A DNA stretch of 64,000 nt, taken from the NCBI RefSeq assembly GCF_017874615.1, contig NZ_JAGIKV010000002.1, positions 62,001-126,000 on the forward strand, given 5' to 3'. The notes beneath the pieces are model-generated. The model saw nothing but the letters and a program-made list of their open reading frames with translations, was not told the origin of the DNA and did no database searches. A program made the translations under genes and the position numbers. Origin of the DNA: Paenibacillus xylanexedens. GTDB lineage: Bacteria > Bacillota > Bacilli > Paenibacillales > Paenibacillaceae. Every line of letters starts with the position of its first letter. Positions within the stretch are counted from its first letter, which is position 1. Of this stretch, positions 1-64,000 are shown piece after piece.

Positions 1-1846
1 ATAATGCCAATCTCATCAGGTCAGGTTCCAGTTGACATGTGGTAACATGTGTAACCTGGTCTGTGTGATCCGCGGGCAGGCACAATGTCAGAATACCCAC
101 TTTACCCGAGAAATCAGTCTTGCCCTGGATGACCGATGTTTCCGACTTGGAACCATACACCTCAGATACCCAGCCGGGCTGCTCCGTCAACTCGAAGGTT
201 CCCTTCCCGATGCCTGCCGTAACCCACTGCATCGTCAGCGTTATGGAAGATGCCTCATAGCTCATATCCGCCGTCATTTCTCCAGCTTCATTAATCCTCA
301 ACGCAATATCCGCTTGCGGATGCAGATGAAAACGTTGCTCCAGAGTATGCTCTGCTTCTGCCTCCAGCCAATCCACAATGAGTAGTAAAGGGATCTCCAC
401 CCCTGCCAGCATCCACCGACGATGTGTAACTGGATCTGGCAAATGCGTATATCCATCCTGTGAAGCATCAATGAAGTGATATCTGTCATTGCTCTCCCAA
501 CGTAGCGTTCTGGCCTGAGCCTCCGGTTCACCCCATTGCTGTGTGGAGAGATAAGGTGTCTGATCCAGACCATCCACCGTGATGGTATTGTGCGCCCGCG
601 TACTTTTGAAATACCGCCGCCATTCCCCTTCTTCATACGTGTAACGTCCGGTGTCCGTGAAGAAAAGTTGGTTCTTCCACATCCACTCCACATTCAGCGC
701 GTCCGCATGTCCGTGCGCTCCGCCCATGGCAGCCGCATCAAAAAAAAGATATTGATACTTGTCCCTCATGACATAATATCCTGTCTGCGGAAAAGCTCGA
801 CTAGACAAAACCGGAGAAGAAGAAGCCTGTAGTCTGAGGCATCGCTCATATTTCTCCACACCCAGCAACCAGAGACACTCCGAGCTATCCGTTCCGCGAG
901 CCATCAAATCATCATCGTCCAGGATCGCTCCAAGCAGGGTCAGTCGTTGTCGTCCGTCGCCAACCCAATCCGAATCACCAATACCGGTAGACTGATGATC
1001 TGGTCGGATCAGCGCCTCAGTAAATGCAGCCATTTGGCGTAGACAGCGGGCATACCATGCCGAGAAAGGATGTCCTGATATCTCGCCCAACCGATAAGGG
1101 GTGCCAAACATTTCGATGCTGGCATTGTGGTAATGTGTTGTCAGTTCAACCTGTATTCCCTCTTCACCCAACTGATGCAGCAAACACAACTCAAGACGTT
1201 CCATCGCGACTTGACGCCAGTGTGGACTTCGCGGGTGCTGGTGGTAGAACGTAGCGATCATGAACAAACCTTGCATATGCATAATGGCATGATTGATTTC
1301 CGTACTGCCGAGGTAACGGGTCAAAAACTCGGCGTGCTCGTACAGACCTTGTCGAAACTCCGCCTGAAAGCCTTCGTCCAACAGTGGACTCGCTTCCATA
1401 TATTTATATGCCGATATCCAGGATTGCACACGTAGTCCCGTCTCCAGCAGACGCCACGGACCGGGTTTTTGAAAGAACACGGCCTCGTCGTAAACCAGAT
1501 TTACAGGTACCGGGTTTTGCTGTCTCCAGCTACGAAAGTGGTCAATAAATGCTGTTACATATAGCGGATTGCCCTTCATCAGATACGCCTTGCCCAGATC
1601 GAGCATATGCCAGTGTCGATTGATGCCCCATGTGAACTCCAGATCATTGGTCGGGTTGTGAAGCCAGTCCACGGGTGTCCCCATTCGAATCCAGCGATTC
1701 AGATCGTTGGTATAAGGAACGATAAATTCATTCAGGATGGCACGATTGGCAATCGTGATGGAATTTCGGGCTTCTTCCGGAAAATGTTTTTCATAATATT
1801 GGGCAGCCCGTTGCAGATCCGTTGCCGAAAGGTAAAAATCGCTCAT
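1..1846 (-). CDS. Heparinase II/III family polysaccharide lyase (3' end outside window)
   Basis: The frame reads open for about 615 codons from ATG 1846 to the left edge, so the C-terminus is missing. The N-terminal half looks like the alpha/alpha-toroid domain of the family (WGINRHWHMLDLGKAYL near residue 75, NHAIMHMQGLF near 190). The second half begins with GGAHGHADAL followed by FTDTGRY, the usual active-site histidine region of heparinase II/III C-terminal domains. Such enzymes cleave uronic-acid polysaccharides by beta-elimination. I see no signal peptide, so it may act on imported oligosaccharides. Its ATG overlaps the cupin stop (ATGA), implying translational coupling, and it is the last visible gene of a sugar-uptake operon. 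The exact substrate cannot be told. Confidence 0.85.
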   Translation of the reverse strand, partial: MSDFYLSATDLQRAAQYYEKHFPEEARNSITIANRAILNEFIVPYTNDLNRWIRMGTPVDWLHNPTNDLEFTWGINRHWHMLDLGKAYLMKGNPLYVTAFIDHFRSWRQQNPVPVNLVYDEAVFFQKPGPWRLLETGLRVQSWISAYKYMEASPLLDEGFQAEFRQGLYEHAEFLTRYLGSTEINHAIMHMQGLFMIATFYHQHPRSPHWRQVAMERLELCLLHQLGEEGIQVELTTHYHNASIEMFGTPYRLGEISGHPFSAWYARCLRQMAAFTEALIRPDHQSTGIGDSDWVGDGRQRLTLLGAILDDDDLMARGTDSSECLWLLGVEKYERCLRLQASSSPVLSSRAFPQTGYYVMRDKYQYLFFDAAAMGGAHGHADALNVEWMWKNQLFFTDTGRYTYEEGEWRRYFKSTRAHNTITVDGLDQTPYLSTQQWGEPEAQARTLRWESNDRYHFIDASQDGYTHLPDPVTHRRWMLAGVEIPLLLIVDWLEAEAEHTLEQRFHLHPQADIALRINEAGEMTADMSYEASSITLTMQWVTAGIGKGTFELTEQPGWVSEVYGSKSETSVIQGKTDFSGKVGILTLCLPADHTDQVTHVTTCQLEPDLMRLAL

Positions 1847-2178
1847 CGGGATGCCTCAAGGAAATCCTGACGGAACGGGGTAAACACATCCAGAATGACG
1901 GAGTCCTCCAGTGCCTTGACCCCATGCGGGACGTTAAAACCGGCATAAAAGCTGTCCCCTGCTTTTAAGATGCGAGTTTCTTCACCGACCTGAACCTCAA
2001 AGCTGCCTTTGACGATATAGCTGACCTGCTCGTGCGCATCATGGGAGTGAACTTCTCCAATACCACCTTTAGCAAAGGTAACCTCCACCATCATTAATGT
2101 ACCGCCCATACCCAAGATCTTGCGGGAACTCGTTTCGTTCACGATATGTGCATCGATAGACGCATGATTAATAATCAT
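1843..2178 (-). CDS. KdgF-like cupin, uronate-linearising protein
   Basis: A single-domain cupin of 111 aa. Motif 1 is HSHDAHEQ (about residues 44-51) and motif 2 is GDSFYAGFNVPHGV, giving the His-x-His, Gln and distal His metal ligands found in KdgF. KdgF opens 4,5-unsaturated monouronates produced by lyases such as pectin or alginate lyases. The gene fits directly beside the heparinase II/III-type lyase, whose start codon overlaps its stop. The RBS AAAGGGG precedes the ATG. A generic sugar-binding cupin is the alternative. Confidence 0.75.
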   Translation of the reverse strand: MIINHASIDAHIVNETSSRKILGMGGTLMMVEVTFAKGGIGEVHSHDAHEQVSYIVKGSFEVQVGEETRILKAGDSFYAGFNVPHGVKALEDSVILDVFTPFRQDFLEASR

Positions 2179-2246
2179 TTTGCTTTTCCCCTTTCCTTGT
2201 GAATAAGCGACCGAAGTGGTTAAACCACGGCCGCTATGAACATTTA

Positions 2247-3644
2247 TTAGTCTTCTGTGGACAATTTACCCTGAAGTTTGGAAGAATCAAACGATGGATC
2301 AGCAGTTATGTTGGTCAGCCCTGCCGCTTTGGTTTTCTCCAGAGCTGCATTGTACCTTGTATCCAGATCCTTGATCACAGCATCGAGATCGCCACCTGTG
2401 AATACAAAGATTGAAAAAGCCTCACTCCATTTGGTGCCTTCCAGTGAACTCTCGGTCATCACACTTGGATTTGCCGGGAAAATGGCATCATAACGTTTGG
2501 GCAGGAAACCTTCAATGCCCGGAATGCTTGGTTTTTTGTCAGAGCTTAGTACAGCAGGAATCAGTGAGATTCCGTATCCCTTTTCATAATACTCACTCTG
2601 AAGATCTGTGCTGTACACATACTCCATAAACTTCCATGCCGCTTCCTTGTTGGCAGAATCTGCATTGATGCCGATGTAGGAGCCCCCGATGACTTGTGAA
2701 GCGCCCTTGATCGTTCCATCATTAGTTGGTACAGGAGCGGCTGCCCAATTTTCTTTTGTAGGAAACTGATCTTTATATACACCTGGTTCACCGGAGTGGT
2801 TAATGTACATTCCGATTTTGCCTTGAGCAAACTGGGCTCTGAGTGGATCGATGTCCAGACTTTCAACCCCTGGCAGCATGCTGCCATCCTGATTCATCTG
2901 ACGAAGCGCCATTGCGATATCCTTGTACATCCCAAAATCAAATTGACCAGTCTTGTAGTTGTAACCATCAATACCAACATTATTGCTTGCACCTGCAATC
3001 GTATTGGCTGCTCTCCAGAAGCCGCTGCTGCTCTTGAATGGGCTGGCAAAGCCATAGATGCCTTCACTTTTACCAACTTCGGTAATTTTTTTGGCATCCG
3101 CAACCATCTCAGCCAGCGTTTTTGGCGGACTCTCGATCCCTGCCTTTTTGAAAATATCTTTGTTATACACAAGCCGCCAGACCTGCCCTGTATTGGGGAG
3201 GGAATATATTTTTCCATCAATCGTGTTTTTATTTTCAATCAAGCTGTCTTTAAATACGGCCTTCATCTCATCACTCATGTATCCATCGATCGGGGCAAGA
3301 TACCCCTTCTGATAATACGTCTGAAAATCATTAACTTGCAGCACATCGGGTGCCTGCTTGCTGGCAAAAGCAATATCGACCGCCTGTGGATAGTTGTCCC
3401 CCATCACGGTCATCTCCACTTCAATGTTGTCCTTGTTCGTCTGGTTAAACTCATCGATCTTGGATTTCATAAAATCAGCATCATGGCGGTCCGGTGTCCA
3501 ATATATGATTTTGGTTTTCCCTCCGGCATTCTCCCCGCTGGTCCCCGATTCGCTATTTGCCGAAGTACCACTGTCAGCAGAACAACCTGCCAAGCTTAGC
3601 GCCAGCAATGCACTTAGCGTAGTCACCATCCACTTTTTAACCAT
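2247..3644 (-). CDS. Extracellular solute-binding lipoprotein of a CUT1 sugar ABC transporter
   Basis: 465 aa with a lipoprotein signal: basic start, hydrophobic stretch, lipobox LAGC with the lipidated Cys at residue 21, then a Ser/Gly/Asn-rich linker. The mature part resembles family 1 sugar-binding proteins (IIYWTPDRHDADFMKSKIDEF, DVLQVNDFQTYYQKGYL, the hinge-region PAALSS-like block near 370). It should capture an oligosaccharide outside the cell and deliver it to the permeases at 7250-9032. No ATPase gene lies in the cluster, so a shared MsmX-type ATPase elsewhere is probably used. The RBS AAGGGGG precedes the ATG. Confidence 0.9.
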   Translation of the reverse strand: MVKKWMVTTLSALLALSLAGCSADSGTSANSESGTSGENAGGKTKIIYWTPDRHDADFMKSKIDEFNQTNKDNIEVEMTVMGDNYPQAVDIAFASKQAPDVLQVNDFQTYYQKGYLAPIDGYMSDEMKAVFKDSLIENKNTIDGKIYSLPNTGQVWRLVYNKDIFKKAGIESPPKTLAEMVADAKKITEVGKSEGIYGFASPFKSSSGFWRAANTIAGASNNVGIDGYNYKTGQFDFGMYKDIAMALRQMNQDGSMLPGVESLDIDPLRAQFAQGKIGMYINHSGEPGVYKDQFPTKENWAAAPVPTNDGTIKGASQVIGGSYIGINADSANKEAAWKFMEYVYSTDLQSEYYEKGYGISLIPAVLSSDKKPSIPGIEGFLPKRYDAIFPANPSVMTESSLEGTKWSEAFSIFVFTGGDLDAVIKDLDTRYNAALEKTKAAGLTNITADPSFDSSKLQGKLSTED

Positions 3645-3777
3645 TGATATGCCCCCTTATGCTTGTCTGGACAACCCGTTTGGTTATCCGTTAACGTAAT
3701 GATAATCGCTACGCTTTCATGGAGGTGAGGGACATTCTGACTTTGCATGGTGGGAAAAATGACGATCCGTATCGGTT

Positions 3778-5382
3778 TCAATTCTCATACATTTGCCGGA
3801 AGCAGGTTGGCGTCATGCCGCAATATTTCTTGAACAAACCGCTGAAATAAGGCCTGTCCTCATAACCCAGCCTCTGGCAGATCTCTTGCACCTGTACACC
3901 TGCAACCAGCAACTCTTTGGCTTTTTCCATCCTCATCTTAGTTATATATTGAATCGGCGTTATGCCCGTTTCCTTTTTGAAGGCATTGGCAAAGTAACTT
4001 GGACTTAAATGTACGGATTGGGCACAGGCATGCAGCGTCAGATTTTCTGCAAGATTAAGACTGATATATTCCTGCGCTTTACTAATCGCCTGTTTGACAT
4101 CGGTGAGTCGTTTTTTGTCCATAATCTCGCAACCCATACTGCTAAAATGTTTGATATATCCCCTCCAGCCCTCAAACGTCAAGGAGCGCATCGCCTCAAG
4201 CACTGTCAGGTCGGCCTCCAGACGCAAGCGTTCCTCTGCTGTAATCTCATCACAAAAGGCACGGTAGATGGCAAAAGCCAGTCCAGACAGCAAACGAATC
4301 ATCGTGAGCGGCTCGGGAAAACCTTCGGAAACCTGCCATTCTTCGAGAATTTCATCAATGATGCGGTGACAGGTACTCTCATTACCACATTTGAGTGCGT
4401 AAAAAAGCTCTTTCTCCTTCTCCAGAGGATATATCGGAGCCACACAGGCCTGATTCTCCAGTTCAGCATACTTGAGGATGCAATTTCCTTCACTGTAAAA
4501 ACGATAGGATATCGCCTGATCTGCATGTGCGTAGGACGTCCAGATTTCCTGTGGTCTGCGGGCAATCGTACCAACACCAATCGAGACTGTTTTTTTGCTG
4601 AATCGCTCCACATTGTGGCGGCATTGCTCCAGTAGCTCGGAGACATCTATGTGGCTTGGTGTGTTCAATATGGCTGCAAGCCGGTATCGGTTTTCCCGTA
4701 AAACAACGCCCTTGGTATAGCGGTTTATGGTTTCTCCCACAATATTTTGGACCGCAAAAGGAACGATTTCGGCATCCAGATGCATCGTGTATCCATATCG
4801 CGTATAACCATCCACCTCGATAACCATGACGATAAGATTGGAGGAATCGAGATCAATATGCAGCTCGTTCCAGCGACTTTCATTCAGGAAACCCCCGATT
4901 TCATGACGCAACAAGCCCAGGAGATAGCTGTGACGCTCGTACTGGCTGCTACTCTCCACCTTCTGCTCCAGCTGTTCCAGCTGTTTGCACTGTGCCTGTT
5001 CTTCCTTAATCACCTGTCTTACCTTCAACACCGCACCGAGTATTTCTTCAGGGGTAAACGGTTTGAGCAAATAATCGGATGCACCCAGCTTGATGGCCTC
5101 CTGTGCATATTGGAAATCCGAATAACCACTGATGAAAATAAATTTGGCTCGCAGTCCGGCATCCAATGCCCGCTTCATTAGCTCCAGCCCGCTCAGCTTG
5201 GGCATCCTGATATCACTAATCACGATGTCGGGTTGCTGCTCCAGCAACAAGGACCAACCGCGCTCTCCATTGCTCGCCGTGCCTACAATCCGAACCTGAT
5301 GATCTTCCCACGGAATAGTTGAAGATATGCCCTTTACAACTGCCTGGATATCATCCATAACACACATCGTCAATTGGCCCAT
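3778..5382 (-). CDS. AraC-family two-component response regulator (YesN type)
   Basis: 534 aa. An N-terminal receiver domain with acidic pair D10-D11, phospho-acceptor D57 in ISDIRMPKLSG, and the switch lysine in ASDYLLKPF. A long middle region of unclear function follows, then a C-terminal double helix-turn-helix of AraC type (about 430-530: ENLTLHACAQSVHLSPSYFANAFKKETG). It starts 11 bp after the partner kinase and sits inside the transporter operon, so it most likely activates that operon when the sugar is sensed. Confidence 0.9.
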   Translation of the reverse strand: MGQLTMCVMDDIQAVVKGISSTIPWEDHQVRIVGTASNGERGWSLLLEQQPDIVISDIRMPKLSGLELMKRALDAGLRAKFIFISGYSDFQYAQEAIKLGASDYLLKPFTPEEILGAVLKVRQVIKEEQAQCKQLEQLEQKVESSSQYERHSYLLGLLRHEIGGFLNESRWNELHIDLDSSNLIVMVIEVDGYTRYGYTMHLDAEIVPFAVQNIVGETINRYTKGVVLRENRYRLAAILNTPSHIDVSELLEQCRHNVERFSKKTVSIGVGTIARRPQEIWTSYAHADQAISYRFYSEGNCILKYAELENQACVAPIYPLEKEKELFYALKCGNESTCHRIIDEILEEWQVSEGFPEPLTMIRLLSGLAFAIYRAFCDEITAEERLRLEADLTVLEAMRSLTFEGWRGYIKHFSSMGCEIMDKKRLTDVKQAISKAQEYISLNLAENLTLHACAQSVHLSPSYFANAFKKETGITPIQYITKMRMEKAKELLVAGVQVQEICQRLGYEDRPYFSGLFKKYCGMTPTCFRQMYEN

Positions 5383-5393
5383 ACTGCCCCTCC

Positions 5394-7145
5394 TCAGGTG
5401 ATCGGAATCGTGATAACAACCGTTGTTCCTACATCTATACTGCTATGAAATACAATCGAGGCCACATCCCCATAGTGCAGGCTTAATCTGCCCTGGAGAT
5501 TGGATAAGGCATAACCTTTGCGTCCCCCATCAGGAGCATCCTCAGCATAGATGCTGGCTACATCCATCCCACATCCATTGTCAGCCACCTCCAGCCGTAG
5601 TGTGTCACCCTGACGATCAATGCGGATCAGGATAACACCCAAATCTTCTTTGTCTTTGAATCCATGCAGGATGGAATTCTCGACCAAGGGCTGAAGTAAT
5701 ATTTTTAAAATATCAACAGCGTAACAAGAGGGGTCCCCCACCTCAATCCGATAAACGAACAGATCCTCGTAACATTTTTGCTGAAGCTGCATGTATTGTT
5801 CGACATGTTTGATCTCCTGCTCCACACTGGTGATGTCTTTCCCATCATTCAGTCCCAGACGGAATAACAAGGATAAAGAGACGATCATCTCACTTACATC
5901 CTTCTTCTCTCCGCTCTCACTTTTCCAGAACATCGTGTTGAGCGTATTGTAGAGGAAATGCGGATCAACCTGTGCCTGAAGCGCCTTGACTTCAAACCGT
6001 CGTTTGTCTTGCTCCGTTGTCCTTACTTCTTCAAACAGAATCTGAATCTGGTCCAACATCCGATTGAAACGATGCCCTACAGCGCTAACTTCATCGTCAT
6101 ACTTGCTGCGAAACCGTACATCCAGATCATTGGACTCCACCTCAACCATCAGACGTCGCAGTTTGTTCAGTGGCTTCAGCAGAGCGGAGGCCAGCAGCCT
6201 GGACAACCCGAGTGCAAGTAAAATACAAAACAACATGATCAGGATGATCAGCCAGCGTATCTTTTGGAGGGGGGACAACAAGTCGGCCTTGGACTGTACA
6301 CTTACCATGACCCAATCCTCGTTCATCGACAATGCCGAATAGTTAACAAGCATGTCCTCCCCCTGATCGTTCCTGTAGGTGAAATCCCCAGCATCGCCAC
6401 GGCTAAACTGTTGGGTAAAGTCCGGCTCCATAATGAAATCGTAATTTCGGGACCTGGGCCGGATGACTTCATTTCCGTTTTTGTGCAGCAAAAACAGTTG
6501 AATCTGGTTATTCATGAGATCCTGCGACAGGATGTCTCGCATCGCCTCTTCCTTCATATTGACGACCATATATACATTCGAATAGGTATGATTATCGATC
6601 ACAATGGGTTTGAGCAACAGAGATAACACATTTCCTTGGGATTGGAATAACTGACTCTGATGTGAACCAAACCACATCGTATTCCAGCCTTGCAGCTTCA
6701 CGTAGCGTCCGTATTCCCTGTCGAATGAGTTATTGCGATTCGGAAAATCTTTGGTCGAGAAAAAATCACCGATGGGTGTTGTCAGATATGCGGTATCAAT
6801 CAGTGGCTCTACGAGCTTCAATTGAGCAAATGATGTTTGCAGCAGCGAGAGATTCTGATAATAATGAGATGTGTTATTTTTTCCCACGTCCTTCATGACC
6901 TGGGTGAACGTTTCATTGAGCATAAAAGAAAAAGAGGATACAACAATGTGCCTCAGATGTTCATCCATAACCTGCACTGATTTGTTCAGAATGCTTTGTT
7001 TCAGTTCAAGTGCATTCTGCTCAATGCTTCGTGCAGCAAAGAGATAAGAGCATATCCCGGTCACACTGATGCATAAAACAACGAGAAAAATGTACAGCAA
7101 CTGTATTCTTTTTTTCAGGGACATTTTATAAAAGTCGAATATCAT
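5394..7145 (-). CDS. Membrane sensor histidine kinase (YesM type)
   Basis: 583 aa from ATG 7145, chosen because AAGGAG lies 9 nt upstream; an in-frame start at 7247 would add 34 residues with no RBS. Two membrane segments (about residues 10-32 and 300-325) enclose an extracellular sensor of Cache-like size, followed by HAMP. The His_kinase motif is QVDPHFLYNTLNTMFW, and the ATPase part shows NSILHGF and VADNGCGM. Its pairing with the adjacent AraC-type regulator and CUT1 transporter is the standard arrangement for carbohydrate sensing in Paenibacillus and Bacillus. Confidence 0.88.
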   Translation of the reverse strand: MIFDFYKMSLKKRIQLLYIFLVVLCISVTGICSYLFAARSIEQNALELKQSILNKSVQVMDEHLRHIVVSSFSFMLNETFTQVMKDVGKNNTSHYYQNLSLLQTSFAQLKLVEPLIDTAYLTTPIGDFFSTKDFPNRNNSFDREYGRYVKLQGWNTMWFGSHQSQLFQSQGNVLSLLLKPIVIDNHTYSNVYMVVNMKEEAMRDILSQDLMNNQIQLFLLHKNGNEVIRPRSRNYDFIMEPDFTQQFSRGDAGDFTYRNDQGEDMLVNYSALSMNEDWVMVSVQSKADLLSPLQKIRWLIILIMLFCILLALGLSRLLASALLKPLNKLRRLMVEVESNDLDVRFRSKYDDEVSAVGHRFNRMLDQIQILFEEVRTTEQDKRRFEVKALQAQVDPHFLYNTLNTMFWKSESGEKKDVSEMIVSLSLLFRLGLNDGKDITSVEQEIKHVEQYMQLQQKCYEDLFVYRIEVGDPSCYAVDILKILLQPLVENSILHGFKDKEDLGVILIRIDRQGDTLRLEVADNGCGMDVASIYAEDAPDGGRKGYALSNLQGRLSLHYGDVASIVFHSSIDVGTTVVITIPIT

Positions 7146-7249
7146 CGGCGCTCGCTCCTTGAACACGGCTTGGCCCGTCCGCTGTGAATTAAAATGAGTA
7201 TAGCACAGTGGAATAACCCGTAAAACCGTTTCCATGATTGTGCTCACGC

Positions 7250-8122
7250 CTATCCTTTCACAGCTCCCAAGGTCACCTGCATGAATGATTTGTTGGCAAA
7301 AATATAAACGATGAGCAGCGGCAAAATGGACAGACAGGCTCCGGCCATCATCAGTTGGACCTCAGCCGCAGCTCCGATGCCATATCGCAGATTAGCTAGC
7401 CCAACCGGCAAAGTCTGCAAGTCCGGATTGCTCATGGTGAACACAAAAGGGAGAATATATTCATTCCATGAACTCTGGAATACACCCAGACCTGCAACGG
7501 CGAGTCCGGGGCGCAGGAGCGGAAGAATAATTCGCCAGTATGTGGTGAAGAAATTACAGCCATCAATCATCGCCGCTTCATCCAGTTCGCGCGGGATGCT
7601 CTTGAAGAAACCAATCAGAATAAAGTATGTGGCAGCGTGTGCGCTGATCAATATAATAATAACGCCCCACAACGTGGTATTCAGCCCCAGCTTGACCATG
7701 AGGTCAAATTGCGGACGCAGCACAACCGCGCCTATGGAAATAAACAGAGTGGATGCCATGAGCAGGGTGTACCCCTTTTTCCCTTTGAAATTCACTCGAT
7801 CCACAGCGTAGGCTGACATCGAAGCTACCAGCAGTGTGCCAACTGTTGTACTGATGCTAACAAACACGCTGTTCATCGTAAAACCCGAAAAATTGGCGCT
7901 TTTCCAAGCCTGAGCATAGTTGGAGAACTGCCAAATCTTCGGCCAGATGGTAGCTCCTCCGGTCAATTCCTGGTTCGTTTTGAAGGAACCGAGCAATACA
8001 AGTATGATGGGGAACAGCGACAGCAGAGCGATTGCGATCAAAAACAGCCAAAGTACCGTTCGTTTGGTCCAGCGAATGAGTTGGGGAGACCCTGAGGGCG
8101 CAAGTACGTTTTGAGTCATCAT
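7250..8122 (-). CDS. CUT1 sugar ABC transporter permease (MalG/LplC type)
   Basis: 290 aa from ATG 8122 (or the adjacent ATG 8119), preceded by AGGAGGAAACG. The upstream in-frame ATG at 8155 lies inside the preceding permease gene without a better RBS. About six membrane helices are visible, and the cytoplasmic EAA loop reads EAAMIDGCNFFTTYWRIILPLL, where the ATPase docks. It forms the membrane channel with the permease at 8142 and the lipoprotein at 2247. Confidence 0.9.
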   Translation of the reverse strand: MMTQNVLAPSGSPQLIRWTKRTVLWLFLIAIALLSLFPIILVLLGSFKTNQELTGGATIWPKIWQFSNYAQAWKSANFSGFTMNSVFVSISTTVGTLLVASMSAYAVDRVNFKGKKGYTLLMASTLFISIGAVVLRPQFDLMVKLGLNTTLWGVIIILISAHAATYFILIGFFKSIPRELDEAAMIDGCNFFTTYWRIILPLLRPGLAVAGLGVFQSSWNEYILPFVFTMSNPDLQTLPVGLANLRYGIGAAAEVQLMMAGACLSILPLLIVYIFANKSFMQVTLGAVKG

Positions 8123-8141
8123 CGTTTCCTCCTGATAGGGA

Positions 8142-9032
8142 TTAATAGACATCATTGAGCTTTTTGGATATCCGGAAATAAATGAGCGTCACAGCCCCTA
8201 CGATGAGAGCCGTTGTGAAACCGACTGCACTGCCATAACCGAGCTGCTGGAGTGATTGGGTGTCAGCCGACACGGGAAACAACAGTTTGAACAAATACAG
8301 ATACATCACCTCTGTTTTGCCATACGGCCCCCCTTCGGTCAGCACCATAATACTCTCGTAACCTTTCAACGCCGTGGTAATTGCCAGCATGATGATCATC
8401 TGCAAGACAGGACCCAGCAACGGAATCGTTACATTCCGCAGTTTCTGAAACTCACTTGCTCCATCCAGCGACGCCGCCTCATATAACTCTTCAGGAATGC
8501 TCTGAAGACCCGCAATGAACAACAACATATAGTTACCCACAGCCCCCCAGATGGCGATGATAATGGTTGTTAACATGGCATGTTCAGCCCCCAGCCAGCC
8601 GATCGGTTCGGAGATCACATGATACTTAAGCAACAATTGGTTCAATATTCCATTATAAGAGTTGAAAATAATAAAAAATACAATCGCCATGACCGAAGCG
8701 CTAAAAATAGTGGGAAGATAATAGATCGCCCTAAAGAGGGATCGCCCTCTCCATTTGCGATTCAGAATAATCGCCAAAGTTAACGACAGTGGAATCGTAA
8801 CGACGAGTTTGCCCAGGGCATACACACCCGTGTTACCTACAGAATCCCAGAATTGCCCGTCACGCAAAATACGTCCAAAATTGTCAAGCCCGATGAAGAC
8901 AGGCGTCCCGATGCCTTGATAATCATAGAACATGTAACGCAGCGCCCATAACAGAGGATAGATCCCGAATACAACAGTTAAAAAAAGACTTGGAAAGATG
9001 AACATATAGGCATGTATTTTGGATGGTTTCAC
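8142..9032 (-). CDS. CUT1 sugar ABC transporter permease (MalF/UgpA/LplB type)
   Basis: 296 aa, first gene of the operon that runs to the left edge. Six membrane helices; EAA loop EAASLDGASEFQKLRNVTIPLLGP near residue 190. The start is GTG 9032 with AGGGGG about 10 nt upstream. The operon order (permease, permease, kinase, regulator, binding protein, cupin, lyase) couples sensing, uptake and breakdown of one carbohydrate. Confidence 0.9.
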   Translation of the reverse strand: MKPSKIHAYMFIFPSLFLTVVFGIYPLLWALRYMFYDYQGIGTPVFIGLDNFGRILRDGQFWDSVGNTGVYALGKLVVTIPLSLTLAIILNRKWRGRSLFRAIYYLPTIFSASVMAIVFFIIFNSYNGILNQLLLKYHVISEPIGWLGAEHAMLTTIIIAIWGAVGNYMLLFIAGLQSIPEELYEAASLDGASEFQKLRNVTIPLLGPVLQMIIMLAITTALKGYESIMVLTEGGPYGKTEVMYLYLFKLLFPVSADTQSLQQLGYGSAVGFTTALIVGAVTLIYFRISKKLNDVY

Positions 9033-9141
9033 CAGAATCGGACCCCCTATAGCTTTTGAATGAAGTATAGAGGGAATACGGAGGAAAGCGGGATAGGGAA
9101 ATCAACTTTCTACAGGGGAGAATGTGACTGCATGACCAAAC

Positions 9142-9185
9142 AAAAAAAACCTGTATCCAACGAATTTCCGTTGAGTCTACAGGTT
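9142..9185 (-). terminator. Intrinsic terminator of the HAD phosphatase gene
   Basis: Read on the minus strand, AACCTGTA pairs with TACAGGTT (9178-9185 with 9148-9155), an inner CAACG/CGTTG pair extends the hairpin, and an unbroken run of T follows (A-run 9142-9149 on the plus strand). It lies about 55 bp after the stop at 9239. Confidence 0.8.
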
Positions 9186-9238
9186 CATATCTTGCAGTTC
9201 GTAATCTTAAATCTCAGTATACGTATGCAGCGTAGAGG

Positions 9239-9925
9239 CTACTCCGCTTCATTATATAGACGCAGCAGTTCTGTAAAATCAGAGATGAGCACATCTGAGC
9301 CTGCAAGCTCCTCATCACGTCCGAACCCGGCATAGGCACAGCCGATGACCGCCTGACCGTTCATTTTACCCGCTTCCACATCAGAAGAGCGATCCCCTAC
9401 CATCCATGCGTCCTGAATACGATGTTTCTCAAGCAGGATCTGCACCAGATTAATCTTGGAGGGAGTCTTGTACTGGCCTGCACTGTATACCCCTTCAAAT
9501 AAAGGCATAATCTCGTGTGCAAACGCCACACCCTTCACATAGTCCTCCAGCCCGTTACTTGCGACAAAAAGACGCACTCCTTGTTGTTTTAATGCTTGCA
9601 GCGTTTCTTTCACCCCAGGATACAATTGGGAACTTCCTTGATCAAGCCCCTCAATCTCCAGTTGAAGCAACAGTTCGTCTGCACGGCGATGTGCCGCTTC
9701 CGACGCCTCAGGCATAACCACTTTCCATATATCTTCGAGCAACATGCCCAAACTTCCCAGCATCCGTTCCTCGGGTGGAGTTTCTCCTTCAAAATGCCCT
9801 TCGGCACGCAATGTATCAAATAGTTGCTGGTAAGCTGGCAACAACAGGGTCTCTGTCTGGAACAGCGTACCATCCATGTCAAAAATCATCGCTTCCGGTT
9901 TGAGCAATACCTTCTCTTTATTCAT
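9239..9925 (-). CDS. HAD-superfamily phosphatase, phosphoglycolate-phosphatase-like
   Basis: 228 aa. HAD motif I is DMDGTLFQT near residue 16, a helical cap follows, motif II is VASNG and the motif III/IV region is MVGDRSSDVEAGKMNG. It probably hydrolyses a small phosphomonoester; the substrate cannot be read from sequence. The start ATG 9925 has AAAGGA upstream; the longer in-frame start at 10141 would add 72 residues without family similarity. It stands alone, divergent from the chemoreceptor gene. Confidence 0.85.
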   Translation of the reverse strand: MNKEKVLLKPEAMIFDMDGTLFQTETLLLPAYQQLFDTLRAEGHFEGETPPEERMLGSLGMLLEDIWKVVMPEASEAAHRRADELLLQLEIEGLDQGSSQLYPGVKETLQALKQQGVRLFVASNGLEDYVKGVAFAHEIMPLFEGVYSAGQYKTPSKINLVQILLEKHRIQDAWMVGDRSSDVEAGKMNGQAVIGCAYAGFGRDEELAGSDVLISDFTELLRLYNEAE

Positions 9926-10219
9926 GTCCAATGTTCCTTTCGGATTGGGATATTGTATATGTAATTGGAATCGTTCCCTTCCCATGATAAACATAACGTT
10001 TGAACGTGTAAACCAACGATTGTAAAACATCATCAACCCCAACCTTATACAACACCAACCAAACATTATATTGTAGTTAAACAAACTATATACAAAAGAA
10101 GTTTCTTTACGTATAATACTAAAAAATAGTGCTTTAGACACCTAATCTAAAGACCTACAATTATCACATTTCCAGTTTTTTCGACAACTACATATACCCC
10201 ATAGAGAGGATTAACAAAC

Positions 10220-11938
10220 ATGAAAAAGCGAAAGACCTTTAAGATTTTTTATAAGATCGGATTAGGATATTTACTCGTACTGGCTGTACTGGCTGGTTGC
10301 ATCCTGCTGATTCAGAACAGCACAAGTCAGCTCCAACGGGAACTGGATTTTCTGGTCGATCACGATATGCGGGTACATGCCCTCACCTATGAACTCGAAA
10401 GAAACATGGTAGATATGGAAACAGGTCAACGCGGTTACATCATCACGGGTCAGGACAATTATCTCGATCCCTACACCCAAGGAAAAGCGCAACTTATTAC
10501 ACTCAGAGATGAACTTGCTACTTTAATTTCGGATAATCCGGCTCAACTTGCACTTTTGGAAGACATACATACTAATATGGAGAACTGGGTCCAGGTCGCT
10601 GGTGAACCTATGGTCGCCCTTCGCCAAGCAAATAATACACAGGCCATTCGAGATTTTTTCGCAGATGATCCAGGTAAAAGAGACATGGACCAGATTCGGA
10701 CTGCTCTCGATACGTTTCGAACCAACGAGCATACGTTAACCGATAACCGTACAGAAGCACTGAAGCAAAAAAACACAATACTGAACTTGGAACTGTATGG
10801 GGCACTTATCGTTGTGGCCATTATCTCGTTCATCACTGCTTTGGTCCTGTCACGTGCCATTGTTAGAAACATTCGTACCGTAAAGCAGGCATTAAATGAC
10901 ATCGGTTCTTCCAATGGCGACCTGACACTGAGAATCGCTACGCCAATGAAAGACGAAACTCGTGAACTCGCGGAGGCGGCCAATACAATGCTCACTGGTT
11001 TGCAGCAAATGATGCTGGACGTTCAGAGCAATGCCATGATTCTCAGCACAGCTTCGGATCGATTGGATAAAGGGGTTGCCGATAGCCATCTTGCAGGAAA
11101 AGAAGTTGCCACTGCCATGGAACGCGTCGCTGAAGGCGCTGATGAACAGGTTGCTCTTACGCAAACCATGGTAGCTGCGATGCAGCAATCCCTCCATGGG
11201 CTTAATCGTGTCGCCTCCTCGGCAAGTGACGTGGCAGGCCGTGCAGTTCGTACCGAATCCATTGCCGTGGATGGGCAACAGCGCATTGATAATGCTGTAG
11301 GTAAAATGAGTTCCATTGAGCAATCCTTCCTCTCTGTACAGGAAGCCATCAATGAAATCTCGAAGATGTCTGATCAAGTGATCAACATTGCAGATTCAAT
11401 GTCGGGTATTGCGAGACAAACCAATCTGCTTGCACTTAACGCCGGAATCGAAGCTGCCCGCGCTGGGGAAAATGGACGCGGCTTCGCTGTCGTTGCCGCG
11501 GAAATCCGTAATCTTGCAGACCAAAGTGCAACATCAGCCAAAGAGATTACAAGTATATTGGAAACCGTAGTAGCTGGTGTTCAAAGTACGGTGCAGGTGG
11601 TTGATGAGAGCACTCTACATGTGAATGAAGGGTTGCGGACCATTGAGGATGCAGGTAATGCTTTTTCAACCATTACTCAGCATATTCATAACCTCAGTGG
11701 TGAAGTTCTGGAGGTATCTGCTGTTGTCGAGGAGTTAACTTCCGGTAGTGAGGCTGTGATGAAGTCCATTAATGAAGTATCGGCTGTTGTGGAAGATACT
11801 GCATCAGCCACGGAAGAAGTATCTGCGATGACGGAGGAACAACTTGCTTCTCTGCAGGAAATGTCTGACACGTCCAAGCAGTTGAATGAAATGTCCGATG
11901 CACTTGATCAGCTGGTTAAGCAATTCAAGCTGGCTTGA
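10220..11938 (+). CDS. Methyl-accepting chemotaxis protein with CHASE3 sensor
   Basis: 572 aa. First membrane helix about residues 12-32, extracellular CHASE3 domain about 40-180 ([18 protein letters not shown] is typical), second helix about 195-215, HAMP, then the long cytoplasmic coiled-coil signalling domain. The CheA/CheW-binding hairpin tip reads [20 protein letters not shown]. The ligand is unknown. It is a single-gene unit with its own terminator, and no che genes are nearby. The RBS AGAGGA precedes the ATG. Confidence 0.93.
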
Positions 11939-12000
11939 ACTGAATCAACATACTGATCGAGTATCTAAATAGCTGTATCATGAGCATATATCAAAGGAAA

Positions 12001-12048
12001 AAAGCATCGCAGACAGACTCATCCGAGCCTCTGCGATGCTTCTTTGTG
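12001..12048. terminator. Bidirectional terminator between the chemoreceptor and oxidoreductase genes
   Basis: AAGCATCGCAGA (12003-12014) pairs with TCTGCGATGCTT (12031-12042), with A-rich sequence on the left and a T-rich tail on the right. It serves the plus-strand chemoreceptor gene and can also stop the convergent oxidoreductase transcript. Confidence 0.8.
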
Positions 12049-12117
12049 TTAAGGAGAGCTGAATCAGGAAAAGGTGCAACGGGCACCTCATATGAAAAAT
12101 CCTAAGCACTCCTTTTC

Positions 12118-13089
12118 TTATCTCGATTGTTCCGTGTTCCGTAGCGCTTCCAGTATCAATTGTGCCTGATACCCATCGTTAAAATCATATATCTTAGCTG
12201 GGTTACCCTGTATACGGGCAATGACATGTTTAAGAACCGGCAATTCACTGGCGGATTCAAGCACTTCTACTGGAGTCAGTGGCTGCCCCACCAGACCCGT
12301 CTTCAATTCTTCCCAATTTTCCAAGGCAATCGTGCCCTTCGTACCGTACACCACCATGGATACACGTTCTTCCCCCGCAAATTGAGAGATTCCGTTCAGC
12401 TGAATTCGGGTTCCGTCTTCCAGTTCCATTGCAGCCTGTACTTCTAGTTCACAGTCTCCATTCTCAGGATATTGAACCTGAGTGCTCACTACCCGGATGG
12501 CACCAAACACCTTTTGAATCATATGAATCCAGTGAATTCCCACTTCAAGAATAAATCCACCCTGTTCCCGGCTCGTAATCCATGCATTCTGTTGCCATGA
12601 TCGTGGCCACTGCGGGAATTGCAAAATGAGATCTATTTTGCGAATTGCTCCCACAGTACCCTGCTCAATCATCTCTTGCAACTTCAGCACGGAAGGTTCA
12701 TGCGGCATCGAAAAATGGATGGCATGAACAACGCCTGCCTGCTCTGCTGCATCCAGCATCTTTTTGGCTTCTTCTACACTATTGGCAAGCGGTTTCTCGC
12801 AGAACACATGAATTTTGCGCTCCAGCGCTTCCATCACAACCGGATAATGAAATTTCGGCGGAACTGCAATATACAGCAGATCAATCTGATGTTCATTCAT
12901 CAATTGCTTGTAATCCGTATACGTCCTAACTCCCCGATGAGAAGCTGCAAAAGAAGCCAAACCTTCCTCATTCGCATCACACACCGCTACAATCTCAATC
13001 TTTGTATCCATCTTGGTATTCTCGATTAGATGAACCATATGTAGTCCCATTTTACCCAGCCCAATCAGAGCCATCTTGATGACTGTCAT
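12118..13089 (-). CDS. Gfo/Idh/MocA-family NAD(P)-dependent oxidoreductase
   Basis: 323 aa from ATG 13089 (RBS GGGAGGGG; a TTG at 13104 is the only longer option). The Rossmann motif is ALIGLGKMGLHMV, the family EKP motif is VFCEKPLANSVEEA near residue 95, and the C-terminal sheet domain contains GGFILEVGIHWIHMI with its conserved histidines. Members oxidise or reduce sugars, inositols or related polyols; the substrate here is unknown. Single gene, convergent with the chemoreceptor. Confidence 0.88.
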   Translation of the reverse strand: MTVIKMALIGLGKMGLHMVHLIENTKMDTKIEIVAVCDANEEGLASFAASHRGVRTYTDYKQLMNEHQIDLLYIAVPPKFHYPVVMEALERKIHVFCEKPLANSVEEAKKMLDAAEQAGVVHAIHFSMPHEPSVLKLQEMIEQGTVGAIRKIDLILQFPQWPRSWQQNAWITSREQGGFILEVGIHWIHMIQKVFGAIRVVSTQVQYPENGDCELEVQAAMELEDGTRIQLNGISQFAGEERVSMVVYGTKGTIALENWEELKTGLVGQPLTPVEVLESASELPVLKHVIARIQGNPAKIYDFNDGYQAQLILEALRNTEQSR

Positions 13090-13165
13090 TCCATCCCCTC
13101 CCAATTCCTTTCCAGTATAGCAGAAAGCAAAGAATTGCGAATGCGATGCGTTGATACGAAAAAAA

Positions 13166-13198
13166 ATAAACCTCTAGCTTTCAAGTCGCTAATAGAGG
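13166..13198 (-). terminator. Orphan intrinsic-terminator-like hairpin
   Basis: On the minus strand TAGAGG (13193-13198) pairs with CCTCTA (13171-13176) and a T-rich run follows. It lies upstream of the minus-strand oxidoreductase gene, and the next gene to the right is on the plus strand, so no annotated transcript ends here. The rest of 13090-13500 contains only the promoter described next; no convincing small ORF was seen. Confidence 0.45.
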
Positions 13199-13359
13199 CT
13201 GAAAATCATCATTTACAGTCATTATTTTACATTATTTGTAACTTTGTTGCGATTGGGTAATTCGTTGCAGGGATATATAACCAATTATTTTTACTTTATC
13301 CAGCAATACTTAAAGCGTTACCAACTTAAGAATCAGGAATTTAGACTCACAAAAACAGG

Positions 13360-13387
13360 TTGACAAAAAACCACAAAAAAAGATACT
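13360..13387 (+). promoter_or_regulatory. Candidate sigma-A promoter of the ThDP enzyme gene
   Basis: TTGACA at 13360-13365, a 16-bp A-rich spacer, then GATACT at 13382-13387. The start codon lies about 115 bp downstream. The perfect -35 box is the main support; the -10 box is only fair. Confidence 0.45.
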
Positions 13388-13500
13388 CTTCCTAATAACA
13401 ATGAATATTTCCTCTTACAACCTTAGACTGTAACTTGCATTCAATAAATGGAATATGCGTATGGTTCTAATAACCTATTTCATGAAGCGAGGTGTCCCGC

Positions 13501-15132
13501 ATGAGAACAGTTGCGGACTATTTAGCAGAAACTCTGCGTAATCTAGGCGTTACTCATGTCTTTGGTATTATTGGTAAATCCATCTGTCCTGCTGTACTGA
13601 AAATGGTGGATTACGGATTAGAGTTCATTCCAGGCCGTCATGAATCCAGCTCAGGTTTTTCCGCATCCGGTTATGCATTACAGACAGGTAAACTCGGCGT
13701 TGCCTTTGCCACATCCGGTCCGGGCGGAACCAATCTGCTTACTGCAGCAGCCCATGCAAAGGCCAACAATCTGCCTGTACTGTTTATTACGGGTCATCAA
13801 TCCATTCAGGAACTGGGGCTCCCTCAGTGTCAGGATTCTTCTTCTTATCTGGCTGATCTGGCCGAAATGTTCAGGCCTGCTACGCTATTCAGCAAACTGG
13901 TTGAGCGTGGAGATCACTTCGGCACACTACTGAATCATGCCCTTTCCATTGCACTCGGCCCTAATAAAGGCCCTGTTCACCTCTGTATTCCTTTTGACGT
14001 ACAGACCGAATTGTTATCCCAATGCCGGATTGTCATTCCCGAACCGGAACCTCTGCTTAGCGTATCTAATCTGAATCGCATTTTTCCTCTCATTCAACAA
14101 TCCAACCGTCCCTTAATTATTGCTGGTAAAGGTGTAAGTCGCGCCAGAGCCCATGATGAATTGCTTCAATTGGCCGAATCGTTCAACATTCCCGTCATTA
14201 CTACTCCTGGTGGAAAAGGAGCGATTGCGTGGGACCACCCCCTGTACCATGGACCTTGTGGTGTTGGAGGTTTCCCGCATGCGGACGACATGTTGAACCA
14301 AAGTGACCTTTATATCGTACTCGGTTCACGTCTGAGTGACATGACCCTCTGCAATCTGAAGCCTGAACATCACCCGGCACACCTCATTCAATTTGACGCT
14401 GACCCTACGTTTGTGGGTAAGATTCTGAGCGCTCAAACCTTACATATCACCGGTGATTTGAAGGACAACCTGCAATATTTGCTGGGCACATTAGAAGACC
14501 TCCCTACTCCTGTGAGAACCACGGCACCCATAGATTACACTGTCCCTTTACCAGATCTCCCCCAACTTTCTCTGGCTTCTGTGCTAGATGGAATGAGCAA
14601 TCTGCTTCCGTACGATCATAAACTGTTTGTCGATGATGGCAGCCATGGATTTCATGCGGTCCAGCGATATAAAGTCAAAAAACCAGGCAGCTTTGTGTTT
14701 GACGCATACTTTGCCTGCATGGGGAACGCCATTGGTATGGCGATAGGTGCAAAGGCCGCTTCACCTGAAGAGACCGTTGTATGTATCACCGGGGATGGAT
14801 GTTTCATGATGCTGGGGACGGAGATCAATACCGCGGTATGCAACAATCTGAACGTCATTTTCATTGTCGTTAACAACAAACAACTGGACATGGCACTCAA
14901 AGGAATGGAAAAAACAACAGGCAGAATTGATGGCACGTTATATGAAGTTCCTATGGATGCTGCCAAATTTGCCGAATCTCTCGGTGCGGTTGCGTTTCGA
15001 GCAGAAACTCTTGCCGAATTCTCATCTGCGCTGAACACAGCCCAGACGTTGAATCAAGTAACTGTTATTGAGCTTCTGACCGATCGAGATGAGATTCCAC
15101 CCACGGCTCACCGCACCGTAAATTTGAATTAG
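13501..15132 (+). CDS. ThDP-dependent enzyme, acetolactate-synthase-like
   Basis: 543 aa from ATG 13501, with GAGGTG six bases upstream. It has the three-domain build of the acetolactate synthase/pyruvate oxidase family. The pyrimidine-binding domain carries the catalytic Glu48 in GRHESSSGF. The C-terminal domain has the ThDP/Mg motif GDGCFMMLGTEIN ending in VVNN. Such enzymes decarboxylate 2-oxoacids and transfer the resulting acyl carbanion. No regulatory subunit or ilv gene is nearby. Its neighbours, a CMD-fold protein 12 bp downstream and a FabH-like enzyme further on, suggest secondary metabolism such as acyloin formation rather than branched-chain amino acid synthesis. That role is inference. 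Confidence 0.85.
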   Translation: MRTVADYLAETLRNLGVTHVFGIIGKSICPAVLKMVDYGLEFIPGRHESSSGFSASGYALQTGKLGVAFATSGPGGTNLLTAAAHAKANNLPVLFITGHQSIQELGLPQCQDSSSYLADLAEMFRPATLFSKLVERGDHFGTLLNHALSIALGPNKGPVHLCIPFDVQTELLSQCRIVIPEPEPLLSVSNLNRIFPLIQQSNRPLIIAGKGVSRARAHDELLQLAESFNIPVITTPGGKGAIAWDHPLYHGPCGVGGFPHADDMLNQSDLYIVLGSRLSDMTLCNLKPEHHPAHLIQFDADPTFVGKILSAQTLHITGDLKDNLQYLLGTLEDLPTPVRTTAPIDYTVPLPDLPQLSLASVLDGMSNLLPYDHKLFVDDGSHGFHAVQRYKVKKPGSFVFDAYFACMGNAIGMAIGAKAASPEETVVCITGDGCFMMLGTEINTAVCNNLNVIFIVVNNKQLDMALKGMEKTTGRIDGTLYEVPMDAAKFAESLGAVAFRAETLAEFSSALNTAQTLNQVTVIELLTDRDEIPPTAHRTVNLN

Positions 15133-15144
15133 GAGGAGCATATC

Positions 15145-15513
15145 ATGAGTGAACATGTAGCTCAGGGACTAGACCGTTTTGCGAAACTTTCTGGTGAGTA
15201 CGGCGCAAGAGCCCTCGCACCCATCAAAGAACATTTTCCCGAATTGTCGGAATTTATTATGGGTACGGCATACGGGGATATTTTTCAGCGCACTACGATT
15301 ACGGATCAATGGAAGGAAGTTGCTATCATCTCTTCGTTGATCACCCAAGGACAGTATGAACAATTGGGCGTACATTACACGATGGCTCTAAGCATGGGAG
15401 TGACGGTGGATCAGCTCAAGGGAATATTGCTACATCTGGCGCCATGTGTGGGTGCTCCACGCATTATAAGTGCATTTAATATTTTGCTTGCCACCTTGGA
15501 AGAAATACAGTAA
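15145..15513 (+). CDS. Carboxymuconolactone decarboxylase (CMD) family protein
   Basis: 122 aa, all-helical, single CMD domain (DQWKEVAIISSLITQGQYEQLGVHYTMALSMGVT). It lacks the CxxC of the AhpD peroxidase branch and so resembles the decarboxylase-like branch. It starts 12 bp after the ThDP enzyme with a strong AGGAGG, so the two are surely co-transcribed. It may process the acyloin or keto product of its neighbour, but no substrate can be assigned. Confidence 0.75.
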   Translation: MSEHVAQGLDRFAKLSGEYGARALAPIKEHFPELSEFIMGTAYGDIFQRTTITDQWKEVAIISSLITQGQYEQLGVHYTMALSMGVTVDQLKGILLHLAPCVGAPRIISAFNILLATLEEIQ

Positions 15514-15553
15514 TTCACTTTTCTACATTTTTATACATGATTCGACTTTTTTA

Positions 15554-15583
15554 TTGATCTTTTTACATTCCTACCTTTATAAT
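15554..15583 (+). promoter_or_regulatory. Candidate promoter for the STAS-like and FabH-like genes
   Basis: TTGATC at 15554-15559, an 18-bp spacer, and a perfect TATAAT at 15578-15583, about 117 bp before the STAS-like start. No terminator separates it from the CMD gene, so read-through from the upstream pair is also likely. Confidence 0.5.
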
Positions 15584-15700
15584 ATGGTTAAATTATCCTT
15601 CGAACCAGCTCTCATCTTAGAAGCTTTCAGCAGAGGTCCTATGGGGCTGTGTATCCATTAGCAGGATAGCCTTAACTCATTTAAAGGAGAGAGATCAAGC

Positions 15701-16051
15701 ATGGGAAATTTCATTCTGAAGACTGACGTTCCAAACAAGGTGCTAAACATTGAACTGGAGGGTTCTTTCTCTCAAGAAGACGGTTTGCGTTCCATCTCGG
15801 CCTATCAGGATACGATCGCTCCTCTTAACACCAAGGAGTATGACCTGAACATCGATTGCAAAAAGTTGAATGTTACTGCGCCGGAGATTGTTCCTCTTCT
15901 GGAAGGCTGCCTTCAAATGTTCAAAAAAGATGAATATAAAAAAATCGTGTTGACCCTCGAGAACAACGCGATTCTAAAAATGCAATTGTCCCGACTTGGT
16001 CGGTCTGTTGGCATGGACAATCTCGAAATCATATCTACCGTTACCACTTAA
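15701..16051 (+). CDS. STAS-like small protein of unknown function
   Basis: 116 aa. The alternation of strands and helices (VLNIELEGSFSQEDGLRSI, YDLNIDCKKLNVTAPEIVPLLEGCLQMF, YKKIVLTLENNAILKMQLSRLG) resembles a STAS/SpoIIAA fold. The usual phosphorylatable Ser in a D-x-S context is not evident. It starts at an ATG with RBS AAAGGAGAG and lies 54 bp ahead of the FabH-like gene. A partner or scaffold role for that enzyme is possible but unproven. Confidence 0.6.
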   Translation: MGNFILKTDVPNKVLNIELEGSFSQEDGLRSISAYQDTIAPLNTKEYDLNIDCKKLNVTAPEIVPLLEGCLQMFKKDEYKKIVLTLENNAILKMQLSRLGRSVGMDNLEIISTVTT

Positions 16052-16105
16052 TAAACCAGGCGGACAAGCTGTGAATTCACCCTTCCGCTCAAGAGGAGAA
16101 TGAAG

Positions 16106-17098
16106 ATGGCCGGAATTCGTATTGTAGATATCGATATCTATCATCCTGCAACCAAGGTGCACAATGATTTTTATATTGAACATTTTGATGCAAGAGGTGT
16201 AGATATTCGTGGATTGTTACAGGCACTTGGTCGTGATACACGTTATAAAATTGACAACGATGACGAAAATTCACTAAGCATGGCCTATGAGGCAGCCAGT
16301 AACCTACTGGAGAAAACCGGACTCACCGGTGCAGATATTGATCTGATTGCTTATGCAAGCCAAACGCCAGAATACATCTTTCCTACGAATTCCTTAATGA
16401 TTCATCGCCTGATTAACGGAGCTTCTCATACGATCTGTATTGACAGTAACGCCAACTGTGCTGGCATGACCGCTGCTTTCGAACAGGTTAGCCGGCAGAT
16501 GCTGGGCAATCCTCGAATTCGCCGGGCATTAATCATCGGCTCGGATTACGTGGCTCCTCACGCCAGTCCCGATGATCCCGTATACTTCGCCAATTTCGGT
16601 GATGCAGCAGCGGCGGTTATTGTAGAGCGGGATGAACATGCTGTCGGTTTCATTGATTCCATCTATCAGACGGATACCTGTGTGTATGGTAATTCTCTTT
16701 TTCCTGCACAAGGCTTGGCAAAGCTGGGCAAAACGGGTGTAGATGCGGGTGCCTTTCATGTGAAATTCATCCCATTTGATGATTCCATCTGTGTGGATGC
16801 CGCTTCCGAGTCCATTCGTACCCTGCTGACTCGCAACGAGATTGGACCAGACGAGATCAAAGCCGCCTGCTTCTCCCAGCTATCCATTAGTAACATTCGG
16901 GCTGTATCCGAGAACGTCGGCATTGGTGATGACATTGCCGTCTATATCGGAGATGAGTTCGGATATACTTCAACCAGCAGTCCGTTCATTGCATTACATC
17001 GAGCGGTTACAACCGGTCAGATTCAGCGTGGTGACAAAGTGTTGTTCTGGACCGTTGGAGCCGGGTGGCAAAATGTTGCCATAGTAGTTGAATATTAG
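16106..17098 (+). CDS. FabH-like (ketoacyl-ACP synthase III fold) enzyme with altered active site
   Basis: 330 aa from the second ATG (AGGAG seven bases upstream; the ATG at 16100 is too close). The thiolase-fold pattern is clear. The nucleophile is Cys118 in NANCAGMTAAF. The catalytic His of FabH, normally in PHQAN, is replaced by Ser257 (CFSQLSISNIR), and the Asn of GNTS by Tyr287 (FGYTSTSS). It therefore probably does not carry out the usual decarboxylative condensation; acyl transfer to a hydroxyl or carbon nucleophile is more likely. It ends the group begun by the ThDP enzyme and is followed by a terminator. Confidence 0.82.
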   Translation: MAGIRIVDIDIYHPATKVHNDFYIEHFDARGVDIRGLLQALGRDTRYKIDNDDENSLSMAYEAASNLLEKTGLTGADIDLIAYASQTPEYIFPTNSLMIHRLINGASHTICIDSNANCAGMTAAFEQVSRQMLGNPRIRRALIIGSDYVAPHASPDDPVYFANFGDAAAAVIVERDEHAVGFIDSIYQTDTCVYGNSLFPAQGLAKLGKTGVDAGAFHVKFIPFDDSICVDAASESIRTLLTRNEIGPDEIKAACFSQLSISNIRAVSENVGIGDDIAVYIGDEFGYTSTSSPFIALHRAVTTGQIQRGDKVLFWTVGAGWQNVAIVVEY

Positions 17099-17123
17099 GT
17101 AAACACTTCAATAAAATCCAATA

Positions 17124-17162
17124 AAACCATCCCTGGTACCACTACTGGGGATGGTTTTTTGT
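17124..17162 (+). terminator. Terminator of the FabH-like gene
   Basis: AAACCATCCC (17124-17133) pairs with GGGATGGTTT (17148-17157), followed by T residues. It lies 25 bp after the stop codon. Confidence 0.88.
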
Positions 17163-17266
17163 TTCTACAGTTTCTACCTATAACGTTCATTGAAGATTTA
17201 TTACCTTATATTGTGAAAATAGTCACTTACATATTATTACACAAAAACTATGATTTAAAAGTAAAC

Positions 17267-17305
17267 AGTAGCAGTCCAAAATTATTTAATCTTGGAACTG
17301 CTACT
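17267..17305 (-). terminator. Terminator of the small secreted protein gene
   Basis: AGTAGCAGTCCAA (17267-17279) and TTGGAACTGCTACT (17292-17305) form a long stem with one bulged base. On the minus strand a T-rich tail follows. It lies about 70 bp after the stop at 17374. Confidence 0.65.
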
Positions 17306-17373
17306 TTCAAATTTATAATAAATGCGTTGTTATAAGAATCTAAATACTAGAAGGTTTAATCTACCATTTCTGA

Positions 17374-17682
17374 TTATCTGTAAACGGTCCCTTCGTATCT
17401 TGCAGCAACAATTCCATCCACAGTATGATAACTAACCAACACCAAAGTTCCTACATAGCCATCTGGCGTTTTATAGTCCGTAAGATATTTTGGTACTCCA
17501 AAACCTACAGGGTAATAATGCACTACAGAAAAAGTTTTACTTTCAAGCATAGGAGTTACTACGTCTGATACACTAGTACTGGTATTCGGTTGAATAGTTG
17601 CCGCAGACACGCCTCCACTTGAAATGGAAGTGGTCAGAATAAAGGAACATGCAGTCAAAATAAGAACTTTACTAAGTCTCAA
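17374..17682 (-). CDS. Small secreted protein of unknown function
   Basis: About 102 aa. The best start is TTG 17682, because AGGAG lies nine bases upstream; an ATG at 17691 directly abuts that RBS. A clear Sec signal peptide ends near VSA-ATI. The mature peptide (about 75 aa) is rich in Tyr, Val, Ser and Thr, has no Cys, and ends AARYEGTVYR. I do not recognise a family. The surrounding 600 bp is clearly more AT-rich than the neighbouring genes, which may mark transferred or rapidly evolving DNA. Confidence 0.6.
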   Translation of the reverse strand: MRLSKVLILTACSFILTTSISSGGVSAATIQPNTSTSVSDVVTPMLESKTFSVVHYYPVGFGVPKYLTDYKTPDGYVGTLVLVSYHTVDGIVAARYEGTVYR

Positions 17683-17822
17683 AATGATCATCTCCTAAAT
17701 AGATTTTTTTACTACAAGTTCATTGTATAATATGTAAGTGGATTTAACAACAATATTTGTAAAATATATAATTATGTGTAATTTTAATTTAAAATTAATT
17801 ATTTAATAATACTATCTTTTCA

Positions 17823-17863
17823 AAGCAAAAAGCAGCCCTTTCGGACTGCCAGACTTCTGCTTT
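17823..17863 (-). terminator. Terminator of the cotJ operon
   Basis: On the minus strand AAAGCAG (17857-17863) pairs with CTGCTTT (17828-17834 region) around an inner GCAGTCC/GGGCTGC hairpin, followed by T-rich sequence. It begins 12 bp after the cotJC stop. Confidence 0.75.
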
Positions 17864-17874
17864 ATACCAACCGT

Positions 17875-18444
17875 TCAGAAAATTTTCTTTGTCTCCCGAT
17901 CGTCTTTCAGGATCTCTACAGCCTCCCGAAAACGCAAGGAATGCACAATCTCGCGTTCCCTTAGAAACTTCAGACTGTCCTGCAGATCCACGTCATCGGT
18001 CAGGTCGATCAACCATTGATATGTAGCCCGGGCTTTCTCTTCTGCTGCAATGTCCTCGTACAGATCCGCAATCGGATCACCCTTTGAAGCGATATAAGCT
18101 GCTGTAAAGGGTACACCGGAGGAATTCGTATAAAACAAGGCAGAGTCACGCTGCGCATAGTTCGGCCCAAGTCCCGCTTCTTGCAACTGTTCCACCGAAG
18201 CGTCCTTCGTCAGCTTGTAGATCATGGTAGCGATCATTTCGAGGTGCGCAAATTCCTCTGTGCCTATGTCCGTCAATAGCCCGATAATTTTGTCCGGAAT
18301 CGTATATCGCTGGTTTAAATACCGCAGTGCCGCCGCCAGTTCCCCATCCGCTCCCCCGTATTGCTCCGCCAGCAATTTCGCCATATGAGGATCACATTTA
18401 CTAACCCTTACGGGGTATTGCAGTTTTTTCTCATACACCCACAT
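17875..18444 (-). CDS. cotJC: Spore coat protein CotJC, manganese-catalase-like
   Basis: 189 aa, very close to Bacillus CotJC over its length (MWVYEKKLQYPVRV, GGADGELAAALRYLNQRYTIPDK, DIGTEEFAHLEMIATM, DIAAEEKARATYQWLIDL). The Glu/His residues of the di-manganese four-helix bundle are present. It is an inner spore-coat component. The RBS GAGGGAGG precedes the ATG. It lies 101 bp after cotJB, a larger gap than in many relatives. Confidence 0.96.
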   Translation of the reverse strand: MWVYEKKLQYPVRVSKCDPHMAKLLAEQYGGADGELAAALRYLNQRYTIPDKIIGLLTDIGTEEFAHLEMIATMIYKLTKDASVEQLQEAGLGPNYAQRDSALFYTNSSGVPFTAAYIASKGDPIADLYEDIAAEEKARATYQWLIDLTDDVDLQDSLKFLREREIVHSLRFREAVEILKDDRETKKIF

Positions 18445-18545
18445 GCCAGACGCCTCCCTCTACGTTATCAAATATGCCCCTTCTTCAGCCCCCGAGCTCC
18501 CCGAACTTTATAGTCTTGCAAGGAAACCCGAGGCTGCTGCTGTTG

Positions 18546-18821
18546 TCACACTTGCCATGGCCAAGGTGTCTGAGACCATTCCCACGGATACTTGGAGAAC
18601 GCATGACCAAAGTTCATCAACGGTCCATACAACTGCTGAAATTCATGGGCTACCCGCATTCGCTCCTGACTGAACTTGTTGTACTGCTCAATGCTTTGGA
18701 AGTCTCCCGGATGGGTGTCCAGGTACAGATTAAGTTCCACTAACACGAAATCCAGCGCCTGAAGTTCTTCAAGCAATTCGTAGTATTTAGGGTCACAGGG
18801 TTTCGGTACTTCAGGTTCCAT
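18546..18821 (-). CDS. cotJB: Spore coat protein CotJB
   Basis: 91 aa, the typical small CotJB: YYELLEELQALDFVLVELNLYLDTHPGD and a Trp-rich end (YPWEWSQTPWPWQV). The start is taken as ATG 18821, nine bases after AAGG; ATG 18827 is an alternative. It overlaps the end of cotJA by about 11 bp. It is needed with CotJA and CotJC for coat assembly. Confidence 0.93.
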   Translation of the reverse strand: MEPEVPKPCDPKYYELLEELQALDFVLVELNLYLDTHPGDFQSIEQYNKFSQERMRVAHEFQQLYGPLMNFGHAFSKYPWEWSQTPWPWQV

Positions 18822-19050
18822 CCACATCCACCTTCCTTCCCTTCGATCTTGCTGGTGTATAAGGGCTGTATAATGCAGGCCACAACGTTCCCACTCTTAA
18901 TGCTTCTGCCGGACTGTACTGTGGCCAGCCCATAGGCTGAAATGGAATAAATAATTGCGGAGGAACCAGATACGTTCGAATCTCTACAGGCGGACAAGGA
19001 TCAAACGGCCCCACAAAAGGGGCGTAAGCACGAAGTTGCGGATCTTTCAC
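18811..19050 (-). CDS. cotJA: Spore coat-associated protein CotJA
   Basis: 79 aa from GTG 19050, which has AGGAGG nine bases upstream; an ATG at 19074 precedes that RBS. It is Pro/Tyr-rich with the CotJA pattern (AYAPFVGPFDPCPP, TYLVPPQLFIPFQPMGWPQY, LRVGTLWPALYSPY). First gene of cotJABC. Expression in sporangia under sigma-E is expected from B. subtilis; I did not find a clean sigma-E box by eye. Confidence 0.92.
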   Translation of the reverse strand: MKDPQLRAYAPFVGPFDPCPPVEIRTYLVPPQLFIPFQPMGWPQYSPAEALRVGTLWPALYSPYTPARSKGRKVDVDGT

Positions 19051-19213
19051 AGAACAACGCCTCCTATAACACATTGTTGGTGCAACTGAATATTACTGAA
19101 GTCCTTCCAGTTTCTCGTCTCTATAACCATATGACGCTGTCTCCAAAGTTAATCCGAAATTCGTTTCAACTATGCAGAATTTCTCCAAATTCTTCTTTAA
19201 ATTCTTCTTCAAA

Positions 19214-19265
19214 ATAAAAAAAGACCTTCGGTTCGTTCCCCTTTCAGGTAACTTCCAAAGGTCTT
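19214..19265 (-). terminator. Terminator of the CorC/HlyC-family gene
   Basis: On the minus strand AAGACCTT (19258-19265) pairs with AAGGTCTT (19221-19228), followed by TTTTTATTTT. It ends the gene whose stop is at 19339. The remainder of 19051-19338 shows nothing else. Confidence 0.82.
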
Positions 19266-19338
19266 ATATCCTGGCAGATCTTCGTAATCTGCGTCATTTC
19301 ATACTTTTGCTCGTCTTATCTTGCTCCTGCAACGAGTT

Positions 19339-20691
19339 CTATTCTGCTGGATTTTCTTCCGCATTCATGTCTTGAGGGACAGATTGCTTGTACACTCGAA
19401 CCCGGGTAATTCGCAAGCGAGTCGATTCTTCCACTTCAAAAACGTACCCATTCAGCTCCTGCGTTTTCCCCTTGGATGGATTGCCCCCAAGCTCTTTAAA
19501 CAACCATCCGCCGATGGTATCCACTTCTTCATCCTCAATGATGGCTCCAGTCCACTTATGAACTTCTTCAATAAGCGAACGACCATCAACGGAAAAGGAA
19601 TCCCCACTGCGTTCCATATGCGGACGCTCATCCTCAAACTCGTCATACAAGTCTCCAACGATCTCTTCCAGAATTTCTTCCGCAGTCAACAATCCAGCTG
19701 TACCACCATATTCATCCACAACCAGCGTCATCTGAGAATGTTTCTTCTGCATCAGACGCAGCACATGACTGATTTCCATCGATTCAGGAACGTTTAAGAT
19801 TGGACGAACAAGTGAAGCCAGATCATGTTTTTGCTCCGGTTTAGCCAAGAGCAGATCGGTGATGTGTATAAATCCAATGATCTCATCCTTGTCTTCTACG
19901 GCTACGGGATACCGGGAATGTTTGGTTGCATTAATGATCTCCAGGTTCTCTTCCAAAGACATATGCGTGTAAAGACAATCCATGTCTGTACGTGGCAGCA
20001 TCACTTCACGTGCCAGCATATCGGAGAAATCAAAGATGTTGTCCATCAGTTTTATCTCATCTTTATCGATGACACCACTTTTGGCACTCTGCTTCATCAG
20101 AATACGAAGTTCATCTTCCGAGTGAGCTTCGCCTTCACTGGCAGGTTCGATACCCGCCAGACGCAGCAATGCATTGGCCGATACATTCAGTACCCAGATG
20201 AACGGGAAGAAGATTTTGTAGAACAACAGCAAGGGCGCAGATAAAAACAATGCCACTCCGTCTGTTTTTTGAATTGCCAACGATTTAGGCGCAAGCTCAC
20301 CCAGCACAATATGCAGAAACGTAATGATACAGAAACCGATAATGACCGACACGGTCGAAATAAGCCCTGTATCTCCTACACCGAGCTTAAACATGAGTGG
20401 CTCAACGAGCAATTCAGAGATGGCTGGTTCTCCCAACCACCCGAGTCCAAGCGATGTCAGCGTAATCCCGAACTGAGTTGCCGATAGATAGGAATCCAGT
20501 TTACTATTCACCTTCAGTGCATAACCAGCCATACGATTTCCTTCACTCTGCAATTGAGTTAAGCGTGTCTGTCTTACTTTCACAAGGGAAAACTCTGCTG
20601 CGACAAATACGCCATTCAAAAATACGAGCAAAAACACACAGACCAGATTAAATACCAGCTGCCCAAGATGAAATTCGGTATGAATATCCAA
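19339..20691 (-). CDS. CNNM/CorC-HlyC family membrane protein (DUF21, CBS pair, CorC)
   Basis: 450 aa. Four N-terminal membrane segments form a DUF21 (CNNM) domain (about 1-200, FVAAEFSLVKVRQTRL). Two CBS domains follow (about 215-340: MLPRTDMDCLYTHMSL, IIGFIHITDLLLAK, VVDEYGGTAGLLTAEEILEEIVGDLYDE), then a C-terminal CorC/HlyC domain. Members are linked to Mg2+ or Co2+ efflux; the old name hemolysin is misleading. The start appears to be TTG 20691 behind AAAAGGGGAG. Confidence 0.92.
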   Translation of the reverse strand: MDIHTEFHLGQLVFNLVCVFLLVFLNGVFVAAEFSLVKVRQTRLTQLQSEGNRMAGYALKVNSKLDSYLSATQFGITLTSLGLGWLGEPAISELLVEPLMFKLGVGDTGLISTVSVIIGFCIITFLHIVLGELAPKSLAIQKTDGVALFLSAPLLLFYKIFFPFIWVLNVSANALLRLAGIEPASEGEAHSEDELRILMKQSAKSGVIDKDEIKLMDNIFDFSDMLAREVMLPRTDMDCLYTHMSLEENLEIINATKHSRYPVAVEDKDEIIGFIHITDLLLAKPEQKHDLASLVRPILNVPESMEISHVLRLMQKKHSQMTLVVDEYGGTAGLLTAEEILEEIVGDLYDEFEDERPHMERSGDSFSVDGRSLIEEVHKWTGAIIEDEEVDTIGGWLFKELGGNPSKGKTQELNGYVFEVEESTRLRITRVRVYKQSVPQDMNAEENPAE

Positions 20692-20737
20692 GTTGAAACT
20701 CCCCTTTTCTATCTATTTCAGGAATACACCTGGAATA

Positions 20738-21874
20738 TCAACGTGTGATTGCCTTTCTAGATTTGAAATCCACACCCTTGTAGTACATATCTGCCACCAG
20801 CAGATTTGGTCCGCAACAGGATGCAATATCGCAATGGCAATTGACCGTTTGATTCAACGGATGTTCAGCCGACCATTCATGGAACACATCATCCAGTTTA
20901 CGATCACGAATGTTGCCAAATTCCGGGATATCCGCAAAATCCGTCACATACACATTACCCGTGAACATGTTGACGTTAACGCGATTACGTCCGTCCGGAT
21001 CGTTACGTACCGTCACATTTGGTTCGCTGTATAAACGGTTGATCAGTTCCCGATCCTGCTCTGCTGCACTGCACGCGAAGAATGGCAGGGTCCCGAATAA
21101 CATCCACATATCTTTGTCACGTGCATCAAGCAAACGATGAATCGCTGCTCTCATATGGTCTAGTGATAAGACCGGCAGTGACGAAGCAAAGTTCGAATTA
21201 TACATCGGATGCACTTCATGACGGACACAGCCCATCTCACGAATCAATTGGTGAATACCATCCAGCTTGTCGTGCGTACGGAAGTTAATCATCGACTCCG
21301 CAGAGATAAACATGCCTGCTTCACTCAGTTTGCGTGAATTTTCAATCATTTTCTCATACATCTTCACCGCTACTTCACGTTTCACAGGTCTGCCACTATT
21401 CGCAAATCCAACTTGATGGAAATCGTCAGCATTCAGATAGTTGAATGAGATATGCATAACATCCAGATAAGGTAAAAGTTGCTCATACCGGCTGATATCC
21501 AGCGTTAAATTTGAATTGATCTGGGAACGAATTCCACGTTCCTTGGCATATTTGAGCAGCGGGATAATCATCTCATCCACTGTTTTCTGGCTAAAGCTTG
21601 GCTCGCCACCCGTCAGACTAATCGTCTGCAGATGCTCCACTTCATCCAATCGTTTCAGCATCAGAGGGAGCGGAAGAGCCGGCGCCTCACGCATCGTAAG
21701 CATATCTCCCACGGCACAATGCTCACACCTCATATTGCACAGATGTGTCACGGTCATTTCTACACTGGTCAGCACATGACGTCCATATGTACGCAGAGAG
21801 CCGATCGGATCCCACGGATCATTCGTTGGCGATAAAGGCATCGGTTGTACCGATCCTGAGTTTAGCATGGTCAT
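20738..21874 (-). CDS. yfkAB: Radical SAM / CxCxxxxC protein YfkAB
   Basis: 378 aa. The radical SAM cluster motif is CNMRCEHC (about residues 47-54), with the SAM-binding LTGGEPS. A C-terminal cysteine patch reads CHCDIASCC, the CxCxxxxC motif that names this family. The substrate is unknown. RBS AAGGTGA precedes the ATG. It lies just upstream of the CNNM gene (46 bp gap) and may share its transcript. Confidence 0.9.
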   Translation of the reverse strand: MTMLNSGSVQPMPLSPTNDPWDPIGSLRTYGRHVLTSVEMTVTHLCNMRCEHCAVGDMLTMREAPALPLPLMLKRLDEVEHLQTISLTGGEPSFSQKTVDEMIIPLLKYAKERGIRSQINSNLTLDISRYEQLLPYLDVMHISFNYLNADDFHQVGFANSGRPVKREVAVKMYEKMIENSRKLSEAGMFISAESMINFRTHDKLDGIHQLIREMGCVRHEVHPMYNSNFASSLPVLSLDHMRAAIHRLLDARDKDMWMLFGTLPFFACSAAEQDRELINRLYSEPNVTVRNDPDGRNRVNVNMFTGNVYVTDFADIPEFGNIRDRKLDDVFHEWSAEHPLNQTVNCHCDIASCCGPNLLVADMYYKGVDFKSRKAITR

Positions 21875-22094
21875 TGTTCTTCACCTTATTCCTTTTATTA
21901 ACCTAAAAAGTTTTATTTACATCATACCTTGTGTTTCTCTTTTTGGAGTTATCTTTTATCATAGCACAATTTTGAATGCTCCGGCATACGTAGACCCTGT
22001 CCATTACATGACAAAAAACGCTCAGGCAACTCTGAACCGAATTACGAAACGGCCCGGATATTACGACATGAGCGCTAATTATCTTTCAAGTAGT

Positions 22095-23216
22095 TCAGCT
22101 TTCCACCTGTTCACTTTGAGCCGCTGAAGGTGTATCCTCCACACCCTCTACACCTGTGATCATCACAGACAGAGCTGTCAGCAGGTTAATCTCATAAGGC
22201 GAAGATAAAGTCTGGCCGTCCGCATCTTTTAGAACACGGATAAGCGGACGTTGAGGAACACGTGAATGAATTGATGCAACTACCCCAACCTCTCCTGTAC
22301 TGAGCTTGACTGAAATACCTACTGGGTATATCGCGACACAATCCCTGAACTTCTCCAGCATCCATTGTTCATAGAGGGTTCCTGAACCCGTATACAACAC
22401 CTCTACTGCCTGATGCGGCAGCAAAGCTCGCTTGTACACCCGATTCGTCGTCATGGCATCATACGAATCAGCAAGCGCAATCCATTTGGCATATTCATGA
22501 ATTTCCTTGTCTTTCAAACCAAAGGGATATCCACTGCCATCAATTCGTTCATGGTGCTGCAATGCACAATGCGCGGATAGAAGCGGTATACCTGGTTCAT
22601 CTTTGAGAATACGGTGTCCATATGTAGTGTGCTGCTGAATGATTTTGAATTCCTCGTCACTCAATCTGGAGGGTTTATGCAAAATTTCTGGCGCAATCTG
22701 TGTTTTGCCGATATCATGCAACAAAGCGCCCAGACCAATCTCCATTAATTGCTGGCGTGTGTAACCCGAAGCGACACCAAGAACCAGTGTGTACACACAT
22801 ACATTCAGAGAATGGTTATACAGGTCAAAATCACTGGAGTTCATGTCCATCAGCATAATCATGGCTTCCTTCTGACTGCCGATGTCTTCCAGAATCGCAT
22901 TCATCACACCACTAAGCGCTTTACCGAAATGAGGAATCTGATTTTTGGTTTTCAGTCCTGACATGCTCTGAAATTGCTGTTTAATCTCGACCAGTGCTTT
23001 CCTTCGGGTCTCTTCCTGCAACATTTCAGGAACGATGATGTCCTCTGTCGCAGCATCTTTAATATACACATAACCGACTCCGAGATCCTTAAGGCGTCCA
23101 ATCAATCGACTGGTTAGCTCTACATCCTCACTAAGTAATACAAGGCCTTCTTCACTATAAATACGTTTCCCCAGCTTCATGCCAGGCTGCAATAAGTTTA
23201 TATGTACTAAACGCAC
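22095..23216 (-). CDS. HD-GYP domain cyclic-di-GMP phosphodiesterase
   Basis: 373 aa from GTG 23216 (RBS GGGAGAGG). A short N-terminal domain (LQPGMKLGKRIYSEEG) precedes an HD-GYP domain with LHDIGK near residue 167 and HHERIDGSGYPFGL near 220, so the metal and GYP motifs are intact. Enzymes of this type hydrolyse c-di-GMP. A paralogue with the same layout lies at 25712. Confidence 0.9.
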   Translation of the reverse strand: MRLVHINLLQPGMKLGKRIYSEEGLVLLSEDVELTSRLIGRLKDLGVGYVYIKDAATEDIIVPEMLQEETRRKALVEIKQQFQSMSGLKTKNQIPHFGKALSGVMNAILEDIGSQKEAMIMLMDMNSSDFDLYNHSLNVCVYTLVLGVASGYTRQQLMEIGLGALLHDIGKTQIAPEILHKPSRLSDEEFKIIQQHTTYGHRILKDEPGIPLLSAHCALQHHERIDGSGYPFGLKDKEIHEYAKWIALADSYDAMTTNRVYKRALLPHQAVEVLYTGSGTLYEQWMLEKFRDCVAIYPVGISVKLSTGEVGVVASIHSRVPQRPLIRVLKDADGQTLSSPYEINLLTALSVMITGVEGVEDTPSAAQSEQVES

Positions 23217-23289
23217 AGCCTATCCTCTCCCGCTCCGTAGATGTAATTACCACTAGCCGCCGCTTCAGCAGAAGGCAAGTACTTTAAAT

Positions 23290-24720
23290 TTAGCTTTGAT
23301 GCCAGCGGGCTCGCAGGCTGTTGTCCAGAGCCCCTGGTCGTTTTATTTCCGTTTCCAGCAAATCGCGTATGAATTCCGGAAGATGATAGAGCGTACGGGT
23401 TCCATGAGCAAGAGGAGGATATCCCACATTGAACGTAAACATGTCCAGTGTGCCAACGATATACTCACATTGTTCGTCCATAGGCTCCCCATTGATGGAT
23501 ATGGTCTGGATCTTCTCATAGGCTGGCGCATCTGGATTGTATTGAACTTCCATTCCGTCCATACATAACGTGCCTAGAATATGACCACGAAAACCAAATC
23601 CTACAATGGGCTTACCTGAAAACTCGTCCAACAAGGACTGCTCAAGTGCTTCACGAATATGACTTCCACTCAAGCATATTGTACAAGCATTTATAGGAGA
23701 TGGACATAGGGAATGCAACATTCCTTTTGTAATATTACCTTGTGGAAGCTCTCCGAGAAGCTGACCTGCATTCACCAGGGACAGCTGGGCCCCCGTGAAA
23801 TGACGAACAGCTTGTGCAAGCAATGTTGCAAACGGGGATTCCCGGTCATACGCGATGGGCAGTACCCGATCCGTTATCACTGCCGTCTGATTGAGTGTCC
23901 TTTCGGCCTCCGTACGATTCGTAGCGATTGCCAGCGCGACCTGATCATCCAGTAATATGCTCTTGGCAGCCATACAACCGCTACTTACCAGTTGGAGAGG
24001 TTCTCCCACACTTGTTCGTTCCAGAACCACTTTCCCAAGCCATTGGCCAAATTTTCCAGCTGCACCCAGCACGGTCTGACCAATGACTAAGGGTTCTTCG
24101 AGAACATGATGGGTATGTCCACCGAGAATAACATCAATTCCAGTAATCTGCTCTGCCAGTCTCCGATCTGTCGAAAGCCCCAGATGTGAAAGAATAACCA
24201 CCACATCCACTTCATCACGTAATGCTTCCACTTGAGCTCTTAATGACTCCACGGGGTCCAGAACATCCCACCCGAGCAATTCGTAAAACGTGGTAAAAGG
24301 GGCCGTTGCCCCCAGCAGACCAACGCGAAATGGACCTTTCTCCACAATCAGAGAAGGTTTCATCCACACTGGCGCAAGTCCAGTATCTTGCTCCACAACA
24401 TTGCCGCATACCACAGGACACAGAAGTCCAGCGTAGGACTGCGAGAGCTGATCTGGCGTAAAGGTTAGTCCTTCGTTGTTACCGATTGTAATGGCATCGT
24501 AGCCCGTCAGGTTAATAACATCAACATTAGCCGTACCCATTGTTCCCTCTGTTTCAACGGCCATCCGGTCCATATGATCGCCGATATCCAATACAAGGAA
24601 GTTGCCGCCCTGGTCACGTTCCTCATTGATCATAGCGGCGATGGTGCTCATGGAGCCGAATTGGCTATGAATGTCATTGGTGTGCAGAATCGTTAACGTT
24701 TGCTTCTCCCTGGTGCTCAT
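23290..24720 (-). CDS. yunD: Metallophosphatase/5'-nucleotidase, YunD-like
   Basis: 476 aa from ATG 24720 (the GTG just upstream is less likely). The calcineurin-like domain has TILHTNDIHSQFG, DIGDHMD, GNNEG, ILSHLG and GGHTHH; the C-terminal 5'-nucleotidase domain begins near residue 290. There is no signal peptide, so unlike secreted nucleotidases it is cytoplasmic, as reported for YunD. GNNEG in place of GNHE fits this subfamily. Divergent from moaDE. Confidence 0.88.
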   Translation of the reverse strand: MSTREKQTLTILHTNDIHSQFGSMSTIAAMINEERDQGGNFLVLDIGDHMDRMAVETEGTMGTANVDVINLTGYDAITIGNNEGLTFTPDQLSQSYAGLLCPVVCGNVVEQDTGLAPVWMKPSLIVEKGPFRVGLLGATAPFTTFYELLGWDVLDPVESLRAQVEALRDEVDVVVILSHLGLSTDRRLAEQITGIDVILGGHTHHVLEEPLVIGQTVLGAAGKFGQWLGKVVLERTSVGEPLQLVSSGCMAAKSILLDDQVALAIATNRTEAERTLNQTAVITDRVLPIAYDRESPFATLLAQAVRHFTGAQLSLVNAGQLLGELPQGNITKGMLHSLCPSPINACTICLSGSHIREALEQSLLDEFSGKPIVGFGFRGHILGTLCMDGMEVQYNPDAPAYEKIQTISINGEPMDEQCEYIVGTLDMFTFNVGYPPLAHGTRTLYHLPEFIRDLLETEIKRPGALDNSLRARWHQS

Positions 24721-24840
24721 CACACCGCCTCCCCTGCTCTTTAATAAACGTTCATTCTTCTAATGGATAAGCATAACATTTTCCGCGTCGTTATGATATA
24801 TTTATAGGGTTTAGAGATCAAAAAGAGGTGAGTCATATCT

Positions 24841-25587
24841 ATGAAATTGACAATTCAACTATTTGCAGGTATTGCAGAACGTTTAAATACATCCCTTCTG
24901 GAGTTTGAGTACATTGGAGACATTCCAACCGCTGCCGATTTAAAAGAAAAACTGAGTCTGGCCTACCCAGAGGCAGCTTCTCAGATAAGGACATCCTTTT
25001 TGGCAGTTAACCAGCAGTACGCTCCTGCCGATAATATACTTAGCTCAGAAGATGAACTTGCGTTGATCCCTCCCGTCTCTGGAGGCGATGGTACGGATAT
25101 ATCCGATGAAAAGCTTCGTTTTCCCGTTCGAGAGCATCGGACTGAAGATGGCTTATTTCTGATCACAGAGTCCACCTTGTCCGTGGAAGCAACAACGGCA
25201 CTAGTGATTACCCCGAATCACGGGGCAGCTCTTACTTTTGTAGGTACGACTCGTGAAATGACCGGTGAACAGCGCACCGTTCATCTTGAATACGAGGCCT
25301 ATGTGCCGATGGCTCTTTCTCAGATGGCGGCCATTGGTGTGGAAATCTCCGATCGCTGGCCTGGTGTGTTATGCGCAATCAGTCACCGAATCGGCAAAGT
25401 GGATGTGGCAGAGATTAGTGTCGTCATTGCCGTTTCTTCACCTCATCGCAATGACTGTTATGATGCAAGCCGTTACGCCATAGAGAGACTCAAACAGACC
25501 GTTCCGATCTGGAAAAAGGAAATTTGGGAAGATGGATCTGAATGGAAGGGACATCAATTAGGACCATGGAACCCCATGGAGAACTAA
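24841..25587 (+). CDS. Fused molybdopterin synthase, MoaD-MoaE
   Basis: 248 aa. Residues 1-82 are a MoaD ubiquitin-like domain ending PPVSGG; about residues 100-248 are MoaE, with the catalytic lysine region PIWKKEIWEDGSEW. Normally MoaD ends in a free Gly-Gly that is adenylated and thiocarboxylated; here the pair (81-82) is internal and followed by DGTDISDEK. Either the chain is cleaved after Gly82, as reported for mycobacterial MoaX, or the domain is not used in the usual way. No other moa or moe gene is nearby. Confidence 0.9.
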   Translation: MKLTIQLFAGIAERLNTSLLEFEYIGDIPTAADLKEKLSLAYPEAASQIRTSFLAVNQQYAPADNILSSEDELALIPPVSGGDGTDISDEKLRFPVREHRTEDGLFLITESTLSVEATTALVITPNHGAALTFVGTTREMTGEQRTVHLEYEAYVPMALSQMAAIGVEISDRWPGVLCAISHRIGKVDVAEISVVIAVSSPHRNDCYDASRYAIERLKQTVPIWKKEIWEDGSEWKGHQLGPWNPMEN

Positions 25588-25640
25588 ACAATGAGCCTTT
25601 ACACCTTTTTAGACAGAGTGGGTTAATAGTAAATAAGTCG

Positions 25641-25669
25641 TTGTCAACCCATTTTTTTCTTGTTATTAT
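25641..25669 (+). promoter_or_regulatory. Candidate promoter of the second HD-GYP gene, beside a weak terminator
   Basis: TTGTCA at 25641-25646, 17-bp spacer, TATTAT at 25664-25669; the start codon is about 43 bp downstream. TGGGTT upstream and AACCCA at 25646-25651, followed by seven T, could also form a weak terminator for the fused moa gene. Confidence 0.5.
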
Positions 25670-25711
25670 AATTATATGTGTCGATATTAGTCGAGAAAAG
25701 GTGGTTTATAC

Positions 25712-26761
25712 GTGAGAGTGCATGTTACTGATCTTAAACCGGGTGACCTGTTACAAAATGATGTATACAACAGTTCGGGTCTCCACATGCTGATGAAAGG
25801 TTCCACCCTCAGTGAAGATGACCTATCCAAACTGTTGCAACATGGAATCGAGTACGCAGATGTAGAACACACACCATCCGACCTACACTCTGATGCACAA
25901 ACCTTACCTTCCGATCAAACCCGTCTGTTAACTAACTTGTTTAACGATACGATCAAAGGTACTGAATCTCTATTTCAACAAGCGATGGAGAAGGGTTTTA
26001 TTGATGAGACACAGGTCGATGAGATTTTGTTTACCCTAACAGAACAGTTGGAAAAACAAAAAGATGTTGTCTCCTTGTTGCTTATGCTGGACGGGGATAG
26101 CGATTATACGTACAACCATTCATTGCAAGTCGGAATGCTCGCTTTTTATATCGCCGGCTGGATGGGTTACAACCCCGAGGAATGTCTAACGGTAGCCAAA
26201 GCGGGATATCTTCATGATATCGGCAAGTCCAAGATTCCTTCTGAAATGTTACATAAACCTGGTAAATTGACCACGGAAGAATTTGACGAAATGAAGAAGC
26301 ACACATTCTATGGGTACGATATCATTAAAGAATCCACACAGGATGAAATTCTGGCAACGGTAGCACTTCAGCATCATGAGCGCGAGGATGGAAGTGGTTA
26401 TCCTCATGGACTGCGAGGAGACGAGATCCACCCATATGCCCGTATAACGGCTGTAGCAGACGTTTACAGCGCCATGACGACGAATCGGGTGTACCAGACC
26501 AAACAGGAACTGATCTCTGTTCTGTGTGAGCTGTACAGCCTCAGCTTTGGTCAGTTAAATGCTGAAGCAACGCAGGAACTGATCAAGCACATGCTGCCTA
26601 ATTTCATCGGTAAAAGGGTTCTGCTCACCACGGGTCAGACGGGACTCATTGTCATGAATAATCCTGCGGATTATTTCCGACCACTCGTTCAGACCTCTAC
26701 GGCCTTTATCGATTTAGCGAAAGAAAGAGATATTGCTATCGTTGAAATTTATGTACAGTAA
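25712..26761 (+). CDS. HD-GYP domain cyclic-di-GMP phosphodiesterase (paralogue)
   Basis: 349 aa from GTG 25712 (RBS AAAGGTGG). It has the same architecture as the protein at 22095: N-terminal LKPGDLLQNDVYNSSG domain, then HD-GYP with LHDIGKSKIP near residue 170 and HHEREDGSGYPHGL near 225. All core metal ligands are present. The two paralogues lie on opposite strands around yunD and the fused moa gene. Confidence 0.9.
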   Translation: MRVHVTDLKPGDLLQNDVYNSSGLHMLMKGSTLSEDDLSKLLQHGIEYADVEHTPSDLHSDAQTLPSDQTRLLTNLFNDTIKGTESLFQQAMEKGFIDETQVDEILFTLTEQLEKQKDVVSLLLMLDGDSDYTYNHSLQVGMLAFYIAGWMGYNPEECLTVAKAGYLHDIGKSKIPSEMLHKPGKLTTEEFDEMKKHTFYGYDIIKESTQDEILATVALQHHEREDGSGYPHGLRGDEIHPYARITAVADVYSAMTTNRVYQTKQELISVLCELYSLSFGQLNAEATQELIKHMLPNFIGKRVLLTTGQTGLIVMNNPADYFRPLVQTSTAFIDLAKERDIAIVEIYVQ

Positions 26762-26863
26762 GCATGCAACAAGTCATTAGGTTCATTTTTACACAGCACG
26801 CAGCAGCATGCATACGAAGAACTAAACATTAGCTCGAATAACCAACTCATAGGTTGGCATATG

Positions 26864-26897
26864 ACAAAAGGGAAGCCGTAATCGGCTTCCCTTTTGT
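26864..26897. terminator. Bidirectional terminator
   Basis: ACAAAAGGGAAGCCG (26864-26878) and its exact complement CGGCTTCCCTTTTGT (26883-26897) around TAAT. It separates the convergent HD-GYP gene and the YjcZ-like peptide gene. Confidence 0.88.
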
Positions 26898-26921
26898 CTA
26901 TTCCGATTCGATCATGTTGGA

Positions 26922-27062
26922 TTACACACAGAATGCTTTTGTGATGATAACCAACAGAATGAACAGTACCAAGATTGCACCAGTGTTTGTGAACATATTG
27001 TATCCGCCAACGCCGCCTACTCCGCCTACGTTGCCACCACAGCCATATCCTACTTCGCTCAT
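26922..27062 (-). CDS. YjcZ-family sporulation peptide (46 aa)
   Basis: A 46-aa reading frame with ATG 27062 behind AGAGGAGG and a TAA stop. The N-terminal half is Gly-rich with Tyr and Cys (MSEVGYGCGGNVGGVGG). The C-terminal half is one membrane helix ending ITKAFCV. This is the pattern of the YjcZ/SscA-like spore peptides common in Bacillales. It is too short for most gene callers. Confidence 0.82.
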   Translation of the reverse strand: MSEVGYGCGGNVGGVGGVGGYNMFTNTGAILVLFILLVIITKAFCV

Positions 27063-27212
27063 GTGATTGCCTCCTCTTCATCAGGTATACCCTAACATAT
27101 GACGTTTCCAGTGGAATGAACCGGGCGAATAGGCAACATTCGATAAATGGTTGTCTGCCTGCATCTACCTGAGCGGATCAGCCTTTTGCTACTCCCTGTT
27201 CTTTGCAGGGAT

Positions 27213-27932
27213 CTATATATCGGAGCCCGAATGAACCTGGATGCCTTTTTCCTTGCGGTACATGATAACAAGTAATCTCCAAAATTCATAACTGCCTTTG
27301 TCGTTCATGATAAACGGTCGATAATAATCAAATGCTTGCTGCGCCCATGCGGGACAATCCATATTAGAAAGTTGCTCCTGTTGCTGAATCCATCCCCCTT
27401 GAATCTCCAGCGTTTTCTGCATGGCTTCAAACACTTTCTTCTGCTCATTGGTCATCGGCGGAGCCTCCTGTTCCTTAGATGCAGTTCCGTATTCGGCCTG
27501 TAGATATGCACCTGGTTCCGTCACACCATCTTCGCTGGCTGTGTACCCGTAAGATGGCGCACTTGTTTTACGAATCTCATAATGTACATGCGGGCCAGTA
27601 CTCTGACCCGTGCTTCCCTGATTCCCGATAAGCTGCCCTCCCTTCACCCGCTGCCCAACGGTTACGGCAATCCGCGAAAGGTGAGCATAACAATGCAAGT
27701 AGCCACGATGATCTTGAAGGGCAACTGTAAGCCCGTAACCGCCGAATCCGGAGCCTGTAACTCCTTCGGAAGCAAAACATACCCTACCCTCCATAAAAGC
27801 GTAGACGGGACCATTCCATGGCTCTTTCACGAGATCAATTCCGCGGTGAAACGTCTGTCCACCATGAATGGGATGAATTCGATAGCCGAATGAACTTGTA
27901 ATCCGATATCCCTCGAAAGGGTTCACGCTCAT
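27213..27932 (-). CDS. M23 family metallopeptidase, no signal peptide
   Basis: 239 aa. A LytM/M23 domain at about residues 8-130 with zinc-ligand motifs FHRGID and GPHVHYE, which cleave peptidoglycan cross-bridges. The C-terminal 80 residues (TNEQKKVFEAMQKTLEIQ, WAQQAFDYYRPF) are a helical tail I cannot name. Because no signal peptide is seen, it may act in the mother cell or forespore, or need lysis to reach the wall. No holin or phage gene is nearby. Confidence 0.85.
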   Translation of the reverse strand: MSVNPFEGYRITSSFGYRIHPIHGGQTFHRGIDLVKEPWNGPVYAFMEGRVCFASEGVTGSGFGGYGLTVALQDHRGYLHCYAHLSRIAVTVGQRVKGGQLIGNQGSTGQSTGPHVHYEIRKTSAPSYGYTASEDGVTEPGAYLQAEYGTASKEQEAPPMTNEQKKVFEAMQKTLEIQGGWIQQQEQLSNMDCPAWAQQAFDYYRPFIMNDKGSYEFWRLLVIMYRKEKGIQVHSGSDI

Positions 27933-28143
27933 ACACTCACATCCTTTTCTATCATTAAATGCTTAAATCTATGAAATGGCTTGTGCTATTGGTCTTATTT
28001 TATTCCACAAAAATACCGCTCAGAATATCATTAGGGAAACCTTATGGTCTCTCTCCAACGTATATTCCAAGCGGCGCGCTATGCCGTTATGAACACTCTA
28101 TGAGATGTATATATTATTATTTCATTTTAAGCACTACTCTCTT

Positions 28144-29493
28144 CTAATTCAGAGGTCTGTATATGGCGCCTAGCTGATCTAATTCCTGTCCTGCTCTTCC
28201 ATAAAATCCGGCTATATACCACCCTACTGGTGCCTCAAGTTTAATTTGATCCGATGTCTTTTGTCCGCCTTCAATCTTATTTCCAAGATTGGTCGACAAC
28301 TCCACGTAAAAGATCCGTTTATCTCCATTTCGTGTCCCCTGACTAATGGTTGCCTGGGTTAAGTACTCTCCCTCCGCCAGGTTTAGTGTGGTAATATTCG
28401 ATTGGCCGCCATGTGCCAGGTTCGTTCCATCCCTGTACAACGTTGAAATGCCGTCTACACGGTTGCCCGAGTTAAGCGCAACGGAACTGGGTCTGGCATC
28501 GGGAATCTGATTCAGATCATTAAACCCAGTTCCTCCAGATCCACCAATCGTTGAACTAAGTTGGTACTGAGAAGATGTGCTGTACACAAATTCCGCTGTA
28601 ATCGGATAATGATCGGAGAGTTGCTTCCCACTCGGATCAACAAATGTTTGATTTTCTAGACGGTAGCTCTGTGCATTCAGAGACAACGCTTTACTTCCGC
28701 GATACAAAATTTTGTCCACGATCTCATAGTTGGGTCCATTTAAATTGGTTGCATCCATAAGGGCTTCTCCATCAGCGGGAATACTCCCACCTCGAATCAA
28801 ATCGATCCACGGATCGCTTAAACCATTCTCAGACATGAGCAACTCTATATTGTCAGCGGCACGGGTATACCGTGTATTGGTATCCCCAAATACGATAACC
28901 GCATTCCCGTCCGAGTGCTCCTTGATGTAATTGGAGAGTTGTCTGATATTATCTCGTCTGGCCTCAAGCGATTTATCATCTCTACCCGCGTCCGCATGCA
29001 AGTTGTACACGTCCACTTTCACCTGAGGTGTGATCTCATATGTAGCTGCTGTAAATCCTTTTGGAGTCAATTCATCACTTCCATTGTCAAAAACACCAGA
29101 TCGCTTATCCCAGGTAATACGTTTCAAGTCACGGAATGGATATTTGGACAGACTGTTTAACCCACTACCAAAACCCGCAATTCCGCTTGTTGTCGTAAGA
29201 TACGGCAGAGTGACTTGGGAGATCAGCTCATTATGATAATTAAAATCCTCTTGCACATTAATGATGTCATAGTCATTTAATTTTGGGGAAATCTGAACGG
29301 TGTACTCCTTGGGGTTGGAACTGGATACCAGGTCCGGAAGACCACCTACATTGTAACTAAGTACGTTGAATGAACCCGATACCGATCCACCTTCTGCAGC
29401 ACTCGCCGTTGATAAAAATAACGGAGAGCTCGTAAAGGCAACAACAGCAGACAATACCAAGGCTGCTCCTTTTTTAACTATACTTCTTCGCAT
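28144..29493 (-). CDS. Secreted endonuclease/exonuclease/phosphatase-family enzyme with C-terminal jacalin-like domain
   Basis: 449 aa from ATG 29493, six bases after AGGAGG (ATG 29496 is also possible). The signal peptide ends near ASA-AEG. An EEP (DNase I-like) domain spans about residues 35-300: NVLSYNVGGLP, NVQED with the metal-binding Glu, NLHADAGRDD, VIVFGDTNTR, and SDHYPI with the catalytic His. A C-terminal region (about 310-449; GGSGGTGFNDL, VDGISTLYRDGTNLAHGG) looks like a jacalin-type beta-prism lectin. It may be a sphingomyelinase-like phospholipase or a nuclease; a lectin tail suggests binding to surface sugars. Confidence 0.8.
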   Translation of the reverse strand: MRRSIVKKGAALVLSAVVAFTSSPLFLSTASAAEGGSVSGSFNVLSYNVGGLPDLVSSSNPKEYTVQISPKLNDYDIINVQEDFNYHNELISQVTLPYLTTTSGIAGFGSGLNSLSKYPFRDLKRITWDKRSGVFDNGSDELTPKGFTAATYEITPQVKVDVYNLHADAGRDDKSLEARRDNIRQLSNYIKEHSDGNAVIVFGDTNTRYTRAADNIELLMSENGLSDPWIDLIRGGSIPADGEALMDATNLNGPNYEIVDKILYRGSKALSLNAQSYRLENQTFVDPSGKQLSDHYPITAEFVYSTSSQYQLSSTIGGSGGTGFNDLNQIPDARPSSVALNSGNRVDGISTLYRDGTNLAHGGQSNITTLNLAEGEYLTQATISQGTRNGDKRIFYVELSTNLGNKIEGGQKTSDQIKLEAPVGWYIAGFYGRAGQELDQLGAIYRPLN

Positions 29494-29663
29494 CATACCC
29501 CTCCTCATATTAGAATCTATTCAAATATATGTAATATTCGTTAATGGAAGAATAACGCTGGTCTATTCATTTGTAAATATACAAATTGAACTAAAGAATA
29601 TTTCCGCTTGCCACTCCGATAACAGAATAACCTTCTAATCACTGTTATCCCCAGATTTTTTGA

Positions 29664-29715
29664 ATAAAAATACCCCCTTGAGAGACTTTTTAAAAAGTCT
29701 GCTCTAGAGGGTATT
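29664..29715 (-). terminator. Terminator of the suf operon
   Basis: On the minus strand AATACCC (29709-29715) pairs with GGGTATT (29669-29675) outside a perfect inner hairpin AGACTTTTT/AAAAAGTCT (29683-29700), followed by TTTTTAT. It lies about 80 bp after the sufB stop. Confidence 0.85.
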
Positions 29716-29794
29716 CGATCACATAAAACGATATCTACCGCTTAACATCAGCAACTAGCTTCAGCTTTACGGCTTCGAAAGGCGTTGCATTGGA

Positions 29795-31192
29795 TTAACC
29801 AATGGAACCTTCCATTTCGAACTTGATCAATCTATTCATCTCAACAGCGTATTCCATTGGCAATTCCTTCGTGAATGGCTCAATGAAGCCCATGATAATC
29901 ATCTGTGTTGCTTCTGCATCCGTCAGACCACGGCTCATCAGGTAGAAGAGTTGATCCTCAGACACTTTGGATACTGTAGCTTCATGCTCCAGCATGATGT
30001 TATCATTCATGATTTCATTGTAAGGAATTGTATCCGATGTGGACTCATTATCGAGAATGAGTGTATCACACTTGATGTTGGATTTCGCGCCCTCAGCTTG
30101 ACGTCCAAAGGAAGCCAAACCACGGTACGTTACTTTACCACCATGTTTACTGATGGATTTGGATACGATCGTAGATGTTGTATCCGGAGCCAAGTGGATC
30201 ATTTTCGCACCTGCATCCTGATGCTGGTTTTTACCAGCTACAGCGATGGAGAGTACGGAACCTTTAGCTCCACGGCCTTTCAATACAACCGCAGGATATT
30301 TCATTGTCAGTTTGGAACCGATGTTACCATCGACCCATTCCATTGTTGCATTTTCTTCTGCAACTGCACGTTTCGTAACGAGGTTGTAGATGTTTGGTGC
30401 CCAGTTTTGGATCGTTGTGTAACGAACACGGGCATTTTTCTTACAGATAATCTCAACGACCGCACTATGCAGTGAGTTCGTGCTGTAGATTGGAGCTGTA
30501 CAGCCCTCTACATAGTGAACGAAACTATCTTCGTCGGCAATGATGAGTGTACGCTCGAATTGTCCCATATTCTCGGAGTTAATCCGGAAGTAGGCTTGCA
30601 GAGGTACTTCACATTTAACGCCCTTAGGCACGTAGATGAAGCTTCCTCCGGACCATACCGCACTATTCAATGCAGCAAATTTGTTATCTGCTGGCGGAAT
30701 AACCGTTGCAAAATATTCACGCAGGATTTCCGGATGCTCTCTGAGAGCCGTATCCGTATCCATGAAGATTACACCTTGGTCTTCCAATTCCTTTTGCATG
30801 TTGTGGTATACAACCTCGGACTCATACTGAGCCGATACACCTGCAAGGAACTTTTGCTCTGCTTCAGGGATACCCAATTTATCAAAGGTTTCCTTGATTT
30901 CGGAAGGAACTTCCTCCCATGTTTTACCTTGTTTCTCCGAAGCACGTACATAATACTGAATCTCATTGAAATCCAATCCGTCGAGATCTCCGCCCCATTT
31001 CGGCATTGGCATCTTTTCGAATTGTTTCAAGGATTTCAAACGGAATTCCAACATCCATTCCGGTTCATTCTTAATCTTGGAAATCTCGGTAACCACTTCT
31101 GCAGTCAGACCTTTACCGGTTTGAAAGATGGATTTGTGCTCGTCGCGAAAACCATATTTGTACTCTTCCATTTCTGGTGCTTTTTTAGCCAT
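29795..31192 (-). CDS. sufB: Fe-S cluster assembly scaffold protein SufB
   Basis: 465 aa, full length for the family. Strong SufB signatures: [22 protein letters not shown] near the start, [21 protein letters not shown], and [38 protein letters not shown] near the end. It forms the SufBCD scaffold on which clusters are built. It is the last gene of sufCDSUB, 20 bp after sufU, with RBS GGGAGG. Confidence 0.98.
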
Positions 31193-31212
31193 CTTGCTCT
31201 ACCTCCCTATCG

Positions 31213-34155
<2,943 letters not shown>

Positions 34156-34180
34156 TGATTAATCCTCCTCCGTTTTGTCT

Positions 34181-34963
34181 TTACGCTTCTTGGCCTACAG
34201 TTTCGTCTGTAATTCCCAGCTCTGCCTTTACCCAGTCATATCCTTCAGCTTCCAGACGGTGAGCCAATTCAGGTCCGCCGGATTTCACGATACGACCTTG
34301 CATCATTACGTGAACATAGTCAGGCGTAATGTAGTTCAACAGACGTTGGTAGTGAGTGATGATCAGGAAGCCACGATCTTCGCTCTTCATAGCGTTCACA
34401 CCGTCAGCCACGATTTTCAAAGCATCGATGTCCAGACCGGAGTCAATTTCATCAAGTACTACGATTTTTGGATCAAGCAGCATCATTTGCAGAATCTCGT
34501 TACGTTTTTTCTCACCACCGGAGAAACCTTCATTCAGGTAACGGTGAGCGAACTCAGGGTTCATGTCGAGTTCTTTCATTTTACCTTCCATTTGACGAAT
34601 GAACTTGATCAGGGAGATCTCATTACCTTCGCCACGACGTGCGTTAATTGCACTACGCAAGAAGTCGGAGTTCGTAACACCTGCAATTTCGCTTGGGTAT
34701 TGCATAGCCAGGAAGAGACCTGCACGTGCGCGCTCATCTACAGCCATATCCAATACATCTTCACCATCAAGTGTAATTGTACCGTCTGTTACTTCATATT
34801 TCGGGTGACCCATCAATGCAGAAGCCAGAGTAGATTTACCTGTTCCGTTCGGACCCATGATTGCGTGGATTTCTCCACCTTTCATTTCCAGGTTGATGCC
34901 TTTCAGGATTTCCTTACCTTCGATCGTCGCTTTCAGACCTTCAATGACGAAATTCGTAGCCAT
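34181..34963 (-). CDS. sufC: Fe-S cluster assembly ATPase SufC
   Basis: 260 aa. ABC-type ATPase with Walker A GPNGTGKSTLASAL, signature FSGGEKKRNEILQMM, Walker B KIVVLDEIDSGLDID and switch His in LIITHYQRLL. It powers remodelling of the SufB2C2D2 scaffold. First gene of the operon, RBS GGAGGG. Confidence 0.98.
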   Translation of the reverse strand: MATNFVIEGLKATIEGKEILKGINLEMKGGEIHAIMGPNGTGKSTLASALMGHPKYEVTDGTITLDGEDVLDMAVDERARAGLFLAMQYPSEIAGVTNSDFLRSAINARRGEGNEISLIKFIRQMEGKMKELDMNPEFAHRYLNEGFSGGEKKRNEILQMMLLDPKIVVLDEIDSGLDIDALKIVADGVNAMKSEDRGFLIITHYQRLLNYITPDYVHVMMQGRIVKSGGPELAHRLEAEGYDWVKAELGITDETVGQEA

Positions 34964-35023
34964 GTGTATTGTTTCCCTCCATTGATTAAATTGATGTTAG
35001 TTGTCGAAAACGAAAAAGCGCCT

Positions 35024-35123
35024 ATTATATCTGAACAGGGCTTCCCCTGAATTTCTCCTGTACTCGATTCTTAAAGCAAGAACACTTTAGAATAATTCTA
35101 AACTGATTCTCAATGATAATCAA
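35024..35123 (-). promoter_or_regulatory. suf promoter region with two overlapping palindromes
   Basis: On the minus strand TTGATT (35118-35123), a 17-bp spacer and TAGAAT (35095-35100) form a promoter about 130 bp before sufC. A perfect 7-1-7 palindrome TTAGAATAATTCTAA (35087-35101) covers the -10 box. A 9-1-9 inverted repeat with one mismatch, TGATTCTCA-A-TGATAATCA (35104-35122), covers the spacer and -35. The first differs from the PerR box TTATAATnATTATAA at one symmetric position; the second is Fur-box-like in composition. A TATAAT at 35024-35029 is a second possible -10 without a good -35. The rest of 35124-35285 shows nothing. Confidence 0.55.
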
Positions 35124-35285
35124 GTCATTTCCTAAGAACCTTTGTCCCTTGCATGAAACCTTATTCTTTCTGATTCTATAGTAAAAGACAAATTGAATCA
35201 AATCAGAAAACATCTTAAGCACAAATGCACAGTGAGAAAAATCACAGCAATTCAAGCTTTTATGTCATCTGCTGTACACTAATCT

Positions 35286-35319
35286 AAAAAAAGGACTCAT
35301 CCATATTATGGACAAGTCC
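35286..35319 (-). terminator. Terminator of the DUF1802 gene
   Basis: GGACT-c-ATCCAT (35293-35304) faces ATGGA-ca-AGTCC (35308-35319), and on the minus strand seven T follow. It lies about 25 bp after the stop at 35342. Confidence 0.85.
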
Positions 35320-35341
35320 CTCCGTTAAATAACGTTACCAT

Positions 35342-35917
35342 TTACAATTTGAGCATCTCGTTAATCTTCTGTACCTGTTCGTCAAAATCCGCAACGTCCA
35401 CCACCGGCGTCATTTCGCGCGGCACCGGACCATTCGGAATAGAAATCCATGAACGGCAACCATTATATTCAGGCAGTACGGGGATTTCCATCGGTTCTTC
35501 CAAAAGGTACACACGTAAAATCAATACATGGAGCGGATCTTTCCGTTTCCATTTCAAACGGTCTTCGGCAAAATCCGCTGTCCACATATGAAAGTCAAGA
35601 AGTCGATCCAGCATCTCCTGATCTCGTATCTCCAGATCCTGCGTTACTTCAGCATATGCTGTAATACGGATTGTCGAAGCTTCGGGCACCCATTCGGCCA
35701 GTGATTCTTCAACATAGGATTGATCCGAGGACTTAATCAGTTCTTTACGCTGATGTTCATAAGTCGGATACAGGTAAAACGCCGGACTTTTCAGCTCGAA
35801 ATGTCGGGTTTCCTCTACAATCCCGCCTTTGCGCATCACCATAATCTGGCGACCCGTTTCCAGCGCTTTGATTGCAGAAGCCCATTCTTTTAAAGCCGGT
35901 ATCGTCGGTTCTAACAT
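35342..35917 (-). CDS. DUF1802 family protein
   Basis: 191 aa from ATG 35917 (GGGGAGGG upstream). Features of DUF1802: ALKEWASAIKALETGRQIMVMRKGGIVEE at the start, FELKSPAFYLYPTYEHQ, and KRKDPLHVLILRVYLL. The function is unknown. Monocistronic, with its own terminator. Confidence 0.82.
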   Translation of the reverse strand: MLEPTIPALKEWASAIKALETGRQIMVMRKGGIVEETRHFELKSPAFYLYPTYEHQRKELIKSSDQSYVEESLAEWVPEASTIRITAYAEVTQDLEIRDQEMLDRLLDFHMWTADFAEDRLKWKRKDPLHVLILRVYLLEEPMEIPVLPEYNGCRSWISIPNGPVPREMTPVVDVADFDEQVQKINEMLKL

Positions 35918-36042
35918 AAGCGGTTCCCTCCCCAATCGTTCTTGTCAGCAGTATAGACGCTTAGGGCGTTTCTGACAACATGATCGGGGATCAAAAAGCT
36001 TACGTAAGAAACCCACTTGTATTAAGCAAAATCTTGGCTATA

Positions 36043-36504
36043 TTAACCCAGGAAAGAGCGAAGCATCCACATGTGTTTCTCCAGGTCAGCCTTGAAGCCT
36101 GTCAGCATATCGGATGTTGGTTGATCTTCAGCTGCATCTGCAACTTCGATACCTTCCTGATATTCATTCGAAAGTGTAGCGAAGTCCTCGATCAGGTTTT
36201 GCACCATTGTTTTTGCGTCTTCTCCGCCTGCTGCTTCTTGGATAGAAGAAAGCTCCAGATACTCTTTCATTGTAGCCGCCGGGCTACCTTTCAGTGTAAG
36301 GATACGCTCTGCGATTTCATCCATTTGTACTGTAACTTCGTTGTAGAATTCTTCGAATTTCACATGCAACGTGAAGAAGTTAGGTCCTTTAACGTACCAG
36401 TGATAGTTATGGATTTTGACATACAATACGTTCAGGTTAGCTACCTGACGATTAAGTACTTGTTCCACCGATTTTGCTTGATCTGTTTTGTTTTTTGTAG
36501 CCAT
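36043..36504 (-). CDS. Dps/MrgA-family DNA-protecting mini-ferritin
   Basis: 153 aa. Ferritin-like four-helix fold with the inter-subunit ferroxidase residues His35, His47, Asp62 and Glu66 (NYHWYVKG, FFTLHVKFEEFYNEV, MDEIAER), spaced exactly as in Dps. It oxidises and stores Fe2+ using H2O2 and may bind DNA. Many relatives are PerR-controlled; I could not see a clean PerR box directly upstream. Confidence 0.93.
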   Translation of the reverse strand: MATKNKTDQAKSVEQVLNRQVANLNVLYVKIHNYHWYVKGPNFFTLHVKFEEFYNEVTVQMDEIAERILTLKGSPAATMKEYLELSSIQEAAGGEDAKTMVQNLIEDFATLSNEYQEGIEVADAAEDQPTSDMLTGFKADLEKHMWMLRSFLG

Positions 36505-36711
36505 ATTAATCCCATCCTTTTATTTAAAATTAGTCTGTCATGCCATGATAAGCAGGTTGTCCCGCAATACATAACAGAGAGTTAATAATGTGTCACCACA
36601 TGTAGTGGAGAGCCTTGTTAACGGCGTTTCTCTCAACCGTCCGGCCTATTTGTTTTTACCCTTGAACCGGAAGTTCGAATCAGGATCGACTTGACTTGTC
36701 TCAAAAAAAAG

Positions 36712-36740
36712 TTCAAAAACCGCGCTATTTCCGATATACT
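36712..36740 (+). promoter_or_regulatory. Candidate promoter of mtnK-mtnA
   Basis: TTCAAA (36712-36717), a 17-bp spacer and TATACT (36735-36740), about 62 bp before the TTG start. No S-box (SAM-I) leader fits between it and mtnK. Confidence 0.5.
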
Positions 36741-36801
36741 GACATATACCAAGCAAAGAAGTGGGTTTTCCTGTTTCTTCATATATATGGAGGTGGCACC
36801 T

Positions 36802-38019
36802 TTGTCCCAATATCGCCCGTTTACCCCCCAGGATGCAATTGAACTGGCCAAAACATTACCGGGTCCATTTGCGGCAGATGCAAATCTGGATTGTCACGAG
36901 ATCGGCGATGGCAATCTGAATTTGGTATTCCACATCACGGATCAGAACTCCGATAAAAGTATCATTATCAAACAAGCGCTTCCTTATGCGAAAGTGGTTG
37001 GAGAATCATGGCCGCTCTCTCTGGTACGTGCCCGAATTGAACGTGAGATTCTTCAGGAAGAGTATCGTCTGTGTCCAGGGATGGTACCCGAAGTGTATCA
37101 TTACGATGATGACCTCGCGTTAACGGTTATGGAAGATCTGAGTGATCATGTGATCATGCGCAAAGGCCTGATCGAAGGTGTTTCCTATCCTCTTTTTGCA
37201 CAGCATATTGGGGAATTCATGGCAAGAACGCTGTTTTTCACATCCGACTTGGGCATGAATCAGCAATTGAAGAAGGAACAACAGGGCAGATTCATTAATC
37301 CGGACCAATGCAAAATAACGGAGGATCTGATCTTTGATGAACCCTACCGGATCGCTGAGAAAAATAATTATGATGTTTCCATTGAGGACGAGGCTGAAGC
37401 CCTTCGCACAGATGGAGAACTTCACCTTGAAGTGGCCTTGCTGCGGGAAAAATTCCTGACACATGGGCAGGCATTGCTTCATGGGGATCTGCATACAGGC
37501 AGTATTTTTGTTACACCTGAATCAACCAAGGTCATCGATCCCGAATTTGCATATTACGGCCCCATGGGATTTGATGTCGGTGCAGTCCTTGCGAACCTGC
37601 TCTTGAATTACGCATCCCTGCCAGGATGGATTCAGGATGAGACTGCTTTGCATGAACGTGAGACGCTTTTGCTGAAAATGGTTCGTGATGTATGGACTGA
37701 ATTCGAATCTCGTTTCCGTGCCCTCTGGGTTAACGACCTCGTTGATCCGATGGCAAAAACTGCAGGCTATCAGGATCTGTATGTGCAACAATTGTTCAGA
37801 GATTCGATCGGCTTCGCAGGTGCCAAGATGGTTCGTCGTATCGTGGGACTTGCTCACGTGGCGGATATAGATACCATTCCAAATGCGACTGAACGTGAAC
37901 ATGCTCAGCGTAAAGCGTTGTCCATTGGTAAAGCATTGATCAAGAACAATCGTCGCTTGAATACCATCGGCGAAGTACTGGATATTGTATCCACAGCTGT
38001 TACTACTACTAAGGTTTAA
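36802..38019 (+). CDS. mtnK: S-methyl-5-thioribose kinase
   Basis: 405 aa from TTG 36802, eight bases after GGAGG; longer frames start in the promoter. Kinase motifs: GDGNLNLVFHI, IIIKQALPYAKVVGESWPL, HGDLHTGSIFV (catalytic loop) and VIDPEFAYYGPMGFDVG (metal binding). It phosphorylates methylthioribose in methionine salvage. mtnA follows after 23 bp. Confidence 0.96.
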   Translation: MSQYRPFTPQDAIELAKTLPGPFAADANLDCHEIGDGNLNLVFHITDQNSDKSIIIKQALPYAKVVGESWPLSLVRARIEREILQEEYRLCPGMVPEVYHYDDDLALTVMEDLSDHVIMRKGLIEGVSYPLFAQHIGEFMARTLFFTSDLGMNQQLKKEQQGRFINPDQCKITEDLIFDEPYRIAEKNNYDVSIEDEAEALRTDGELHLEVALLREKFLTHGQALLHGDLHTGSIFVTPESTKVIDPEFAYYGPMGFDVGAVLANLLLNYASLPGWIQDETALHERETLLLKMVRDVWTEFESRFRALWVNDLVDPMAKTAGYQDLYVQQLFRDSIGFAGAKMVRRIVGLAHVADIDTIPNATEREHAQRKALSIGKALIKNNRRLNTIGEVLDIVSTAVTTTKV

Positions 38020-38042
38020 CATAAGGAACGGAGGTACCACCC

Positions 38043-39134
38043 ATGACAACCCCTGAATATCAGCCTCTGTCCTCTCTCATCTGGAAAAAGGACAAGCTTG
38101 AAATGCTTGACCAGCGTCTGTTGCCCGAAACGATCCTCATGTTGAAACTGTATACACCCGAGGAAGTATGGGAATCCATCCACTCCATGAAAGTACGCGG
38201 TGCTCCAGCGATTGGTATTGCTGCCGCATTTGGTGTTGTATTGGGTGCCAAATCATATGACGGAACAACCGTTCAAGGTTGGTTGGACCACGTAAAATCC
38301 ATATGTGCTCATCTGGCTACTTCCCGTCCAACAGCGGTCAACCTATTCTGGGCACTGGATCGCATGATGCAAAAATCAAATGAGGTCGTTGAATCCGGCC
38401 TGAGCCTGGATGAGGGCAATGATGCTCTTGAAGTAGAAGCTCTGTTGATTCAGAAAGAAGACGAAGAAGTATGCCGCATGATCGGCGAGAATGCACTGCC
38501 TTTGTTCGAAGATGGTATGGGTGTACTTACTCACTGCAACGCAGGCGGACTAGCTACTGCGAAATACGGTACAGCAACCGCTCCAATGTATCTCGCACAG
38601 GAACGTGGCATTCACCTGAAAGTATTTGCAGACGAAACTCGTCCTGTACTTCAGGGTGCACGCCTGACTGCATTTGAGTTACAGCAAGCCGGCATTGACG
38701 TTACGCTGCTCTGTGATAACATGGCAGGCATGGTGATGTCCAAAGGCTGGATTCAAGCCGTTATCGTCGGAACTGATCGTGTTGCAGCTAACGGTGACGT
38801 AGCTAACAAAATCGGAACTTACAGTGTGGCCTTGCTTGCCAAGGCTCATAATATTCCGTTCTATGTAGCGAGCCCATTGTCGACTATCGACTTGTCCACT
38901 CCATCCGGGGACCTCATTCCGATTGAAGAACGCGCTGCGGAAGAAGTCACTGAAGGATTTGGTAAACGTACAGCACCGCAAGGTGTTAAAGTATACAATC
39001 CAGCATTTGACGTAACGCCTAACGAATATGTAACAGCTATTATCACGGAAAAAGGCGTTGTTCGCGCACCTTTCCAAGAAAATCTGGCTGCCTTGTTCGC
39101 GAAGGAAGAAGCTGAATTTAATGAGAGTATTTAA
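38043..39134 (+). CDS. mtnA: Methylthioribose-1-phosphate isomerase
   Basis: 363 aa, eIF2B-like fold. Signatures: [16 protein letters not shown], the catalytic-cysteine region [11 protein letters not shown], the region [21 protein letters not shown] with the catalytic Asp, and [12 protein letters not shown]. It converts methylthioribose-1-phosphate to methylthioribulose-1-phosphate. RBS GGAGGT. No other mtn genes lie in the window. Confidence 0.97.
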
Positions 39135-39200
39135 GAATAAAATTCGTGTATAGAGCCATTGGCTACTGATGTGCCCGGCTCTGTATTAGGACGCTAAGAA

Positions 39201-39240
39201 GCTAAAGAAGGGCTTCCCATACGGGGAGCCCTTCTTTAGC
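39201..39240. terminator. Bidirectional terminator after mtnA
   Basis: GCTAAAGAAGGGCTTCCC (39201-39218) pairs with the complementary right arm ending at 39240. It lies between the convergent mtnA and yunC genes. Confidence 0.88.
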
Positions 39241-39244
39241 GTGA

Positions 39245-39547
39245 TTAGATCATTTTCAACAAAGCCTCTACACCCGTCATACCAATCGTAATGCCCATGG
39301 CCTCGGCTTCTGTTGTCACCGACTCCATAGGTGCATGCAACAATTGCTCCAGTGTACGCACACCAACCGCCCGAGCCGCAATAATTTTGCGATCCCCGAG
39401 CTTCTCATTAAGTAATCCCACGTCGAGTGCTCCGCACATGATATATCCTTTGGATGTGTTAATGGTCAACAACGTTGTTTTGGGCAGCTTGACTTCTACC
39501 CCTACCAATACATGCTCTCCAACTACAATGGGCTCCATCGTCACCAT
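39245..39547 (-). CDS. yunC: YunC-like DUF1805 protein
   Basis: About 100 aa. Matches the YunC pattern: LVGVEVKLPKTTLLTINTSKGYIMCGALDVGLLNEKLG, then IIAARAVGVRTLEQLLHAPM. The function is unknown. The start is uncertain: ATG 39547 lies 14 bases after AGGAGG, a GTG at 39574 precedes that RBS, and ATG 39538 is a third option. A decayed partial copy of its 5' end lies at 40930-41085. Confidence 0.8.
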   Translation of the reverse strand: MVTMEPIVVGEHVLVGVEVKLPKTTLLTINTSKGYIMCGALDVGLLNEKLGDRKIIAARAVGVRTLEQLLHAPMESVTTEAEAMGITIGMTGVEALLKMI

Positions 39548-39720
39548 AATTTCCCGATCCACCTCCTCTTCCACAGGTCACGATAATTGTATGCCTCATT
39601 CTGGATTGTCGTGTGGACACCTGCCGTGTTTGAGAAAATGTAGGTACTTACAGTTTAAATATATTGTTGCTAATTCTCTTCGCAGACTTAGATATTAGAA
39701 ATATGCTTAGTTGGAATATA

Positions 39721-39746
39721 AAAAGCCACCTCAGAAATGAGGCAGC
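39721..39746 (-). terminator. Terminator of the secreted protein gene
   Basis: On the minus strand GCTGCCTCA and TGAGGTGGC form a nine-pair stem (two G-U pairs) around TTTC, followed by TTTTTAT. It lies about 25 bp after the stop at 39770. Confidence 0.78.
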
Positions 39747-39769
39747 TCTTCCACTGACTTAACCTATAC

Positions 39770-40375
39770 TTACATAGAATCCATGACTTTATCGATGTCG
39801 AAGTCCAGAGTGTTATCGCTGTAGATTACTCGATTAATTAAAAAGTTTCCAAAGATAGAGAGGGAAAGACTAATGTGTGTTTTTTTCTTATCTACTATCC
39901 AATAGCATTGATAGCTTATCTTTCCAGCAGCTAGATCTTTCTCTTCGCCATCATACATAGTGACACGCTTGCCGCTTCGATCAAGAATGTCTCTGTTGTT
40001 AATAGATCTGTCATATGTATCAAATAGATCTCGCTTTAAACTGAAATATTCACCTATCAAGTGCATTGTAGTTCCATTAGTATTGTTTGGGTCAAATACA
40101 TACATTGCACGGACTAATTTGTTTTTGTAAAACAAGTAATACAGATTCGCATTCTTCCTAAATCCTTTTGTTTTATAAACTACGTAGGTAAAATCTTTAC
40201 TCTTTACTGTTTCCAATATCTTTGATTTTTCTTTCTTTTTAACCTGATTGACTGTCATGCCCCAATTGACATTTTTAAAATCGTACTTAGTAGCTGCTGT
40301 TGCAGGTGCGGGTGCATATGTAGTTGAAACGACAAACAATAATAAAACTAAAAACGATAAAACCAACTTCTTCAT
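39770..40375 (-). CDS. Secreted protein of unknown function
   Basis: 201 aa with a Sec signal peptide (basic start, hydrophobic core, likely cleavage near ATA-ATK). The mature part begins YDFKNVNWGMTVNQVKKKEKSK, a WGM-x-x-x-QV opening common in small exported proteins that sense or modulate something at the surface. Lys- and Tyr-rich and low in GC compared with its neighbours. I do not recognise a function. It lies between yunC and the yunC fragment, so it may be inserted DNA. Confidence 0.75.
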   Translation of the reverse strand: MKKLVLSFLVLLLFVVSTTYAPAPATAATKYDFKNVNWGMTVNQVKKKEKSKILETVKSKDFTYVVYKTKGFRKNANLYYLFYKNKLVRAMYVFDPNNTNGTTMHLIGEYFSLKRDLFDTYDRSINNRDILDRSGKRVTMYDGEEKDLAAGKISYQCYWIVDKKKTHISLSLSIFGNFLINRVIYSDNTLDFDIDKVMDSM

Positions 40376-40480
40376 ACGTAGACCTCGTTTCCTAAATTAT
40401 GGAATTATTATACCATGCCAAAAGTAGTGGGTCTATGGGATTCAATAGAAGGGATTAGAACGCAGGGAATAAACACTAAT

Positions 40481-40515
40481 AAAAGCCCCCTCACCCAAGG
40501 TGAGTTGAATTGGGC
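40481..40515 (-). terminator. Terminator of the 86-aa hypothetical gene
   Basis: CTCACC/GGTGAG (40490-40495 with 40499-40504) inside GCCC/GGGC (40485-40488 with 40512-40515), followed on the minus strand by TTTTATT. It lies six bases after the stop at 40521. Confidence 0.8.
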
Positions 40516-40520
40516 CTACC

Positions 40521-40781
40521 TTAAAACGTATGCTCATCATTCTTTAATCGTCTTATCTCCGTTAACTCTCTTCTAATTCCCAGTACACGTCTATGAAGTA
40601 CACTGCGGTCTATTGATTCAGCTACCGACTTTTTGAACTGGACATCCAAATCACTTAATTGCTCCTGAGCTAGTTTCTTTTTATGTATTTGTTTCACTTG
40701 AACTTTTGTAGTTTCAGGCTTGACAGGCTTCAATCTTTTCTGCTTCATAATCTGTTCAAATACACTGTCCTCTTGATGCAT
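40521..40781 (-). CDS. Small basic hypothetical protein
   Basis: 86 aa from ATG 40781 (AAGGA nine bases upstream; ATG 40790 is too close). Highly charged and probably helical, with no Cys and no membrane segment (QIMKQKRLKPVKPETTKVQ, ESIDRSVLHRRVLGIRRELTEI). No family recognised. It has its own terminator and lies in the segment bracketed by the yunC duplication. Confidence 0.6.
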   Translation of the reverse strand: MHQEDSVFEQIMKQKRLKPVKPETTKVQVKQIHKKKLAQEQLSDLDVQFKKSVAESIDRSVLHRRVLGIRRELTEIRRLKNDEHTF

Positions 40782-40929
40782 GGTCTTCATTCCTTAATGT
40801 GTGATGAGCATATTGTAACATAATAATGAGAAGGCGGTTGTTAAACGTCAGAGTACAAACAAATACAATGGGCATAAGATGAATGTTATCTCATACGGGT
40901 TCATTATTTACATGTACCAGCACTTTGCG

Positions 40930-41085
40930 ACTCTACTCCAAAATGAGGTGCGATAAGTTGCTCCGCACATGCCAATACGCGCTCTCCAACAATAATGGAC
41001 TGCATCGGTCAACAAATTTCCCGATCCACCTCCTGTTCCACAGGTCACGAATGTTGTTTCCCTCATTCTGGATGTCTCGTGGACC
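40930..41085 (-). pseudogene. Decayed partial copy of the 5' end of yunC
   Basis: This stretch matches 39425-39615. Shared blocks include CTCCGCACATG, CCAATAC-GCTCTCCAAC and TTTCCCGATCCACCTCCT, continuing through CCACAGGTCACGA and CCTCATTCTGGAT. About 60 bp between the first two blocks are deleted. In the yunC frame, GTG-GAA-CAG-GAG-GTG-GAT-CGG-GAA-ATT runs into TGT-TGA, so it cannot make the protein. The remaining 41086-41244 shows nothing beyond the start region of the next gene. Confidence 0.8.
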
Positions 41086-41244
41086 CCTTCTAAAAGTCGT
41101 GAATAATAAGGTTTATTTGTGATATTCGCCCATGTGTTTCGGCATATTTCTGCGTCTCTAGCACTATGATAATTTCCTTTTTAATGATATAGTGAATTGA
41201 AGCGTTTTTTTGAGCTGACATACTTTTTAACGGGGCTGGGATGA

Positions 41245-41817
41245 ATGAAAGAAACCTTATCCAATCAAGAGGACATCGGCTTTTTATTTAATGTCGATAT
41301 ACTTATTAAGAGCCGCTCAAATGCATTGGCACTGCAGTCCCTGTTGGAGTTCATAAACAATGAAGAACAAATTGCGGACTTTCGGATTCAATCCGGCATA
41401 GAGCTAGGCAAAATTATTGAAGCGACACTCCAGTCCAAGAAGGACTCTTTCGTCACACTTCACAACGAGCGCAAAAAAGCCAACGCAGCACAGAAGGCGT
41501 CCACTGCAGCTCAGACACCTGCCTCACCTGCTCCAGTCAAAACACAGAATCTACAAGAACAACCGGTTAGTGAGACAAAACCTGCCACCCAAACATCCAA
41601 TGTTTCCGATGGAAACTCGTTTGATGCGTGGATTGACACACTCATTAAAGAGAATAAACTAACCCGTATTGTTGTCAATAACAAAAACGGTAAACATCAG
41701 AGCATTCCTTGCCGTATTCTGAATTTTGATCGAGATACCAGTATTGTGAGCATCTACCATGTCGATGAAAAACAGGTGTATACGTTCCGAACCAATGAAA
41801 TCGATGAGTTTCTGTAA
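41245..41817 (+). CDS. Conserved hypothetical protein, possible Sm-like C-terminal domain
   Basis: 190 aa in three parts: a helical N-terminus (about 1-85, LFNVDILIKSRSNALALQSLLEFI), a Pro/Ala/Gln/Thr-rich linker (about 86-125), and a C-terminal beta-rich domain (RIVVNNKNGKHQSIPCRILNFDRDTSIVSI). The last part resembles a small Sm/Hfq-like barrel in its strand-turn pattern, but this is weak inference. The RBS is poor (GGGATGA). Confidence 0.68.
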   Translation: MKETLSNQEDIGFLFNVDILIKSRSNALALQSLLEFINNEEQIADFRIQSGIELGKIIEATLQSKKDSFVTLHNERKKANAAQKASTAAQTPASPAPVKTQNLQEQPVSETKPATQTSNVSDGNSFDAWIDTLIKENKLTRIVVNNKNGKHQSIPCRILNFDRDTSIVSIYHVDEKQVYTFRTNEIDEFL

Positions 41818-41838
41818 CTAACTTCATCAGATTAAAAC

Positions 41839-41890
41839 AAAAAGCAACTTGCGTTAGAATGACGGGACATTCTAACGCAAGTTGCTTTTT
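41839..41890. terminator. Strong bidirectional terminator with a 23-bp perfect stem
   Basis: The arms at 41839-41861 and 41868-41890 are exact complements (AAAAAGCAACTTGCG outermost) around ACGGGA. The A-rich and T-rich flanks allow it to work on both strands for the convergent genes. Confidence 0.92.
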
Positions 41891-41941
41891 TAGTTCAATG
41901 GTTCATGCAGGATTGAACCCTCCGAGATTTGTTTGGACCGA

Positions 41942-42328
41942 TCAGGAGCGATCCTTACCTCGTTGCCACACATCTAATGCCAATAACAACCATCCGGCAA
42001 TAAAGGCTACCCCACCAATCGGTGTGATGGCACCCAGAATCTTGATGCCAGAAATACTAAGCACATACAAGCTGCCTGAGAACACAATAATTCCGATAAA
42101 CAACAGACGCGCTGCCCACTTCAGTTTTGTCGATGCTCCAAGTTGACCAGCCGTCAAGCCAATAATGAGCAAGGCCAATGCATGAATCATGTGATATTGC
42201 ACACCCGTCTCATATGTAGCGATGGCCGCCGGCCCAATCGTATCCTTGAGCATGTGAGCACCAAACGCACCAATCGCCACCGATAGCATGGTCATTACTG
42301 CTCCAAGCATCATCCATCTTCGTTGCAT
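41942..42328 (-). CDS. DUF423 family membrane protein (YwdK-like)
   Basis: 128 aa with four membrane helices. Typical DUF423 pattern: GAVMTMLSVAIGAFGAHMLK, YHMIHALALLIIGL, FSGSLYVLSISGIKILGAITPIGG. The function is unknown. RBS GGGAGAG precedes the ATG. Confidence 0.87.
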   Translation of the reverse strand: MQRRWMMLGAVMTMLSVAIGAFGAHMLKDTIGPAAIATYETGVQYHMIHALALLIIGLTAGQLGASTKLKWAARLLFIGIIVFSGSLYVLSISGIKILGAITPIGGVAFIAGWLLLALDVWQRGKDRS

Positions 42329-42542
42329 ATAAGTTCTCTCCCTTAATTTAACTACAATTCACTCCTATTATTGTAGCGAATCCACTCCTCCTTTACCAGT
42401 CGGGACAGAGCGTCAAAGATCATATGTCTGTTTATACTTACCAAACCTATCCCTACCCTAAATATCGTAGAAAACTGGCCATGCAGATCCATACAATAAC
42501 AATGGGTATGAAGCCTACCCGCCAGATCATGAGAGGCAACCA

Positions 42543-42893
42543 ATGGCACCACTGAAACATTCCGGACCTGGGATCGCCAGCTTTGTCATTGGGTTGGTTG
42601 CAATCTTGGGTTATATTCTGATATTCTTTATTGCCACCATGGCTGTAAACGAGTCCATCGGAGTTCTCACCCCGTTGCAGACAGAAGAGATCGCCTTGCA
42701 TCCAGCAGTGGCTCTGGCTTCATTAGCCATCCTGGTCTGCCTGATTCTCAATCTGGCCGGAGGCATCGTCGGAATTATTGGTCTTGTCCTCAAGAATCGA
42801 AAGAAAGTTTTTGCCATTATCGGAACCCTATTAAATGGGATCATGATTCTGTTATTCGTTGGACTTATCTTGGTAGGCATGACGCTGATGTAA
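42543..42893 (+). CDS. Small membrane protein, DUF4064-like
   Basis: 116 aa with three predicted membrane segments (about 10-33, 55-85, 90-112) and a small basic loop (LKNRKKVFA). It resembles DUF4064-type small membrane proteins. The function is unknown. GAGAGG lies upstream of the ATG. Confidence 0.68.
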   Translation: MAPLKHSGPGIASFVIGLVAILGYILIFFIATMAVNESIGVLTPLQTEEIALHPAVALASLAILVCLILNLAGGIVGIIGLVLKNRKKVFAIIGTLLNGIMILLFVGLILVGMTLM

Positions 42894-42998
42894 CACTTTG
42901 CATCAGCGTCATGTTTCCTTATAATTAAAATGAATGGGTTTACACATAAGTATAATCTATATTTTTTGCCAAAATCATTGTTTTCAAAGGAGATTGAC

Positions 42999-43847
42999 AT
43001 GTCACGAATCAAAATTTTTGCGGACAGCACAAGTGATCTGGCTCCAGAATGGATCCAGCAGCACGATATCGGTATCATCCCTTTGTATGTCGTGTTCGGT
43101 GAAGAATCACTGAAAGACGGTGCTGAGATTAAGCCTGAACAGCTATATGAACGTGTTAGCCAAGATGGGCGTCTTCCTAAAACGGCTGCACCTTCCCCCG
43201 CTGACTTCATAACGGCATTTCAACCTTACATAGATCAAGGGGATGAGATTCTATATATCAGCTTATCTTCTGAACTTTCCTCTACCTATCAAAATGCACG
43301 ACTAGCGAGTTCCGAGTTCCCGGAAGGTCGAATATCGGTCATTGACTCACAGAATCTCTCATCAGGAATTGCGCTGATGGTGATGAAAGCTGTACATGCT
43401 GCTGATAAAGGGCAAAACCTGACTCAGATTACACACCTGATTGAGGCGATGAAATCAAATGTACGCACGGAGTTTGTCATCGATACACTGGAGTATCTGC
43501 ATAAGGGCGGACGCTGTTCGGGCATGCAAAACCTGATTGGAAGCCTGTTGAAGATTCGTCCTGTCATCCGGGTAACAGATGGCAAGATGGCACCTGCCTA
43601 TAAAGTGCGCGGCAAACGGGAAAAAGCTCTGGAACAAATGCTGAATAATACGCTCAGCCAGAAGGATCAGATCGATCCAGACCTGCTGATTGTTGTGCAC
43701 ACCATGGCTGAAGAGGATGCGCTTGATTTGCAGAAGTCTTTGCAGGAACAAACGGGTGCCCGTGTGGAACTGACCACTGCTGGTTGTGTAGTATGCAGTC
43801 ACTGTGGCCCGAAAACGATTGGAATCATCTATAGCACTGTTTTATAG
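42999..43847 (+). CDS. DegV family fatty-acid-binding protein
   Basis: 282 aa from ATG 42999 (AAAGGAG upstream; a frame opening at 42930 lacks an RBS). DegV signatures: IKIFADSTSDLAPEW, LPKTAAPSPADF, ILYISLSSELSSTYQNARLA, LEYLHKGGRCSGMQ. Such proteins (FakB-like) hold a fatty acid for phosphorylation by FakA kinases. No fakA is nearby. Confidence 0.92.
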   Translation: MSRIKIFADSTSDLAPEWIQQHDIGIIPLYVVFGEESLKDGAEIKPEQLYERVSQDGRLPKTAAPSPADFITAFQPYIDQGDEILYISLSSELSSTYQNARLASSEFPEGRISVIDSQNLSSGIALMVMKAVHAADKGQNLTQITHLIEAMKSNVRTEFVIDTLEYLHKGGRCSGMQNLIGSLLKIRPVIRVTDGKMAPAYKVRGKREKALEQMLNNTLSQKDQIDPDLLIVVHTMAEEDALDLQKSLQEQTGARVELTTAGCVVCSHCGPKTIGIIYSTVL

Positions 43848-43942
43848 TATTACACGTTACATCGTATCGTATTACCTAATCCTTTCTTCTAAATCTGTAT
43901 GTGGTACATCCAATACTTGGACTGGCATACCGATACAACTAA

Positions 43943-43988
43943 AAAGGGCATTCCGAGCTTAATCGCTCAGGATGCCCTTTAATATTTT
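43943..43988. terminator. Bidirectional terminator
   Basis: AAAGGGCATTCCGAGC (43943-43958) faces GCTCAGGATGCCCTTT (43965-43980), with two internal mismatches, between the convergent degV-family and pdaA genes. Confidence 0.8.
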
Positions 43989-44041
43989 TGCTGAACTTTT
44001 GAATGATCTACATTTGGTCCATTGCTCATTATGATACAGGA

Positions 44042-44821
44042 TCAATAATTTTTGGTCCGCAAATCATCCAGACTTTTAAATGCATATCCTTGTTTACGTG
44101 CCTCATCAATGATGGAACCCAGAGCTTCCGTGTTATCTTTGGATACCGAATGAAGCAAAATGACAGCGCCCGGATGGAGTTGTTTCAACACCTGTTGATG
44201 AGCATATTGTGTGCCACGCTGCACATTGGTATCCCAATCTTTATAAGCAACAGACCAGAACACGTTCACATACCCTTGGGCATGACTCTCTGCGAGCGTA
44301 CGATTGTTAAAAATCCCACGCGGTGGCCGTAAAAAGGTCGCTTGTTGACCCGTCAGCCGATTGACCTCCGACTTGACCTTCTCAAGTTCCTCTCTAAGCT
44401 TTTCATTGGAGATGCGGGTCATATCCGGATGACTCCATGAATGATTACCGACAATATGACCTTCAGCCGCCATACGTTTGACCAACTCAGGCTGATCTTT
44501 CAGATAATGACCTGTCACAAAGAAAGCCGCTGGTACCTTCTTGGTACGCAAAACATCCAGTATGGCAGGTGTGAATCCATTCTCATACCCGTTATCAAAC
44601 GTGAGATACAATTCCTTCTGCTTTGTATCCCCCAGGAAAATGGCATCGTTATGTTGTAAGATCGATTTAAAGCCTTCCTGATCAATGGAGGGCAGTTGAC
44701 CGTTTTGACTTTTTTTGAAGCCAAAGTGATACGCTCCGGTAACCGGTGATGCTTCAGTCTGTGCCGGTACCATACTGATGGATAACAGCCCCAACAGTAT
44801 ATATAGAACCATTCGCTTCAT
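44042..44821 (-). CDS. pdaA: Polysaccharide deacetylase PdaA (delta-lactam synthesis in spore cortex)
   Basis: 259 aa with a signal peptide (cleavage near TEA-SPV). NodB domain motifs: LYLTFDNGYENGFT (with DNG, the PdaA variant of DD), HSWSHPD and RPPRGIFNNRTL, and a final LHSVSKDN. PdaA removes N-acetyl from MurNAc so that muramic delta-lactam can form in the cortex. RBS AGGAGCGG. Confidence 0.93.
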   Translation of the reverse strand: MKRMVLYILLGLLSISMVPAQTEASPVTGAYHFGFKKSQNGQLPSIDQEGFKSILQHNDAIFLGDTKQKELYLTFDNGYENGFTPAILDVLRTKKVPAAFFVTGHYLKDQPELVKRMAAEGHIVGNHSWSHPDMTRISNEKLREELEKVKSEVNRLTGQQATFLRPPRGIFNNRTLAESHAQGYVNVFWSVAYKDWDTNVQRGTQYAHQQVLKQLHPGAVILLHSVSKDNTEALGSIIDEARKQGYAFKSLDDLRTKNY

Positions 44822-44918
44822 TCTATCCGCTCCTGTTCCTGAAAAATTCGGTTAGTCGTTTGCACACACGAACACCTTCAGGTAATATGCCACAGGAACG
44901 GCTAATGTATGTAAATCA

Positions 44919-45338
44919 TTAACGATCGAAACGTTTATTTTCAGGTTGTGGCGGAGATTGATGGAACAATTCAAGTAAGGTCTGAGGTTTGCCACTGGAA
45001 GCAAGCCATTCCCTCACGGTCTGAATGGCACGGGTCTGCCCATCTCCCCGATCACGCCATGTAAGCAACTCGATAACTTTGATAATCAAGGCCGACATAT
45101 TGTGATTATCCAGTTCAGACCGCTCTGCCCTCAGCTTGTGATACAAAGCCTCCTGCTCCCAATCCAGCAGAATCTCATCACCGATGGTTGGCTTCAAAAG
45201 TGTATACGCTCTGTCACAACCTTTACAACGAACCGTGCTGATCTGTTCATTTATAAATTCCGCTCGGACATCTTGCTGGCAATCCGGGCATTTGAACCCA
45301 ACTTGTATGTTTTGTATGTTTTGTATGTTTTCACTCAT
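44919..45338 (-). CDS. Zinc-ribbon-type protein of unknown function
   Basis: 139 aa from ATG 45338 (CAGGAGGA upstream); a longer frame from 45455 has no RBS. Two CxxC pairs (CPDC and CKGC) form a probable zinc ribbon at about residues 16-42, followed by a helical region (LLDWEQEALYHKLRAERSELDNHNMSALIIKVIELL) of unknown role. Residues 4-12 are a triple NIQ repeat encoded by a perfect 9-bp tandem repeat. Confidence 0.72.
   Translation of the reverse strand: MSENIQNIQNIQVGFKCPDCQQDVRAEFINEQISTVRCKGCDRAYTLLKPTIGDEILLDWEQEALYHKLRAERSELDNHNMSALIIKVIELLTWRDRGDGQTRAIQTVREWLASSGKPQTLLELFHQSPPQPENKRFDR
45305..45331 (-). repeat. Perfect 9-bp tandem repeat, three units, in coding sequence
   Basis: GTATGTTTT is repeated exactly three times on the plus strand and encodes Asn-Ile-Gln three times at the N-terminus of the zinc-ribbon protein. 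Unit gain or loss would keep the frame. Confidence 0.85.
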
Positions 45339-45483
45339 GACATTGTTCCTCCTGCAATGTGAGCATTTTGCATCATTTAATTCAAAACGCTCCTTGGATA
45401 TATGCATAATGCTTATGTATGTACTACATCTATACCCGATATTTTGTCGATTCACGCTTATTTTGAAGAAATCTGTAAGGTGC

Positions 45484-45489
45484 TATAAT
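45484..45489 (+). promoter_or_regulatory. Candidate -10 box of cysC
   Basis: A perfect TATAAT about 55 bp before the cysC start; the -35 (TTGAAG with a 15-bp spacer) is weak. The palindrome found at the lasso promoter is absent here. Confidence 0.4.
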
Positions 45490-45544
45490 CTTGTAAATAT
45501 GTTAAAATATTATACATATCATGGTAGGAAAAGGCGGGATACTC

Positions 45545-46183
45545 ATGTCGAAGGAAGAGCGCAACATAACCTGGCAATCATCCAGCATCAACAGACAAGA
45601 CCGGGAGAAGCATAATGGGCACCGTAGTCGTGCCATATGGTTTACCGGGTTATCAGGTGCAGGAAAGTCATCCCTTGCATTTGCCCTGGAGCAGTATCTC
45701 TACGATCAAGGCGTCCGCTGTTATGTTCTGGACGGGGATAATGTACGTCATGGACTGAACCGTGATCTCGGTTTTACAGCAGGGGATCGTCAAGAAAATC
45801 TGCGGCGAATTGGTGAAGTATCGAAGTTAATGGTAGATGCCGGGTTGTTTGTGCTTTCGGCCTTTATCTCTCCTCATGAACAGGATCGGGAGATGGTTAG
45901 ACAGTTATTTGAACCAGATGATTTCATTGAAATCTATGTGCGCTGTTCAATTCAAGAATGTGAGCGTCGTGATCCCAAGGGTCTATACAAAAAAGCACGC
46001 AATGGTGACATCCCGCATTTCACAGGCATTTCCGCCCCCTATGATGTACCCAAATCTCCTTCATTTATCATCGATACAGAGCAATGGTCCATTGAGGAAG
46101 CCGTGCAAGAGATCGTACAGCATTTGGAGCAGATCGGTGCTCTTCAACTGCCGCTTCCTACGAAAACAGCGCTCGTTCATTAA
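45545..46183 (+). CDS. cysC: Adenylyl-sulfate (APS) kinase, stand-alone
   Basis: 212 aa from ATG 45545. P-loop [46 protein letters not shown] and [23 protein letters not shown] identify APS kinase. It makes PAPS, the sulfate donor for sulfotransferases. No ATP sulfurylase or PAPS reductase is adjacent, so a simple assimilation operon is not suggested. It is convergent with the last gene of the lasso cluster, which itself encodes a sulfotransferase. Confidence 0.95.
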
Positions 46184-46213
46184 TTCTTGCTCATTATACG
46201 AACTACTTACATG

Positions 46214-46243
46214 AAAGGCGCACCAATCGTGGCGCGCCTCTTT
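46214..46243. terminator. Terminator between cysC and the lasso exporter gene
   Basis: AGGCGC (46216-46221) pairs with GCGCCT (46234-46239), followed by CTTTACG. It separates two convergent genes. Confidence 0.6.
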
Positions 46244-46262
46244 ACGTTATGTCATAACCTAC

Positions 46263-48083
46263 CTACTGTCCCACAACACCCGCTTGCATGTTCAAAAGTT
46301 TGCTGAACGTCCCTACCGGATCAGTAGATAACTGCTGGTACCCGCCCTCTTGAATCACCCGACCTTCATCGAGCACAATTACACGATCTGCCGTCCGAAT
46401 CGTAGACAATCGGTGTGCAATCACGATAATGGTCACATGTCCTTTTAACCGTTCCAGCGCCTCATGAATGTACTGTTCATTCTCACTGTCCAGCGCACTC
46501 GTTGCTTCATCCAGTACCAATACAGAAGGATTACGCAGCATAGCCCGGGCAAGCACCAATCGCTGACGTTCACCCCCGGACAGACGAATACCCCGATCAC
46601 CAATGATCGTATCCAGACCCTGAGGCAACTTCCGTACAAATGCCGCAGAGGAGGAAAATTGCAAAGCCTGCCACATCTGTTCTTCACTTGCATTTGGATC
46701 AACCAGACGCAGATTCTCACGAATACTCGTATGAAACAGGAATGGGTCCTGGGAGACATATCCGATGGAACTTCGCCAGCTCAATAATCGTTCTTCTGAC
46801 AGAGGCACACCGTCAATCAAAATACGACCAGTTTCAGGCCTTACGAGGCCCATAATCAGATCTATCAACGTGCTCTTGCCTGCTCCGGATTTACCTACAA
46901 TTGCGGTCATACCCCTTGCTGGAATCGAAGCTTGCACATTTCGCAATGAGTACGTATCACTTCCCTCATAGCGATAGCAGACATCCTCACACGTGATAGA
47001 TTCCTTCAGTTCCATAGGTTGAATCCCATCAGTTCCAACGTCTCCTGCCGAAGCAATCTCTTCACTAATCTCACGACTTTTCGCCGTCTGCGCTTGCAGT
47101 TCTCTAACTACCCGAAATGCAGGCAGCATGGAGCTGATGTACTCCAGATTGGACTGAATCGCCGTAAATCTTGGCCATAACCGGGAAAAGATAAGGATGA
47201 TGAGCAGCAGACTTGCGGGAGGCACCGTCATTACACGGAGAGAAAGATAGATGAATGCCGCAATAATGATTGCCGCGGACATCCGGTGTATCAGCTGTGT
47301 TCCACTGTTCAATTGGCTAAACTGAATGACATTGCGTTCTATCTGTCTGCACATACGCTCAAACCAGTTCATGTGGGAGCGCTCAAGCATGTTGCTCTTA
47401 ATATCCTTAATGCCGTTAAAATGCTCGGTAATGCCGTTATAATAACTTTGCGAGAATTCAGAGGTCTGGTCTCCGATCTGCTTGGCGCGCTTGACGAATT
47501 TTCTCAAGACGATAAATAATACCAATCCACAGACCAGCACAAGTGCCGTCAGCTTGGCGGATAACCAGAAAGCAAGACCGATCTGAATGCCCGTAAAGAT
47601 CAGAGAGGCTGCCATTTGCAGCATAATGCTCGTTCCCTGGCTCACACGTGCAAGTTCAGTCGTTAATATATGGTTAAAATCGGATTTTCGTTTTTGGAGA
47701 AAAAATGACCATTGCGCCATAATAATAGCACCATAGGTTTCCATGCGCAGCGTTCGTACAAATTGCTGTTGGATTCGAGTATTACGGATCGTCTGGAGAC
47801 GCTGCATCCAGGCCTGTCCGGAGACAATCAACACAAAGGTGAACAATACGAGTAACAATTGGCTATTTTCAGAAAAACGATTCAACACGTCGCCAAGCCA
47901 GGGAATGTTTAAGCCTGTGGAGCCCATCTCAAATATGCCAATCAGACTCAGCATCGGAACAAGCATGTAGATACCGATTCCTTCCATGAGACTGATACAG
48001 ATCATCCCTAGCAGATTCCAATATAAAATGGGCCCCGTGACATGATGCAACTTTCGCATGAAATACCTTAATTCCGAGATCAT
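46263..48083 (-). CDS. ABC transporter (permease-ATPase), lasso peptide exporter (D)
   Basis: 606 aa. N-terminal membrane domain with about six helices (1-330), then an ATPase domain: Walker A GKSGAGKSTLIDLIMG, Q-loop YVSQDPFLFH, signature RLSGGERQRLVLARAM, Walker B SVLVLDEATSALDS and IVIAHRLSTIR. There is no peptidase domain, in keeping with separate leader processing by B2. It matches the D protein of lasso clusters, which exports the product and gives self-immunity. ATG overlaps the stop of the preceding gene (ATGA). Confidence 0.9.
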   Translation of the reverse strand: MISELRYFMRKLHHVTGPILYWNLLGMICISLMEGIGIYMLVPMLSLIGIFEMGSTGLNIPWLGDVLNRFSENSQLLLVLFTFVLIVSGQAWMQRLQTIRNTRIQQQFVRTLRMETYGAIIMAQWSFFLQKRKSDFNHILTTELARVSQGTSIMLQMAASLIFTGIQIGLAFWLSAKLTALVLVCGLVLFIVLRKFVKRAKQIGDQTSEFSQSYYNGITEHFNGIKDIKSNMLERSHMNWFERMCRQIERNVIQFSQLNSGTQLIHRMSAAIIIAAFIYLSLRVMTVPPASLLLIILIFSRLWPRFTAIQSNLEYISSMLPAFRVVRELQAQTAKSREISEEIASAGDVGTDGIQPMELKESITCEDVCYRYEGSDTYSLRNVQASIPARGMTAIVGKSGAGKSTLIDLIMGLVRPETGRILIDGVPLSEERLLSWRSSIGYVSQDPFLFHTSIRENLRLVDPNASEEQMWQALQFSSSAAFVRKLPQGLDTIIGDRGIRLSGGERQRLVLARAMLRNPSVLVLDEATSALDSENEQYIHEALERLKGHVTIIVIAHRLSTIRTADRVIVLDEGRVIQEGGYQQLSTDPVGTFSKLLNMQAGVVGQ

Positions 48084-49276
48084 ACTTTACCCCTTTCCGT
48101 CACCGTATACCTTTTAATTCGCCGCCAGAACCAGAGAAACGGACGTAACGGAAAGTACAGAAAAAACAAAGAACGCGGAAGCGGCAATTGATCCACATCC
48201 CATGTACTTGGATATAAACGTTCAATAAAGAAAAACCATTTCTGTTTTGTACTTCGAAGTTTAAACAAATAGGATTGATAAGACTTCATATCAGCCGGGC
48301 TTTCCAGCATCTCGTTCATGAACTTTGCGCCTTCGTTGGCTAATCGCTTGCCTGTACGGTCACTCAAGGACATCAAGGACCTGTACTCTACATCCAGCGG
48401 CGTATTTAACAGATCTGAGGCTAAGTGAAGAGCCTGCGAACCGATCGATAAACGTCCCTCCGCTTTCAGACGTCTCTCTACTTTCTTCACATCGAGTGGC
48501 ATGCTGCGGATCATCTGGTCGATATCCAGTAACCAGCGCAGTCTGAACCAGCCGTGTCGTGCACCATGGGTTACGAGATAAGCCCATAGGTCTTCTTGTT
48601 CGAGCATACGGACAGGTGTCTGTGTGTATGAACTGAACCGGCTGCGTTTCCACAGCAATTCAAAATCGGTTTCTTTGCCCGAATCCGGGTTCAGGCGCCA
48701 ATGGATCTCCACTTGAGTCCTTTTGACCGGATGGGTGTAACAGATATGATGTTCCCGCCATTTCCAGCTGCGCACCGTAGGTGCCCGCTCCCCTTCCTTG
48801 GATATATATCCGAGGGTAGCCAGAATGCCTTCAGCCGCTTCCACATCATCAAACGGAATCAGGATATCCAGGTCTTTGGAGGTTCGCATCGATACATCGC
48901 CATAGAGATCATGTGCGAGCGCCGGTCCCTTTAGTGTAATATTGCGGATGCCGCGTTCACGAAAAGCTCCACACACCTGCTCCATTTCAGCTGTCAGATG
49001 TAACATGCGGAACGTATTGACCGTATATTGTTGTCTCAGACTCTCCATAACAACTGCAGGAATGATTGCAGAGTTTAATTCTTTCATTTTCAAATAAAGG
49101 ACAGAGTATAAGCGGTGATGATAGACAAGCCGCAGAAAGAGCTGCCAATCGGTTCCTTGCAAACCCGCCTTGAGTTCTTCAGGGGATAGAGCCGTCAGAT
49201 CACCTCTAATCATGCTCAAAATCAGCTTAAGCTCCTTCGGAAACCCTGATGAATAGAGTTCACTTTCATGTATCAT
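48080..49276 (-). CDS. Nucleotidyltransferase-family protein of the lasso cluster
   Basis: 398 aa from ATG 49276 (GGGGAGA upstream), overlapping B2 by 11 bp. The region GIRNITLKGPALAHDLYGDVSMRTSKDLDILI has the nucleotidyltransferase-5 pattern, with acidic metal ligands in KDLDILI and a third acidic position in TQVEIHW. Genes of this type recur in Firmicute lasso clusters such as that of paeninodin, where the exact reaction is not settled. It may modify the peptide or its phosphate. Confidence 0.85.
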   Translation of the reverse strand: MIHESELYSSGFPKELKLILSMIRGDLTALSPEELKAGLQGTDWQLFLRLVYHHRLYSVLYLKMKELNSAIIPAVVMESLRQQYTVNTFRMLHLTAEMEQVCGAFRERGIRNITLKGPALAHDLYGDVSMRTSKDLDILIPFDDVEAAEGILATLGYISKEGERAPTVRSWKWREHHICYTHPVKRTQVEIHWRLNPDSGKETDFELLWKRSRFSSYTQTPVRMLEQEDLWAYLVTHGARHGWFRLRWLLDIDQMIRSMPLDVKKVERRLKAEGRLSIGSQALHLASDLLNTPLDVEYRSLMSLSDRTGKRLANEGAKFMNEMLESPADMKSYQSYLFKLRSTKQKWFFFIERLYPSTWDVDQLPLPRSLFFLYFPLRPFLWFWRRIKRYTVTERGKV

Positions 49277-49751
49277 AGACAATCTCCCCAGATCCCTTCT
49301 CCGGACACCGTTTGCCAAACACACCGACAACCGTATATTGGTCCATAGTATCAGCTCCGGTCACGATCAATTTACCACTTCGCAGCCAGGCATGAGCCAT
49401 CATATGTCCTTGCTTATTCCGTGCAGTCCCCATGTATAACGTACTCTCTATCTTGCGTCGCTCAAGCATCTTCATCCCGGCAATCGCCATTACAAGACAG
49501 CGACTTTCCCATAACGTATATTTACTGGCGAGCGAAATCGCTTTGGAAATATTCCGTATAGTGATGACCTCGCTGCGTTCGAGTCCTGTCATCGGTGTTT
49601 CTACCATAGGCGTACCCAGCCCTGGCGCGATTTTGGCAAATGGCATAGCCTTCTGTATGCGTGCCCAGCCAAGGAGGATATAGGCCTCCCATACCAGTCG
49701 ACGCATCGACCGCGGGAGCGAGAGATAAGCCTTTATTTTTCGCAACATCAT
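49266..49751 (-). CDS. Lasso peptide leader peptidase (B2, transglutaminase-like)
   Basis: 161 aa from ATG 49751 (GGAG six bases upstream; ATG 49748 also possible). The transglutaminase-like cysteine protease triad is visible: Cys in WESRCLVMAIAGMKML, His in MAHAWLRSGK and Asp near GADTMDQY. It cuts the leader off the precursor before ring closure. It starts one base after the B1 stop. Confidence 0.93.
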   Translation of the reverse strand: MMLRKIKAYLSLPRSMRRLVWEAYILLGWARIQKAMPFAKIAPGLGTPMVETPMTGLERSEVITIRNISKAISLASKYTLWESRCLVMAIAGMKMLERRKIESTLYMGTARNKQGHMMAHAWLRSGKLIVTGADTMDQYTVVGVFGKRCPEKGSGEIVYDT

Positions 49752-49752
49752 T

Positions 49753-50052
49753 CTACACTCCACGAGTAACGTCGATTAAACCTTCACGGGACAGATGTTC
49801 CAGGAATTGCACCACCTGCTCACGACATACATCTGGCTCAATCTCATACTCCGCAGCAAGTACCTCCACAACTTCACCCAGCGTGCGTTCTTCTGCGATC
49901 AGGTCCCAGATTCGTCCACCGGTACTCCCGAGATTATAGTATTTTCCAGAGCTAATGCTCATCATGACTTTCTCACTGCCCATATCACTGACCAGATTGC
50001 CTTCCTTCCGGGTTACCCGGTCTTCCACATTCATCGGCGTAGTCGCTGTCAT
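49753..50052 (-). CDS. Lasso peptide RRE / PqqD-like protein (B1)
   Basis: 99 aa, PqqD fold: SGKYYNLGSTGGRIWDLIAEERTLGEVVEVLAAEYEI is typical. This RiPP recognition element binds the leader peptide and hands it to B2. ATG overlaps the kinase stop (ATGA). Confidence 0.94.
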   Translation of the reverse strand: MTATTPMNVEDRVTRKEGNLVSDMGSEKVMMSISSGKYYNLGSTGGRIWDLIAEERTLGEVVEVLAAEYEIEPDVCREQVVQFLEHLSREGLIDVTRGV

Positions 50053-50996
50053 TGTCCTGTATGCACTCCTTTGCGTATATGATCTGTGATCCGATCCACC
50101 ATCTCAAATGCTGTAAACTCAGCGCCCGTTCTGACCAATCTGCCAATCTCCACACTTGCCGAAAGTCTTGAAGCCGTCTCGAACAGCCACTGTGCCAGCC
50201 CCTGTCTTGCAACGAGTCCACCACGGAACGTGTGCGAGCATAACAGATGCAGTCGTTCTAGCCCCGTCACTTCAACCAGTTGAACAGATGTATGGTTTTC
50301 CTCCGGTTGTGGAGCAAGTTCAAATATTCCACCTAGTGGTACGGCCATCTCATGAAAATAGTGCTGAACAGGTATCGCATACTTCGTAATCTCTGCGTGA
50401 ACCGTTGCATAATCCTGTTCCTTCATGCCGAAGCCATCCAGACTGGGCTGCCATAACTTCTGTTGCGGATAACCAGGTGATACGATGGCTCTTCCCCCAG
50501 CATCCCAGGTCAGTGCGACAACATCATCGGTGAGAAGCGGATATCCGCGTGATGCCAGTGCAGCCGACAACGTCGATTTACCTGCCCCCGAATGTCCGAC
50601 AAATGCGTAAGCCCAGCCATCAATAACCACTGCACTACCATGCAATGGAAGGATGCCACGCTGCATCATAATGACCGCCATACAGGTGCCCAGGATGAAT
50701 AATCTGACCTTTTTCTCATCTGCACCCGGTATGGGGGATACAACAATGCGCTTTCCTTGTTCCATTAGAAACAGACCTGTATCTTCGATTTTGAAAAAAA
50801 GACTGCCCTCTCGTGCCACAAAGTTGTCGTTGCCTACATCCCAATCCTCCCACAATGGGGTCAGATCTGAAGACTCGATGTGCACTTCCACGACATCAAA
50901 ATCAGTCCCCGCATCCTTGGGTGCGATCTGTAGTTCAGGCATTCGAATTTGGCTCGACCAGCGCAGACCATACGCCACATAATGCACAGGCAACAA
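50049..50996 (-). CDS. HPr-kinase-like lasso peptide kinase (K)
   Basis: 315 aa from TTG 50996, nine bases after AGGAGG. The C-terminal half is HprK-like, with HGSAVVIDG, Walker A FVGHSGAGKSTLSAALA and LLTDDVVAL. In the paeninodin system the equivalent kinase phosphorylates the C-terminal Ser of the precursor; both precursors here end in Ser. An in-frame ATG at 51092 would add 32 residues encoded across the terminator hairpin (SD GGGCGG only two bases away), which is less likely but noted. Confidence 0.9.
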   Translation of the reverse strand: MLPVHYVAYGLRWSSQIRMPELQIAPKDAGTDFDVVEVHIESSDLTPLWEDWDVGNDNFVAREGSLFFKIEDTGLFLMEQGKRIVVSPIPGADEKKVRLFILGTCMAVIMMQRGILPLHGSAVVIDGWAYAFVGHSGAGKSTLSAALASRGYPLLTDDVVALTWDAGGRAIVSPGYPQQKLWQPSLDGFGMKEQDYATVHAEITKYAIPVQHYFHEMAVPLGGIFELAPQPEENHTSVQLVEVTGLERLHLLCSHTFRGGLVARQGLAQWLFETASRLSASVEIGRLVRTGAEFTAFEMVDRITDHIRKGVHTGQ

Positions 50997-51025
50997 TGAA
51001 CGACGCCTCCTTCGTAATAAAATGT

Positions 51026-51102
51026 AAAAAAAAGCCCTTATATTCATGTTGCTCAATATAAGGGCGGAGGCGAAAAGCTGGATTTGTTGCATTTCCGCCC
51101 TT
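51026..51102 (-). promoter_or_regulatory. Attenuator-like element: terminator with competing upstream hairpin
   Basis: In transcript order: AAGGGCGGA (51102-51094), 25-nt loop, TCCGCCCTT (51068-51060). The last six bases of this second arm are also the start of the terminator arm GCCCTTATATT (51065-51055), which pairs perfectly with AATATAAGGGC (51044-51034) and is followed by eight T (51033-51026). The two hairpins exclude each other. It lies between the precursor genes and the kinase, so it can set precursor to enzyme ratio. Confidence 0.72.
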
Positions 51103-51135
51103 TAAGTATGATGACACTTCATAAAACTTAATAAC

Positions 51136-51273
51136 TTAGGAAGTTGGATCGTACAGATCCGCATCGTGAACCGTTACCCAGTCAATTTGTCTGTAGCCAG
51201 TACCGGCCATCGTTTGATTGACTTCCAACACTTCAAGAGCTGGTGCTTGCCATTCCTTTTTTTCCATTTGCAT
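51136..51273 (-). CDS. Lasso peptide precursor 2 (paeninodin-like)
   Basis: 45 aa; ATG 51273 behind AAAAGGAGGT. Leader of 22 residues (MQMEKKEWQAPALEVLEVNQ, then TM) with the W-x-x-P-x-L-x-x-L pattern read by B1 and Thr at position -2. The core of 23 residues begins AGTGYRQIDW and ends ADLYDPTS. Asp9 can form the nine-member macrolactam ring with the amino group of Ala1, as in paeninodin. The C-terminal Ser23 is the expected phosphorylation site. Tyr5 and Tyr19 are possible sulfation sites. Confidence 0.93.
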   Translation of the reverse strand: MQMEKKEWQAPALEVLEVNQTMAGTGYRQIDWVTVHDADLYDPTS

Positions 51274-51326
51274 CGTATTCACCTCCTTTTCGCACTTCTA
51301 AGTATGATGGCATATGGTAAAGCTTT

Positions 51327-51461
51327 CTAACTAGTTCCGTAGAGATCCGCATCGTGAACCGTAACCCAGTCGATATGTTTGTAACCTGTGCCCGCCATTG
51401 TTTGGTTGACTTCCAATATTTCCAGTACTGGTTCTTGCCATTCCTTTTTTTCCATTTGCAT
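51327..51461 (-). CDS. Lasso peptide precursor 1 (paeninodin-like)
   Basis: 44 aa; ATG 51461 behind ATAGGAGGT. The leader differs from precursor 2 at three positions only (QEPVLEILEVNQTM). The core of 22 residues begins AGTGYKHIDW, keeps the identical block IDWVTVHDADLY, and ends YGTS. Asp9 and C-terminal Ser are kept. It is first in transcript order, 65 bp after the cyclase stop. The pair arose by tandem duplication of about 190 bp; the downstream flank TAAGTATGATG is repeated as well (51299-51309 and 51103-51113). Confidence 0.93.
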   Translation of the reverse strand: MQMEKKEWQEPVLEILEVNQTMAGTGYKHIDWVTVHDADLYGTS

Positions 51462-51526
51462 CGTATTCACCTCCTATCATGAGTCAAATGTAAGAAAAAT
51501 CCGGGCCCACAGTTCACCGGGCTATA

Positions 51527-53458
51527 TCAGAATTTCCGAATGAACCGATAGACAATCAGACTATGCATCATCAATCGCAGATCTGGATGTGAAGCAAGCT
51601 CTGGTCTCGGACTCGGAAAGTTGGCCAAGGCTGATTTGATACGCTCCGTGTTTAATATGCCAGCGACCTTGCTGTCAGAACACAAAGTACGTAACTCAGC
51701 GGTAAAGGCATCCCAATTCGGAATGATGCGATGTAACCAATCTGCCGGCTGCACACCCCGTACCCGCTGATTCAGTCTGACCTTGTCAGGCAACTCCGGT
51801 GAAGTAGCCCGGCGAATTAATGAACGATCCGTCCCGTGTTTCACATATTGTTCAATCGGTACAGACAGGCAGAATCGAATGACTCTGACGTCACTGGTCG
51901 GGTCACGTTCCCAAGCCCGATAACGGAGAGAACATTTTGTGGCGACAGCACCGTTTTTGTTCGCAATGGCCAGATTATTGAATTTCTCGGCACGCACTTT
52001 GAGTGCATCGGCCTGGGCACCGCCCTGCAGAACGATAATGGATTTGAGTCGTTCCAGTACACCTGTTCTCTGCGCAAAGTCAGGATGAATCAACTGTACG
52101 GATGCGGCCTGGCTGGCTCCTTTGGACTGAGCCTTGAACCAATCCGGATATGCCTTTTTCCCGGTGATCTTGGCTATACGGGAGAAAGGCATGCCCGTTC
52201 GTTCACTATACTGCTGAATCTCACGGAACCAGCGGTACCAGTGGCCACTTTTCAGTAGACTGGCGTAATAATCCAGAGCCGGGCCCCAGGAGATGGTGAA
52301 ATTACCACGTGCGCCTGTGAGCAGGATGCCTGCATCTTGCTGGCTCGCTTTTTCATAGAATCCGCGAATCCAGAATGAATTTTCAAAGTATTTATAAGGC
52401 ATTTCCATAATGTCGAGCCAGGTATCTACTTCACTGAGTGGACTTCTGCCTTCAAAATCAAGGTAGTTCTCTGTGATATTGCCGACATGATTAATGGTTG
52501 AACGTATGAAGGGCCGTTCGTCTGCAAGCAACGTTTTCGACGTATAATCTGTGAAATCCGGTACGGGAACATAACTATAGGCCTGCAGCCGTTTACCCTG
52601 ACTTCTCAGTGTTCCGGAAGCAAAACCAACCACGGCTCCCGAGTCCAGTCCGCCACTTAATGCAGCAGCCACCTGTCTGTGCGTTCGCAAGCGCGATCCA
52701 ACCGCCTGCCCAAAGACCTCTCGAAACGCTTCTACATACTCGCCATCGGATTTAAGCCTTAGGGGTTCGACTTCATTCCAGCGATGATATTGCTTCAGCT
52801 CCAGTCTCCCATCCCGGAAGACAAGTGTATGTGCAGACGGTAGCTGGCTTATTCCCCGATATACAGTTGAATTGATATCTGCTGAATCATGCATGTCGGG
52901 AATGGCAAGGAACTCGGACAACCAGGTCTCATCAAGTTCTTTATGTACCCCTTCAAGCCCGAGCAACGGATTCATGAGTGTGCAGAAAGCAAAACGTGAA
53001 CCATCATGTCGGTAATAAAAAGCTCTCATGCCTGTAATATCTCTTGCTGCATACAGTTTTCGATTCCGCTCATCCCATATCGCGAATACAAAATCCCCCA
53101 GCAATCGGACGGCCACATCGTCTCCCCAGCGCTGATAGGCACGCAGGATCAATTCACTATCCGCCAACATAGCCAGTTCAGCTCTGGATATCTGTAATTG
53201 ATCAGCCAGTTGTTCCCGATTATCCAGAATCGCATCTGCCGTGATGGTCAGACCACTTTCCTCATCATATAAAGGTAATTTCTCGCTAACCGATTCTGGT
53301 GTAATCCATTGGGCGTGACAGCTGAGGAACGCCTCGTTGCCTTTCCACACCCCTGTTGTATCCGCAGGGACATGCCCCAGGCTTGCATACAAGCGCCAGC
53401 TGTCTTCCCATAGCGCCTGCTGACCATCATTGTGAACAATTCCTGCTATGGCGCTCAT
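51527..53458 (-). CDS. Lasso cyclase (C), asparagine-synthetase-like
   Basis: 643 aa from ATG 53458 (GGGGAGG upstream), overlapping the sulfotransferase stop by four bases. The N-terminal glutaminase-like domain begins MSAIAGIVHNDG and lacks the catalytic Cys2 of true asparagine synthetases. The C-terminal synthetase domain has the PP-loop AALSGGLDSGAVVGFAS near residue 255. The enzyme adenylates the Asp9 side chain and closes the ring. Its length and motif losses are as expected for lasso C proteins. Confidence 0.94.
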   Translation of the reverse strand: MSAIAGIVHNDGQQALWEDSWRLYASLGHVPADTTGVWKGNEAFLSCHAQWITPESVSEKLPLYDEESGLTITADAILDNREQLADQLQISRAELAMLADSELILRAYQRWGDDVAVRLLGDFVFAIWDERNRKLYAARDITGMRAFYYRHDGSRFAFCTLMNPLLGLEGVHKELDETWLSEFLAIPDMHDSADINSTVYRGISQLPSAHTLVFRDGRLELKQYHRWNEVEPLRLKSDGEYVEAFREVFGQAVGSRLRTHRQVAAALSGGLDSGAVVGFASGTLRSQGKRLQAYSYVPVPDFTDYTSKTLLADERPFIRSTINHVGNITENYLDFEGRSPLSEVDTWLDIMEMPYKYFENSFWIRGFYEKASQQDAGILLTGARGNFTISWGPALDYYASLLKSGHWYRWFREIQQYSERTGMPFSRIAKITGKKAYPDWFKAQSKGASQAASVQLIHPDFAQRTGVLERLKSIIVLQGGAQADALKVRAEKFNNLAIANKNGAVATKCSLRYRAWERDPTSDVRVIRFCLSVPIEQYVKHGTDRSLIRRATSPELPDKVRLNQRVRGVQPADWLHRIIPNWDAFTAELRTLCSDSKVAGILNTERIKSALANFPSPRPELASHPDLRLMMHSLIVYRFIRKF

Positions 53459-54723
53459 GACTTGCCTCCCCGTAGAATCTTGCGCTGTGAAGCCCAGGCG
53501 CTGATCTGATGACCAAATGGTACCCATGATTTGATACGCTGTATTTTGCTTTGAGCAGAAGCCAGCTGGACTTTCAAGCGCTCTCGCTCACTGTAACCCC
53601 GTTCCAGACGATGATCTGCTGCCCGTAATGCGGCTTGCAGCTGTCTAATCGTTACCAGTGCAGCTAGCGTCGGGTCTGTCTTTTCCGGTTCTTCGACAAC
53701 TTGGTCATTAAGATTCCCAAGCGGATCATGAACGGCAGAATCTGCCGGCTGCATTTGGTATTGCGGTTGCCACTGGCAACCGGTCGCTGCTGTCAACTGA
53801 TGCGTAATTCGATCGATGACCTCTTGATCGGGATTTGCATCATAATGTACACCCGTCCATTGTTCGGCTTCTGCGAGCTGTTCACTGTATCCCATCCGGT
53901 GGAACAGATCTGCCCCCATCACACGGCAATAGAGTTCAACTTCATGGGGTTCTAATATGTTTTTCCAGTTGTTAACAGAACCCTGATGTGCCTCTTGATG
54001 CGAAGAGAGGAATGGATCACCCACGCCCATACTGTAGAACATGCCAGACTTGGCACTGTCCAGAAACTGTCCATACTGCTCCATTCCCTGTTCATATCGA
54101 ATTCCCAGAAACGCGCATAGTTTCTCAAGTTCTTCCTGTGGATTGGTAACCAATCGTTCATATTGCAATTCATATGCATTGGAGTGAGGTTTGGCAAAAT
54201 AATCATTCAAGCGGAGCATCCCAAGTGTGAGGTCAACGGATTTCATATTTAATTTAGGGCTCTGCAGACTATGAATCAGGTCGAATTCTTCTCCTGTGTG
54301 GCGATTTACCTTTTTGAATGATGCAGCTACGGCCAGAGGATTACGCTGGAGATGAATACGCTTGGACTGAGGGAACAGACGATCCAGCCATTCCAGCATG
54401 TAATAGTACCGTGGAGATTTATCAACGATGAAGTCTGCTCCACTGCCTTCCAGGAATCCATTGTAGATCTCAAGAGCAAAACTTCTGCACGCCTTTTCGA
54501 AGACATCCTCGGATACCATGGCATTGTAGAACTGACGAATGATGGAGCTGCCACCATAAGCGCGTGAATCAGCCTTGGGCAAATCGACAAGATTCATTAG
54601 AAACCACATTTCCTGGGTGGCAAATATACGACTATGATTTTGCAGCATTACGGTGGATAAGGAACTACCACTGCGGGGAACACATAGTAAGAAAACAAGT
54701 CCGTTACCTTGAGCATCGATCAA
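53455..54723 (-). CDS. PAPS-dependent sulfotransferase of the lasso cluster
   Basis: 422 aa from TTG 54723 (AGGAGAGG upstream). The 5'-phosphosulfate loop reads CVPRSGSSLSTVML and the 3'-phosphate motif HLQRNPLAVAASFKKVNR, both near their usual places in Sulfotransferase_3 proteins. The last 80 residues form a probable coiled coil (VTIRQLQAALRAADHRLERG) ahead of a basic tail. First gene of the cluster transcript and translationally coupled to the cyclase, so its substrate is most likely the lasso peptide or its precursor. Confidence 0.88.
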   Translation of the reverse strand: MIDAQGNGLVFLLCVPRSGSSLSTVMLQNHSRIFATQEMWFLMNLVDLPKADSRAYGGSSIIRQFYNAMVSEDVFEKACRSFALEIYNGFLEGSGADFIVDKSPRYYYMLEWLDRLFPQSKRIHLQRNPLAVAASFKKVNRHTGEEFDLIHSLQSPKLNMKSVDLTLGMLRLNDYFAKPHSNAYELQYERLVTNPQEELEKLCAFLGIRYEQGMEQYGQFLDSAKSGMFYSMGVGDPFLSSHQEAHQGSVNNWKNILEPHEVELYCRVMGADLFHRMGYSEQLAEAEQWTGVHYDANPDQEVIDRITHQLTAATGCQWQPQYQMQPADSAVHDPLGNLNDQVVEEPEKTDPTLAALVTIRQLQAALRAADHRLERGYSERERLKVQLASAQSKIQRIKSWVPFGHQISAWASQRKILRGGKS

Positions 54724-54896
54724 TGGCAGCCTCTCCTCTGTTCATTAGTATAAATATGTAGCTGGGATAGACCAGACTCTACCTTTGTGTTTGGCAAAAC
54801 GAGTAATATGCACGCTATAGGTCAGCATTTTGCAATATTCCGTCGAAAGTTCACCCGGGAATGAAGCAAAACACATGGTTACATTCGACAACTCTC

Positions 54897-54950
54897 TGAT
54901 ACAATATGTATTTATAGTTTTACTCTATGATACAAAATGTATCATGTCAA
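54897..54950 (-). promoter_or_regulatory. Lasso cluster promoter with two palindromic operators
   Basis: On the minus strand TTGACA (54945-54950), a 17-bp spacer (54928-54944) and TAGAGT (54922-54927). The spacer is exactly the perfect palindrome TGATACAAAATGTATCA. A second copy with two mismatches, TGATACAATATGTATTT, lies at 54897-54913, 31 bp away and just past the predicted start point near 54915. This is the layout of a repressed promoter with two sites on one face of the helix. No regulator gene lies in the cluster. A leader of about 190 nt precedes the sulfotransferase. The rest of 54951-55146 shows nothing clear. Confidence 0.7.
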
Positions 54951-55146
54951 TCTTTTATTTTCACCTTTTCATAAATTCATACTCTTTCACTGTATTCTGC
55001 TGTCTGTCATTTAAGCACTTATTCATGATCAATTATGTTCTGATTGCACAAACGCGAATAAGCTCCAGACATGTTCTGTGAGGAACAATGCCTGAAGCCA
55101 TACGTAATCTGTTGAGAAACTTAATATGAAAACGGGTGAACAACCA

Positions 55147-56481
55147 TCAGGTAAACCTTACATTCGAACTTTTCCCAGGAGCTCCGACGCTCCTATTTCG
55201 CTCTTCTTCCTGATCTGCCCGTGTAGCATCCTGCATCCCCTTCTGTACCTTCACGGTTAACAATACAGCAATGCCCGCGATGAAAAAGAAGATCAGCGAC
55301 AGAATGCCCCAACGCGTGGAACCCGTGATCTGCCCAACATAACCAAACACAAATGGACCAAAGATCGAAGAGAATTTGCCTGTAATATTCACAAAACCAA
55401 AATACTCTCCTGTTCTGCCTGCCGGCATCAGATTGCTAAACAAGGAACGCGCTGTGGATTGACTCACACCCTGCACGACACCAACCACCCCAGCGAGCAC
55501 ATAGAAGTGAATCGCTTGTGTCATGAAATAACCGAGAATCACAATACATATGTAGACCGATAAGCTAACGATTAATACCTGTTTTGCTCCCCAACGCTGT
55601 GCCCATGCTCCCAGTAACAATGTACACGGGAACCCGATGAACTGGGTTAACAGTAGCGCGAGCATCAGGTCGGCTGTGCCTATGCCTATACTTGTCCCAT
55701 AGATCGTAGCCATCAGAATGATGGTATTAATACCGTCATTAAAAAACCAGAAAGCCACCAACATGCGGATTAACTGGGGAAAACGCCGCATCTGACGGAA
55801 GGTTTGGCGCAGTCTGCGCACACCCACCGCAGCATATCCTTTCCACGTTCCGGGCAGATCCGGTGATGCAGGCCGTCTCGGAGCATGGCGAAAGATCGGT
55901 ATCGAGAACAGCAACCACCACAACGAGACGGAGATAAACGCAAGTCTTGTGCCTGCCAGTGTACTGCTCATCCCGAACCAGCCCGGTTGCTGAATCATCA
56001 GCAGGTTCACTGCAAGCAGCAAACCTCCTCCAATATAACCATAGGCATATCCTTTGGAGGATATCATGTCTCTTCGTTCCATGGGTACCAGATCCGGCAG
56101 CATTGCATCGTAAAAGGTGTTACCACCTGCAAAACCGATCGTAGATATGACCAGCAAAGCGGAAGCAAGGAACCAGTCCCCTTCACCGATTGCGCTGAAT
56201 CCCAATGTAGCAAGCACGCCTATAATTGCAAATACACGAAGGAAGTCGCCTTTCCGTCCTGACAAATCAGCCAGCGTGCCTAGCAACGGTGTTAGCAGAG
56301 CTACGCACAACATACCAATGGAGTGTGTATAGGCCAGGTAGGAGGCGGCGGTATCCGTATCCAGTGTTGCTGCAGCCACCGAAGCATAGAATACGGGCAA
56401 TACTGCGGCCAGTACTGTTGTTGCGTAAGCCGAGTTGGCCCAATCATACATAATCCAAGCCTTGATCGCCTTTTGATTCAC
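55147..56481 (-). CDS. MFS transporter, UMF1/Atg22-like
   Basis: 444 aa with about twelve membrane helices. The opening AWIMYDWANSAYATTVLAAVLPVFY and GTLADLSGRKGDFLR are typical of the UMF1 branch. The substrate is unknown; related yeast Atg22 exports amino acids. It lies upstream of the lasso promoter in the same direction but about 200 bp away, so a link is not implied. The C-terminal tail is charged and cytoplasmic. Confidence 0.88.
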   Translation of the reverse strand: MNQKAIKAWIMYDWANSAYATTVLAAVLPVFYASVAAATLDTDTAASYLAYTHSIGMLCVALLTPLLGTLADLSGRKGDFLRVFAIIGVLATLGFSAIGEGDWFLASALLVISTIGFAGGNTFYDAMLPDLVPMERRDMISSKGYAYGYIGGGLLLAVNLLMIQQPGWFGMSSTLAGTRLAFISVSLWWLLFSIPIFRHAPRRPASPDLPGTWKGYAAVGVRRLRQTFRQMRRFPQLIRMLVAFWFFNDGINTIILMATIYGTSIGIGTADLMLALLLTQFIGFPCTLLLGAWAQRWGAKQVLIVSLSVYICIVILGYFMTQAIHFYVLAGVVGVVQGVSQSTARSLFSNLMPAGRTGEYFGFVNITGKFSSIFGPFVFGYVGQITGSTRWGILSLIFFFIAGIAVLLTVKVQKGMQDATRADQEEERNRSVGAPGKSSNVRFT

Positions 56482-56734
56482 ATAAATCCTTCCTTTTCAT
56501 GCATCTATTAAATGATTGATGTCTTTCTCCTATTGTATAGGAAGGATATCACACTTGTTCACTATTTCTGTAAAAAACAGTGCAGTTCTGTTCTTACGAC
56601 TCACCTTACCTCCGAGGTGAACTTGCGTAATTGTATCATTTTATATCCACTCTCATCACATATCGTCCTCGCCCGTGAATATACTTAATTACCGACAGGC
56701 CAAACTGTGCCGCGTAATCAATGGGGGTGCCTAC

Positions 56735-57904
56735 ATGTCAAATCCACACCAGCCTTACTCGTTCGTCGTGTCGAAGGAAGATTGGTCGCTTCACCGCAAA
56801 GGGTACCAGGACCAACAGCGCCATCAGCAAAAGGTGAAAGATGTCATCAAGCAGAATCTGCCTGATCTGATTACGGAAGAAAACATCATCATGTCTGATG
56901 GAAAACAAATCATCAAGGTACCAATCCGCAGTCTGGATGAGTACCGTTTTGTGTATAACTACCAGAAGCAAAAACATGTCGGTCAAGGAGATGGTGACAG
57001 TCAGGTCGGAGACGTCATCGGTCGTGATCCCTCTGCTTCGCAGAAACCCGGCAAAGGTGAAAAAGCTGGCGATCAGCCTGGTCATGATATTGTGGAAGCC
57101 GAAGTTAGTATTGAGGAATTGGAAGATATGCTCTTCGCTGAGCTGGAATTACCCGATCTGAAGCAGAAAGACAAAGACCTGATTGAGACACATACGGTAG
57201 TTTTCAACGATATTCGCAAAAAAGGTATGCAGTCCAATATTGACAAGAAACGTACCATTCTGGAGAATTTGCGTCGCAATGCAACGACCGGTACGCCAGG
57301 CATCCATCACATCAGTCCGGATGACCTGCGCTACAAGACATGGGAAGACAAAATCATTCCACAATCCAATGCCGTTATTATTGCCATGATGGATACATCC
57401 GGGTCCATGGGTTCGTTTGAGAAATACTGCGCGCGCAGCTTTTTCTTCTGGATGACCCGTTTTCTACGCCGTCAGTATGAGAAAGTTGAGATTGTTTTCC
57501 TCGCCCATCATACAGAAGCCAAGGAAGTTACCGAAGAAGAGTTCTTTACCCGTGGCGAGAGCGGAGGCACCATCTGCTCCTCTGTATATATGAAGGCACT
57601 GGATATTATTGACAGTCGTTATCCTCCTTCAAGCTACAACATCTACCCTTTCCACTTCTCTGACGGGGATAATCTGACCTCGGATAACGAACGGTGTGTG
57701 AAGCTGATCGGTGAGTTAATGAAGCGTAGCAACATGTTTGGATACGGCGAAGTAAATCAGTACAACCGCAGCAGCACACTGATGTCGGCTTATCGTCATA
57801 TCAAGATGGATCAGTTCATGTATTATGTGATCAAAGAAAAAGGCGAAGTGTACAAAGCTTTGCGCAGCTTTTTCCAGAAAAGGGAAGGAGGCAGCGTTAG
57901 ATGA
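56735..57904 (+). CDS. yhbH: Sporulation protein YhbH (UPF0229, VWA-like)
   Basis: 389 aa from ATG 56735. N-terminal [31 protein letters not shown] and [16 protein letters not shown], then a metal-ion-dependent adhesion-like site [15 protein letters not shown] near residue 225. In B. subtilis it is a sporulation gene near prkA. Its stop overlaps the spoVR start (ATGA). prkA is not directly upstream here. Confidence 0.95.
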
Positions 57905-59337
57905 CAGATGAGATCCGCGACCTTGAATACGCAATTGCCGAGATTATGGAGATTGCCAATAGTTTTGGCCTGGATTATTACCCCATGCGGTACGAAATCT
58001 GCCCATCGGATATTATTTATACATTTGGAGCCTACGGCATGCCGACCAGATTCAGCCACTGGAGCTTTGGCAAAACATTTCATAAGATGAAAATGCAATA
58101 CGATTTTGGACTCAGCAAAATTTATGAGCTTGTCATCAACTCCAACCCTTGTTATGCCTTCTTGCTGGATGGCAATTCCCTGATTCAGAACAAATTGATC
58201 GTAGCCCACGTATTGGCCCACTGCGATTTTTTCAAAAACAATGCCCGCTTCTCCAAATCCAACCGTAATATGGTCGAAAGCATGGCTGCTACGGCGGATC
58301 GGATCAGCAATTATGAGATGGAGTACGGAACGGAAGCCGTCGAAGCATTTATCGATGCCGTGATCGCAATTCAGGAACATGTGGACCCACAGCTGATTAA
58401 ACCCCGCCATTTGGACAAACAACGTTACATGGAGATGAAAATGCGGGAGCAGCGCGGTGAGAAAAAACCACGGCCGGAAGGCCGCTATGATGATCTATGG
58501 TCGCTTGATGACGTGCAGACGGAAGAAACACCCGCTGAAGGTATTCAGGTCCATCATTTTCCACCTGAACCGGAGAAGGATGTCATGTGGTTTATTCAGG
58601 AATTCTCCGAAGTGTTGACCGACTGGCAGCGGGATATCATGAGTATGATGCGTGAAGAGATGTTATATTTCTGGCCACAGATGGAAACCAAAATCATGAA
58701 CGAAGGCTGGGCATCCTACTGGCATCAACGCATTATCCGTGAGCTCGATCTGAACAGTGAGGATACGATCGAATTTGCCAAACTCAACTCCTCCGTGGTG
58801 CAGCCATCCAAACAAAGTCTGAATCCGTATTATTTGGGACTGAAGATTTTCGAGGATATTGAACGGCGCTGGGATAATCCAACCCGTGAAGAACAGGAAC
58901 GTTGGGGCCGCAAACCAGGCCAAGGTCGTGCCAAAATGTTCGAGGTGCGTGAATTCGATTCCGATACCTCCTTTATCCGCAATTACATGACCAAACAATT
59001 AACCGAGGATCTGGACCTCTACGTATTCGAGAAAAAAGGCCCGGACTGGAAAATCACCGACAAGTCCTGGCAGAACATACGGGATCAGCTCGTATTTTCA
59101 CGTGTCAACGGGGGCTCCCCTTACTTGGTCGTGCAAGATGCTGATTATCTGCGGACAGGGGAACTCGTGCTGAAACATCAATATGAAGGCATCGAGCTGG
59201 ATCTGAAATATATGGAACGCACCCTTCCCTATCTGTATCGCCTCTGGGGACGTACCGTACATGTGGAGACACGTGTCGAGGATAAACCGATCTGGTTTAC
59301 GTATGATGGCAAGAAACACCACCGCAAGTTTATGTAA
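57901..59337 (+). CDS. spoVR: SpoVR family protein
   Basis: 478 aa. Family features: [38 protein letters not shown] near the start, [15 protein letters not shown], and [11 protein letters not shown] with WASYWH. It is required for normal spore cortex in B. subtilis by an unknown mechanism. Translationally coupled to yhbH. Confidence 0.96.
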
Positions 59338-59423
59338 GGTTTTGGATTATCATTATTGGAAACGAAAATATAAATGCTCTTATCATGGGTGAGATTAATG
59401 ATTAATAAAAGATAAGAGATAAA

Positions 59424-59462
59424 AAGCGGCAAGTTCCCGACATACACGGGAACTTGCCGCTT
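59424..59462. terminator. Terminator after spoVR
   Basis: AAGCGGCAAGTTCCCG (59424-59439) pairs exactly with CGGGAACTTGCCGCTT (59447-59462). It separates the convergent spoVR and antitoxin-like genes. Confidence 0.88.
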
Positions 59463-59521
59463 GGCATTTCATAATTAATATTTTAAATTTCTTTTCATTG
59501 CACCATGCTTAAATGAAGTGA

Positions 59522-59740
59522 TTACACCAGTTCAATCAAGTCATCTGTTGAATACAGCTTGCCTTGTTTAATGTCTTTCTCGGAAGCTTCAATCATTTGC
59601 CGTATCTCCGGATCGGAGTCTAGCTCATCCACCGGGTTATAGACTTCATATTCCAGACCGGCAATACGAATGAATTCCTTATGATCCTTCTCATAGGATT
59701 CAATGACAGTGCCATCAGGAGCCTTAAGACTAAAGTTCAT
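59522..59740 (-). CDS. Small acidic protein, antitoxin-like, no partner toxin
   Basis: 72 aa from ATG 59740 (AAGGAGG upstream). A beta-rich start (NFSLKAPDGTVIESYEKDHKEF) is followed by an acidic helical end (DPEIRQMIEASEKDIKQGKLYSTDDLIELV). That end resembles the toxin-wrapping tail of RelB/Phd-type antitoxins (EDI-x-x-G-x-x-YS-x-DEL). No toxin gene is adjacent on either strand. A regulatory or housekeeping role is equally possible. Confidence 0.65.
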   Translation of the reverse strand: MNFSLKAPDGTVIESYEKDHKEFIRIAGLEYEVYNPVDELDSDPEIRQMIEASEKDIKQGKLYSTDDLIELV

Positions 59741-59901
59741 CCTTAGCAACCTCCTTTGATGATATCGCTAAATTTGGTGAATCCTACTTTCACCTGAATT
59801 ATAGCATACAACCATGTTGCATCTCAGCCATGAATCTTAGGAATACCAACTGCCTTAAAAACTAAAAGCAGCAGGTTCCCTACACACGATAATTGAAATG
59901 T

Positions 59902-62385
59902 TCACTCTGATGATACTGGTGGTGTACCATTACCCTGCAATCTCAGCGGCACAAAAAAATCATGCTCCACTTCACTTGCCGGCAGTGGGCGACTGAAATA
60001 ATATCCCTGAATCTCGCGGCAGTCATTCTGCATCAGAATATCCAGTTGGCCTTTCGTCTCAATGCCTTCCGCAATGACTTCCATCTTGAGATTCTGTGCC
60101 ATCGATATAATGGTCGCCACAATGGCTTGATCGCTGTGACTCTCTGTAATGTCCGTCACAAACGAACGATCAATCTTAAGCTTGTGAATCGGGAAATGCT
60201 TCAGATAACTGAGTGAGCTGTATCCCGTACCGAAATCATCCAGGCTGATCTTGACACCCAGTGCTGTCAGTTCATTAAGAATCGCCGTGGATACGGCTGC
60301 ATCCATCATCATGCTCTCTGTTATTTCCAACTCCAGATATCGAGCATCCAGCCCTGTTTCCAAGAGTGCATTCTTGACCTGTTCTACCAAGTTGGATTGG
60401 TGGAACTGCTGGCTGGACAAGTTAACCGATACCGGAATGAGTGGCCCGCCACTGGCATGCCAGAGTTTCATCTGCCTGCATGCTTCCCGCAGCGTCCAAT
60501 TGCCAATCTCATAGATCATGCCTGTCTCTTCTGCAAGCGGGATAAACACATTGGGTGCGAGCAAACCTTTGAGTGGATGGTTCCAACGTATAAGAGCCTC
60601 CACACCAATCATGCGGCTATCCTCGGTACGAATCTGTGGTTGATAGTACAGGACCATCTCATCGCGTTCCAAAGCTTTACGAAGATAACCCTCCAGCTCA
60701 ATGCGTTCATATAGTTCCGAATCCAGTTGGGCCGTGTAGAATTGGAAACCATTTTTGCCGTTTTTCTTCACTTCATACATGGCGGAGTCCGCATGTTTCA
60801 ACAAAGCATCCACGCCCACTCCATGATCCGGATACATCGCAATTCCAATGCTGGCGGTTACGTAAAAGTCATTCTCCTTCAGTCGATAAGGTAACTGAAT
60901 GGCTTCAACAATCTGTTTTGCAAGTTCTGCCACTCGTACTTCTGTCGCTTGATCCTGGGTCACAACGAGTGTGAACTCGTCACCGCCCATCCGGGCCAGC
61001 ATGACATTCTCCATAGCCAAGGGATCAGAAGCTTCTATGGCTTTCATGATCCGGTTGCTCACTTCTCTTAAAAAAACATCTCCAATGGAATGTCCCAACG
61101 AGTCATTAATCATCTTGAAACGATCTATATCCATCACCATAACGGCAAAAGAGTTCCCTTTTTGTGCTGAATCGTTAATCGTACAAGCCAGCACATCATC
61201 CAACTTGCGCCGATTGGGCAACCCCGTCAACGGATCATGTAAAGCTTGGTGACGAATCTTCTCCTGAGCCTGTTTCTCCTCCGTTACGTCTTTGATCAAA
61301 ATGTGACTTCCCACATGTCTGCCATCAATGACAACAGGAACTACAACAATACTAAGGTCCAGAAGTTCACCCTGCACGTCTCTCATTTTGGCCATGTAGT
61401 GCGCCTGCTCCAGCCCATGATCATCCCAATCGATGGAATCAAATTCACTTATCCACTCTATATCGATTTGCTGAGCGATCTCATCAATGGAACGATCCAT
61501 GACCTCTTTTTCAGGATATCCAGTGATTGTTGTTACAGCAGCATTAATCCCTTTAACAATACCTTCCTTGTTCACTGAAATAATAGCATCCGAATGGTTA
61601 TGATACAGGGCCTGATACCATTGCTCATTCTCATGAATCCGTTGATCTTTCTGTGACATTCGCTGATTGATAAATATGCCAAACAACGTCAAACCCAAAG
61701 CAATAAATGTGCCCGATGCGATCAAGTAGGCGAGAATACCTGGCTCAATCTGCATACCTGAACTTACCATCGAGCCATGTGAATGATGGAAATGTGCGGC
61801 TGACATCCCGGTATAATGCATGCCAGAAATTCCAATACCCATAATGAGACCGCTGCCCATCTTGTAAACCCAGGTATGTCTTGATTGATGATAACGGAAG
61901 AAAAACATGAGCCACAATGCCGCAAATGAAGCAAGCGCTGCAATCAGAATGGATAACACCACTCTGCCTGGTTCATACGTAACCGGAATTGACATCGCTG
62001 CCATTCCCACATAATGCATCGAGCTGATCCCTGCTGTCATCAGTACTCCAGCAATCATGAGCTTGCTTATCCTGCCCGATTGTCTCCCCGCAATGTTCAA
62101 GGCCACCCCCGATGCGACAATAGCAAGTAGAACAGATAAAACAACCTTACCGGTGGAATAGGAGACTTGCGTAGGCAGAACAAAAGCAAGCATACCTACG
62201 AAATGCATGGACCAGATTCCCAGCCCCATCGATACTGCACCGCAGGTAAGCCATACATTCCGCGCCATCCCGCTAGCCTGACTTACACGGCCTGCAAGGT
62301 CAAGGGCAGCGTATGAAGCTAACGATGCAATAATATAGGATAAAATAACAAGTTCTAAGTTGTACGTGCCATGTAGGTGCTCCAC
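59902..62385 (-). CDS. MHYT-PAS-GGDEF-EAL membrane signalling protein (YkoW/DgcW-like)
   Basis: 827 aa from GTG 62385 (AAAGGA upstream). Seven membrane helices carry three MHYT motifs (MHFVGM, MHYVGM, MHYTGM) thought to bind metal and sense a gas or redox state. PAS about 255-375, GGDEF about 385-550 with an intact MGGDEF, and EAL about 560-815 with GVEALIRW and DDFGTGYSSL. The I-site RxxD ahead of GGDEF is not seen (MENV instead). It makes or breaks c-di-GMP; B. subtilis YkoW has the same layout. Confidence 0.93.
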   Translation of the reverse strand: MEHLHGTYNLELVILSYIIASLASYAALDLAGRVSQASGMARNVWLTCGAVSMGLGIWSMHFVGMLAFVLPTQVSYSTGKVVLSVLLAIVASGVALNIAGRQSGRISKLMIAGVLMTAGISSMHYVGMAAMSIPVTYEPGRVVLSILIAALASFAALWLMFFFRYHQSRHTWVYKMGSGLIMGIGISGMHYTGMSAAHFHHSHGSMVSSGMQIEPGILAYLIASGTFIALGLTLFGIFINQRMSQKDQRIHENEQWYQALYHNHSDAIISVNKEGIVKGINAAVTTITGYPEKEVMDRSIDEIAQQIDIEWISEFDSIDWDDHGLEQAHYMAKMRDVQGELLDLSIVVVPVVIDGRHVGSHILIKDVTEEKQAQEKIRHQALHDPLTGLPNRRKLDDVLACTINDSAQKGNSFAVMVMDIDRFKMINDSLGHSIGDVFLREVSNRIMKAIEASDPLAMENVMLARMGGDEFTLVVTQDQATEVRVAELAKQIVEAIQLPYRLKENDFYVTASIGIAMYPDHGVGVDALLKHADSAMYEVKKNGKNGFQFYTAQLDSELYERIELEGYLRKALERDEMVLYYQPQIRTEDSRMIGVEALIRWNHPLKGLLAPNVFIPLAEETGMIYEIGNWTLREACRQMKLWHASGGPLIPVSVNLSSQQFHQSNLVEQVKNALLETGLDARYLELEITESMMMDAAVSTAILNELTALGVKISLDDFGTGYSSLSYLKHFPIHKLKIDRSFVTDITESHSDQAIVATIISMAQNLKMEVIAEGIETKGQLDILMQNDCREIQGYYFSRPLPASEVEHDFFVPLRLQGNGTPPVSSE

Positions 62386-62433
62386 TCACTCTGTCCTTTC
62401 AACCGGGAAATGCCTTGTATGTATGCAAAAATG

Positions 62434-62472
62434 TAAAAAAGAAGCGAGTGCGCTGTCTGTATGACAGGCACT
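62434..62472 (-). terminator. Terminator of the xylanase gene
   Basis: AGTGC-CTGTC (62447-62457) faces GACAG-GCACT (62463-62472), and on the minus strand a CTTCTTTTTTAC tail follows. It lies about 180 bp after the stop at 62651; the space between shows nothing else. Confidence 0.7.
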
Positions 62473-62650
62473 CCCTCCGCATCATTTGACTCGTGACAAC
62501 AGACTTAGTTGAAGCCGTTGTCATACATTGGAACCCGTTTATATGAATGTATATAGTCTAAACGTCCCAGCCTTTAAAATCAACACTTATTTCCAGATAT
62601 ACAACGTTGAATAGCTAACATTCTTATATTCTAATTCACAACTAAATATT

Positions 62651-64000
62651 CTATTTACGAGTCAGTAACAGACTGCCAAAGCCGGAAGTATCTTGATAAG
62701 AATTACCTGATGAATCACTCCAGATGGACACACTGCTTCGCTTGCCATCTCCCGCGCCATCATCATTAACTTGAAGATCAAACCCAATCCATCTTTGCCC
62801 TTCAGCACGAACGCTGTCTAGTGGGATTGCCACTTCAACTGTATACCCTCCGCTTGTTAATCGGGTAGCTGATTTGAAACTTTCTTTCCGTGCATTTCCT
62901 CCAAAAGAAGCCTCATTATCAAAATTGACCCGGTACTGGGCGTCATCCTCCTGATAGAATGTTGTCTGATCTTTGCTCGGGTCGATAAAAATTTCAATTG
63001 AATCCTGCTCATGTGCATTAGAACTTAATTTGCTTCGCAAAGGATCTTTCACATCTGCCAATACGTACAGGTATTTCTCATCCCATAACAGCTGTGCAGT
63101 CGCCGTTGCACCGGATTTTCCGACCACCCAGACATCCGTTTTAACAGATGCAGCTTTTTTCCAGACGTTATCCTTTTTTGCATCAATGACAGGTTTGCCA
63201 TAAGTGACCTTGGTTTGTTTCAAAACAGAACCGAGCTTCAGTTTGCCCCGGTTGGCTGGTTTGTCGGGCTGTTGATTGGAAATATCATTCCAAACAATGG
63301 TCGCTGTCTTTCCAGCCGCATGTTCATCCGTAATCCGAAAATCCAGAGACAAGACCTGGCCTTCAGTAAGTAAAGCAGCCGACATAGGCAGTGATGCGTA
63401 TACAACATACCCGGTTTTTGTCTCCTGTACGTTGTAAGTATTTTTATCTTTGCCTTTACCGCCATCCCGTTTAAATGTATATTGACCATTTGCAGACGGC
63501 GGATTTTTCTTCTTGGCAGACAGATCAGCTTCAGAAGTTGCAGCGCCTGTCCCCTTGACTTCTTCCGCGAGGAAAACCTGCACCTGATCCCCTTTGCGAC
63601 GTGTGGTATCCTTCACTTCCACTCTTAAATTCACCTTTTTGGCATCCCACATCATACGAGCCTCACCCGTAACCGCAGATGTACCATCTGCCAGATGATT
63701 AATTTCGAGTCCTTTCACAGCACCCCAAAGAATATCTTCCTGTCCTTTGTGGTTCGGGAAAGAAGGGCTGGCCTTCAATGCTGTCCATTCATTACGATAG
63801 ATCGGAAGGGTGGTAGGGTCCACCAGTGCCCAAAATGCCGGTTTTGCTTTTAATTTACGATCAAATAACAATGGTGCATCTTTGCGTCCTTTGACCGGAT
63901 GATTATCAAGCCATGTACCATCATCCGCAAGTCCCCATACTGTAACACTGTCCATTACGCCGCGTTTTCCCAGCTCGTCGAACAGGTCGAACAGTTCACG
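62651..64000 (-). CDS. GH10 endo-beta-1,4-xylanase with two C-terminal CBM9-like domains (5' end outside window)
   Basis: The frame stays open to the right edge, so the N-terminus, including the GH10 catalytic acids, is missing; 449 residues are visible. The opening RELFDLFDELGKRGVMDSVT and VWGLADDGTWLDN, and then LFDRKLKAKPAFWAL, are the end of a GH10 barrel. Two CBM9-like regions follow (about residues 90-245 and 255-449 of the visible part). The second, with WDEKYLYVLADVKDP and EQDSIEIFIDPSKDQTTFYQEDDAQYRVN, is the better match. Such modular xylanases are secreted and bind xylan or cellulose ends. Confidence 0.92.
   Translation of the reverse strand, partial: RELFDLFDELGKRGVMDSVTVWGLADDGTWLDNHPVKGRKDAPLLFDRKLKAKPAFWALVDPTTLPIYRNEWTALKASPSFPNHKGQEDILWGAVKGLEINHLADGTSAVTGEARMMWDAKKVNLRVEVKDTTRRKGDQVQVFLAEEVKGTGAATSEADLSAKKKNPPSANGQYTFKRDGGKGKDKNTYNVQETKTGYVVYASLPMSAALLTEGQVLSLDFRITDEHAAGKTATIVWNDISNQQPDKPANRGKLKLGSVLKQTKVTYGKPVIDAKKDNVWKKAASVKTDVWVVGKSGATATAQLLWDEKYLYVLADVKDPLRSKLSSNAHEQDSIEIFIDPSKDQTTFYQEDDAQYRVNFDNEASFGGNARKESFKSATRLTSGGYTVEVAIPLDSVRAEGQRWIGFDLQVNDDGAGDGKRSSVSIWSDSSGNSYQDTSGFGSLLLTRK

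What the first reader, a model, noticed from the sequence alone, without database searches (positions are those of the whole stretch)
45545..54950. Lasso peptide cluster that pairs a peptide kinase with a sulfotransferase and a nearby PAPS-making kinase
Seen: sulfotransferase, C, two precursors, HprK-like K, B1, B2, nucleotidyltransferase and ABC exporter, with cysC convergent 79 bp from the exporter stop. Known: paeninodin-type clusters carry K and a nucleotidyltransferase, and CysC makes PAPS. Inference: the product may be phosphorylated and also sulfated, with the donor supplied locally. The sulfotransferase overlaps the cyclase by four bases, which argues that it acts on this peptide.
Basis: partly seen in the sequence, partly recalled or inferred. 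Interest (0 to 1): 0.8.

Follow-up and report, generated by a model that had tools for sequence, protein, structure and literature searches.

The report
Predicted sulfated, phosphorylated lasso peptide cluster
A Paenibacillus genome carries genes that are predicted to make knot-shaped (lasso) peptides bearing both a phosphate and a sulfate, and the only clear gene in that genome for the enzyme that would make the sulfate donor sits right beside them, a pairing kept in most of the sampled relatives that have the same sulfotransferase.

The parts
53455..54723 (-). Sulfotransferase ST, first gene of the operon; TPST-like catalytic domain (about residues 1-287) plus a predicted C-terminal coiled coil
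   Evidence: PF13469 over cut-off; AF2 model and fold search; R17, E38 and S135 invariant in 52 sequences
51527..53458 (-). Lasso cyclase C; overlaps ST by 4 bases
   Evidence: Asn_synthase and GATase_7; NF033535 372 bits, below its cut-off of 525
51327..51461 (-). Precursor A1, predicted core of 22 residues with D9, T12, D15, D17, Y19 and terminal Ser
   Evidence: NF033524 63 bits
51136..51273 (-). Precursor A2, predicted core of 23 residues with D9, T12, D15, D17, Y19 and terminal Ser
   Evidence: NF033524 64 bits
50049..51092 (-). HPr-kinase-like kinase K, predicted to phosphorylate the C-terminal Ser
   Evidence: PF07475 28.0 bits, below cut-off 33.3; place in the cluster as in 61 of 61 fetched loci with ST and C
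49753..50052 (-). B1 leader-binding (PqqD-like) protein
   Evidence: NF033536 123.7 bits, cut-off 80
49266..49763 (-). B2 leader peptidase
   Evidence: NF033537 99.7 bits, cut-off 33
48080..49276 (-). Nucleotidyltransferase N (PsmN-like role predicted)
   Evidence: PF14907 198.2 bits
46263..48083 (-). ABC exporter D
   Evidence: PF00005 and PF00664
45545..46183 (+). cysC, APS kinase, convergent to D with a 79-bp gap; predicted PAPS source for ST
   Evidence: TIGR00455 and PF01583 over cut-off; only clear copy in the genome
54922..54950 (-). Promoter-like match upstream of ST (10 of 12 bases); consensus only
   Evidence: 21 such sites found against 16.0 (sd 4.2) expected in the region, so weak

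Best explanation
The operon likely makes two lasso peptides that are predicted to carry phosphate on the C-terminal serine and a sulfate put on by the operon's sulfotransferase, for which the adjacent cysC, the only clear APS kinase gene in the genome, would supply the donor PAPS. Shown by calls: the genes and their order, the pairing of ST with lasso cyclases, the cysC linkage, the TPST-like fold of the model, and the core motif. Inferred: B1 holds the leader; K phosphorylates the C-terminal Ser as PadeK does; N may add hexose there as PsmN does; B2 and C cut the leader and close the A1-D9 ring; ST moves sulfate from PAPS with E38 as base and R17 and S135 binding PAPS; D exports the product. 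The acceptor is most likely Thr12, in the acidic stretch [S/T]12-x-x-D15-x-D17 just after the ring, with Tyr19 as runner-up. ATP sulfurylase would make APS, CysC would turn part of it into PAPS, and an APS-type reductase would handle assimilation, leaving PAPS to this ST.
Against: No product, activity or expression data. 11 of 73 ST+ genomes lack the linkage. Four ST-less genomes of one genus keep both cysC nearby and S/T12, with no PF13469 gene and no detectable ST remnant. The independent-pairs test of ST against S/T12 is not significant: 2 for, 0 against, 4 without difference, p 0.5, so common descent may explain much of the motif pairing. CysH also passes two broader models named PAPS reductase (NF002537, TIGR00434). 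In the window cysC is convergent. Sulfotransferase families other than PF13469 and PF00685 were not searched in G000.
Confidence: 0.6

Rival explanations
1. The ST is a true tyrosine sulfotransferase and sulfates Tyr19 in the acidic run D15-x-D17-x-Y19, as TPST and RaxST do; Ser/Thr12 is kept for folding or cyclase recognition.
For: Closest fold is TPST. Residue 19 is Tyr in 56 and Thr in 12 of 73 ST-paired cores. G008, with at most a 14-residue trace of ST, has Phe at 19.
Against: Residue 19 is G, A, D or V in 5 of 73 ST-paired cores, including L103 and L185, while residue 12 is always Ser or Thr. D-x-D-x-Y also occurs in ST-less cores (for example loci L125-L127 and L142).
Confidence: 0.25
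2. The ST acts on the hexose that N adds, or on a cell-surface glycan, not on a peptide side chain.
For: The nearest NCBIfam model is NoeE, which by its name acts on nodulation factors (136 bits, far below its cut-off of 500). PMC13381572 says paeninodins often lie near capsule loci (passages). Of 61 fetched ST+C loci, 59 have N.
Confidence: 0.08
3. cysC is a neighbour by inheritance and serves general sulfur metabolism; ST, if active, draws on the common PAPS pool.
For: In the window it is convergent on its own strand. Four ST-less genomes keep it near. The linked cysC genes mostly form one group on the tree, as plain vertical inheritance would give. CysH also fits broader PAPS-reductase models.
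Against: Both orientations occur, including same-strand coupling to D. G009, G024 and G074 have cysH but no cysC match, and no ST. In 5 of the 7 ST-less lasso genomes with some PF13469 match (45 searched), a cysC lies within 7 kb of such a match, away from the lasso cluster (in two of the five that match is below the family cut-off).
Confidence: 0.15

Closest known systems
Paeninodin (Paenibacillus dendritiformis) lasso cluster
   Same: Precursor family, split B1/B2, HPr-like kinase, C-terminal Ser
   Different: The passages seen describe it with the kinase and do not mention a sulfotransferase or cysC for it
Pseudomycoidin (Bacillus pseudomycoides) lasso cluster
   Same: Kinase plus a nucleotidyltransferase that leads to hexoses on the phosphorylated Ser (passages)
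   Different: No sulfotransferase mentioned in the passages seen
Sulfotransferase-bearing Firmicutes lasso clusters noted in 2014 and 2016
   Same: Sulfotransferase gene at the start of the cluster, kinase, N between B2 and D (passages of PMC8498205 and PMC4289311)
   Different: No donor gene, fold or acceptor proposed in the passages seen; the 2016 paper itself is not held
RaxX/RaxST of Xanthomonas
   Same: A bacterial sulfated peptide made by a PAPS-dependent sulfotransferase, with PAPS-making enzymes required (passages of PMC6637879)
   Different: Linear, type I secreted, Tyr-sulfated peptide; PAPS genes described there as core housekeeping genes; homology of ST to RaxST not tested
Tyrosylprotein sulfotransferases TPST1/TPST2
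   Same: Fold, PAPS-binding motifs and position of a Glu
   Different: About 20% identity; added C-terminal coiled coil; substrate unknown

Membership tests
Paeninodin-type lasso peptide cluster | Precursor of the PadeA family | tested here: met
   NF033524 64 and 63 bits, cut-off 27
Paeninodin-type lasso peptide cluster | Split B1 and B2 proteins | tested here: met
   NF033536 and NF033537 over cut-off
Paeninodin-type lasso peptide cluster | Lasso cyclase | tested here: inconclusive
   Asn_synthase and GATase_7 over cut-off; NF033535 is the best NCBIfam match but 372 bits against 525
Paeninodin-type lasso peptide cluster | HPr-like kinase acting on the C-terminal Ser | tested here: inconclusive
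   PF07475 below cut-off; all 73 ST-paired and 65 ST-less distinct cores end in Ser; activity not testable
Paeninodin-type lasso peptide cluster | Threaded lasso product | not testable with these tools
   Needs isolation and NMR or MS
PAPS-dependent sulfotransferase (Sulfotransfer_3) | PF13469 over cut-off | tested here: met
   100.9 bits against 27
PAPS-dependent sulfotransferase (Sulfotransfer_3) | Arg and Ser of the PAPS motifs and a Glu/His base between them (features as listed in PMC6637879) | tested here: met
   R17, S135 and E38 invariant in 52 sequences
PAPS-dependent sulfotransferase (Sulfotransfer_3) | Sulfate transfer | not testable with these tools
   Assay needed
Tyrosylprotein sulfotransferase | TPST fold | tested here: met
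Tyrosylprotein sulfotransferase | Tyr acceptor in an acidic context | tested here: inconclusive
   Tyr19 in 56 of 73 ST-paired cores, not invariant
APS kinase (CysC) | TIGR00455 and PF01583 over cut-off | tested here: met
   254.4 and 219.5 bits
RaxX-type sulfated peptide system | RaxX-like precursor and RaxST homology | not tested
   Named only as a working analogue

The most novel reading that the evidence does not exclude
Paenibacillaceae host a large family of sulfo-phospho lasso peptides: a TPST-fold bacterial enzyme sulfates a Ser/Thr of the lasso loop (S/T12-x-x-D-x-D) rather than a tyrosine, and a dedicated APS kinase that travels with the cluster makes PAPS for this one product, which would be the cell's main PAPS-dependent sulfated molecule.
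Probability: 0.35. Interest if true: 0.8.

Novelty: new variant of a known kind. Interest (0 to 1): 0.62.

Why it matters
A sulfotransferase in lasso clusters has stood in print as an unexplained remark since 2014. If right, sulfation joins phosphorylation, glycosylation, methylation, acetylation and deimination as a lasso tailoring step, with a named acceptor residue, donor supply and enzyme fold that one in vitro assay can test. It would also give a bacterial peptide sulfotransferase usable as a tool, and a reason why these Paenibacillus keep an APS kinase that their sulfate assimilation may not need.

Tried and rejected
Chance or artefact: rejected, since the gene order recurs in the fetched loci. 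Sulfated lasso peptide or a cysC link already in print: 14 of 15 papers listed; 15 of 115; 9 of 9; 4 of 4; 15 of 43; 10 of 200; 3 of 3, listing only. Some lists are capped and most subscription papers are not held, so this is no proof of absence.

Second APS kinase in G000: the only other PF01583 match scores 22.0 bits, just over the cut-off of 21.1, over 68 of 152 positions; P0010 does not find it at 1e-20; the 295-aa frame there looks by eye like some other P-loop protein. Other sulfotransferases in ST-less lasso genomes: 38 of 45 have no PF13469 match. An ST remnant in the four ST-less genomes of genus g7 was sought and not found; a 100-150 residue frame upstream of C there only looks like a coiled coil by eye and matched no NCBIfam model in the one case run. 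Traces upstream of C: G013 (E 2.5e-6), G008 (14 residues, E 0.007), and large fragments in G019.

Tying ST to residue 12 by independent pairs on the cyclase tree: 6 pairs on starred branches, 2 as expected, 0 against, 4 without difference, p 0.5. The Fisher values ignore kinship and are not used as proof. Cores were labelled by script; four filed as ST-less were moved to ST-paired by hand, because a broken cyclase frame (L079, L081) or a moved cyclase (L110, L112) had fooled the rule. The core of G013, which lost ST, and that of G019, whose ST is broken, equal a core of ST+ clusters and count only there. Counts are of distinct cores; near relatives remain. No precursor was found for L152. Residue 12 is comparable only in the 36 of 65 ST-less cores with the same ring pattern.

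ST-less linkage controls: of 91 ST-less lasso genomes in the family sample, 45 were counted, 43 with cyclase positions printed plus G009 and G024; G103 has three weaker cysC matches whose positions were not printed. cysC of L103 falls outside the linked group with a long branch. No precursor was found for the cyclase-less cluster of L108. The fold search excludes no family.
Full report
What is there. The minus-strand operon ST-C-A1-A2-K-B1-B2-N-D fills window 46263-54723, with gaps of -4, 65, 53, 43, -4, -11, -11 and -4 bases, and cysC converges on D with a 79-bp gap. Pfam and NCBIfam place ST, B1, B2, N, cysC and both precursors in their families over cut-off, and D carries ABC transporter domains over cut-off; K and C fall below the most specific curated cut-offs but match the right models. 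Both cores read .G.G....D9..T12..D15.D17.Y19 and end in Ser. Flanks look unrelated: a PdaA-like deacetylase beyond cysC, an MFS protein, a DUF444 protein and SpoVR beyond the ST. The window lies in G000, 6.99 Mb in 56 contigs; the nearest named relatives of its ST are Paenibacillus.

ST belongs to the lasso cluster. In 75 genomes of the genus an intact ST occurs in 67 (one more, G019, has fragments), each next to a lasso cyclase by coordinates, two of these cyclases being broken in frame. In a family sample of 295 genomes, 73 have ST (E up to 1e-30) and all 73 have a cyclase match, against 91 of 222 without ST. Of the 67 genus genomes with PF13469, 61 have a single match, the lasso ST. An exact 4-base ST-C overlap was measured in 77 of 91 fetched loci, records of the same genome not removed.

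PAPS budget. G000 has one clear APS kinase, the cysC of the window; the other PF01583 match scores 22.0 bits over part of the model and is not found by the protein query. G000 has one PF13469 protein and no other PF00685 protein over cut-off. Its ATP sulfurylase and CysH genes lie together on another contig, and no cysC was matched in that 16-kb stretch (genes laid out, named). CysH exceeds the APS_reductase cut-off (250.1 against 235.3) and misses the PAPS_reductase equivalog cut-off (222.7 against 254.2), but it also passes two broader models named PAPS reductase. Genomes G009, G024 and G074 have cysH but no cysC match, and no ST. All 73 ST+ family genomes have a cysC homologue, against 127 of 222 others. 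So CysC looks dispensable for assimilation here and free to feed the ST; this is inference from gene content.

Linkage of cysC. In the genus, 55 of 67 ST+ genomes have cysC close beside the cluster; the 12 exceptions share an ST about 50-52% identical to the query, and the three of them that were fetched form one clade. In the family sample, 62 of 73 ST+ genomes have it within 20 kb. The 11 others are G018, G046, G064, G170, G191, G205, G225, G231, G247 (23 kb), G279 and G291 (a 6-kb contig); G191 keeps a broken cysC piece beside one of its clusters. Among 45 ST-less lasso genomes with known positions, 4 have cysC near the cyclase, all in one genus. In those ten the cysC open frame begins within 3 bases of, or inside, the end of D. 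On the ST tree the three states (same strand, convergent, none) need 13 changes, so closeness outlasts rearrangement. Of the lasso-linked cysC genes put on a tree, all but L103 group together apart from the 7 unlinked ones, at moderate support (90/80).

The acceptor. The fetched loci gave 73 distinct ST-paired cores and 65 ST-less ones. Every ST-paired core has Ser or Thr at residue 12 (47 T, 26 S), and 72 of 73 fit .G.G....D..[ST]..D.D. Residue 19 is Tyr in 56 and Thr in 12. Of the 65 ST-less cores, 36 share the ring pattern; 7 of these have S/T12, six from the genus that keeps cysC and one from G008, where at most a trace of ST is left and Tyr19 is Phe. The other 29 of the 36 carry Q, Y, K, F, W or D there. 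G013, another ST-loss genome, shares its core with ST+ clusters. L103 (Cohnella kolymensis) stands out: its cyclase sits in a 20-row clade whose other 19 members are ST-less, and its core has T12-x-x-D-x-D where most AGPG relatives have Q12; it also has ST and a same-strand cysC. The pairing may still be largely common descent: the independent-pairs test is not significant.

What is known. Passages of PMC8498205 say that some Firmicutes clusters have a putative sulfotransferase gene at the start and a nucleotidyltransferase gene between B2 and D (citing Zhu 2016, not held), and that the kinase phosphorylates the C-terminal Ser but not the threaded peptide. PMC4289311 reported an HPr kinase and a sulfotransferase in some clusters of anaerobes. 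PMC9266682 tells of PsmN. PMC13381572 says that the role of paeninodins is unknown and that they often lie near capsule loci. In what I saw (listings and passages) no sulfated lasso peptide and no cysC link is reported.

Verdict. The combination itself is not new, but the donor link, the fold and the core motif turn it into a specific, testable case of predicted lasso-peptide sulfation.

Noticed in passing
L108 (G307:C33:84000-96000), 5202-11765 +: cysC, a divergent ST (37% identical), K-, B1-, B2- and D-like genes on one strand with no lasso cyclase found in the stretch: possibly a linear sulfated RiPP cluster. No precursor was found.
   Followed up: partly
L041, L118, L119, L120 (genus g7): ST-less lasso clusters with four precursors each that keep cysC a few kb away and have a 100-150 residue frame of unknown kind upstream of C.
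   Followed up: partly
L082, L086, L087, L092, L095, L099, L102, L111, L114, L116: A second cyclase and precursor (core starting GGPNG, no Tyr12 or Thr12 motif) sits inside the same locus as the ST-paired set.
   Followed up: no
G324, G114, G309, G117, G295 (no loci fetched): Other PF13469 matches, away from the lasso cluster, lie within 7 kb of a cysC, as if sulfotransferases tend to keep an APS kinase near.
   Followed up: no
G191:C1:1519682-1519972: A cysC piece with stops inside beside an ST-bearing lasso cluster.
   Followed up: no
G037:C5:230463-232390 and G051:C1:2585894-2587823: Lasso cyclase frame broken in two while ST is intact; could be sequencing error or decay.
   Followed up: no
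L185 (Paenibacillus maysiensis), 9938-15867: ST-bearing cluster whose core has Val at residue 19 but keeps Ser12.
   Followed up: no
window 56675-59337 +: DUF444 protein followed by SpoVR with a 4-base overlap, just beyond the cluster; apparently unrelated.
   Followed up: no
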